A DNA stretch of 38,266 bases, taken from positions 1 to 38,266 of the forward strand of contig JAFGDN010000045.1 of NCBI GenBank assembly GCA_016932095.1, in the 5' to 3' direction. Both the position numbers and the translations under genes were made by a program. The first letter of the stretch is position 1, and every line of letters starts with the position of its first letter. Origin of the DNA: Sedimentisphaerales bacterium. GTDB lineage: Bacteria; Planctomycetota; Phycisphaerae; Sedimentisphaerales; Anaerobacaceae. Below the pieces are notes generated by a model. It saw only the letters and a program-made list of their open reading frames with translations. It was not told where the DNA came from and searched no databases. Shown one piece after another: positions 1 to 38,266 of the stretch.

Positions 1-1304
1 CGTTCGGCAAGCTCGCTGGTGAGGTCCTGGACCTCCAGACCAAGCTTTTCGAATGTTTGCCGGTCGGCTTGAGCGGCCTTTGGGGGTTCTGCTTCAGCGG
101 TGTGTTCGGCGGTGTGTTCACCGGTGCGTTCGCCGAGCTTGGCGGTGACGCTTTTGGTTTTTCCGTCGCGAATCACAGTCATCTCAACGTCGGCGTTCGA
201 TTTTTGCATAGCAACGCGGTTTTTGAATTCATTGGCCTTTTTGATTTTCGAGCCGTTAAGCTCCGTGATAACGTCGTATCGTTTAAGCCCTGCTTTGTCA
301 GCGGCTGAATCGGGGATGATTTCGGTTATGATGACGCCTTCGGTTTGCTTGATGCCGAGGGATTCTGCCAGGTCCGGGTCAAGGTCGCGAATACCCACGC
401 CGAGGAATCCACGTTCGAGCGGTTCGCCTGTTACGAGGCGTTCATAGACGAATTTGGCCATATTGGAGGGTATCGCAAGGCCGATTCCTATATTACCGCC
501 GGGGCCGATGATGGCGGTATTGATTCCGACGACCTTGCCGTCGAGATTGATTAGTGGTCCTCCTGAGTTGCCGGGATTAATCGCGGCGTCGGTCTGAATG
601 AAGTCCTGGTATTCGAGCTGGTTGATAATATTGTTGCGGCCTTTTGCGCTGACTATTCCTGCTGTAACCGTGTGACTGAGCCCGAAGGGATTACCGATGG
701 CGATGACCCATTCCCCTACCTCAATCTTGTCGGAATCGGCAAGCTCCAGCGAGGTCAGATTGTTAGCGTCGATTTTTATCAATGCAACTTCAGTGGCGGG
801 GTCCGTGCCGACGAGTTTGGCCTCGAATTCCCGCCCATCCAGCAGCGTAACGCTGATTTCATCGGCGTTCTCGATAACGTGATTATTTGTAAGGATGTAT
901 CCTTCTTTTGAGACGATAAAGCCGGAACCCTGGGCGGGCTTGACGAATTTTCTCTGCTGCGGCTGTTGTGGCTGCTGCTGTTGATGCCTGGGGAAACGCC
1001 TGCCGAAAAATTGCTCTAATAAATCATCCTCAAAAAACGGATTGCCGAAAGGCCAGTTGGGCACGGGATAGTATTCCTGGATAATTGTCTGTGTTGCCCG
1101 TATGCCGACGACGGCAGGGGAGGCCTTTTCGGCGACCCCGGCAAATGCCTTGCCCAACTGCCGCAGTGTATCTATGCTTGTTTTATCCTCCGCAAACGCC
1201 GACAGCGGCAAAATTAAAAAAGTCATAAGTGCAATAATAACAGGCGCTTTCGCACTTTTGCTCTTTTGTTGTTGCCGGTTAAACGGCGTCGTGATTGCAT
1301 CCAT
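1..1304 (-). CDS. HtrA/Deg family periplasmic serine protease (partial)
   Basis: Trypsin-fold (S1C) protease with a PDZ domain, expected to degrade or refold damaged envelope proteins. The reading frame runs off the left edge, so only about 434 residues are visible. Start ATG at 1304 follows AGGAGACC. An N-terminal hydrophobic stretch at about residues 20-38 is a signal peptide or anchor. A Gln-rich segment (about 95-105) precedes the protease domain. The catalytic His is H142 (TNNHVI) and the nucleophile S247 (GNSGGPL). The third triad position is E172 (DPATEVALIKID), where the family normally has Asp; the spacings His-30-x-75-Ser match E. coli DegP H105/D135/S210 exactly. One PDZ domain lies at about 297-385 (GFLGVGIRDL), followed by a Glu/Ala-rich tail. 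A second PDZ may lie beyond the edge. Family call is firm; activity of the Glu variant is unknown. Confidence 0.93.
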   Translation of the reverse strand, partial: MDAITTPFNRQQQKSKSAKAPVIIALMTFLILPLSAFAEDKTSIDTLRQLGKAFAGVAEKASPAVVGIRATQTIIQEYYPVPNWPFGNPFFEDDLLEQFFGRRFPRHQQQQPQQPQQRKFVKPAQGSGFIVSKEGYILTNNHVIENADEISVTLLDGREFEAKLVGTDPATEVALIKIDANNLTSLELADSDKIEVGEWVIAIGNPFGLSHTVTAGIVSAKGRNNIINQLEYQDFIQTDAAINPGNSGGPLINLDGKVVGINTAIIGPGGNIGIGLAIPSNMAKFVYERLVTGEPLERGFLGVGIRDLDPDLAESLGIKQTEGVIITEIIPDSAADKAGLKRYDVITELNGSKIKKANEFKNRVAMQKSNADVEMTVIRDGKTKSVTAKLGERTGEHTAEHTAEAEPPKAAQADRQTFEKLGLEVQDLTSELAE

Positions 1305-1360
1305 TTTCCTGGTCTCCTAATTATTGGTCTGTTAAATGCACGCTAAAACTCATTATTCGA

Positions 1361-1388
1361 TTGACAAACGATTCGGCTTTTATACGAT
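1361..1388 (+). promoter_or_regulatory. candidate sigma-70 promoter for the DUF4139-like gene
   Basis: A perfect TTGACA -35 box (1361-1366) is followed after 16 bases by TACGAT (1383-1388), a partial -10 match. It lies in the divergent gap between htrA and the exported protein starting at 1471 and points toward the latter. Confidence 0.4.
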
Positions 1389-1409
1389 TTTATCTAAGCT
1401 GGGTTCATT

Positions 1410-1495
1410 ATGGTTCGACAAGCTTACCATTTTATTAAACGGGACATTATTTTTTATAGGAGGTCTTGCGATGGTTCGACAAGCTCACCATTTAA
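1410..1495 (+). repeat. two-copy short repeat overlapping a gene start
   Basis: ATGGTTCGACAAGCT, then C or T, then ACCATTT occurs at 1410-1432 and again at 1471-1493, 61 bp apart, with one mismatch. Each copy is an imperfect palindrome (ATGGT...ACCAT around AAGCTT). The second copy supplies the start codon and the first residues (MVRQAHH) of the following gene. Short repeats translating as MVRQAHH are, from memory, dispersed in many bacterial genomes; that part is not verified here. Confidence 0.7.
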
Positions 1496-3183
1496 TGAAG
1501 GGAAATAAGCTGGTTTTGGGTGTTGTATTGGCATTTTGTATTTGCGGGTATGCCTCTGCGGAGCAGGCGGCGAGAGAGGCACAGACGGAGCTCAAGCATC
1601 TCGCGCTTTTCAAGAACGGCCTGGGATTTTTCATTTCGGAGGTAACCGTCCCTGATAAGGTCAAGTCGTTTTATATAGTCCCGCAGGCCGCGGCCTCGCA
1701 TGGAACATTCTGGGTATCATACCCGCCCAAGGTAGATGTTGAAAGTATTGTAGCTGAAATGGCTGAGGGAACAAAGCAAGTTGAGGCGACAACGATGGCG
1801 GAGTTGCTCAGGGCCGGCGTCGGAAGGAAAGTGAAGATTTATTTGTTTACGGATAAGCCCGAGTCAGCCGTTGAGGCAAAGCTGCTTGGCGTGACCGAAG
1901 AGCCCTGGAATTTACCCCCTAATCCATACGAGCCCGGCAGGGTTATAGGCAACCAACCCCCCGGGTACTATGGGATGCGGAATATGGTTTCTCTGGGAAC
2001 AGACCAGGGGCAAACCGTTGTTAGCGTTGACCGGGTTACAAGAGTCGATTTTATGGATAAAGAGCCGCCGGCGAAAACAGAGAAAAAGTCGAGCGAGCCG
2101 CGGTTAGAAATCCTGCTGAAGAAATCGGCCGGCGGACAAAAACTAACGATAAGCTGCCTGGCCAAAGGTGTTACCTGGGCGCCGAGCTATATGGTGGATA
2201 TAAGCGAGCCGAACAAGGCGAAGCTCGCCGCCAAAGCGGAGGTACTGAACGAGGTCTGCGATTTGAACGGGGTGGATATAAAGCTTATTACGGGCTTTCC
2301 GAATTTACAGTTTGCCGACGTCGCCAGCCCAATAGCTTTGAAAGAGGACCTTGCCCAGTTTATACAGTCGCTGAGCAGGGGGCAAAGCGAACGTGGACGG
2401 GCGGCAGGGATGGCTGGAGCAATGTATAATGTTATGAGCCAGAGTATGGCATACGACCGAATGGAGATGTCGGCTGAAGTGCCGGTAATGCCCGCGTATG
2501 GAGCGGCGGAGATGGGAATGACCGCCGAGGATTTGTTCCTGTATCCACTTGAGAACGTTTGGCTGACAAAGGGAGCCGTCGGGTATTTCCCGTTATTTAC
2601 TGAGTCAGTGCCTTATACCCATATCTATCGCTGGGAGATACCGGATTATGTAAACCCCGAAGGAGGTAATTATTACGACCAGTCAAGACGGCAGGGGCCT
2701 CCACAGCAGGAGGTCTGGCATTGTATCCGGCTGACCAATCTAATGAATATGCCCTGGACGACGGCGCCTGCGGAGATAGTCAAAAATGGAATAATACTCG
2801 GACAGGACACGCTGAACTATACGCCGGTCAAAGAAAAAGGGACGGTAAAGATTACCAGGGCAATTAACGTCAAGGCCGAGCAGATAGAGCTTGAAATCGA
2901 CAGGAAACGCGACGCGGCCCAGTGGTATGGCTACCACTATGATTTGGTCACGGTGCAGGGGAAGCTTTCGGTTGAAAACCTTCAGGTTAAGCCGATTACC
3001 CTTGAAATCACAAAGTCGCTTTCGGGCGAGGTAAAGGCGATTCAGCCGGAGGCAAAGCTCGAAAAACTGGCAAAAGCCCTGCGGGCGGTAAACGCCAATA
3101 TCCGGCTGACCTGGACAATTGAGCTTGCGGCAGGCGAGAAAAAAGATATTACGTATAACTATGAGGTTTATGTCAGACGTTAA
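1471..3183 (+). CDS. exported DUF4139-like protein
   Basis: Protein of 570 residues of unknown function. Start ATG 1471 is chosen because AGGAGG lies 6 bases upstream; an in-frame ATG at 1336 lacks a ribosome site and a second ATG at 1495 is possible. A signal peptide follows (KLVLGVVLAFCICGYASA, about residues 12-29). The segment LALFKNGLGFF near the mature N-terminus and the central VTWAPSYMVDI... AEVLNEVCDLNGVDIKLITG region resemble DUF4139/mucoidy-inhibitor-type proteins, which have beta-rich cores. A Met/Ala-rich insertion (about residues 305-355) interrupts the domain. The start region lies in a short repeat, so the N-terminus may have been rebuilt. Likely periplasmic or surface exposed. 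A different beta-sandwich family is possible. Confidence 0.7.
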   Translation: MVRQAHHLMKGNKLVLGVVLAFCICGYASAEQAAREAQTELKHLALFKNGLGFFISEVTVPDKVKSFYIVPQAAASHGTFWVSYPPKVDVESIVAEMAEGTKQVEATTMAELLRAGVGRKVKIYLFTDKPESAVEAKLLGVTEEPWNLPPNPYEPGRVIGNQPPGYYGMRNMVSLGTDQGQTVVSVDRVTRVDFMDKEPPAKTEKKSSEPRLEILLKKSAGGQKLTISCLAKGVTWAPSYMVDISEPNKAKLAAKAEVLNEVCDLNGVDIKLITGFPNLQFADVASPIALKEDLAQFIQSLSRGQSERGRAAGMAGAMYNVMSQSMAYDRMEMSAEVPVMPAYGAAEMGMTAEDLFLYPLENVWLTKGAVGYFPLFTESVPYTHIYRWEIPDYVNPEGGNYYDQSRRQGPPQQEVWHCIRLTNLMNMPWTTAPAEIVKNGIILGQDTLNYTPVKEKGTVKITRAINVKAEQIELEIDRKRDAAQWYGYHYDLVTVQGKLSVENLQVKPITLEITKSLSGEVKAIQPEAKLEKLAKALRAVNANIRLTWTIELAAGEKKDITYNYEVYVRR

Positions 3184-3231
3184 AGTTTCTCAACTGATTA
3201 TAGTCAAGAGTTTTTTTTTGGAGGGTCCGTT

Positions 3232-3696
3232 ATGCGGATACAGGATTATCTAAAAAAAGCGGGGGTGAAGTTCGAGGTCAAGGGGCACAAGCCGACGTTC
3301 AGCGCGCAGCAAATGGCGGCGGCTGAGCACGAGCCGGGGAAATATGTCGCAAAGCCGGTTGTCGTAAAGGTGGATGGCTGTAACGTAATGTGTGTTCTGG
3401 CGGCGCCCCGCAAGATTGATTTGCGGGCGCTGAAAAACCAGCTCGGGGCAAAGTCGGTTGAGCTTGTGGCAGAAGAGGAAGTCGGAAAGATTTTCGGCGA
3501 TTGCGAGCTTGGGGCCGAGCCGCCTTTCGGCAACCTGTATGATTTGCCTACGATAATGGATAAGGCGCTCGAACAAGATGACCATATAATGTTCCAGGCC
3601 GGCTCACACGACAAGGCGATTGTGATGAAAATGGCCGACTACCGCAAATTGGTCGAGCCCAAGGTGCTTGAGTTCAGCTATCAGATGGGTTCTTAG
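3232..3696 (+). CDS. YbaK/EbsC-family aminoacyl-tRNA deacylase
   Basis: Cytoplasmic protein of 154 residues, the normal length of the family that hydrolyses mischarged tRNAs (for example Cys- or Ala-tRNA(Pro)). Start ATG 3232 follows GGAGGG. The conserved Lys region is AKPVVVKVDG (about 42-51) and the substrate-loop motif GAEPPFG is at about 97-103. The N-terminal IQDYLKKAGVKFEVKGH is typical. It lies 48 bp after the DUF4139-like gene and shares its strand, so it may be cotranscribed. Which amino acid it edits cannot be told from sequence. Confidence 0.88.
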   Translation: MRIQDYLKKAGVKFEVKGHKPTFSAQQMAAAEHEPGKYVAKPVVVKVDGCNVMCVLAAPRKIDLRALKNQLGAKSVELVAEEEVGKIFGDCELGAEPPFGNLYDLPTIMDKALEQDDHIMFQAGSHDKAIVMKMADYRKLVEPKVLEFSYQMGS

Positions 3697-3719
3697 CGCC
3701 GGGACCGAAAGGTAGAAAC

Positions 3720-3749
3720 AGGGCCGCTCTCTGTTACGAGAGCGGCCCT
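3720..3749. terminator. bidirectional hairpin between convergent genes
   Basis: A 12-bp perfect stem (3720-3731 with 3738-3749) around a 6-base TGTTAC loop lies between the YbaK gene (plus) and the xylanase gene (minus), as expected for a shared terminator. T-tracts on either side are weak. Confidence 0.7.
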
Positions 3750-3792
3750 TGTTCTGTTATTATTCTAAACTGACGTAGGAGGCGTCAGACCG

Positions 3793-4875
3793 TTACGGTG
3801 TATTGCCGAATCCGAGTATGCCGTTGCAGTGCATCCACTCGCTGTATGAGCCGCCGCAGGAGCCGTTCTGCCAGACAGCCGTATTGGAGTTCTGGCTTTC
3901 TGCCTGGCGGGTCGAACCGTTGACCACGAGGTAATCCACCTGAACGTCCCTGCCGTCGGCGTCATTGAAATACTGCACGTTTATGCCGCCGGAGTTATAG
4001 GTGGTGGCGGTGCGGGTTGCCATGCTTGTGCCTAACGTCCAGGTGGCGATTGTGGTGCTGTCGATTCTGAGATTGACTTGTTCATCACCTTTTACTCCGC
4101 GAGCCCTTAACGCAAGCGTCTTCTGGCTGGAACTGCCGCCGCTGGTGGTTGTTGAGCCGCCGCTGGTGGTTGTGGTGCTCGTTGAGCTGCCGCTGGTGGT
4201 TGTTGTTGACCACCACCAACCGCTGGTGGTTGTTGAGCCGCCGCTTGTGGTGGTGGTGCTCGTCGAGCTGCCGCCGGTGGTTGTGGTGCTGCCGCCGCCG
4301 CCACAGGTAAAGTTAGCTGACCCCGAACCCACCCAATGTGAATAGAAGGAGCTGTTGGGCACTGATACAGTAGCGCTGCCACTGCCGCCACTCCATGACT
4401 CTACCATTACTATACAGTAGCCGCCTCCTTCGCTTGTGCCTTTTCCAAGGTTTCTCCAGCCGTTATAGTGCTCGCTCATATTTTGACCGCTGCTGTTACT
4501 ACCGCTGCAATTGTACTGTTGAAAAGACCCGGAGCCGGTAATGTTAGGCCCGTTACATTGATTGATTTGCAGCGTATATGAACCCTTACTGGTACTATAT
4601 GAGCCTGCGCTAGAACCGCCGCCTCTGCCGATGTAATATTCTACGAGAGGGTTTTTCCCCCACCCATAGATAATCGGGCCAAGATTACAGCCGCTGCAGC
4701 TTCCTGAGAAGTTTATAGTTCTGGAACCACCGGAACTCCAGCCTATACCTGTAACAAAACTCGCACCGCTGAAAGTAACTTTGAAGCTGCCAGCGGTACA
4801 GCTGCCGGTTCCGGCCTGGGCGACGGCTGAAACCGCCAATACAGCAACAATTAAACCTGTAATTAGGTTCTTCAT
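3793..4875 (-). CDS. secreted GH11-type endo-1,4-beta-xylanase with C-terminal CBM60/36-like module
   Basis: Exported enzyme of 360 residues, predicted to cleave beta-1,4-xylan. Start ATG 4875 gives a classic signal peptide (MKNLITGLIVAVLAV...AQA) and has GGAG upstream; an in-frame ATG at 4962 with a strong GGGGGAAGG site would add 29 residues. Residues 22-192 carry GH11 landmarks: GWSSGGSRTINFSGS, GWGKNPLVEYYI with nucleophile E79, SFQQY of the thumb, HYNGWRNLG, and VMVESWSGGSGSA with probable acid/base E159. The E-to-E distance (80) is shorter than in Bacillus enzymes and the acid/base motif is altered. A Ser/Thr/Gly linker (195-250) leads to residues 253-360, a Ca-dependent xylan-binding-like module (RDVQVDYLVVNG, NGSCGGSYSEWMHCNG). 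Probably a T2SS substrate (inference). Confidence 0.82.
   Translation of the reverse strand: MKNLITGLIVAVLAVSAVAQAGTGSCTAGSFKVTFSGASFVTGIGWSSGGSRTINFSGSCSGCNLGPIIYGWGKNPLVEYYIGRGGGSSAGSYSTSKGSYTLQINQCNGPNITGSGSFQQYNCSGSNSSGQNMSEHYNGWRNLGKGTSEGGGYCIVMVESWSGGSGSATVSVPNSSFYSHWVGSGSANFTCGGGGSTTTTGGSSTSTTTTSGGSTTTSGWWWSTTTTSGSSTSTTTTSGGSTTTSGGSSSQKTLALRARGVKGDEQVNLRIDSTTIATWTLGTSMATRTATTYNSGGINVQYFNDADGRDVQVDYLVVNGSTRQAESQNSNTAVWQNGSCGGSYSEWMHCNGILGFGNTP
4126..4293 (-). repeat. low-complexity Ser/Thr/Gly linker repeat in the xylanase gene
   Basis: Degenerate triplet-based repeats encode alternating STTTT and SGGS blocks linking catalytic and binding modules. One unit carries TGGTGGTGG, giving three consecutive Trp (220-222) where sister units have Gly-Gly. 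The tract is prone to slippage, so its length may vary between strains. Confidence 0.75.
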
Positions 4876-5014
4876 TGGTTTCTCCTTCAAAAGTAGACTG
4901 GTCGCGGTGTGATTATTACTATTGGTATGTTTTTTTCCTGGTTTATTTACTAAAAGTGTCATTTTTCCTTCCCCCTTGGCTATTTCGTAAAATTGGTGCA
5001 CTTTAGCTACTTAC

Positions 5015-5043
5015 AGTATATGGCAAAAATAAACAAATCCAAA
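5015..5043 (-). promoter_or_regulatory. candidate promoter of the xylanase gene
   Basis: Read on the minus strand, TTTGGA (5043-5038), a 17-base spacer and TATACT (5020-5015). It would give a leader of about 135 nt before ATG 4875. The rest of the 405-bp gap 4876-5280 holds an in-frame upstream extension of the xylanase frame and the terminator at 5192; I see no other gene. Confidence 0.4.
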
Positions 5044-5191
5044 AAGCGAAGCAAAATTATGCCTTTTAGACCGCTTGCCGGGAGGTGCGACGGAGGTTTG
5101 ACCGGACCGGTTAGTTTTCTGCTCATATAACAGGTCCGATATTGAGAAGATATGAGTATTTATGTTGCCGTTTATCAGGCAAACAAAAGAA

Positions 5192-5224
5192 AAGGACCCG
5201 GCTTTAGCATAAAACCGGGTCCTT
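5192..5224 (-). terminator. Rho-independent terminator of the Fn3-repeat protein gene
   Basis: A perfect 10-bp stem (AAGGACCCGG paired with CCGGGTCCTT) with a 13-base loop is followed on the minus strand by TTCTTTTGTTT. It lies 57 bp after the stop codon at 5281. Confidence 0.88.
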
Positions 5225-5280
5225 AGTGAACGACTCAAATCCTGCGGACGTTTTCGTCAGCCGTCCTGGCTGCTCAAGTT

Positions 5281-7497
5281 TTAAATAGAGCTTCCCGTAG
5301 GAAGATTAACATCCACGACCTCATCGAAGTCCGCGTCGCCGTAATTGATGCCGAACTCGACGTTGGCGGTGTCGCCTGTATCGAGGGAGTCGGCCCCTTT
5401 AATTGACAGTTTAAACGTGCATTTATCGAGGTCGAATTGTGCAGTGACCAGGCCGTCGTCGCCGTCATCGCTTACGTCAACTTTGCTGCATTTATACTTG
5501 TGCCCGGTTTTCTTTGCGACGAACGAGCCAGCCGACAGCGTAAAGGTCTGGGCGCCCCAGATTATATTAACGTCGCTGACAACCAGGTTCGGCTCGTCCA
5601 AATCGTCGTTAATGATGTCTTCGACGGCGATTTCGCCCTTCACGGACAGCTTTTCAGAGGTGGCTTTTGCCTTTGTGACGATGAGCGTGTCATCGAACAT
5701 TCTCATAAGCCGGGTGGGGATTGTCTTGCGGCTGCCGTTTACTATTGACTCTGAGGCGATGCCTGAATACCTCATATCATCCAGCCACATATTCAATTGC
5801 AGCGGGCAGGCCAGACCGGTCAGGTCTATATTTTTTGTTTTTATCGAGAAGGTCATCGGGTCTTTAGAGAAGTTGAGCATCAGGGATGTAATCGCGCCGT
5901 TGGGGTCGCTTTTGGTAACCTTGTGCGTGTACTTGAACCTGTTTTTAACGGGGTCATAGTAATCACCGAAAGATATTGTTTCACTGTAAACCTCAGTATC
6001 GTTGCCGTCGAGCGAGACGAGGGTTAAATCGAGGTCTGAAACGGTGTTGAGGTCGTCCGGGACGTCATCGAACGTTCCTGAGGCCGTAAACGAGTCCTTT
6101 ATGTTTGCTATATCATCGGCGTCTGCACCCTGGGTCTTGCCGGCTTTGACACTGCACTTTGCTATTGTCAGAGTATAAAGACTCTCCGTAGTAAACTGCC
6201 AGACGTCGCCCTTCCAGGAATCTACGCCGTTGACCTCGTCGACTCTCCAGTAGTAAACAGTATCATAATCTAGCTCCGTTACAATTTGGTAGTTCGGGTC
6301 GGTTGTGGTGTCAAGATAAATGCCCGCAGTGCCTGTGTCGGCGTCGTTAACGTCGCTAAAGTCCGTTCCCAGATACACGTCATGGCCGTCAGTGTCAGCG
6401 GCGGAACCGCCGGCCGTCCAGCTCAATAACGGAGTTAGAGCTACCCCGCTCTCGTCATCTGCCGGGTCGGGATTGATTGCGCTGGTGTTGACGGTGGTAA
6501 ACGACCAGACGGTTCCTTTCGTGGCGCTGACGTCGTTTACTTCATCGACCCTCCAGTAGTATTCGGTATAATCCTCAAGCGGAGTTGTAATCTCATAATT
6601 GGGGTCGGTTGTGGTGTCCAGATAAATGCCCGCTGAGTTCACATCAGCGTCGTTAACATCACTAAAGTCCGTTCCGAAATATACATTGTGACCGTCTGTG
6701 CTCAGAGCGTCGCCGCCCGCTGTCCAGCTAAGGGTCGGGGTTAACCCGACACCTGTCGCCTCGTCGGCAGGACTTGGGCTGGTCGCGGGAAGAGTCACTA
6801 ACCTTGCATTGTCGAAGTAGTAGATCCCGGCCTGATTAGAGTTCAGTGCGAAAATGAACTGAATGTAGCCCTCAGACGGCGTCGCCGTAATCTGGCTTTT
6901 TATGCCTGAGTAATCCCATATCCAGGTTCCTGTCAGTGTGGTGCCCGGTATGCCCGGGTCAACAAGGGGTAATCCTCCCGGATAGCCCGGATTAAGTGTA
7001 TCATAGAACACTGCGCCATTGGCGCCGGTCTGGTCATGTGCCCCACCTATATCGTGCCAGCCGTAACCCGACTCATTCAAAGCTACCTCGTACACCTGAG
7101 CATAGGTAGTATCCGCGGGCCAGTCGCCGCTATTATAGGTAACATCGATTCTAAATTGAGTATTAGCGAGGAAGTCGGCTACTGCCCCCGTTTTGGACTC
7201 AAGGTTAATGCGGAGGCACTGCTTCCATCCTGACCCTGGAGATACCGCCAGGGAATAGGTGCCCAGAGTGGCGCCCGTGCTGCTTGATAATAAACTGTAC
7301 ATAGCGGCATTATTGGGGTCTGCAATCGATAATGAATTAGTGTTATCAATCCAGTCATCGCCGCTGCTGTCTTCCCAGTCGCCGATAACATCAGCATAGC
7401 TGATGGAAGACATAATCAATATGAGTACAAAAGCCAGTATTCTGCACATAGTTTTACCCTTTTTAGTTTCTGCCTGATTCGCTTTTTCCGGATTCAT
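5281..7497 (-). CDS. large secreted protein with two Fn3-like repeats
   Basis: Exported protein of 738 residues, function not recognised. Start ATG 7497 has AGGAG 10 bases upstream; the signal peptide begins after a 16-residue polar extension (MCRILAFVLILIMSSISYA, 17-35). Residues 36-235 form a beta-rich domain resembling carbohydrate-binding jelly rolls (YIQFIFALNSNQAGIYYFDNARL at its end, where the ligand or edge strand of such folds often sits). Residues 241-336 and 341-437 are two closely similar Fn3-like modules, each with GTDFSDVNDAD and YYWRVDEVN. Residues 441-738 form an Asp-rich beta domain starting TLTIAKCSVKAGKTQGAD that I cannot name. No catalytic motif is evident. Likely a surface or extracellular protein; it has its own terminator. 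Confidence 0.8.
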   Translation of the reverse strand: MNPEKANQAETKKGKTMCRILAFVLILIMSSISYADVIGDWEDSSGDDWIDNTNSLSIADPNNAAMYSLLSSSTGATLGTYSLAVSPGSGWKQCLRINLESKTGAVADFLANTQFRIDVTYNSGDWPADTTYAQVYEVALNESGYGWHDIGGAHDQTGANGAVFYDTLNPGYPGGLPLVDPGIPGTTLTGTWIWDYSGIKSQITATPSEGYIQFIFALNSNQAGIYYFDNARLVTLPATSPSPADEATGVGLTPTLSWTAGGDALSTDGHNVYFGTDFSDVNDADVNSAGIYLDTTTDPNYEITTPLEDYTEYYWRVDEVNDVSATKGTVWSFTTVNTSAINPDPADDESGVALTPLLSWTAGGSAADTDGHDVYLGTDFSDVNDADTGTAGIYLDTTTDPNYQIVTELDYDTVYYWRVDEVNGVDSWKGDVWQFTTESLYTLTIAKCSVKAGKTQGADADDIANIKDSFTASGTFDDVPDDLNTVSDLDLTLVSLDGNDTEVYSETISFGDYYDPVKNRFKYTHKVTKSDPNGAITSLMLNFSKDPMTFSIKTKNIDLTGLACPLQLNMWLDDMRYSGIASESIVNGSRKTIPTRLMRMFDDTLIVTKAKATSEKLSVKGEIAVEDIINDDLDEPNLVVSDVNIIWGAQTFTLSAGSFVAKKTGHKYKCSKVDVSDDGDDGLVTAQFDLDKCTFKLSIKGADSLDTGDTANVEFGINYGDADFDEVVDVNLPTGSSI

Positions 7498-7757
7498 TTT
7501 CGTTTTCTCCTAAAAAACGGTATTTGCATCATTGTTTATTGTTATGATTCCGAGTAGTGTCTTTTTTTATCCCAGTCATAAGAACAACTGCAGTTGTTAG
7601 TATATTCAGGTTTTTTACTATTCTTATCTTCTCTTTTTATCGGAAGTGCAGGGGTTATTACTAAAGCCGATATTAAATTTTGTAAGTTGGTGAGCCAGAT
7701 GTATTCAGCCGGGGAAATCTTTGTTGTAACTCTTTGTTTTGCGAGGGATTATATTAA

Positions 7758-7831
7758 TGGGCGATACAGGGTTCGAACCTGTGACCTCACGGGTGTGATC
7801 CGTGCGCTCTAACCAGCTGAGCTAATCGCCC
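7758..7831 (-). tRNA. tRNA-Val (anticodon CAC)
   Basis: A 74-nt cloverleaf on the minus strand: acceptor GGGCGAT/ATCGCCC, D-loop TTAGCTCAGCTGGTTAGAGC, anticodon stem CACGG/CCGTG with loop ATCACAC (anticodon CAC, reading GUG), and T-arm ACAGGTTCGAACCCTGT. The 3' CCA is not encoded. It stands alone; no integrase or attachment repeat is seen beside it. Confidence 0.95.
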
Positions 7832-7897
7832 ATAAGAATCGTATTAGAACGAATTTATCCCCTGTTTGTCAAGGGCATAATCCGAATCGCAGCCGGT

Positions 7898-8119
7898 TTA
7901 CAATCCTTCTGGCGCCGGCAGATTGATTCGGCCGGGCTTGACGCCTTTGAGACAGATGAGCATATCGGCCATCCTGTGTATTGCGCCCGCTTTATCCTTC
8001 AGGATTATCACCTCTATGTAATCGCGGCTGTCCAGGTGGACGTGCAGCGAGGAAATTGTCTGCAGGAGGAGCGAATGCTGTAAATCGGTCAGGTGTTCCA
8101 TCGACCTGTGACATATCAA
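7898..8119 (-). CDS. stand-alone NikR-like C-terminal (ACT-type) domain protein
   Basis: A 73-residue protein matching the C-terminal metal-binding half of the nickel regulator NikR but lacking the ribbon-helix-helix DNA-binding half. The TTG start at 8119 overlaps the metXW stop (TTGA), giving translational coupling; ATG 8101 is an alternative (67 residues). The NikR ligand pattern His-x10-His-x-His is kept (LQHSLLLQTISSLHVH, spacing equal to E. coli H76/H87/H89), but the ligand equivalent to Cys95 is Tyr (RDYIEVIIL). The tail RMADMLICLKGVKPGRINL follows the NikR pattern. It may be a small metal- or ligand-sensing ACT protein acting on another partner. No DNA-binding role can be supported. 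Confidence 0.7.
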   Translation of the reverse strand: MICHRSMEHLTDLQHSLLLQTISSLHVHLDSRDYIEVIILKDKAGAIHRMADMLICLKGVKPGRINLPAPEGL

Positions 8120-9903
8120 TCCTTCTTTATAACGTAAACCGCCTGCTCAGCCCGCAGGTTCGGGGCGAATTTTAACGGTCTTGTGCTGAAGGCGATTTTG
8201 CTTTCGATTCTGACTCCCAGCTTATCGCAGAACCGGTCAAAATCCTTCAGGGTGAAAAAGTGCAGGTTGGGCGAATTATACCATTCAAAAGGCAGCTGCC
8301 CCGTAACAGGGGCCTTGCCGAAAAGCGCCATTTGCAGCCGGCATCGCCAGTGAGCAAAATTAGGAAAGCTGACAATCACTTTTTTGCCGATTCGCAACAA
8401 CTCCAGCAGCGCCTTTTCAGGATTTTTCAGCGTCTGGACCGTCTGCGACAATATCACGTAATCGAAACTCTTGTCGGCGTAAAAATTTAATCCCCGTTCG
8501 ACATCCTGCTGGATAACGGGGATGCGCCGGCAGATGCAATCGAGCACGAGGTTCTGTTCAAGCTCGATGCCCTCGCCTTTTATATTTTTATCGCGTAAAA
8601 GATTAGCCAAAAGCTCCCCCTGCCCGCAGCCGACGTCCAGAACCGAGCTGTTTGAAGCTATAAGCGATTCTATGAGGCCGTAATCGACCCTTGCCCTGTG
8701 CGGCTGTTCGTCGAGGAAGCTTACGCCCCGGCTCTGCCTGGTGTAACAGGAGCAGGGTTTATTGTTTTTGGGGTCGTAAGCCGCCTTTAAAAAGCAGCAT
8801 AAAAATTGTCCAAGCGCCTCGACCTCAAGCAAAAAGGCGTCGTGTCCGTAAGGCGACGCGATATTGCAGTAACTGACGTCTTTACGGTTGGCTGCGAGCG
8901 CCTCGACAATTTCCTTTGACTGCAGGGGCGTAAAGAGCCAGTCGCTCGACAAGCTGACCACAAAAAACCTGCTTTTGACGTCGGCGAACGCCTTTTCGAG
9001 CGAGCCGTAATCCTTAACGAGGTCGAAATAGTCCGACGCCCTGGTGATATAAAGGTAACTGTTGGCGTCGAACCGTTCGGCGAAACTCTGCCCCTGATAA
9101 TCGAGATATGTCTCGACGGCGAACTCCGAGTCGAAGTCGTACATATAATTCTCGGCGCTTCGCAGTTTTCTGCCGAATTTGGCGCGCATACTTTCTTCGG
9201 AGAGGTAGGTAATATGTCCAATCATCCGGGCGATTCCGAGCCCCTCGGCGGGCTGTTTGGAATACTGCCCGGCGGCGAAATTCGGGTCTGCCAGTATGGC
9301 GTTACGACCCACTGCGTCGAATGCAATTGATTGCGCGCTTAAATGGCTTGTTGTTGCTATCGGTATCGCGGCCCTGACAAAATCGGGGTAGAGAATCGCC
9401 CATTGCAAAACCTGCATACCGCCGATGGAGCCGCCCATAACTGCCAGCAGCTTCTTTACGCCCAGTTTATCTAAAAGCAGCTTTTGCACCCTGACCATAT
9501 CGGCTACCGTAATAATAGGGAAACCAAGTCCATATGGTTTGCCGGTTTTGTGATTGAGCGACGACGGCCCCGTCGTTCCCGAGCAGCCGCCCAGGAAGTT
9601 CGAGCAAATCACAAAATATTTATTGGTATCGATGCCTTTGCCTGGACCTACCATATTGTCCCACCAGCCGGGCTTTCGGTCATTAGGGGTATGAAGGCCC
9701 GCGACGTGGGCGTTGCCGCTGAGGGCGTGGCAAATCAAAATCACATTATCCCCATTGGCATCAATTCTGCCGTATGTTTCGTATGCAACATCGATAGGCC
9801 CCAGCGACTTGCCGCATTCGAGCGTAAGCGGGTTATCTTTTTCGACCACCCTTAACGTTTGCGTTTTTACGAAACCAATCGAGTTTTCTTTCGTGTCTGT
9901 CAT
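8116..9903 (-). CDS. metXW: MetX-MetW fusion: homoserine O-acyltransferase with methyltransferase-like domain
   Basis: Bifunctional-looking protein of 595 residues for methionine synthesis. ATG 9903 is used; an in-frame TTG at 9912 also lacks a clear ribosome site. Residues 1-380 are an alpha/beta hydrolase MetX that acylates homoserine from acetyl- or succinyl-CoA: nucleophile S159 in GGSIGGMQ, D321 in SLSSDWLFTP, H354 in YGHDAFLLE. Residues 401-595 match MetW, a class I methyltransferase fold (VLDVGCGQGELL at 421-432; SFPNFAHWRCRLQMALFG). In proteobacteria metX and metW are separate neighbours; here they are one polypeptide through a Cys-rich joint (about residues 375-395). Acetyl versus succinyl preference is not decided by these motifs. 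The NikR-like gene overlaps its 3' end. Confidence 0.92.
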   Translation of the reverse strand: MTDTKENSIGFVKTQTLRVVEKDNPLTLECGKSLGPIDVAYETYGRIDANGDNVILICHALSGNAHVAGLHTPNDRKPGWWDNMVGPGKGIDTNKYFVICSNFLGGCSGTTGPSSLNHKTGKPYGLGFPIITVADMVRVQKLLLDKLGVKKLLAVMGGSIGGMQVLQWAILYPDFVRAAIPIATTSHLSAQSIAFDAVGRNAILADPNFAAGQYSKQPAEGLGIARMIGHITYLSEESMRAKFGRKLRSAENYMYDFDSEFAVETYLDYQGQSFAERFDANSYLYITRASDYFDLVKDYGSLEKAFADVKSRFFVVSLSSDWLFTPLQSKEIVEALAANRKDVSYCNIASPYGHDAFLLEVEALGQFLCCFLKAAYDPKNNKPCSCYTRQSRGVSFLDEQPHRARVDYGLIESLIASNSSVLDVGCGQGELLANLLRDKNIKGEGIELEQNLVLDCICRRIPVIQQDVERGLNFYADKSFDYVILSQTVQTLKNPEKALLELLRIGKKVIVSFPNFAHWRCRLQMALFGKAPVTGQLPFEWYNSPNLHFFTLKDFDRFCDKLGVRIESKIAFSTRPLKFAPNLRAEQAVYVIKKD

Positions 9904-10049
9904 AACCGGCAAGTATAACTAAAATTAACTTTCTGTAAATAACCATGATGAACAGACCGGTTTGAAGTTCCCTAACTGCTTGTCGTTAAAGAGGTTATGA
10001 ACTTCGGGATTGATGCGACATTTTTTTGCTGTTCCGGGCGATATTTTTC

Positions 10050-10079
10050 TTGACACAGCCGGTTCTCATTTGGTAAATT
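10050..10079 (+). promoter_or_regulatory. candidate sigma-70 promoter of the PEP-CTERM gene
   Basis: TTGACA (10050-10055), an 18-base spacer, then TAAATT (10074-10079). It lies 288 bases before the start codon, implying a long untranslated leader. Confidence 0.55.
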
Positions 10080-10084
10080 GGGTA

Positions 10085-10367
10085 ATGTCAAGAGAAGTCA
10101 AGAAAGTGTGTAGATAGTTGGCTCCCTCGTGAGGAGGGTAAAGCCAAAAAACAGAACAGATGTTGTTGCGGTCTTTAGTTTTGTTGGACAGGCACAAGGT
10201 TATAAAAAAGGTGAAAGTCAATATAGTGCTTGTTTAGCGTGGTTTGAGACAGGCGCAACGTGGCAGGTGATCACCGCGCTTGTTGAGGGCAACGCGAATT
10301 TTGGCTTGTTGCCAAAAGAAACAAAAAGTGAAGAGAGTAATAACAACCGAAGAAGGAGGAGTTGAAT
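10085..10367 (+). other. long structured 5' leader of the PEP-CTERM gene
   Basis: About 280 bases without a convincing gene. Two hairpins can be drawn: GGCT-CCCTC-(GTGAG)-GAGGG-TAA-AGCC around 10120-10146, and TTTTGGC-(TTGTT)-GCCAAAA at 10299-10317. A 78-codon frame at 10129-10365 has no ribosome site or recognisable product. It does not match riboswitch consensus sequences I know. Confidence 0.4.
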
Positions 10368-11060
10368 ATGTGTAAAAAGTTAGTGTTTCTTGCAATGTTA
10401 GTTGCAATGGCTTCAACGGCCTGGGCGTACCCGCCAATCCCTTATTACGATGCTACCCCTGACAACACCTATATGGCAGCCGACTACGGTCCACTGGAAT
10501 ACGAGGACATCGAGTCAGCCGATGGTATTTGGCGTTTAAGAAGCGGATTTGGAATGGCTCCGACTGACACTGTGCTGCCGGCTACGCAGACAACCCAGGT
10601 TGATACCAGTATTGCGGGAACGATTCTCGAATCGACCGGCTGGGCGGACCCGCCAGATGATGTTCCTCGCCTGGTGACTATCGTTTCCGGTCTGGATGCT
10701 GGAAAGGAGTATGATGTGTATGTCTGCTTCTGGGGCGACCAGTCCGGAAGTCCGTGGCGCATTCGCGCAGGACTTACAAATGAAACGGAACTGCCGCTGT
10801 GGGTTATTGGTGATGGTGAATGGCAGGGCCCCACGACGCCCATTCAGGTTGGGCTCGACATGTCCAACCGTATTCTATATGCGGCATTAGTCGGCACCGT
10901 CACGGGCGTTGAATACATAGAGATGTTCGTAGAAGATGCACCGGCTGCGAATGGTAATGAGCGCACTTGGTATGACGGCGTCGCTTTAGATGTTCCTGAG
11001 CCGGCAACATTAGTACTGCTCGGCCTTGGCAGCTTGGCGTTACTCCGCAGGAAGAAATAA
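10368..11060 (+). CDS. PEP-CTERM sorting-signal protein
   Basis: Exported protein of 230 residues of unknown function. ATG 10368 follows AGGAGGA with a 7-base spacer. A signal peptide covers residues 1-21 (MCKKLVFLAMLVAMASTAWA). The C-terminus carries a full PEP-CTERM signal: VPEPATLVLLGLGSLALLRRKK without the first residues would not fit other tails, i.e. a PEP motif, a hydrophobic helix and a basic end. Such proteins are processed by an exosortase and anchored or released in exopolysaccharide-rich matrices (known for the family). The middle is beta-rich with few clear motifs (GKEYDVYVCFWGDQSGSPW). It is monocistronic, with its own promoter, leader and terminator. No exosortase gene is in the window. 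Confidence 0.88.
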   Translation: MCKKLVFLAMLVAMASTAWAYPPIPYYDATPDNTYMAADYGPLEYEDIESADGIWRLRSGFGMAPTDTVLPATQTTQVDTSIAGTILESTGWADPPDDVPRLVTIVSGLDAGKEYDVYVCFWGDQSGSPWRIRAGLTNETELPLWVIGDGEWQGPTTPIQVGLDMSNRILYAALVGTVTGVEYIEMFVEDAPAANGNERTWYDGVALDVPEPATLVLLGLGSLALLRRKK

Positions 11061-11109
11061 TTGAACACGAGCGGATAAAGTCAAAAAGGCAAAAAGTTAG
11101 TTTGAATCA

Positions 11110-11149
11110 AACCCGGGCCTGTCCAAAAGACGGGCCCGGGTTGTTTTTT
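11110..11149 (+). terminator. Rho-independent terminator of the PEP-CTERM gene
   Basis: A GC-rich stem AACCCGGGCC/GGCCCGGGTT (10 bp, extended inward by GTC/GAC) is followed by GTTTTTT. It lies 50 bp after the stop codon. Confidence 0.93.
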
Positions 11150-11271
11150 AGGCATTTATAGGACTTAGCAAAAGGACGCAAATTTTTCCTCTGCATTTGC
11201 CAAAAGTGTAAATAAAGCGCACTGAGATTAGTGTCGAAGTATCTTTGGCTTATACTTTATATATATGTAGT

Positions 11272-11328
11272 CCCGCGTTCCCTAAGAATCGGGTTTCACG
11301 CGATGTTTTGCTTACCACGTTATGCGGG
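11272..11328 (+). promoter_or_regulatory. structured leader upstream of the pilin operon
   Basis: Two mutually exclusive pairings share bases 11274-11276. Stem A pairs CGCGT (11274-11278) with ACGCG (11298-11302), with CCC/GGG inside. Stem B pairs CCCGC (11272-11276) with GCGGG (11324-11328). An A/T-rich TATACTTTATATATA block (11251-11265) just upstream could hold a -10 box, but I see no good -35. The rest of the gap 11150-11370 shows nothing else. Confidence 0.35.
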
Positions 11329-11370
11329 AAAACAATGGAAACAGGTTAAATGTTATCAGGAGAGTCACAC

Positions 11371-11820
11371 GTGCAATTAAAAAGACAAAGAAAGAGGAAA
11401 GAAAAGCGGCCCGCCTCGACTCGCTCGGCGCGAGTCGGGCCTGCGTCGTCCGGTATGACGATGATAGAAGTGATGGTAGCTGCTGTGATTCTGGTGATAG
11501 CCCTGATTGGCACATCGGCCATGTTCGTATCCGGAAGAAAACACATTATGAGCCAGCAGTTCTACCGGGCGTCGGCGCAGTTAGCCAGCCAGAAGCTCGA
11601 AGAGCTTAAGGCGACAGGGTACGACAGCGTGCCGGTAGGACAGAATGAGGAGCAGGTATCCTGGAACGGAGTGGCTTATACCAGGCAAACCGATGTGGCG
11701 CTGACGGCATCGCCGACAGCGGGAACCCCGAAACCATGCAAAAAGATTACAGTGACTATAAGCTGGTCTCTGGCTGCAGGCCAGCACGAAGCGCGACTCG
11801 TCACTTACATAGGACCTTAA
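11371..11820 (+). CDS. PilV/GspI-like prepilin
   Basis: Small pilin-type protein of 149 residues. GTG 11371 is chosen because AGGAG lies 8 bases upstream; ATG 11350 would add 7 residues without a good site. A long basic leader (about 28 residues) ends in SSGM, then the class III signal continues MTMIEVMVAAVILVIALIGTS: Gly at -1, Glu at +5 and a hydrophobic helix. The remaining 100 residues contain GYDSVPVGQNEEQVSWNG and AYTRQ, common in PilV-like minor pilins. First gene of the forward five-gene pilin operon; it stops 3 bases before the next start. Expected to be processed by a prepilin peptidase not seen here and inserted in a pilus or pseudopilus. Confidence 0.85.
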   Translation: MQLKRQRKRKEKRPASTRSARVGPASSGMTMIEVMVAAVILVIALIGTSAMFVSGRKHIMSQQFYRASAQLASQKLEELKATGYDSVPVGQNEEQVSWNGVAYTRQTDVALTASPTAGTPKPCKKITVTISWSLAAGQHEARLVTYIGP

Positions 11821-11823
11821 CTT

Positions 11824-12288
11824 ATGAAAAAGACAAATCGCACCGGATTAACAATTGTGGAGCTGATGGTTGCCGTCAGTGCCGCTTGCATTGTGGTGCT
11901 TTCCGCGGGGATAATTCTTGTCTATGGTCAGAAATCCTGGGACCAGGGACTGCGCCAGGCACATCTGCAAAGAGAAGTTTCACTGGTGATGCTACGGGTG
12001 AAGAAGTCCATAAGCGAAGGCCGGGCCGCGGTCGTCGATAATGACGGCCTGGGAGTCAAGATTTACAACAGCGCGGGATGGATACGATACCGGTATGAGG
12101 CCGGCCAGAATGACCTTGTGTATCAAATCGACGGCGAGGAGGAGCGGACGCTTCTCGACGGCATTGTGCAGGATGCGTCCTTCGACCTGGACCCTAATAC
12201 GGGCAAAATGGTATTAGTGGATATTGACCTGGAAAAGGACGGCGCTCAGGCCGGGCTTTCATCGAAGACGCTGATGCGTAATTTCTGA
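11824..12288 (+). CDS. PilW/GspJ-like prepilin
   Basis: Pilin-type protein of 154 residues with a short leader and class III signal TGLTIVELMVAVSAACIVVL (Gly -1, Glu +5). After the helix, the region with LRQAHLQREVSLVMLRVKKSI and a later YRYEAGQNDLVYQIDGEEERTLLDGI resembles PilW/GspJ minor pilins. ATG 11824 lies 3 bases after the preceding stop. It shares the operon with the three large pilin-like genes and is probably part of the same initiation complex (inference). A normal-sized minor pilin, slightly short for PilW. Confidence 0.85.
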   Translation: MKKTNRTGLTIVELMVAVSAACIVVLSAGIILVYGQKSWDQGLRQAHLQREVSLVMLRVKKSISEGRAAVVDNDGLGVKIYNSAGWIRYRYEAGQNDLVYQIDGEEERTLLDGIVQDASFDLDPNTGKMVLVDIDLEKDGAQAGLSSKTLMRNF

Positions 12289-12306
12289 ATGTAAAGGAGG
12301 GGTAAA

Positions 12307-13827
12307 ATGTTTACACGACCGAGGGGAATAGTTCTACCGATGGTGATTGCCTTCACTGCCATTCTTACTATTGTTGGTTTTGCGCTGCTGACGCTGGCCG
12401 AGCAGGAAATAATCCAGACGCGGATTGAGGCCGACAAGAACAAGGCGTTTTATTACGCCGAGGCGGGGATAGCCAGATTGAGCGAAAAGCTCGAAAAGCC
12501 CGTTGTCGGCGGATTGCCCGAATCCTTTAATGAAACGGTAGGACAGGGCGATTACCGCGTCGTAGTGGATGAGAACGACGGCGCCTGCTACGCGATTTCA
12601 ACGGGCGTGTCGGGCGTTGTTCAAAAGAAAATTCGGGTGCGGCTGTCTTTTCTGGCGGCGCCGTTCGAGAACGCCGTCTTTGCGATGAATAAAGGCGGCG
12701 GAAACTGGGCGTTTCAGCTAAGAGGCACGGGTAATCCCGTCGCCGCCCCGGGCAGGGAAAGGGGTGGTCGCGACGTTGTCAACGGTAATATCTTCGTCGA
12801 TGGAGACGCTTACCTGTACGAGCGAAGCGCCGTCAACCCGGCGCCTGCCCCGAATTCATACGAGCTTTACGGGGACGTGGGGGCTACGGGAAGCGTTTCG
12901 CTGTTTAACGACGCCACCGTGTCGGGAGCCATTAATCAGCATTCTGAACCGCCTCCTCCGGTGGATATTCTCGCGATGGACTACGAGCATCACAATACTC
13001 ACAACGTTTCTATGATATTCCAGAGCGCCGGCATCGGCTCGGGATATTTGCCCGCCGGAAATCAACTGAGGAATATATTCGTAAAAAATCCTGCCGACAG
13101 GGCTGCCGAGTGCAGCGCCACTTCCGGCGATGATTATTTCCTCGAACCGAGCAGTATAACGGGCGGTGCGGGCAGCGAAAAAGACGCGAAAACGCCCCTT
13201 GACCTGGGCGCTGACAGGGTCTATTACGTTGACGGAGACGTCTGGATTCACAACAAAATCACGTACGGTTTTAACGTTACAGGCAGGGTAACAATCGTGG
13301 CGACCGGCAATATTCATATCTGCGACAATACGAAATACGCCAACACAAACAGCTTGCTGGGCCTGGTGGCGTTAGGCAAATACGATAATTCAGGCAATCT
13401 AACCAGCGGCGGCAATATCTTCTTCGGCGATCCGCGATACGGGACGATGTTCCAGGTTGCGGGCTTGATGTTCGCGGCCAATGATTTCCTGTTCAATACC
13501 GATGTTATCAGCCGCCAGACGGCAGAACCAACGTCGGGATTTGTCGTCAACGGCAGTTTTGCCGCGATGAACAAGGTTTCAGTCGAACGCGACTGGTACA
13601 CCAAAGGCAGTGAAGCAAGGCCGGCCAGCTATGACCACGCTTCAGGTCAATGGATGGATTCGGTGACGAGAACGGCGTTATCTTCGGCGGAAGCCGGAAC
13701 GCTGCGGCATTATCAAATGGTTGTCAATTATGACGACAGGGTCCGAAGCCCGGAAACCCAGCCGCCGGGGCTGCCTCGCGGAATGGGAAGTATTTTCACA
13801 GGGTTCTCACACTGGGAAGAATTATAG
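12307..13827 (+). CDS. giant PilX/GspK-like pilin-type protein, copy 1
   Basis: Protein of 506 residues with a pilin-like N-terminus: basic MFTRPRG, then GIVLPMVIAFTAILTIVGFALLTLA, lacking Glu at +5 as in PilX and GspK. YYAEAGIARL follows, a PilX hallmark. Start ATG 12307 has AGGAGGGG upstream. The large C-terminal part (about 110-506) is beta-rich and conserved in all three copies: AVFAMN, AFQLRGTGN, NIFVDGDAYLYE, DDYFLEPS, RVYYVDGDVWIHN, GRVTIVATGNIHICDN, FAAMNKVSVERDWYTKG and a final PPGLPRGMGSIFTGFSHWEEL. Regular hydrophobic DG-rich strands suggest a beta-helix or similar. Copy 1 is the most divergent. Probably displayed at the tip or along a pseudopilus; function unknown. Confidence 0.8.
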   Translation: MFTRPRGIVLPMVIAFTAILTIVGFALLTLAEQEIIQTRIEADKNKAFYYAEAGIARLSEKLEKPVVGGLPESFNETVGQGDYRVVVDENDGACYAISTGVSGVVQKKIRVRLSFLAAPFENAVFAMNKGGGNWAFQLRGTGNPVAAPGRERGGRDVVNGNIFVDGDAYLYERSAVNPAPAPNSYELYGDVGATGSVSLFNDATVSGAINQHSEPPPPVDILAMDYEHHNTHNVSMIFQSAGIGSGYLPAGNQLRNIFVKNPADRAAECSATSGDDYFLEPSSITGGAGSEKDAKTPLDLGADRVYYVDGDVWIHNKITYGFNVTGRVTIVATGNIHICDNTKYANTNSLLGLVALGKYDNSGNLTSGGNIFFGDPRYGTMFQVAGLMFAANDFLFNTDVISRQTAEPTSGFVVNGSFAAMNKVSVERDWYTKGSEARPASYDHASGQWMDSVTRTALSSAEAGTLRHYQMVVNYDDRVRSPETQPPGLPRGMGSIFTGFSHWEEL

Positions 13828-13836
13828 GAGGATGTT

Positions 13837-15387
13837 ATGAGTTTGAATGACAAAATGTTCGGAAGGCAAAAGGGAATAGCCCTTCCCCTTGTTATAGCGT
13901 TCGCCTTCATCCTTGCAATCGTGGGAATTGGCTTATTAACGCTCGCCCAGCATGAAATACTTCAGACCCGCATCGAAACGGACAAGACAAGGGCTTTTTA
14001 TTACGCCGAATCCGGGCTGGCCAAACTTCAGGAAATATTTCAAAAACCGGTTATTTTAAGTGAGCTGGGTTCTGAAATATCAGGGTCAATAGAAGGGGGG
14101 AGTTATCGGGTCCTGCTCGATTTCGACCAGGTCCCCTGTTATGCATTTTCAATCGGCACATCCGGCTCGGTCCAGAAGCGTATCCGTGTCCAGGCGTATT
14201 TCCTTGCTCCGCCTTTCGAGAACGCCGTCTTTGCGATGAACAACACCGGCAATCCATATGCCTTTCAGCTCAGGGGAACGGGAAATGCCGTCCCGTATGG
14301 GTCGGTTCCCGGCGCCGAAAGAGGCGGCGCAGACAAAATATACGGCAATATCTTTGTGGATGGCGATGCTTACCTTTACGAGCAAAGCTCCATCAATCCG
14401 GCCCCAGCGCCGAATCCCTGGGGTCTTAACGGGGACCTCGGGGCGACTGGTACGGTTTCTCTCTTTGGCAGCGCCTCTGTATCGGGAACGATTAGTCAGA
14501 ACGCCGAGGAGCCGGACGCGTGGGACTTGCTATCGATGGATTACGCCAATAATAACACTCATAATGTTGGTCAGATATTTCAGTCGGCCGGCGTCTCTTC
14601 CGGCTACTTGCCTGTAGGTAATGCACTGAGGGACGTCTTTGTGAAAAATCCGGGCGACAGGTCCGCCGAATGTGCCACCACGACCGGCGACGATTACTTC
14701 TTCGAGCCGTCCACCGGCTTTGTAACCGGAGGCCCCAAGAGCGGGGATACGCCTCTTAACGCAGGCCAGAACAGGGTATATTACGTCGATGGCGACGTTT
14801 GGATTGAAAGCAATCCGACATACGGCTTCAATATGGAAGGAAGGGCGACAATTGTTGCTACCGGCAACATCCATATTTGCGACAACCTTCAATATAAAGA
14901 CGCCAACAGCTTACTGGGTATGATTGCTTTGGGTAAGTATGACGGCTCAGGTAATCTTGTCAGCGGGGGCAGCATTTATTTCGGCGACCCTGTTTACGGG
15001 AATATGGCTGTCTTTTCGGCGATTATGTATGCCGCCAAGGACTTCCTTTTCAATACCGACCGTATTACCAATAGACCTGCCGAACCTGATTCCGGATTTA
15101 TAATGACCGGCAGTTTCGCGGCAATGAACCAGGTCTCGATTGAACGGGACTGGTACACTAAGACAATCGGCACGCCAAAACCGGCCCGTTATAATACTTC
15201 GACCAGCACCTGGGTTGACGCAGAGACGGGAACGGTCCTGACCTCAACACAGATTAGCACTTTGAGGCATTATCAAATGGTTGTTAATTATGACGACAGG
15301 GTTCGAGACCAGGATACCCAGCCGCCCGGACTTCCCCGCGGGGGAATGAGTATTTTCGCCGGCTTTTCAAACTGGGAAGAAATTTGA
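13837..15387 (+). CDS. giant PilX/GspK-like pilin-type protein, copy 2
   Basis: Protein of 516 residues, paralogue of its neighbours. ATG 13837 follows AGGAGG, 9 bases after the preceding stop. The N-terminus SLNDKMFGRQKGIALPLVIAFAFILAIVGI... has Gly -1 and no Glu at +5, and YYAESGLAKLQEI follows. The C-terminal region keeps every conserved block (DGDAYLYEQS, GDDYFFEPSTGFVTGG, RVYYVDGDVWIES, ATIVATGNIHICDN, GGSIYFGDPVYGNM, ERDWYTK) and the WEEI terminus. By eye it is much closer to copy 3 than to copy 1. The nearly identical intergenic junctions before copies 2 and 3 point to tandem duplication of a gene-plus-ribosome-site unit. Confidence 0.8.
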   Translation: MSLNDKMFGRQKGIALPLVIAFAFILAIVGIGLLTLAQHEILQTRIETDKTRAFYYAESGLAKLQEIFQKPVILSELGSEISGSIEGGSYRVLLDFDQVPCYAFSIGTSGSVQKRIRVQAYFLAPPFENAVFAMNNTGNPYAFQLRGTGNAVPYGSVPGAERGGADKIYGNIFVDGDAYLYEQSSINPAPAPNPWGLNGDLGATGTVSLFGSASVSGTISQNAEEPDAWDLLSMDYANNNTHNVGQIFQSAGVSSGYLPVGNALRDVFVKNPGDRSAECATTTGDDYFFEPSTGFVTGGPKSGDTPLNAGQNRVYYVDGDVWIESNPTYGFNMEGRATIVATGNIHICDNLQYKDANSLLGMIALGKYDGSGNLVSGGSIYFGDPVYGNMAVFSAIMYAAKDFLFNTDRITNRPAEPDSGFIMTGSFAAMNQVSIERDWYTKTIGTPKPARYNTSTSTWVDAETGTVLTSTQISTLRHYQMVVNYDDRVRDQDTQPPGLPRGGMSIFAGFSNWEEI

Positions 15388-15396
15388 GAGGATGTT

Positions 15397-16971
15397 ATGA
15401 GTTTGTTAAATGACAAAATGTTCAGAAGACAAAAGGGAATAGCCCTTCCCCTTGTTATAGCGTTCGCCCTCATCCTTGCAATCGTGGGATTTGCATTATT
15501 AACGCTGGCTCATCAGGAAATCGTTCAAACCAAAATCGAAACAAAAAAGATGCAGGCCTTTTATTACGCCGAAGCGGGGCTTGCAAAGCTCCAGGAAATA
15601 CTCCAGAAGCCCGTCGTGTTAGGCGACCTTGACGATGTCATAACAGGGTCAATAGACGAAGGCAGCTACAGGATAGACCTCGATTTCGACCAGGTGCCCT
15701 GCTATGCTATCGCGACCGGCATTTCCGGCTCGGTCCAGAAACGAATCCGGGTTCAGGCATATTTCCTTGCTCCGACTTTCGAAAACGCCGTCTTTGCGAT
15801 GAACAATACCGGCAATCCATATGCCTTTCAGCTAAGGGGCACTGGCAACCCTGTCCCGTATGGAATGGTGCCGGGCGCCGAAAGGGGAGGCGCGGATAAA
15901 ATATACGGCGACATCTTTATTGACGGGGACGCATACCTTTACGAGGAAAGCTCCATAAATCCGCCTCCTGCACCGAACACATGGGAACTTGCAGGAGACC
16001 TCGGGGCGACCGGAAACGTTACGCTGTATGGCAGTTCCTCTGTTTCGGGAACTATCAGCACTAACGCCGAAGAACCTCCCGCCTGGGACATCGTATCAAT
16101 GGATTATCCCAATAATAACACTCATAATGTCAGTCAGTTATTTGCATCGGCCGGTGTTTCTTCGGGGCATCTGCCGAGCGGCCACGAGTTAAGAGACGTT
16201 TTTGTGAAAAATCCGAGCGACAGGGCGACCGAATGTGCTACCACTACCGGTGACGACTATTTCTTCGAGCCGTCCACTGGCTTTGTTACAGGAGGACCAT
16301 ATACGGGCGACACTCCTCTAAATGCCGGCCAGGACAGGATTTATTACGTCGATGGCGACGTCTGGGTCGAGAGCAATCCGACATACGGCTTCAAGATGGA
16401 AGGAAAGGCGACAATCGTAGCTACCGGCGACGTCCATATATGTGATAATCTTCAGTATAAAGACAACAGCAGCTTGCTTGGTTTAATAGCTCTCGGCAAA
16501 TACGACAGCAGCGGAAACCTCATAAGCGGGGGCAGCATTTATTTCGGTGACCCTGTTTACGGGAATATGTCGGTCTTTTCGGCGATGATGTACGCGGCAA
16601 AGGACTTCTTGTTCAATGTCGATCGCATAACTTATAAACCAGCCGAGCCCGACTCCGGATTTACGATTACCGGCAGCTTCGCGGCTATGAACCAGGTCTC
16701 GATTACCCGTGACTGGTACACCAAGACAGTCGGCACCTGGCCGTACGTATCAAATACTCCCAAGCCAGCCCGGTATAATACTACGTCCAACCTATGGGTT
16801 GACGCGGAAACGGGGGCGGCCCTGACAACAACGCAAAAGTCCACGCTGCGGCATTATCAGATGATTGTGAATTATGACGACCGTGTTCGAAACCAGGAGA
16901 CCCAGCCGCCCGGCCTTCCCCGTGGGGGTACGAGTATTTTCGCCGGGTTCTCTGATTGGGAAGAGCTTTAA
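15397..16971 (+). CDS. giant PilX/GspK-like pilin-type protein, copy 3
   Basis: Protein of 524 residues. ATG 15397 follows GAGAGG, 9 bases after the preceding stop. Pilin-like N-terminus RRQKGIALPLVIAFALILAIVGFALLTLA, then YYAEAGLAKLQEI. Blocks match copy 2 closely, with an 8-residue insertion near residue 448 (GTWPYVSNTPKPARY against GTPKPARY). It ends PPGLPRGGTSIFAGFSDWEEL. Last gene of the forward operon, 37 bp from the end of the convergent T2SS operon. No clear terminator hairpin is seen in that short gap. Role as for the sister copies: a large exposed domain on a pilin-type stalk (inference). Confidence 0.8.
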   Translation: MSLLNDKMFRRQKGIALPLVIAFALILAIVGFALLTLAHQEIVQTKIETKKMQAFYYAEAGLAKLQEILQKPVVLGDLDDVITGSIDEGSYRIDLDFDQVPCYAIATGISGSVQKRIRVQAYFLAPTFENAVFAMNNTGNPYAFQLRGTGNPVPYGMVPGAERGGADKIYGDIFIDGDAYLYEESSINPPPAPNTWELAGDLGATGNVTLYGSSSVSGTISTNAEEPPAWDIVSMDYPNNNTHNVSQLFASAGVSSGHLPSGHELRDVFVKNPSDRATECATTTGDDYFFEPSTGFVTGGPYTGDTPLNAGQDRIYYVDGDVWVESNPTYGFKMEGKATIVATGDVHICDNLQYKDNSSLLGLIALGKYDSSGNLISGGSIYFGDPVYGNMSVFSAMMYAAKDFLFNVDRITYKPAEPDSGFTITGSFAAMNQVSITRDWYTKTVGTWPYVSNTPKPARYNTTSNLWVDAETGAALTTTQKSTLRHYQMIVNYDDRVRNQETQPPGLPRGGTSIFAGFSDWEEL

Positions 16972-17008
16972 TCGAAGAAGATATCACGCTTTTTTTCTGT
17001 TGGACAAT

Positions 17009-17509
17009 TCAGTAAACATATTTGAAGGTGAATTCCACGTCCCAGGAATCCGGCAGGCCTTTTTGCTTTTTCAGATGAATCTTTGTGCACTGCAGGCCGG
17101 ACCAGCGAAGTTGTATAATTGACAGGAATCTCGCGGCTGTTGTTATGTCAACGGTCTTGAGCGATACGTTGGCCGACTGGCTTTTTTGGCCGCCCGATGT
17201 AACAATTATCCCCGAGGACAGTCGGTAGCTGCCGGACGGGACCGAACAGAACTCAGCGGCCTGCTGCACGGCCGTCGCGTAGTCGAAGTTGGCCGAAGCC
17301 CCTTTTTCTTCGTTGAAATTCAGCCGGTCGGGGTCGGCCTTTAGAAGTTCGGTAATGACATCCTGCGCCTTCTGGTACTGCTCTTTATCGTTATTGAAGC
17401 TGCTTCGGGCCCCGGGAAGGAAGACACCCCATGTAAGCGCCGGGAAGACGACCGCGACGACGGGAATAAGTATATAGTAGAAAAACGGATTTTTATGAAT
17501 ATCCTTCAT
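17009..17509 (-). CDS. gspM: GspM/PilO-like T2SS inner-membrane protein
   Basis: Protein of 166 residues with a short cytoplasmic N-terminus, one membrane helix (FFYYILIPVVAVVFPALTWG, about 8-27), and a periplasmic part with a coiled coil (SFNNDKEQYQKAQDVITELLK) leading to a ferredoxin-like fold (VSLKTVDITTAARFLSIIQLR). This is the layout of GspM and PilO, which pair with GspL/PilN in the assembly platform. ATG 17509 is used; a TTG at 17527 would add six residues. Assigned as GspM mainly from its place at the end of the T2SS operon after GspL; PilO is equally compatible by sequence. Confidence 0.75.
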   Translation of the reverse strand: MKDIHKNPFFYYILIPVVAVVFPALTWGVFLPGARSSFNNDKEQYQKAQDVITELLKADPDRLNFNEEKGASANFDYATAVQQAAEFCSVPSGSYRLSSGIIVTSGGQKSQSANVSLKTVDITTAARFLSIIQLRWSGLQCTKIHLKKQKGLPDSWDVEFTFKYVY

Positions 17510-17526
17510 ATCAGTCCACAAGAGCA

Positions 17527-17598
17527 AGAGTCACAAGAGCACAAGTCATAAGTCATAAGTAACTTGTGTTCTTTTGCACTTGTGCACTTGTGCTCTTT
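17527..17598. repeat. CACAAGTCATAAGT-type imperfect inverted repeat, copy A
   Basis: AGAGCACAAGT near 17538-17548 pairs with ACTTGTGCTCT near 17583-17594, enclosing two tandem CATAAGT units and further CACTTGTG units. A T-tract follows on the plus strand. It lies between gspL and gspM. A related element occurs at 32412-32479 in the opposite orientation. Confidence 0.7.
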
Positions 17599-17600
17599 TT

Positions 17601-19085
17601 TCATTTTTTGGGCTCCGCTGTTACATGAAAAGTGCTTCGGCCCGCTTCAAAGGCGACCCTCTGCTGGAGAATGTCGAGATTGGCCTGCCGCAGGGCCTCG
17701 AACACTTTGAGCGTGTTGTCGGAGCTGGAGGTGTCGCCGGTTATCGTGATTGATTTATCGGTTATGTTTACGGAGTCGATATGAAGCGATGTTTGCTCAG
17801 CACATTTATTGAATGCGTCGAGCGCCAGCGAAAGTTTGCCGGTTATTATATCCTGGCCCGTAAGGGATACCGCCCCTTTTTGCGTGTCCCTGATGCGGCT
17901 CAGGGCCGTCTTGATGCGTCTCAGTGCTTCGCTTGACTGCCATTTCGCCTGAATTTTCTCGCCGAACATAACCTTTGAGTATTCTTCGGAGAATTTTCCC
18001 CGCAGCCGGACGCGGTATTTGTTATATGCGACTCCCTGCATAAAGCCATAGAGACCCAGGGCAAGCATAAGCAACGTCACGGCTACGCTGAGATATTTCA
18101 ATGTGTTCTGAAGCCGCAGTTTCCTGCCCTGATACGGCATAAAGTCGGTTCGCCAGCTTACACTGCCGGGCGGGTCTGTGCAGGCGAGCGCCGCGCCGCA
18201 GGCGATTGACAATTCGACCAGGTCCAGACACCCGGCTATAGTTTCAGGGGGAAGCCCGTCTGATTGTTCAAGATTGATTTGCTCCAAACGTAAGGCCGTT
18301 TTGCCGCCGATTTCCGTTAGGTTGACCGAATGGGCCGCGTCGAATATTTCGAGGCAGTTGACCGGTTGCGCGGTCCTGAGAAGGGCGGTGGTCATAGAGA
18401 CCTGCCTTGCGAGAAGCTGCGCTCTGTTTTGTGCCGGGTGAATCAGGAAAGTCCGCATCGCGGCGGGTGGCATAGGTTTAACTTGCTGCCAGGGCGAGGC
18501 TAGGGGAGCAATGAAGTAGCCGTTTCGACCGGATAAAAACGCGATAAGCGGGCGTGTGTCTGCGGCAAAAGAGACCTTTTGGCATACGAATCTTGCCAGG
18601 CAATTCACGTCCGGCTCAACGCTGAGGGGGTCGAGGTTGTTCGCCTGCAGGGCAGTCAAAATCTCGCTGAAAGATTGCTTTGGCGTTGTGAAGACGCTCA
18701 GGTTCGACCCCGACTGGTCGGCGGAATCAATCCTGAAGGCGATGGCGACGTCCGTCGCGTCTGCACCGAGGGCTTCTTCCGTATCGAAGCGGACCGTCTG
18801 GGTGATTTTTTTGATGTCGGGAAATTCGCTTCTGACCGAGTGCTGCATAAACATTGAGCAGTCAAGCGCTACGGCGGCTTCGGTGAACTTCCACTGCCTC
18901 TCGGCAAGAGCGCCTGTGATGCGCCGGGCCAGTTCGTCGAATTCGCCCGTTTTGTCGGAACCGGCCTGCTCTAGCGACACGCTGAAGCAGCCGGCGAGCG
19001 AGCTTGCGGCGCCATCGACGGCTATGTACGCCGCGGTGGCGTGGTCTTTTGCCAGGTATATACCTAAAAAATTACTCAGTTGCAC
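17601..19085 (-). CDS. gspL: GspL-like (PilM-PilN fused) T2SS platform protein
   Basis: Protein of 494 residues linking the GspE ATPase to the membrane platform. GTG 19085 is chosen because AAGGAGAGG lies just upstream and an earlier in-frame TTG (19130) overlaps gspK. Residues 1-315 are a PilM/GspL-type actin-like cytoplasmic domain (SNFLGIYLAKDHATAAYIAVDG at the N-terminus; FDTEEALGADATDVAIAF). One membrane helix is at about 330-348 (LSVAVTLLMLALGLYGFMQG), followed by a periplasmic coiled coil and a ferredoxin-like domain ending FHVTAEPKK. This is the GspL architecture. Its place between gspK and gspM agrees. Confidence 0.85.
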   Translation of the reverse strand: MQLSNFLGIYLAKDHATAAYIAVDGAASSLAGCFSVSLEQAGSDKTGEFDELARRITGALAERQWKFTEAAVALDCSMFMQHSVRSEFPDIKKITQTVRFDTEEALGADATDVAIAFRIDSADQSGSNLSVFTTPKQSFSEILTALQANNLDPLSVEPDVNCLARFVCQKVSFAADTRPLIAFLSGRNGYFIAPLASPWQQVKPMPPAAMRTFLIHPAQNRAQLLARQVSMTTALLRTAQPVNCLEIFDAAHSVNLTEIGGKTALRLEQINLEQSDGLPPETIAGCLDLVELSIACGAALACTDPPGSVSWRTDFMPYQGRKLRLQNTLKYLSVAVTLLMLALGLYGFMQGVAYNKYRVRLRGKFSEEYSKVMFGEKIQAKWQSSEALRRIKTALSRIRDTQKGAVSLTGQDIITGKLSLALDAFNKCAEQTSLHIDSVNITDKSITITGDTSSSDNTLKVFEALRQANLDILQQRVAFEAGRSTFHVTAEPKK

Positions 19086-19116
19086 TTTCCGACCTCTCCT
19101 TATTTCTTTGTTCTGT

Positions 19117-20556
19117 TTATCCGCTGACAACAGCGATTTTATCGATTTTGCCTGCCTCTTTGAATACGACGATTACAGCCGAGGCCTTTGCCGCGCCGCA
19201 GGTTGCCGTTACGTGAATCGAAAATACGTTACTGGTCGTGGTGATATAAGGTGTGCTTTTCTCGATTGATATCGAAAAAGCCAGTATGTCCTTTCTCAGG
19301 TCGTCTATACTGGCGAAGGGTTTTTCTCTTCTTCTCTTTATGATTTCCGACGCGACGCGTTCGGCGTCGCCGCCGAACACGAACGCCGATTCCAGCACCT
19401 GTCTGGTCGCCGTATTGATATTAACCTGGGTTGTGCCCCACATACTCATATATTTCAGGGCCGATTCTGTGCGGTCCTCGCTTTCGATAGTAGGCCTGGC
19501 CAATGAATCGGTGTCTATCAGCGAGCTGTGTAAGAGGCGGGAAAAGTCCCTGGCCTGAACTGCCATTTGTTCGGCCGGCGTAACGACGATAGTCTTGACG
19601 GTGTAACGCGGTCGTCTTCTGCCTCGCCTGCCGGCCGTGGGGGTAAGTGGAGTGTTCGTTCTTTTGCTTATTGGTTTGAAGTCAACCTGGAATTTTTTTA
19701 TAGAGCCGATTTCTTCGAGCTGCCATTTGAGGGCTTCGATTTCTTCAGGTTTAAGCCCCATCCATTCACAGAAGGTATCGAGGCCGGCCTGGGCCTCGCG
19801 TTTGACTCTTTCATCGCCGAGGACGCCCCAGCCGACGGGGTATTTTGCGTTTTCGTCTTCGATTTCAATCTTAACTTTTACGTCGCCTATTTCAAGCTCG
19901 ACCGGCTCGGTAACCAAAGGCCAGGGCGGCCCATAGGGTCCGCGAATCGTCAGTCCTTCGATGATATTCGGCTCGGCGGCGTTCGGCTCAGCGGTGTTCG
20001 GCTCGTTTATGTCGTTCGCCTCATTGAAATCAAACAGCGACCTGTGACTGCCGTAAAAGTTTACGTCCGCGAATCGTCGATTGAAGTCCGCTTTATTTGA
20101 GTCATCGTCATCTTCATCTTCATTTATATCTTCGCCGAATATATCGTTGCTTTCGTTTGGCTTCTCATCCGCGTCATCGCCGAAAAAATCACTCGCCCAG
20201 TCGGTCTGGTCTTGTGATTCTAATTGTCGTTTCTTAATATCTTTGGCCCAGTTGCGGAGGATTTCATGGAATTCCTCCTCGGTCTTTGAAAAGAGGTCTG
20301 AAAAATCCGGCTCGTTAGGCCGGTCGATGAGCATAACGTTGTTGAGGTCCTGCAGGGTGGTGAGCGCATATTTAATCGCCGAATCGCGGGCGTAGCAGGC
20401 GGCGGTGTAATCAATGATGAAGCCGTCCCGGTGGCGCTGTGCTGCGACCCTGTTGGCAAGCTGGTAGCCCAGCGCCGCCAGGACAAGCAGCACCACCATA
20501 GTCAACAGGAGCACTGCTCCGCGTTCTTCTTTCATTGTTGTTCGTTTATAGTTCAT
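19117..20556 (-). CDS. gspK: GspK-like minor pseudopilin
   Basis: Protein of 479 residues, longer than the usual 320 or so. ATG 20556 overlaps the gspJ end by 11 bases; ATG 20535 is an alternative. Signal EERGAVLLLTMVVLLVLAALGYQLA has Gly -1 and no Glu +5, as in GspK, which caps the pseudopilus tip. An Asp/Glu/Asn-rich insert at about residues 108-159 and a repeated EPNTAEPNAAEPN (185-197) are extra. The C-terminal part has the helix-hairpin-helix VNINTATRQVLESAF... FASIDDLRK typical of GspK. It ends in a ferredoxin-like segment. Calcium binding by the acidic insert is possible but unproven. Confidence 0.88.
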   Translation of the reverse strand: MNYKRTTMKEERGAVLLLTMVVLLVLAALGYQLANRVAAQRHRDGFIIDYTAACYARDSAIKYALTTLQDLNNVMLIDRPNEPDFSDLFSKTEEEFHEILRNWAKDIKKRQLESQDQTDWASDFFGDDADEKPNESNDIFGEDINEDEDDDDSNKADFNRRFADVNFYGSHRSLFDFNEANDINEPNTAEPNAAEPNIIEGLTIRGPYGPPWPLVTEPVELEIGDVKVKIEIEDENAKYPVGWGVLGDERVKREAQAGLDTFCEWMGLKPEEIEALKWQLEEIGSIKKFQVDFKPISKRTNTPLTPTAGRRGRRRPRYTVKTIVVTPAEQMAVQARDFSRLLHSSLIDTDSLARPTIESEDRTESALKYMSMWGTTQVNINTATRQVLESAFVFGGDAERVASEIIKRRREKPFASIDDLRKDILAFSISIEKSTPYITTTSNVFSIHVTATCGAAKASAVIVVFKEAGKIDKIAVVSG

Positions 20557-21385
20557 TTTCATTCCATCTGACCGGGCGCGAAGGCGGCTGCGAAAAATCG
20601 CCGGTTTTTTCGTTCGGGTCTTTGCTGCTGGGAATGGAATTTGCGTCCAGGTTATTCGTATCAATCTCGTTAATATCAAGCGGGGGCGGAATCGTAAACG
20701 TCGGCTTTTGCGTCCTGTCGATGGCGATTGTCCGGTCGATTATATGTTCTGCGAGCACCTCCATACGGCCATCTTCGGTCTTAAGCGGCTCGGCAAGCGA
20801 CAACGACACTATTATCGCCGGGGGAAGATTCTCGTCCGTCCATTTTTCGATTACCGTATTAACGTCGGGAACAACAACGCTGAAAAACGTTAATCCCGTG
20901 TAAATCGGCACAAAAAGCTCACGTTGCCAGGGTTCTTTCTGCGAGTCCAGCAGATTGTCTTCCAGCGCTTTTCCGGAGTGGCTGCGGTACAGGGTCAATC
21001 CCGGCGGGCCGATGCCTTCCGGCTCGATGCCGCTTTGCCAAACGACTCTTTCCAGTATCTCGGGCTGACCCTTGGCGTTAAGAATCTGTTTGGTAATCTC
21101 CAGCCGGGCGCCGGCGTAACCTTTCTGCAGTTTATTCTCGATGCTTATTCGAACTTCCTGCCCGAAGCTTGCGAGTCGGTCGATGTCCTCGCTGATTCGC
21201 TGCAGGATTTCACGGGGAATCCGGTTCTTTTCGAGCCGGTCACGGACAACGGCCGCGCCCATTTGCGCCCGGCTGTAAATGGCGAGCACGACAACCAGGA
21301 CCATTGTCCCGATGGTTAGCGCTGCCAGCGTCTCAGTGAGAGTAAAGCCGGGTGCGTATGAACATTTTTTGTTTGAACAGCTCAT
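20546..21385 (-). CDS. gspJ: GspJ-like minor pseudopilin
   Basis: Protein of 279 residues. ATG 21385 starts one base after the gspI stop; no strong ribosome site, so coupling is likely. Signal SYAPGFTLTETLAALTIGTMVLVVVLA has Gly -1 and Glu +5. The body contains REILQRISEDIDRL, a GspJ-like helix, and LFVPIYTGLTFF. The last 60 residues are Pro/Asp/Asn-rich (IPPPLDINEIDTNNLDANSI) and probably disordered. GspJ pairs with GspI and GspK in the tip complex (known). Confidence 0.85.
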   Translation of the reverse strand: MSCSNKKCSYAPGFTLTETLAALTIGTMVLVVVLAIYSRAQMGAAVVRDRLEKNRIPREILQRISEDIDRLASFGQEVRISIENKLQKGYAGARLEITKQILNAKGQPEILERVVWQSGIEPEGIGPPGLTLYRSHSGKALEDNLLDSQKEPWQRELFVPIYTGLTFFSVVVPDVNTVIEKWTDENLPPAIIVSLSLAEPLKTEDGRMEVLAEHIIDRTIAIDRTQKPTFTIPPPLDINEIDTNNLDANSIPSSKDPNEKTGDFSQPPSRPVRWNENEL

Positions 21386-21386
21386 A

Positions 21387-22247
21387 TCAATTTGAAGGCA
21401 TTGGGGGCGGCCCAAGCGGTTGTTGCCCCGAATCCGTCTCGGCCGGCGGCGTCGAATCCGGTGATGTTTCTTCGCTTCCGGGCGGCGGAGGCGGCGATTC
21501 CATCATCTGAGATTCTTCGCGTTTGGATTTGGCCAGCTCCGGGTATCGTTTTATGAGTTCCAGTTTTTGACCGTCGGTGGGCTCTCCGTCGTTGGCGCCG
21601 TAAAGCTTCAGCCACGGCTTAATATACATCCCCTCGAAAGTGGGCATATCGTTTCGGACCCACTCGCGGATTGTCTCGACGTTGACGCCCGCGTATTCGG
21701 CCGCCAGTTCCTCGGTTTCGATTATATGGTTGGCAAGCAGGTCCGCCTGCTGCTGTTTGTTTTCCATCAGCATCCGCATTTGGTCATCGCTGAGGTCCGT
21801 CAGCCAGTAGGTGAGCGAAACCGATTGTGTCTGACCCTCGGCGTCCGTATATTCGGCGCTTGATATGGCCTGAACCCACATCCGCCCGGCGTGCATTTCG
21901 TAGAAACTCTCGATGGTCGTCTGCCAGCGAATGTCGGGGAACATCTCGCTTACGCCGAATTCCGTATTTTCCTCGACGGTGTCCAGGCCGACGATATTTT
22001 CCATATTTTCCCGCGCGATTTCGAAGGCCCTGTTTCGCTGTGCGGTATCGGCGGCCAGAACCATACAACGTTCCAGCGCTATCCAGACGCTTACACTGAT
22101 GAAAGTAAGCAGTGCAATGGCCGCCATCGCCTCGATAAGCGTAAAACCGGGGGAAAGACAATGCAGAGCCGAGAACGGAAGAATATCTCCTGCCTTCCGT
22201 CTTCTGTCTTCTGTCCTCTGCCCTCTGTTTTCAGAACGCCAGTTCAT
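21387..22247 (-). CDS. gspI: GspI-like minor pseudopilin
   Basis: Protein of 286 residues, much longer than the usual 120-130. ATG 22247 has AGGAG 5 bases upstream and overlaps gspH by 17 bases. A 33-residue leader contains SENRGQRTEDRRRKAGD, encoded by a purine-rich tract, followed by the signal SPGFTLIEAMAAIALLTFISVSVW (Gly -1, Glu +5). The mid region has ENMENIVGLDTVEEN and WVQAISSAEY, GspI-like. The C-terminal 120 residues are an added coiled, Gln/Met-rich and Pro-rich extension (MENKQQQADLLANHIIETEE; PPPPPGSEETSPDSTPP) not normal for GspI. Confidence 0.85.
   Translation of the reverse strand: MNWRSENRGQRTEDRRRKAGDILPFSALHCLSPGFTLIEAMAAIALLTFISVSVWIALERCMVLAADTAQRNRAFEIARENMENIVGLDTVEENTEFGVSEMFPDIRWQTTIESFYEMHAGRMWVQAISSAEYTDAEGQTQSVSLTYWLTDLSDDQMRMLMENKQQQADLLANHIIETEELAAEYAGVNVETIREWVRNDMPTFEGMYIKPWLKLYGANDGEPTDGQKLELIKRYPELAKSKREESQMMESPPPPPGSEETSPDSTPPAETDSGQQPLGPPPMPSN
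22191..22232 (-). repeat. purine-rich GAGGACAGAAGAC tract in the gspI leader
   Basis: Minus strand reads AAACAGAGGGCAGAGGACAG then AAGACAGAAGACGGAAGGCA, tandem-like imperfect units in the pre-cleavage leader. A similar tract lies in gspD (28911-28941) and a weaker one in the gspH leader (about 22761-22780). Confidence 0.65.
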
Positions 22248-22860
22248 CTGCACTCCTCGGCCAGGCAATTTGCGCCTCGCCTGTTTCGAGCCGGACGATA
22301 TTGCTGAGGCGGTCTATGATAACAGACCAGGGCTGCTCATCGGCGTCTAAAAGCACGATTATGCCGCCGAACTGCCAGCCAGACCGACTTGCGCGAAACT
22401 TCGCCCTGTCTTCGTTTGTAAATTCGCCGTCATCGAACAGAACGTATGAAATCCGGCACTGCTCGCCGAAATCCTCCTGCGCGATGATTTCCTCTTCGAG
22501 CACCTCCGAAAGCTTCGGCGTGGTGATTTCGCGCAGTATGTAGCTTTGTTGCGGTATATCGATTATGACTTCGTATCTTTTGCCGGTCTGGGCCGCCGAC
22601 GTTGACGCCGCTTCGAGGGCTGATATGAGACCCTGTGACTTGGCCCTGAAGGAATTTCTGGTTAAGACGCCGTTGAAGGTCGCGGCGCCCAGCGTCACAA
22701 GCAGCGAGATAATTACGATTACGACCATAGATTCTGCAAGCGTAAAAGCAAAGCACAAAGGACGGGAGACCGAAGACAGGTTACGGTGAACGGCTGCGCA
22801 ACGCATAAACGAATTACGCAACCTGTATAACAACGTTCTTTTGATTATCAGGTCTGTCAT
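22231..22860 (-). CDS. gspH: GspH-like minor pseudopilin
   Basis: Protein of 209 residues. ATG 22860 lies 10 bases after the gspG stop. A 38-residue leader precedes the class III signal CFAFTLAESMVVIVIISLLVTLGAA with Glu +5, but the residue before Phe is Ala rather than Gly. The body has SALEAASTSAAQTGKRYEVIID, close to GspH/FimT. GspH links the GspI-J-K tip to the GspG fibre (known). The unusual leader length could mean the true start is ATG 22806 (MRCAAVHRN), but that has no better ribosome site. Confidence 0.82.
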   Translation of the reverse strand: MTDLIIKRTLLYRLRNSFMRCAAVHRNLSSVSRPLCFAFTLAESMVVIVIISLLVTLGAATFNGVLTRNSFRAKSQGLISALEAASTSAAQTGKRYEVIIDIPQQSYILREITTPKLSEVLEEEIIAQEDFGEQCRISYVLFDDGEFTNEDRAKFRASRSGWQFGGIIVLLDADEQPWSVIIDRLSNIVRLETGEAQIAWPRSADELAF

Positions 22861-22870
22861 CCGTTCTCTG

Positions 22871-23332
22871 TTAATTGGCGTCCGTGCTGTAAAGGTCTGT
22901 GTCGTAGCCCTCGCCGCCTTCCTTGCCGTCGGCGCCGTAGCTGATGATTACGAATGGCTTTCCGCTTTCCGGGTATAACTGGTAAACGTATTCGTTTTTC
23001 CATGCGTCCAAGGGCACTTCGGTGGTGTCGAGGTAGCCGCCCTCCGCCCAGCCGGTAACGTCCGTGGGCTGCTCTATAAGCTCCTCTAATCCGGCGTCCT
23101 CGGTCGGGTATCGGCCCGTGTCGAGCTTGAATTGAATGACGGCGCTATGAAGCGTCTTGAGAACGGCCTTTGTGGTGGCGCTTCGGGCCTTGTCGGTGTA
23201 GCCGACGACATTTACCGCGACTATGCCGGCCAAAATGCCGATTATCACAATAACCGCCATAACCTCGATTATGGTAAACGCCGAACGACGGTGGTTCCTT
23301 TCTGGTTTTCCGGTTTTTTGATTGATTTTCAT
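22871..23332 (-). CDS. gspG: GspG major pseudopilin
   Basis: Protein of 153 residues, the normal GspG size, forming the pseudopilus fibre. ATG 23332 has GGAGG 5 bases upstream. Leader MKINQKTGKPERNHRRSA ends in Ala at -1 and is followed by FTIIEVMAVIVIIGILAGIVAVNVV with Glu +5. Core landmarks: LDTGRYPTEDAGLEELI, GGYLDTTEVPLDAWKNEYVYQLYP and the calcium-site region YGADGKEGGEGYDTDLYS, as in known GspG. Ala at -1 instead of the usual Gly is noted, as in gspH. Confidence 0.95.
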   Translation of the reverse strand: MKINQKTGKPERNHRRSAFTIIEVMAVIVIIGILAGIVAVNVVGYTDKARSATTKAVLKTLHSAVIQFKLDTGRYPTEDAGLEELIEQPTDVTGWAEGGYLDTTEVPLDAWKNEYVYQLYPESGKPFVIISYGADGKEGGEGYDTDLYSTDAN

Positions 23333-23349
23333 ATTTGCCTCCATTGTTT

Positions 23350-24567
23350 TTACATCGCCATTTTTGAAATTCTTAAGATAGGCAGTAAAATCGCCAATGC
23401 TATGATAAAAACGATAATTGCGATAAAAATGATAATAACCGGCTCGATTGCCGCGCTAAGCCGTTCTATGACGATGTCGGTTGAATCTTCGAGTGAATCG
23501 CTGATATTTTTGAGCATATTCTCCAGTTCGCCGCTTTTTTCGCCTACAGTAACCATATGCGCTATTGACGGGTCAATGACGCCGCTGTCCCGCAGGGGCG
23601 TTGCGATGTCCGCTCCTGCCAGAATCCGTTCCCTGGCCTGCTCGACGGCGCGCTTCATCAGAACGTTGCCCGTAACCTCGGACACCACCCGCAGCGACTC
23701 GGCCATACTCAGGCCCGAACCAAGAAGCGTTGAAAGCGTCGAGGCAAAACGAGATACCACCCGCTGCTTGAAAAGCGGCCCGAACATTGGTATCGACAAC
23801 AGAAGCTTGTCTCGCACAAACGCCCCGCGGGGCGTCCCGAAAAATCGCTTCAAGCTCCAGATAATCGCGACGATGCCCACGATAAACACCAATATCCACC
23901 AGCTCGTCAGAATGTGGCTGAAGTTCATCAACTGCCTGGTAATCCAGGGCAGTTGCTGTTTAGCGGCTAAAAGCTGCGACCCTATTTTCGGTATTACAAA
24001 CGTGGTAAGTATCAGCACCACGATAAGCGCAAAGGTCAACAGGATGCAGGGATAGACCATAGCCGTAATTATCTTCGATTCCACCTTCTGACGCTTGCCC
24101 ATAAAGTTCGCTATGGTCTCGAATACAGGCCCCAGTGTCCCGGTTACCTCCCCGACGCGGACCATACTGATATAAATCACGTCGAAATAATCGCTGTAGT
24201 CCTTCATCGCATCGGTCAGCGATTCGCCCGTAACGACCCTGTCGCGGATGTCCGTCAGGGCGTTTTTGAATTTTGCATCAGGCGCCTGCATCGTCAGGAC
24301 CGAAATCGCGTCAGTGAGCTTGATGCCCGATTTGAGCAGCGTCGCCATTTGCTTGGTAAAGTCGATTATCTGTTTTCTGCTGGTCTTGGAGAATAAGGAC
24401 TTGAGCGTTGTTTTGCCTTCGTCAACGCCGCTGAGCTCGGTCAGCGCCGTCGGGTGAATGTTGCGGACGCGAAGCTGCTTCCTCGCGGCGTAAGGGCTTT
24501 CGGCGTTTATTGTTCCTTTTGTCTTTTTCCCGCCCGCCGCTATTGCCGTATATGTGTACCTGGGCAT
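23350..24567 (-). CDS. gspF: GspF T2SS inner-membrane platform protein
   Basis: Protein of 405 residues, standard length, polytopic platform protein that contacts GspE and GspL. It begins MPRYTYTAIAAGGKKTKGTINAES, typical for GspF/PilC. Two GspF domains at about 70-190 and 275-395, each with conserved LL.SG..L..A: LLKSGIKLTDAISVL and LLGSGLSMAESLRVV. Membrane helices at about 170-190, 220-240 and 375-400. Start ATG 24567, 25 bp after gspE. Confidence 0.95.
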   Translation of the reverse strand: MPRYTYTAIAAGGKKTKGTINAESPYAARKQLRVRNIHPTALTELSGVDEGKTTLKSLFSKTSRKQIIDFTKQMATLLKSGIKLTDAISVLTMQAPDAKFKNALTDIRDRVVTGESLTDAMKDYSDYFDVIYISMVRVGEVTGTLGPVFETIANFMGKRQKVESKIITAMVYPCILLTFALIVVLILTTFVIPKIGSQLLAAKQQLPWITRQLMNFSHILTSWWILVFIVGIVAIIWSLKRFFGTPRGAFVRDKLLLSIPMFGPLFKQRVVSRFASTLSTLLGSGLSMAESLRVVSEVTGNVLMKRAVEQARERILAGADIATPLRDSGVIDPSIAHMVTVGEKSGELENMLKNISDSLEDSTDIVIERLSAAIEPVIIIFIAIIVFIIALAILLPILRISKMAM

Positions 24568-24592
24568 AATCGCCTTTTTCCTGGTTCTTTCT

Positions 24593-26296
24593 TTACATTA
24601 TGTCGGCCTGGGTTACCCGCAGGACTTCATGAACGGTCGTGATGCCCGCAAGAACCTTGCGTGCCCCGTCCATTCGCAGGGTCTGTAACCCTGCGTCGAG
24701 GGCGGCCTTCTTTATGACCCCGGCGGACGTTCGCTGATATACCATGTTCTGTATCTCGGCGGTGATGAGCATAAGCTCATAAATACCGGTCCTGCCTCGA
24801 TAGCCGGTCTGGAAACATTTGTCGCAGCCGGCCCCGATTAAGAACTTGGCGTCCGCTGAGCGCACGTCGCCCAGGCCAAGCTCCCTCAGCTCATGAGGCG
24901 ACGGCTCGTATGGCTTTTGGCAGTCGGGGCAGACCCTTCGCACTAATCGCTGCGCCATAATAGCAATCAAAGATGAGCTGACTAAATACGGCTCAACGTC
25001 AAGGTCCAGCAGCCTGCTGATTGCGCCTGCCGAATCGTTTGTATGCAGCGTGCTGAAAACCAGGTGCCCGGTAAGCGACGACTGTATCGCCATACGGGCG
25101 GTCTCGGCGTCGCGAACCTCGCCGACCATAATCACGTCGGGGTCCTGCCGCAGAACGTGGCGAAGGGCGTTGACAAACGTAACGCCCTTTTTGGCGGCGA
25201 CCTGCATCTGGCTTATGCCTTCGAGCTGGTATTCAATCGGGTCTTCGATAGTCATTACGTTTTTCTCGGCCGAATTGATGCGATTGAGGCAGGCGTATAA
25301 CGTGGTGCTTTTTCCGCTGCCGGTCGGGCCTGTTACGAATATGATGCCGTGCGTCCGGTTCAGCAGCGTATCGAATTTCTTCAGGTCATCCGCCCATAAG
25401 CCCAGCTGGTCGAGCGTAAGGATGCCCGTGCTTTTATCCAGGAGACGCAGAACGCATCGTTCGCCGTAGCTCGTCGGAACGGTGCTTACCCGCAGGTCGA
25501 TTTCGCGCTGTCCCAGCCGGACGCTGCAGCGGCCGTCCTGCGGCATACGCCTTTCGGCGATATCCATACCCGCCATAACCTTTATACGGGAAATCACAAG
25601 AGGAAGGACGTTTCTGTTCAGTCCCAGCGTATCGTAAAGAATACCGTCGATTCGGTAACGTATCTGAAGCTTCGCCTCGTATGGGTGAACGTGGATATCG
25701 CTTGCCCGCAGCTGCAGCGCGCGGAAAAGGATGTCGTTGACGAGCCGGATTACCGGCGGGCGGTTGACCACGTCTAAAAGGTCGTCCGAGCCGGCAACCT
25801 CATCGGCGAGCTGGTCAAGGTTCTGGCTGTCAAGCTCCTCCACGACCTCCTCGATAACGGTCGTCCGCTGCTCGTATGCCACGTCGATGGCGGCTGTGAT
25901 TACGGTCCGGGTGGCTACCGCCGAACGGACTGGAAGGCCCGTCATTTTTGAAACATTGTCGAGGGCGGCTATATCGAGCGGCCTGGACAGAACCACCGTC
26001 AGCTCCCCGTTGCTCGCGTCGTTTTTTATTCCCACGAGCGAGTGGTGCTGGGCGTATGTCGCGGGCACCGACTCGATGAATTCGGGCGGAATCAGCTTTG
26101 TAGGTATCTCTGAGAAAAAGTCGGTCCCCATCGCGGCGGCAAACAATCGCAGGACCTGCTCTTCCGTGAAATACGGGCAGGCCAGCAGCGTCTCGTCGAT
26201 TCGCTGGCCGGTTCCTGTCTCCTCCAGGAATTTGGCCAGTTTCTCGGCGTCAACGATGCCGGTCTGGCTGGCGGTTTTTATCAAAAGCTCTTTCAT
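24593..26296 (-). CDS. gspE: GspE T2SS assembly ATPase
   Basis: Cytoplasmic hexameric ATPase of 567 residues that drives pseudopilus assembly. An N1E/GspE-N domain lies at about 1-150. Walker A is GPTGSGKST (323-331), Walker B region DPDVIMVGEVRD (385-396), and the HLVFSTLHTND box is at 411-421. Four zinc-binding Cys (C456, C459, C491, C494; CPDCQ and CDKCF) mark the GspE/PilB C-terminal metal domain. The MKELLIKTASQTG start at ATG 26296 lacks a strong ribosome site. No PilT-like retraction ATPase is in the window. Gap of 182 bp to gspD shows no gene. Confidence 0.95.
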   Translation of the reverse strand: MKELLIKTASQTGIVDAEKLAKFLEETGTGQRIDETLLACPYFTEEQVLRLFAAAMGTDFFSEIPTKLIPPEFIESVPATYAQHHSLVGIKNDASNGELTVVLSRPLDIAALDNVSKMTGLPVRSAVATRTVITAAIDVAYEQRTTVIEEVVEELDSQNLDQLADEVAGSDDLLDVVNRPPVIRLVNDILFRALQLRASDIHVHPYEAKLQIRYRIDGILYDTLGLNRNVLPLVISRIKVMAGMDIAERRMPQDGRCSVRLGQREIDLRVSTVPTSYGERCVLRLLDKSTGILTLDQLGLWADDLKKFDTLLNRTHGIIFVTGPTGSGKSTTLYACLNRINSAEKNVMTIEDPIEYQLEGISQMQVAAKKGVTFVNALRHVLRQDPDVIMVGEVRDAETARMAIQSSLTGHLVFSTLHTNDSAGAISRLLDLDVEPYLVSSSLIAIMAQRLVRRVCPDCQKPYEPSPHELRELGLGDVRSADAKFLIGAGCDKCFQTGYRGRTGIYELMLITAEIQNMVYQRTSAGVIKKAALDAGLQTLRMDGARKVLAGITTVHEVLRVTQADIM

Positions 26297-26478
26297 TTGT
26301 GATTCACGGGCACCATTTTACCACTTTGGACTGGCCACTAAAAGCAACTGTTCTCATCACCCAGACCACAGGTTGCGCATTCAACGCCGATTTACGATTG
26401 ACGCAACCGATACGAGCCGCGCAACCGCGACCGTTTAACGTTTCCGCGTTCTCGGCGGTGAACAAATCCAATATCCGG

Positions 26479-29400
26479 CTACTCAGCGTCGAGCACCCGC
26501 AGAGGGTCAACCGGCTTGGGCTTTATGCCGGGCCAGTCCTCGTGTTTTTGGAATTTGTCTTCGGCGCCCTCGAATGCGGCGCGATTTCTTTCGGAGATAC
26601 GCTCAAGCTCAGGCAGCCCCATTATACCCGATTCCGGTCTGAGGATATTGGCTTTGACAAAGACGTATAGTTTTGAGTCGTTGACGGTGTTTGCGGTGCT
26701 TCTGAACAGTCCGCCGACGATAGGGATATCGCCTAACAGCGGGATTTTTGTATTGCCCTTACTCTGGTTTAACTTGAGCAGTCCGCCTAAGATAATGGTT
26801 TTATCGTTCGGCACGGTTACGATTGTCTCGACCGTGTTGGCGCGTGAGTCCGGCGGCAGAGAAATATCAGACCTGGTCAGGAAGTCGGTCCTCTCTAACC
26901 TGACAATGAGCAGCAGCAGGTCTCCCTCGCCTATATTGGGCTGAATTTCGAGCGATATACCGGCTGAGTATGGCTGATAGGAAGTACTTGTCTGGGCGGT
27001 TCCCTGGTCGGGGATTATTGTGTTCTCGATTTTTACGTTTGTGGTATCGGTGGTCCTGATTAAGCCCCTTTGGCCGTCGTTGACGAGGATTTTGGGTTTG
27101 GCCAGCACTCGTCCGTAATTTTTTGACTCCAAAGCGGTCAAAAGCGCCTGGATGTGGCGGTCGCTGTAGAATGCCTGGGCGGTGCCCGACCCGGGGCTGC
27201 TAAACGCCTCGGTTGACCTCTTTTCAAGAAAAGGAGTGGTTACTGCACCAACAACATCCATCTCACCGTCGGCTTTCATAACAGGGAACTTGCTGGCAAT
27301 CTGCAGGTCGAGGTCGAACGCCTCAATGTTCGTTACCTCGACCAGCGTTACGTCGATAAGCACCTGCGGCCGGCGTTTATCTAAGGTTTTTATCAGGTTT
27401 GCCACCCAGTCCTGATTTTTCTTGCTTGCGTAAACAATCAGCGAAAATGTGCTCGGGTCGGGCACGATAATTATGTCTTCATCGGTCTTTTTAACGGTTT
27501 GAATCTTGCCTTCCTGGTCATAGCTCACTTCCTGAATAAGCTTCTGCAGGACCTCGGCGACGTGCTCCGGCGGCTGATTCTGAAGCGGGTAAACCACATA
27601 AGGTATTGCCTGCTCAATGCTTTCGCTGTCAACATAAGCGATTATCGTAGCGACCAGAACATGCTGCTCGGGCGAGGCGTTGACCATTAGCGAGTTCGTC
27701 GATTCGAGCACGACAACCTGCATTTCCTCGGTGGGCAGCTCCGCTTCCGCATCACCGCCCCCCGGGGTTGGAGTCGGCGGGGCCTCACCCGGCTGGCCTG
27801 CGGCACGGGCGCGCGAGGCCCTGGCCGCCCTCGATGTAATCCTGCCCGTAGGGGTAGTTTCTCTGCTTGCCCCGATTACGCCAAGCTCTTCGAGTTTTTT
27901 TCTGACCTCCTGGGCGTCAACGTGCTGAATCTCATAGACCCGCAGCATCCTGAGGTCCTGCTGGGCGACATCCAATGAGTCAATGAGGTCTTCAACGACG
28001 GCAAGCTCCTGTTCACTGCCAATCATCAGTATGCGATTGGTTCTTTCGTCTGCGTCGAGATAAACGGCCGACTTGGCGGTTTCAGGCGAAGGCGCCGGTG
28101 TCGGCTGAGCCCTGACCGGCCGACGCGAGCGCCTTGTCGGCGTCGGCTGTACCGGCTGCGGCGCGGCGACGGCGATTGAAATGTCGCCCAGTTGCTCGAT
28201 GAGCTGTTTTACCTTGGGGGCGAGCGTCTTGGCCATTGTATATTTTAACTGCCTGTATTTGAACTGTTTTGGTCTGCCGGGCTTGTCGATTACTTCGAGG
28301 AGCTGCTCCACCCGGTTCATTCGATATGCGTATGCGGTAATAATCAGCGTCCCCATTCCCTGGAGCTCGGTTACTGCTCCGACCTTCATTGCATCCAGCA
28401 GGGCCTTGGCCTGGGTGGTATCGATGTAATTAAGCTGGTAAATACGGGTTACTACTACGTCGCCGGCCTGCACCTGGCCTGCCTTACCGTCCATAAGCAT
28501 CGGGTCGGCATCCAGCGCGTTTTCTATTGGGACTATCGTCACGAGATTGCCTTTGCGGGTCATCACGAGATTCGTGAATTTCAGAACCGATTCGGCAAGC
28601 GGGTAAAGCTCCCCGACCTTGATGGGACCCTGAATCTTCAGATTGATTTGTCTTCCCTGCAATTGCCGGGCGTCGTAAACATAATTGAGGTTCAGATATT
28701 TACCGACCAGGTCGAGCAACTGTATAATATCGAGTTTTTCCGGCAGCTCCAGTTCGAGTGTTTCATCGGCGTTGGGAATCAGTTGCGGCTCGTATAAGTT
28801 AAGCTGGGATGTGTCCTCCTCGCCCGCGACGTGAGGTGAGCAGGGGTCGGCTTTTGTATCCAAATCACCCGCTATGTCGTTACTATCGGATAATGTATAA
28901 CTGTCCTGGTCTGCCGTCCTCTGTTTTTCGTCCTCTGTTTCATGCTGCACAAGATTCGGCTCTGTATTCTCAAAGGAAATTTCCTGCTCGGCCTTTGCCA
29001 GGTCTTTTTCCGCCTCGGCGATAGAGCTGAGAAGGTCGCTGTATAGTGTGTTTGGTTCATATACTGTGTTTACAGATACAGTAGAGTCCTTCGCAGCAGA
29101 CAAGCCGCCGGCATTTTGCTCGACTATTGCTACAATTTTATCCATTATGGCGGCCGGGGCAACTGCGACAAGCTTGCCATTGTGGATACCCATAATCGCC
29201 CGAAAGCCCGTTCCGCCGGGTAGATTAAAGAAGTTTCCGATTGATACCGGCGCGCCGGAATAGCTGATTTCGGCGGCTATCGCCTCCATTCTGGGTAATT
29301 TATTTACGTCGTCAGCAGGTAAAAGCGCTTTGACGACGTATTTTTCCTTCGAATCGACCAGCTTAAGCAGGTTTGATGCCTTGACAAGGGTTTCCTGGTC

Positions 29401-29643
29401 CGCGTTCAATTCCAGCGTAGAATCGTTAAGCTGGGTAACGTTAACGATGTTCGCGTCTGAAAGGAATTGCATACCCTGCCTGGCGGAGATGAATCTGAGC
29501 AAAAAGACCCTGAATTTTGGAGGGCTGTCATTTGAGGCGGGCGGCCTGCCGTTTTCAAGGTCCTCACTCAGGGCTGTGTTACTTTGAAGGGCGAACAAAA
29601 ACACACAAACAAGGATTGCAACTGCTTTTGCTGTTTTCCTCAT
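26479..29643 (-). CDS. gspD: GspD-type secretin with extra N-terminal modules
   Basis: Outer-membrane secretin of 1054 residues against about 650-750 usually. ATG 29643 has AGGA 8 bases upstream. Signal peptide 1-27. Residues 43-185 are an additional module resembling an N-domain; 186-290 is an acidic, repeat-derived linker (QHETEDEKQRTADQ). An N0/STN-like domain follows (LELELPEKLDIIQLLDLVG, about 291-385), then N1-like 400-457, N2-like 460-562 with a Pro/Arg-rich insert, N3-like 568-675 with another disordered insert, and one more ring domain 683-760. The secretin core is about 760-1003 with VPNDKTIILGGLLK and IPLLGDIPIVGGLFRS. No lipobox, so a pilotin is not implied. It is separated from gspC by 330 bp. 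Confidence 0.93.
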   Translation of the reverse strand: MRKTAKAVAILVCVFLFALQSNTALSEDLENGRPPASNDSPPKFRVFLLRFISARQGMQFLSDANIVNVTQLNDSTLELNADQETLVKASNLLKLVDSKEKYVVKALLPADDVNKLPRMEAIAAEISYSGAPVSIGNFFNLPGGTGFRAIMGIHNGKLVAVAPAAIMDKIVAIVEQNAGGLSAAKDSTVSVNTVYEPNTLYSDLLSSIAEAEKDLAKAEQEISFENTEPNLVQHETEDEKQRTADQDSYTLSDSNDIAGDLDTKADPCSPHVAGEEDTSQLNLYEPQLIPNADETLELELPEKLDIIQLLDLVGKYLNLNYVYDARQLQGRQINLKIQGPIKVGELYPLAESVLKFTNLVMTRKGNLVTIVPIENALDADPMLMDGKAGQVQAGDVVVTRIYQLNYIDTTQAKALLDAMKVGAVTELQGMGTLIITAYAYRMNRVEQLLEVIDKPGRPKQFKYRQLKYTMAKTLAPKVKQLIEQLGDISIAVAAPQPVQPTPTRRSRRPVRAQPTPAPSPETAKSAVYLDADERTNRILMIGSEQELAVVEDLIDSLDVAQQDLRMLRVYEIQHVDAQEVRKKLEELGVIGASRETTPTGRITSRAARASRARAAGQPGEAPPTPTPGGGDAEAELPTEEMQVVVLESTNSLMVNASPEQHVLVATIIAYVDSESIEQAIPYVVYPLQNQPPEHVAEVLQKLIQEVSYDQEGKIQTVKKTDEDIIIVPDPSTFSLIVYASKKNQDWVANLIKTLDKRRPQVLIDVTLVEVTNIEAFDLDLQIASKFPVMKADGEMDVVGAVTTPFLEKRSTEAFSSPGSGTAQAFYSDRHIQALLTALESKNYGRVLAKPKILVNDGQRGLIRTTDTTNVKIENTIIPDQGTAQTSTSYQPYSAGISLEIQPNIGEGDLLLLIVRLERTDFLTRSDISLPPDSRANTVETIVTVPNDKTIILGGLLKLNQSKGNTKIPLLGDIPIVGGLFRSTANTVNDSKLYVFVKANILRPESGIMGLPELERISERNRAAFEGAEDKFQKHEDWPGIKPKPVDPLRVLDAE
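28911..28941 (-). repeat. purine-rich GAGGACGAAAAACAGAGGACG tract inside gspD
   Basis: Imperfect units of GAGGAC encode ETEDEKQRTADQ in the linker of the secretin, the same sequence type as the gspI leader tract at 22191-22232. Confidence 0.55.
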
Positions 29644-29973
29644 CACCTGATTCCTTCATCATACAATAAAAATTGTGCCCATTGCCCTGTGGTTTGAGCC
29701 GTTTTGCGAAGGTTTGATTGTAAGCAAAGATTACCCATAGTAAATAAGACAAGGAAGTCATTGGAAGGTTCCCCTGAGGACAGAAAACAATCGAGGGAAA
29801 AAGCTACCGGGCTTCTTTTTAAGACGCCTATGAGTCCTATAATACCACTCTTTTAGCCACAAGAAAGAGGTTTCAGCGACTTTTTGTATTTTAGTTGAAA
29901 AAACGGCTAATTCAGATTTAATTGAAAAGGCAAGTTTCTATAACAGCTCCTTAAAACGCTCGACGAATTAAAT
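29644..29973. other. 330-bp gspC-gspD intergenic region
   Basis: A/T-rich, no gene or terminator hairpin. On the minus strand a TATTAT element (29844-29839) might be a -10 box of a secretin promoter, but the -35 is poor (TTTCTT). No other structure found. Confidence 0.3.
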
Positions 29974-31032
29974 TTACTTTGGTTTTCTGGTATCTGTTTT
30001 GCGTGTGGGTTTGTTTTCCCTGGCTTTTTGGATTTGGTTCTGTAGTTCTTCAGCCTGTTCGATTGTCTGGGCGGCTTCTTCAATTTGTTTGGCTTCTTCG
30101 GGAGTCAGCCGGGAAGCCCGAACTTCGTTCATAAGCCGTATATGTATTATGTCTTTTTCAGTTGGAAGCGGCGGAGGGGGCATATAAGCTTCTTCGGTAT
30201 TAGCCGGCTCATTCTGCGCAGGACGGTCATCCGCGACGACAGGGGCGATTTTATCGCCTCGCGCAGGTGGAGCGGCCGGATTTCCTACTATAGGCATAGG
30301 ATTTTCAGGCGGCATTCCATAACCCGGTCTGCCGCGCCTGGCATCCCTTGCAGAACGGATGCGTTCCGCGGGTGTGACCGGGCTTTTGCCGCCGCGGGCC
30401 GGCGTGGGCCGGCCGGGTGCTGGCGATGATACCCTTGAAACCGGCTTATCAACGGATGGCATTTCAGGGATTGTATCGGATTTTCCGCCAAGCGGGTTTT
30501 TAAGCAATTCTTTCCAAATTTCCTGAACAGGGACGGTCATTTCGAATTTCCTTTGGCCGTCCTTGACGATGATTTCTCCATCTTTTACTTCCTCTATAAT
30601 CAGATGCCCGACGGAACTGCCCTGTCTGACCCAGGAAAGCCCTTTTCCCGGCTCATCTATAAGACAAAGTGATAATTCGGGCCGACTGGCAAAGAAACTG
30701 GTCCCGATAAGGTCGAATTTGGCGGTTACCGGGCTTATTGGCTGGGGCGATTCGAACAGTTCGTCCGGCGGGGGTGGGACTTCGACAACCGGAGGCGGAG
30801 GAGGGTCAAGGTAGCGCGAGAAATCCGTCGCCTGTTTTACAAGAGGCGAAACCACCTCTGCTTTTGCGGCGTCCCGGTCTTTTGATGCAACAAACTTCTC
30901 AACTGCGTCGGCGCCGCTGAGAATCGCCTCGATAACAGGGTCTTTTCGCACCCCGTAAACTACGGGCAGAAAAAGCAAAATCACCGCCGCCAGAGCCACT
31001 ATTACACTCGTTATTCGCAGCGTTTTATGCAT
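29974..31032 (-). CDS. gspC: GspC-like T2SS coupling protein
   Basis: Protein of 352 residues. One N-terminal membrane helix (about 6-26, TSVIVALAAVILLFLPVVYG), a Pro-rich linker (PPPPPVVEVPPPPDELF, about 76-92), and the homology-region domain at about 100-166 (FDLIGTSFFASRPELSLCLIDE... IIVKDGQRKFEM), which in GspC binds the secretin N0 domain. Residues 170-290 are Pro/Gly/Arg-rich and disordered. The C-terminus ends in a charged coiled coil (about 305-340) in place of the PDZ found in some GspC. ATG 31032 lies 51 bp after the cytochrome gene. First canonical T2SS gene of the run. Confidence 0.85.
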   Translation of the reverse strand: MHKTLRITSVIVALAAVILLFLPVVYGVRKDPVIEAILSGADAVEKFVASKDRDAAKAEVVSPLVKQATDFSRYLDPPPPPVVEVPPPPDELFESPQPISPVTAKFDLIGTSFFASRPELSLCLIDEPGKGLSWVRQGSSVGHLIIEEVKDGEIIVKDGQRKFEMTVPVQEIWKELLKNPLGGKSDTIPEMPSVDKPVSRVSSPAPGRPTPARGGKSPVTPAERIRSARDARRGRPGYGMPPENPMPIVGNPAAPPARGDKIAPVVADDRPAQNEPANTEEAYMPPPPLPTEKDIIHIRLMNEVRASRLTPEEAKQIEEAAQTIEQAEELQNQIQKARENKPTRKTDTRKPK

Positions 31033-31083
31033 ATATCTATTATTTTGACAATCCGCGGCTAAGGGGGTTCCCTGGTATAGATT

Positions 31084-32496
31084 TTATTTCGCTTTCGTTC
31101 CTTGTTTGGGCTGACGCCAGTGAACGACTTTTTCATTATATTGCTGTTCGTTGGCGGCGTAATCGCCGCTATGGTCGGGGTTGTGGCACTCGATGCAGGA
31201 TGACTGCGGCCCGGCGGTTTCGACTGCGCCGAGGGACCTTACGTGTTCGGAGCCGGGACCGTGGCAATTCTCACAACCGACATCCCTCAGTTGGGGTGTT
31301 TTTTCAGGGGTTACAAAGCCGGTTTCGTATCGCATACCAATGACGTGGCAGATAACACATTCCGGGTCATAATCAGAGCCGATATCTTCGAGCGTATCAA
31401 AGGCGTTTGAATGCCTGTTTTTGGCCTTGGCGACTCCCGGCAGAATGACCGGCGGGCTGTTCATCCATTTTTCGTATTCGTAGTCGTGGCATAGCTTGCA
31501 GGACTTTGAGCCGACGTATTCGAGATTGTCTGGTAAGACGAAACGGGGATAATTTTCGAGCAAGTCGGCCTCTTTGAGCAATTTTTGATAGTTCCTGTAA
31601 AGCTCAACAAGCGGCTGATGTTGAGGAAGGTCTTCCGTTACGGTTACGCTGGAGAATGACAAACGAAGTTTTTGGGGATAATTTTCCAATTCCGCGGGGG
31701 ATACTTCGGGCGCGACCTGTATTTTGCCGACGTATTTGCCTAATCTGCCCTGTGAAATTATGAGGGGGCTGTCACCTGGTTTACTCAGCAGTTTCGGGTC
31801 ATCGGTCTGTGGGGGGATTAAAAGACAATCAATCAATTCACCGACTTTACTCAGAACGGGTGCGATATTTGAAACAGACGCAATTGCGTTCTCGTCGGAG
31901 CGGTTAACAATCAGGATATTGACCGCCGTATCTTTGGACGACCGGCTAAGGAGTTTACCGACCTGTGGGAGCTGGTCACCCGTATCTATTACCGCTATTG
32001 TTACGTCGATAGTACCGTTCTTGAGGGTAAATCGCCTGGTGAATTGGACGGGAAGATTGATATCATCAGCAGGAGCGGCGGTGATACAATTGAACAGGTC
32101 ATTAATGCCATCTACAAGACCAGATTGCCTGACGACGAGGGTATCCTGTTCGGTGAGATTGACGACATCGTAACCGAGCTGTGCGAATGCCTGGATGATG
32201 ATTTGAAATTTGATGAGGTTTTGTTCGCCTGAATCGGGGACTAATGAGCCGGTGTCGAGGATGAGCCGGTTTTTCGGCTGGGCGGCGTTGAAGACGTCGT
32301 ATCGTCTGTCGAAACCCCCAAGCTGGCCTCCTGAACAGCCGCAGGGTTGGAGCTGGCCAAGCTCGTTTCCGGTGAAAAAAATGGTAATTTCTTCAGCAGT
32401 AACGCGGGGGCAAAAAAAAGAGCACAACAGCATTAAGACACAACGGCACAAGCACTTATGATTAGTGCTGTTGTGACTTGCTGCTTGTATGCTCAT
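31084..32496 (-). CDS. exported tetraheme cytochrome c with degenerate 5'-nucleotidase-like domain
   Basis: Protein of 470 residues. The signal peptide (about 1-34) is encoded by a dispersed repeat. Residues 35-300 resemble UshA-type metallophosphoesterases in strand order (ITIFFTGNELGQLQPCGC, LILDTGSLV, DVVNLTEQD), but the usual metal-binding Asp/His motif is absent and a CGC pair with GGFDRR is present, a pattern I recall in cytochrome-linked members. Residues 325-470 hold four c-type haem sites: CKLCH (333-337), CVICH (380-384), CENCH (408-412), CIECH (434-438), of cytochrome c554-like type. Probably a periplasmic or surface redox protein. It precedes gspC by 51 bp and follows the DUF1573 gene by 36 bp. 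Confidence 0.82.
   Translation of the reverse strand: MSIQAASHNSTNHKCLCRCVLMLLCSFFCPRVTAEEITIFFTGNELGQLQPCGCSGGQLGGFDRRYDVFNAAQPKNRLILDTGSLVPDSGEQNLIKFQIIIQAFAQLGYDVVNLTEQDTLVVRQSGLVDGINDLFNCITAAPADDINLPVQFTRRFTLKNGTIDVTIAVIDTGDQLPQVGKLLSRSSKDTAVNILIVNRSDENAIASVSNIAPVLSKVGELIDCLLIPPQTDDPKLLSKPGDSPLIISQGRLGKYVGKIQVAPEVSPAELENYPQKLRLSFSSVTVTEDLPQHQPLVELYRNYQKLLKEADLLENYPRFVLPDNLEYVGSKSCKLCHDYEYEKWMNSPPVILPGVAKAKNRHSNAFDTLEDIGSDYDPECVICHVIGMRYETGFVTPEKTPQLRDVGCENCHGPGSEHVRSLGAVETAGPQSSCIECHNPDHSGDYAANEQQYNEKVVHWRQPKQGTKAK
32412..32479 (-). repeat. CACAAGTCATAAGT-type imperfect inverted repeat, copy B
   Basis: On the minus strand the element begins AAGTCACAACAGCACTAATC, continues with ATAAGTGCTTGTG and ends TTGTGCTCTTTTTTTT, matching the start, middle and end of copy A (17527-17598). 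It encodes residues 7-29 of the cytochrome, including the signal peptide hydrophobic core. Confidence 0.6.
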
Positions 32497-32532
32497 ATAC
32501 GCAATATCCCTTACGCGAGGCGTTAACGACCT

Positions 32533-33600
32533 TTAGTTTCGTTTACTCAGGTAGAAACCGCGGCATGAGATATCGATTTTTTCACCGTCTTTTGTATTCA
32601 CCGACAACGTATCAGTAAACATTTTGGCGATACTTTTAACAGGGGGAGGCGTTATCTCGAGTTCGAATTTATAGCGTTTGTCGAATTTTTGCTTGTTGAG
32701 GACCTTAATGATGCCCTTTTTGGAGTCAGCCGAGGTAATATCAAAATCTTCGTTATAATTGCTCAGCAGCCACAAATCTTTCTGGACGACCTTTCCCGCT
32801 TCAGCGTTGATGATATTTATCGCCGGCGGGTCGGTGCGGAACCTCGGCAGAATGGAAAAAGGCACGCTGACTACGGGGGTGTCTGGATGAGTGATGCTGA
32901 TTTCAATTCGTCCGTTGATGATTGAGCCGACTTTTCCGGCATCGACGCTGGTCTCGAGCTCAATCTGCGGTGCGTTTTGATTCGCGTTGAAGTCCGCTGT
33001 AACAATGTCGGCGGTGGATTCAAATTTGGTTATTGAAAAGGATTTTCCATCGAGCGATTTCACCGTAATTTTCGCATGGCCGGCATCTTTGCCCTTGAGC
33101 ATATAGTCGAGCTTATCCGGCTCGGCAATAGCTTTTTCGGCAATAACGGCTTTTATAGACAATTCAACCTTCGGTGCGAGGGGGTCGTTTGAGGGCACAT
33201 ACAGGTGTTTCACCCTCAAACCGGTGGCCCTGTCGGCGTTGAATTTGACCTTGATTTCACCGCATTCTCCTGATGCGTATTTTTTCTTCTCAAGCTCCGC
33301 GACGGTGCAGCCGCAGGTAGTGCTGATATTACTTATCTCCAATACCCCCTCGCCTTTATTGCAAAACTTGAACAGGCAGGAGCTGCTCGAGCCGGGCGCG
33401 ACCTGGCCGAAGTCAACAGTTGTCTGCTCGAATAATATTTTCGGGGGCGGCCCATTGGAATCCGTTGATATCGCGTTGTCGTCCGGCGTCGGTTTAGCCG
33501 ACTGTTCTTCTGAGAACGCCGCTCCAGACAGCCAACCCTGCAAAATCAATGCACAACAGAGAATGCGAACGCTTGAAATAAACCTGCTAAGCGACTTCAT
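32533..33600 (-). CDS. exported DUF1573 protein
   Basis: Protein of 355 residues. ATG 33600 is chosen with GGGAGACGG just upstream over ATG 33615. Signal peptide 1-30 (MKSLSRFISSVRILCCALIL...). Residues about 55-155 are a DUF1573 (ASPM/SPD-2/Hydin-type) Ig-like domain: FEQTTVDFGQVAPGSSSSCLF and the typical STTCGCTVAEL, VKFNADRATGLRVKHLYVPSNDP. Two further Ig-like segments follow to the C-terminus. DUF1573 proteins are common in Bacteroidetes and Planctomycetes, with unknown function. Leads the run into the cytochrome and T2SS genes. Confidence 0.88.
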   Translation of the reverse strand: MKSLSRFISSVRILCCALILQGWLSGAAFSEEQSAKPTPDDNAISTDSNGPPPKILFEQTTVDFGQVAPGSSSSCLFKFCNKGEGVLEISNISTTCGCTVAELEKKKYASGECGEIKVKFNADRATGLRVKHLYVPSNDPLAPKVELSIKAVIAEKAIAEPDKLDYMLKGKDAGHAKITVKSLDGKSFSITKFESTADIVTADFNANQNAPQIELETSVDAGKVGSIINGRIEISITHPDTPVVSVPFSILPRFRTDPPAINIINAEAGKVVQKDLWLLSNYNEDFDITSADSKKGIIKVLNKQKFDKRYKFELEITPPPVKSIAKMFTDTLSVNTKDGEKIDISCRGFYLSKRN

Positions 33601-33929
33601 TTTTCCGTCTCCCAACTTAAAATGTAACTAATGTTAAACTCGACCTTATGGTACTATTAAACCATTCATAATAATAAAACAATACGGTTTTAGCAAGCAC
33701 TTTTCGAGGGTTTCAGGGTTGCCGAAATATAAGATTTTCCCACCTGAGTTATCTAAAGCGGCATACGTATTTCCAAATTTGCACAACAAGGTTTTTTAGG
33801 ACGTAGAATAAAAAATAGCCGATATATTAGGTTATTCAGGGCGACAGTCGCCTTACCTGGCTTTACAGCCGTTTTTTTAACTGTTACCATACTATACAGT
33901 TACGAAACTAAATATGTTCGGAGCAGATT
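33601..33929. promoter_or_regulatory. 329-bp divergent intergenic region
   Basis: A/T-rich, no gene. Minus-strand candidate promoter for the DUF1573 operon: TTGTTT (33682-33677), 16 bases, TAATAG (33660-33655). Toward the glycan operon an inverted repeat TAACTGT-N11-ACAGTTA lies at 33878-33902, 27 bases before ATG 33930, and a tight palindrome GGCGACAGTCGCC at 33840-33852. Confidence 0.35.
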
Positions 33930-34886
33930 ATGAACCAACAATTGGTCGAGGTTTCAGTGGTTATACCATTATTAAACGAGCAGGACAACATAAAGCCGTT
34001 GTATCAACAGCTTACACAGGCCCTTACCGGGGTCCACGAATACGAGCTGATTTTCGTTGATGACGGTTCAAAGGACGGCGGTTATAACGCCCTGGCGGAT
34101 ATTCATAAAGCCGACGGCAGGGTCAAGGTCATACGATTTCGCAGGAACTTCGGCCAGACCGCGGCGCTCAGCGCGGGCTTCGCACACGCTAAAGGCGATA
34201 TAATCGTTGCAATTGACGCAGACCTTCAGAACGACCCGGCCGACATACCCGCGATGATAAAAAAGCTGCACGAGGGTTTCGACGTAGTCAGCGGCTGGCG
34301 AAAGAAACGATATGACAATGCCGTAACCCGGCTGTTGCCGTCAAAAACGGCAAACTGGATTATCTCAAAGATAACCGGGGTGCGACTGCACGACTTCGGC
34401 TGCACGCTCAAGGCGTATCGGCGAGAGATACTTTGTGAAACACGACTTTACGGCGAAATGCACCGATTTATCCCCGTTTTGGCAAGCTGGGCTGGCGCAC
34501 GTATCTGCGAAACGGTTGTAAACCACAGGCCCCGGACGGCGGGCGTCGCCAAATACGGGCTGGGCCGGACGTGGAAGGTTATGCTGGATTTGATTACAGT
34601 GAAGTTTCTCGGGTCATATTCGACCAAGCCGATATACATCTTTGGCGGGCTGGGGCTTTTTTGCGGGCTGCTGGCCGTATTGAGCGGGCTGATTGTGCTG
34701 TATCAGAAGTTTCTGTCGGCGGGGCATCTGCCAATGAACCGAAACCCGCTGCTGCTGCTGACGGTGCTTTTCGTAACGGCCACGATTCAGTTTGTCCTGA
34801 TGGGGCTGCTGGCGGAACTATTGGTCCGCACGTATCACGAATCACAGAATCGGCCGACCTACGCAATCCGGGAAATCCTCGAATGA
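33930..34886 (+). CDS. GT2 glycosyltransferase, polyprenyl-phosphate type (DPM1/GtrB/ArnC-like)
   Basis: Protein of 318 residues that probably moves a sugar from a nucleotide donor to undecaprenyl phosphate. ATG 33930 has GGAG 10 bases upstream. GT-A motifs: VVIPLLNEQDN (10-20), FVDDGS (42-47), DADLQNDP (96-103), and KAYRREIL after the core. Two C-terminal membrane helices at about 235-258 and 270-293, as in GtrB/ArnC. First gene of a three-gene operon; the lipid-linked sugar could feed the GT39 enzyme encoded 21 bp downstream (inference). Sugar identity unknown. Confidence 0.9.
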   Translation: MNQQLVEVSVVIPLLNEQDNIKPLYQQLTQALTGVHEYELIFVDDGSKDGGYNALADIHKADGRVKVIRFRRNFGQTAALSAGFAHAKGDIIVAIDADLQNDPADIPAMIKKLHEGFDVVSGWRKKRYDNAVTRLLPSKTANWIISKITGVRLHDFGCTLKAYRREILCETRLYGEMHRFIPVLASWAGARICETVVNHRPRTAGVAKYGLGRTWKVMLDLITVKFLGSYSTKPIYIFGGLGLFCGLLAVLSGLIVLYQKFLSAGHLPMNRNPLLLLTVLFVTATIQFVLMGLLAELLVRTYHESQNRPTYAIREILE

Positions 34887-34907
34887 GTTGGGAATGGCGA
34901 AGTTAGA

Positions 34908-36728
34908 ATGAAGAAAAGTAAAAAAGCGCTCGATTCTGAACTCTCAATTTTGTCTTCTCAATTATCAACGGTATTGATAGTTGTACTTGCGGGCATACCG
35001 TTTTTGCTGGGGCGCTATTTCGAGTTAAATTACCCGGACCCCTTTGACAGCGCAGCAAACGTATATTCGGCCCAGCATATTTTGAACGGCGCGAGAATAG
35101 GAATCGACGAACATCCTAGCGCCGCTCTGGGGACGCTTTTGGTCAATATTCTTGGGGTATGGCTTTTCGGGTTTCGTGAGTTCGGCCCAAAAATGATTCA
35201 GGCGATTATGCAGGCGGGGGCGTTTGTCGTTATGTATATGGCGATGAAAAAGCTGTTCGGCAAACTTCCCGCGGCCGTGGGTGTAATCGTTGCGGCGATA
35301 TATACTTCAGCGCCTCTTGTGGCCAAGTTCGGCAATGTCAAAGAACAGTTTATGATTGCCTGTATGGTAACAGGGATATGCCTGTTCGTGCTGAGACAAT
35401 TGGGCGGCGGGTGGTGGTATTCGTTTTTGGCGGGGGCGATTGTAAGCTGGGCGCCGCTATTCAAGGAGACGGGCTCATCGGCAATCGGCGCAATCGGATT
35501 ATTTGTATTGCTTCAGCCGATATTCGGACACAGGACGTGGAAGCAGACGGGGCTCGATATTGTTTTGCTTTTAGCAGGCGCCGTAGCGGCGCTGGCGCCG
35601 TTATATATATGGATAATCGGCTGGAAAGTGCAAATGGCGCTTCCTTACTCCTTTATCTGGGACGCCGTCGCGGGGCTGGTTCCTAAAGCGCAGGCAGCCG
35701 GGCAAACCTCCACATACGTATCTTCGTTGAGAGAAACGATTTCTTTTTCAGAGCAGTGGCCGAAGGTGCTGCGATTTTACCTTGCGTTATGCCTGCCGGT
35801 TTCGTTAGCCGCCGGTTCAATCGTTGTCTGGTTGGGTAAAACGGTAACGAAGTCGGTCAGTAACGCGTATGACCGGTTTGTATTGTTGTTTGGAGTATGG
35901 TGGCTGCTGGATATGGCCTTTGTATGGGTTAGTCCGGCTTCATACGAGCAGTATTACCTGCCGCTGACCGCCTCCGGCGCGGCGACGGGCTGCTATTTGA
36001 CAGCGGTTTATCGAGATAAGCTCTCGTCGGCGGTATTTAAAACCAAATGGATTGTTACCGGGATAGTCGGGCTGGTTCTTATGGTTGTTATGTCGTGGCA
36101 CATATTTTTTGGTTTGCCGAGGAGCCCGTATTCGGGAATGAAGTATCCTGAGAAGCGAAACGGCTATATTCAGAGATGGAACGAGATTTCGCGGCGCAAG
36201 AACCAGAGCTGGCGCGGGCCGTGGGAGAGGGCGGGAGAATACATACGAGACCGCACAAAGCCCTCGGACAAGATTTACGTCTGGGGGTGGGTTCCGGCGG
36301 TATATCTGTCGGCGCAGAGATTTTGCCCCGCCCCGAACGCCTTTGAAAGTGAAATGCACGCCAGGCCTCCTGAGCAGCTCGAACGGTTAATCGACGAGCT
36401 GCTTAGCTGCTTTAACAAGGAGATGCCGAAGTATATCGTTGACAGCCGAAAGCAGCATTTGCCAATGGACCGGTTCAAGTTCGAGCTTTGGCCGATTGTG
36501 CCGGAGGGTTTTATGGGATTTCAGAAGACACAATTTTTGCCCAATGAGCCGAATATTGTGGCCGAATTTGAAAAATTATGGGGTCAGGTGACAAGGGTAC
36601 GGTCGGGCGAGCTTGAGCAGCGCAGGTTCGAAATTATGGGCAAGTTCAGGAAGTTTATAAGAGACAATTACGAAATCGTTGAGATGTTCGGCGACGAGGT
36701 TGTTTTTAAGCTGAAGGACGGTAAATGA
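34908..36728 (+). CDS. GT39/ArnT-like membrane glycosyltransferase
   Basis: Polytopic protein of 606 residues, expected to transfer a sugar from a polyprenyl-phosphate donor. The first cytoplasmic part (SELSILSSQLST) is encoded by a low-complexity tract. The first loop has YPDPFDSAANVYSAQHIL and an EHPSAA segment; the catalytic acid in this family is an Asp in a D-E/D motif of loop 1, here D41 (PDPFD) or E66/D65 (IDEH). About ten hydrophobic helices run to residue 400, followed by a C-terminal soluble domain (about 420-606) with SDKIYVWGWVPAVYLSAQRFCP, common in planctomycetal members. ATG 34908 lies 21 bp after the GT2 gene; no clear ribosome site. Confidence 0.82.
   Translation: MKKSKKALDSELSILSSQLSTVLIVVLAGIPFLLGRYFELNYPDPFDSAANVYSAQHILNGARIGIDEHPSAALGTLLVNILGVWLFGFREFGPKMIQAIMQAGAFVVMYMAMKKLFGKLPAAVGVIVAAIYTSAPLVAKFGNVKEQFMIACMVTGICLFVLRQLGGGWWYSFLAGAIVSWAPLFKETGSSAIGAIGLFVLLQPIFGHRTWKQTGLDIVLLLAGAVAALAPLYIWIIGWKVQMALPYSFIWDAVAGLVPKAQAAGQTSTYVSSLRETISFSEQWPKVLRFYLALCLPVSLAAGSIVVWLGKTVTKSVSNAYDRFVLLFGVWWLLDMAFVWVSPASYEQYYLPLTASGAATGCYLTAVYRDKLSSAVFKTKWIVTGIVGLVLMVVMSWHIFFGLPRSPYSGMKYPEKRNGYIQRWNEISRRKNQSWRGPWERAGEYIRDRTKPSDKIYVWGWVPAVYLSAQRFCPAPNAFESEMHARPPEQLERLIDELLSCFNKEMPKYIVDSRKQHLPMDRFKFELWPIVPEGFMGFQKTQFLPNEPNIVAEFEKLWGQVTRVRSGELEQRRFEIMGKFRKFIRDNYEIVEMFGDEVVFKLKDGK
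34931..34970 (+). repeat. low-complexity tract at the start of the GT39 gene
   Basis: GATTCTGAACTCTCAATTTT followed by GTCTTCTCAATTATCAAC encodes SELSILSSQLST. From memory similar 'SELSILNSQLS' tracts recur at gene starts in several genomes. Internally it holds two CTCAATT units 16 bp apart. Confidence 0.5.
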
Positions 36729-36752
36729 GTAAATGAGTGATGAGTAGATGAG
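36723..36752 (+). repeat. ATGAGT microsatellite between GT39 and the fusion gene
   Basis: AAATGAGTAAATGAGTGATG then AGTAGATGAG: four ATGAG units that contain the stop of one gene and the start of the next (ATG 36748). Confidence 0.6.
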
Positions 36753-38157
36753 CGACCAAAACGATATTCTGAAATGGCGCAGGCGCAACCGCTATTATTA
36801 CGCGTGGATTGAAAGAATTTACCGGTTCGTGGTCAGGCCGGGCAGCCGGGTTTTGCACGTCGGGTGCGAAAGCGGGGACCTTCTGGCGGCGGTCAGGCCC
36901 TGTTACGGGGTCGGAATTGACAGCGATGAAAAGGCAATAGCGCTGGCAAAGAAACGATTTCCACAATTGAATTTTAACGTTTGCGACCCGCAGGAATTAA
37001 AAATTAATGAAAAATTTGATTATGTTCTTATATGCGACAGTTTAGGCGACTGGAAAGATATTCAGCAGGTATTTGAGCGCGTTTACCCGATGACGGACGA
37101 GCATACGAGGATTGTGATAACCTATTATAATTACCTCTGGGAATGGATTCTTCGTTTCGCTTCGGCTGTTGGGCTTCGAAGGCCGAGGGAGCACCAGAAC
37201 TGGCTGCCGGCCGATGATATTGCCAACCTGCTCAACCTCAGCAATTTCGACGTGATTCGCAAGGATTCATACATGCTGTTTCCCAAGGGCGTATGGGGGA
37301 TTAGCGCGTTGTGTAATTATGTTTTATCGCTGCTGCCGGGTTTTCGCTTTTTCAACCTTGTCAACTTAGTGGTAGCCAGGCGCATACCAAGGCCGGTGCA
37401 GGACAAGGACTTGTCGGTTTCCGTAATAGTGCCGACCCGAAACGAGCGGGGTAACATCGGGGACGCGATAAAACGGATTCCCGATATGGGAAGGGGCACC
37501 GAGATAATTTTTGTTGACGGTAATTCCACCGACGGCACAGCCGAGGAGATTGAAAACCAGATACATAACAATCCTCAGCGAAAAATCATATTGGTTCATC
37601 AGGGCGCAGGCAAAGGAAAGGGCGACGCCGTAAGGAAGGGCTTTGCCGCCGCGACAGGCGATGTGCTGGTGATACAGGACGCCGACCTGACCGCGCCACC
37701 GGAGGATTTGCCCAAATTTTTCGCGGCCCTGCGCGACGGCAAGGGCGAATTCATAAACGGCTCTCGCCTGGTTTATCCGATGGAAAGGCAGGCGATGCGG
37801 TTTTTGAACCTGGTTGCCAACAAGTTTTTCGGGATGCTGTTCACGTGGCTTTTGGGTCAGCGATTCAGGGACACGCTTTGCGGGACCAAGATGATTCGAA
37901 AGAGCGATTACGAGCTTATAGCGGCCAACCGCTCGTATTTCGGCGACTTCGACCCGTTCGGCGACTTCGACCTTATTTTCGGTGCGGTTAAGCAGAATTT
38001 CAAGGTCATCGAAGTGCCCGTCAGGTACAAGGCGAGGACCTACGGCGAGACCAGCATAAGCAGGTTCAGGCACGGGATTTTGCTGTTGCGGATGAGCTGG
38101 GTCGCGTTCAAAAAAATCAAATGGCTCGGCGGGATCGGCCGGTTGAAGCATGAATAA
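36748..38157 (+). CDS. methyltransferase-GT2 fusion protein
   Basis: Protein of 469 residues with two domains. Residues 1-210 form a class I SAM-dependent methyltransferase (VLHVGCESGDLLAAV, 35-49; FDYVLICDSLGDW, 90-102), probably acting on a sugar or lipid. Residues 222-460 form a GT-A glycosyltransferase: VSVIVPTRNERGN (224-236), FVDGNSTDGT (255-264), DADLTAP (311-317) and a late helical LLLRMSW segment, like dolichol-phosphate transferases but with no clear C-terminal transmembrane pair. ATG 36748 sits in an ATGAGT repeat and has no good ribosome site. Last gene of the operon; nothing recognisable in 38158-38266. Confidence 0.85.
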   Translation: MSDQNDILKWRRRNRYYYAWIERIYRFVVRPGSRVLHVGCESGDLLAAVRPCYGVGIDSDEKAIALAKKRFPQLNFNVCDPQELKINEKFDYVLICDSLGDWKDIQQVFERVYPMTDEHTRIVITYYNYLWEWILRFASAVGLRRPREHQNWLPADDIANLLNLSNFDVIRKDSYMLFPKGVWGISALCNYVLSLLPGFRFFNLVNLVVARRIPRPVQDKDLSVSVIVPTRNERGNIGDAIKRIPDMGRGTEIIFVDGNSTDGTAEEIENQIHNNPQRKIILVHQGAGKGKGDAVRKGFAAATGDVLVIQDADLTAPPEDLPKFFAALRDGKGEFINGSRLVYPMERQAMRFLNLVANKFFGMLFTWLLGQRFRDTLCGTKMIRKSDYELIAANRSYFGDFDPFGDFDLIFGAVKQNFKVIEVPVRYKARTYGETSISRFRHGILLLRMSWVAFKKIKWLGGIGRLKHE

Positions 38158-38266
38158 AGCCGTTATTTTGATGGTTTTATCTCAAAGTTAGGGTTTTTTT
38201 GATATTTTAGCAGGAGGGATTTTCAAAACAAAGCGCACTTCCCATATTTGACGATATAAGGGGTAG

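Follow-up and report, generated by a model that had tools for sequence, protein, structure and literature searches.

A five-gene block at positions 11350-16971 (plus strand) was identified as probably a detached cassette of minor pilins (the tip complex) for the type IV pilus (T4P) machine encoded on contig C43 of the same genome. The window, meaning the whole 38,266-nucleotide stretch of DNA analyzed, is the entire contig C72 of a 2.95-Mb assembly in 94 contigs, and its closest named relative among the collected genomes was a Phycisphaerae MAG. The cassette order was pilV-pilW-pilX1-pilX2-pilX3, with one pilV and one pilW, and the PilX proteins most likely act as large modules shown at the tip of a type IV pilus, either stacked or as alternatives to one another. 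The relevant features of the window are as follows.

10362..11060, plus strand: PEP-CTERM gene (PEP-CTERM, 30.3 bits), left flank of the empty site, outside the cassette
11350..11820, plus strand: pilV-like minor pilin (I-like, Glu5 present), opening the cassette
11824..12288, plus strand: pilW-like minor pilin (J-like, Glu5 present)
12307..13827, plus strand: pilX1, 506 aa, K-like minor pilin lacking Glu5 and bearing a large C-terminal module
13837..15387, plus strand: pilX2, 516 aa, 82% identity to pilX3
15397..16971, plus strand: pilX3, 524 aa, 82% identity to pilX2
17009..17527, minus strand: gspM, which ends the convergent T2SS operon and flanks the empty site on the right
19117..20679, minus strand: GspK of the T2SS operon (T2SSK, 28.0 bits, above the 24.2 cut-off)

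Organization and duplication of the pilX genes

The initial annotation had described three neighboring pilin-type genes of 506, 516, and 524 residues, and these open reading frames were confirmed, but it missed the start of the operon, where the two Glu5-bearing minor pilins are encoded. The pilV-like product matched N_methyl above the cut-off (22.3 bits) and TIGR02523 PilV under it (E=1.7e-7), and it shared 37 to 38% identity with the PilV proteins of T4P slots in two relatives (L028 and L029). The pilW-like product scored 14.9 bits with N_methyl, under the cut-off, and was 29 to 35% identical to PilW of the same two loci.

Each PilX protein began with a short basic leader and a Gly, followed by a hydrophobic helix that lacked the +5 Glu, giving a class-III-like N terminus. 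The N termini followed the pattern G|I-(V/A)-L-P-(M/L), occurring as RGIVLPM in PilX1 and KGIALPL in both PilX2 and PilX3. The reported YYAEAG, DGDVWI, ATGNIHICDN, and GDPVYGNM motifs were also recovered, with small differences between copies: YYAE(A/S)G was common to all three (YYAESG in copy 2), ATGDVHICDN and DGDVWV occurred in copy 3, and GDPRYGTM occurred in copy 1. Adjacent pilX genes were separated by 9 bp, and the junctions 5' of copies 2 and 3 were nearly identical (..GAGGATGTTATGAGTTTG..).

PilX2 and PilX3 were the closest pair, PilX1 being about 63 to 64% identical to PilX2 and about 61% identical to PilX3. In the protein tree, all three copies grouped together (99/98), with PilX2 joined to PilX3 (100/99), beside single genes of other genera. 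The proposed tandem duplication is borne out, and the tree places the triplication of pilX in the host lineage. The dN/dS ratio between X2 and X3 was about 0.12; the copies therefore look functional, and the trio is under purifying selection. Taken with the clade support and the single-copy orthologs of other genera (44 to 58% identity to the trio), this ratio sets the trio far above chance. When PilX3 was compared with the G017 ortholog, alignment columns 300 to 420 of the C-terminal module were the most conserved (76 to 83% identity) and the N-terminal helix was the least conserved (32%), a pattern that does not look like that of a rapidly diversifying adhesin.

Assignment to the PilX family

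Judged from sequence and gene order, the trio are PilX-type (tip-capping, K-like) minor pilins that close a V-W-X cassette. PilX1 matched PilX_N (PF14341) with 20.6 bits (E=4.5e-4), under the curated cut-off of 25.5, copies 2 and 3 being unlisted, while the L008 ortholog of the trio passed it with 26.3 bits. A match of PilX1 to DUF7305 (E=0.16) was also under the cut-off. The trio follows pilV and pilW in the window, and its orthologs come after pilV and pilW within T4P clusters.

The earlier label, GspK/PilX, therefore stood in its PilX half only. The trio resembles the GspK of type II secretion systems (T2SS) in lacking Glu5 and in occupying a K-like position behind I- and J-like genes, but GspK has an alpha-helical insert and a T2SSK domain, and a Pfam profile search found no match to T2SSK (PF03934) in any of the three proteins. 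The minus strand at 17009-29646 carries a T2SS operon comprising D, E, F, G, pilin-like genes, GspK, L, and M, in which the names H, I, J, L, and M rest on position and weak matches. Identity of the trio with GspK was ruled out, since this operon encodes its own GspK with a T2SSK domain. The trio lies on the strand opposite to the operon, and the T2SS is present without the trio in congeners. Together with the placement of the orthologs, these results led us to reject both the GspK label and the T2SS link; the former would have tied the trio to the wrong secretion system.

Orthologs in type IV pilus clusters and the variable bay

At E<=1e-15, only 4 of the 397 genomes searched in the class carried the trio family, the host genome counted. 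Further carriers were one more member of the host family, G009, and one MAG labelled Verrucomicrobia; no relatives were found among viral contigs. G017 (L008), G238 (L028), and G202 (L029) each had a single ortholog within a T4P cluster, with the order pilB, pilC, pilA, pilV, pilW, pilX, pilM, pilN, pilO, and a ParA-like gene. PilP-like and secretin genes followed the ParA-like gene in L008 and L028 (L029 was covered up to the ParA-like gene), and the L029 slot also held a second, different V-W-X set. The order in L009 was pilB, pilC, pilA, pilM, pilN, pilO, pilP, pilV, pilW, pilX. The initial annotation had anticipated recurrence beside T2SS clusters in related genomes; instead, the orthologs sat in these T4P clusters.

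As a separate observation, a ParA-like ATPase gene lay between pilO and the PilP-like/secretin genes in most T4P clusters of the host family, as in the following loci.

L008, 10861-11706: ParA-like ATPase gene
L028, 12605-13414: ParA-like ATPase gene
L045, 12207-13598: ParA-like ATPase gene

Across about 20 relatives, the pilA-pilM slot was a variable bay holding pilV, pilW, and one to four PilX-type genes, with PilX sizes of about 380 to 450, 510 to 525, or 560 to 610 aa. Two or more PilX genes were present in 9 of 19 occupied slots, by a heuristic classification in which some slots end at contig ends. The orthologous T4P cluster of the host genome was located on contig C43 (L045), where the 552 bp between the second pilA and pilM contained no pilV, pilW, or pilX. 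Three congeners had the same machine with the slot likewise empty (458 to 1037 bp).

The site occupied by the cassette in the window was itself empty in congeners. In G001 and G003, the PEP-CTERM gene directly adjoined gspM. The 3' end of the PEP-CTERM gene aligned with G001 to G003 at the DNA level, and the gspM product shared 62 to 68% identity with those of G002 and G003. The aligned DNA blocks on either side, at the PEP-CTERM end and gspM, were spaced 163 bp apart in G003 versus 5956 bp in the window; the cassette thus occupies a clean empty site. With both the C43 slot and the congener site empty, the cassette is physically separated from the machine it probably serves, with pilX triplicated. 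It may have been transferred from another genus, or it may have moved within the lineage and been lost in congeners.

Three or more additional orphan V-W-X cassettes, with PilX of the 570- to 610-aa type, were present in the host genome on C5 (with a putative pilV reading frame), C81, and C27. Each congener had one orphan V-W-X cassette of this type, located, like the C5 copy, beside a polyprenyl-synthetase-like gene (named from sequence appearance). The congeners keep the machine with a different type of PilX only, so the cassette of the window is dispensable for persistence of the machine, a point against its assignment to C43. Tentatively, this lineage may have uncoupled tip genes from the machine and kept relocatable V-W-X cassettes, allowing one machine to bear different tips.

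The C-terminal module

In hhalign comparisons, the N-terminal residues (about 115) of the trio matched those of other T4P-slot PilX types with 97 to 98% probability. The C-terminal module was common to the window type and the 560- to 610-aa type (96%), with reversed and shuffled controls reaching at most 2.2%. Against the C-terminal module of the DUF7305-type PilX of about 400 aa, the probability was <7%, and a common origin of the two modules is therefore not claimed. That shorter type combined DUF7305 (E=4e-26) with an ice-binding-like adhesive domain; the literature searched held no mention of DUF7305. A search for internal repeats in the module by hhalign gave nothing convincing, its two high scores stemming from overlapping segments.

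When a profile of the trio was compared with the PDB, the best match was ComZ, a marginal hit (E=0.013) confined to residues 40 to 71. AF2 models from five-sequence alignments had mean pLDDT values of 37.8 and 45.1, which are of low confidence. ComZ of Thermus thermophilus (PDB 6QVI) is a large minor pilin whose extra domain, of about 380 residues, is a beta-solenoid that, it was argued, can be accommodated nowhere but at the pilus tip (PMC6561018). The trio shares the pilin-like N-terminal module, with a leader and helix as in pilins. In ComZ, however, the solenoid is inserted in the pilin sheet, whereas the extra module of the trio seems to come after the pilin module. ComZ also works beside one partner, PilA2, in contrast to the pilV, pilW, and three tandem pilX genes of the cassette. 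On this faint match, the C-terminal module may conceivably be a ComZ-like beta-solenoid.

Proposed role and alternatives

In known type IV filaments, a subunit without Glu5 caps the minor-pilin tip complex (PMC10191384). By analogy, PilV and PilW (I- and J-like, with Glu5) would form a priming complex with PilX, and PilX (K-like, without Glu5) would cap the filament and carry its beta-rich module of about 400 residues outward. All three types would be processed by the prepilin peptidase, whose gene is on contig C84, and then assembled by the C43 machine. The two pilX duplications in the lineage would have given three alternative or co-assembled tips, whose C-terminal modules would bind some surface or polymer. 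We infer all four elements of this scheme, namely tip location, processing, C43 assembly, and C-terminal binding. Because the genome has other T4P/T2SS-like clusters on C66 and C55 and an ATPase on C48, C43 was inferred as the partner machine from gene-order orthology. Against this pairing, the cassette adjoins the T2SS and lies away from the pilus cluster. On C66, the separate T4P/T2SS-like cluster was also seen to encode an 828-aa protein with a pilin-like N terminus (RRAVTIMELVIAMA; L046, 8450-10936).

That neighborhood raises the alternative that the T2SS uses the trio as accessory pseudopilins, which would form extra or substrate-specific pseudopilus tips. The end of pilX3 is separated by 38 bp from gspM, which is encoded on the other strand, and T4P and T2SS HIJK sets can be interchangeable for piliation (reviewed in PMC10191384). 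However, the two gene sets are convergent, with no co-transcription, and the T2SS already includes pilin-like genes at positions H, I, and J in addition to GspK. It also occurs without the cassette in congeners (GspL was found in 7 of 7 genomes searched, three of them congeners), and the orthologs of the trio lie within T4P clusters, making a pseudopilus role very unlikely. The large exposed tip domains proposed initially are most plausible at the tip of a filament, and not on a T2SS pseudopilus. Nor is it likely, though slightly less remote, that the trio serve as DNA receptors of a competence pilus as in Thermus: the large tip pilin ComZ binds DNA (PMC6561018) and is the best structural profile match, but that match is marginal and limited to the helix region, and the ligand evidence concerns ComZ itself only.

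A tip cassette of the C43 pilus can also be read in two ways as to the three copies. They might be built jointly into one tip, stacked or hetero-oligomeric, and not replace one another. Purifying selection maintains all three within one operon, which has just one pilV and one pilW, and tandem PilX genes occupy about half of the filled slots of relatives as classified heuristically. Set against this are the known model of a single Glu5-less cap subunit (PMC10191384), when all three PilX proteins lack Glu5, and the status of X2 and X3 as recent, similar duplicates. The data fit alternative tips as well, and co-assembly is less likely than not.

Comparison with known systems

A related arrangement is that of Myxococcus xanthus, in which three minor-pilin/PilY1 clusters serve one machine and are thought to give differing tip properties (PMC7541494). 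Clusters 1 to 3 there are likewise dispersed PilV, PilW, and PilX (PF14341) sets with one inferred major pilin and machine, but each adds FimU and PilY1, neither of which was seen in the host cassettes, and each has one pilX where the window cassette has three. A search with the PilY1 profile (PF05567) gave no match, but the control genomes were equally silent, so this result carries no weight. Grafted modules are widespread among minor pilins (PMC8179133). In the Gram-positive Streptococcus sanguinis, PilB and PilC are modular pilins; known modules such as vWA and lectin are absent from the trio. Large pilin tips, modular minor pilins, and several clusters per machine are therefore known, and the variant here is that the tip genes are separated and tripled. 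No paper combining Planctomycetes, type IV pili, and PilX was present in the literature searched, and the findings carry the concept of modular pilins into a phylum that has received little study. With a conserved machine whose minor-pilin slot is empty and no fewer than four tip cassettes scattered over its genome, the host offers a testable case of tip swapping.

Other features of the window

Over the window, Rfam detected only a tRNA. Upstream of the PEP-CTERM gene, a stretch about 280 bp long at 10106-10384 (plus strand) had about 70% DNA identity in three congeners (L026, L027, and L033), although the proteins downstream of it were poorly conserved. It had no Rfam match at E<=0.5 and is a possible regulatory leader. 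Adjoining the T2SS secretin, the minus strand at 29974-33615 encoded a multiheme cytochrome-like protein, a DUF1573 protein, and a 352-aa protein without a Pfam match. A 598-aa open reading frame at 8116-9912 (minus strand) fused alpha/beta hydrolase and MetW methyltransferase domains in a MetX-MetW-like arrangement. At 3793-5001 (minus strand), a glycosyl hydrolase family 11 (xylanase family) domain was combined with a CBM60 xylan-binding module, and this protein, encoded near the T2SS, is a candidate secreted enzyme.
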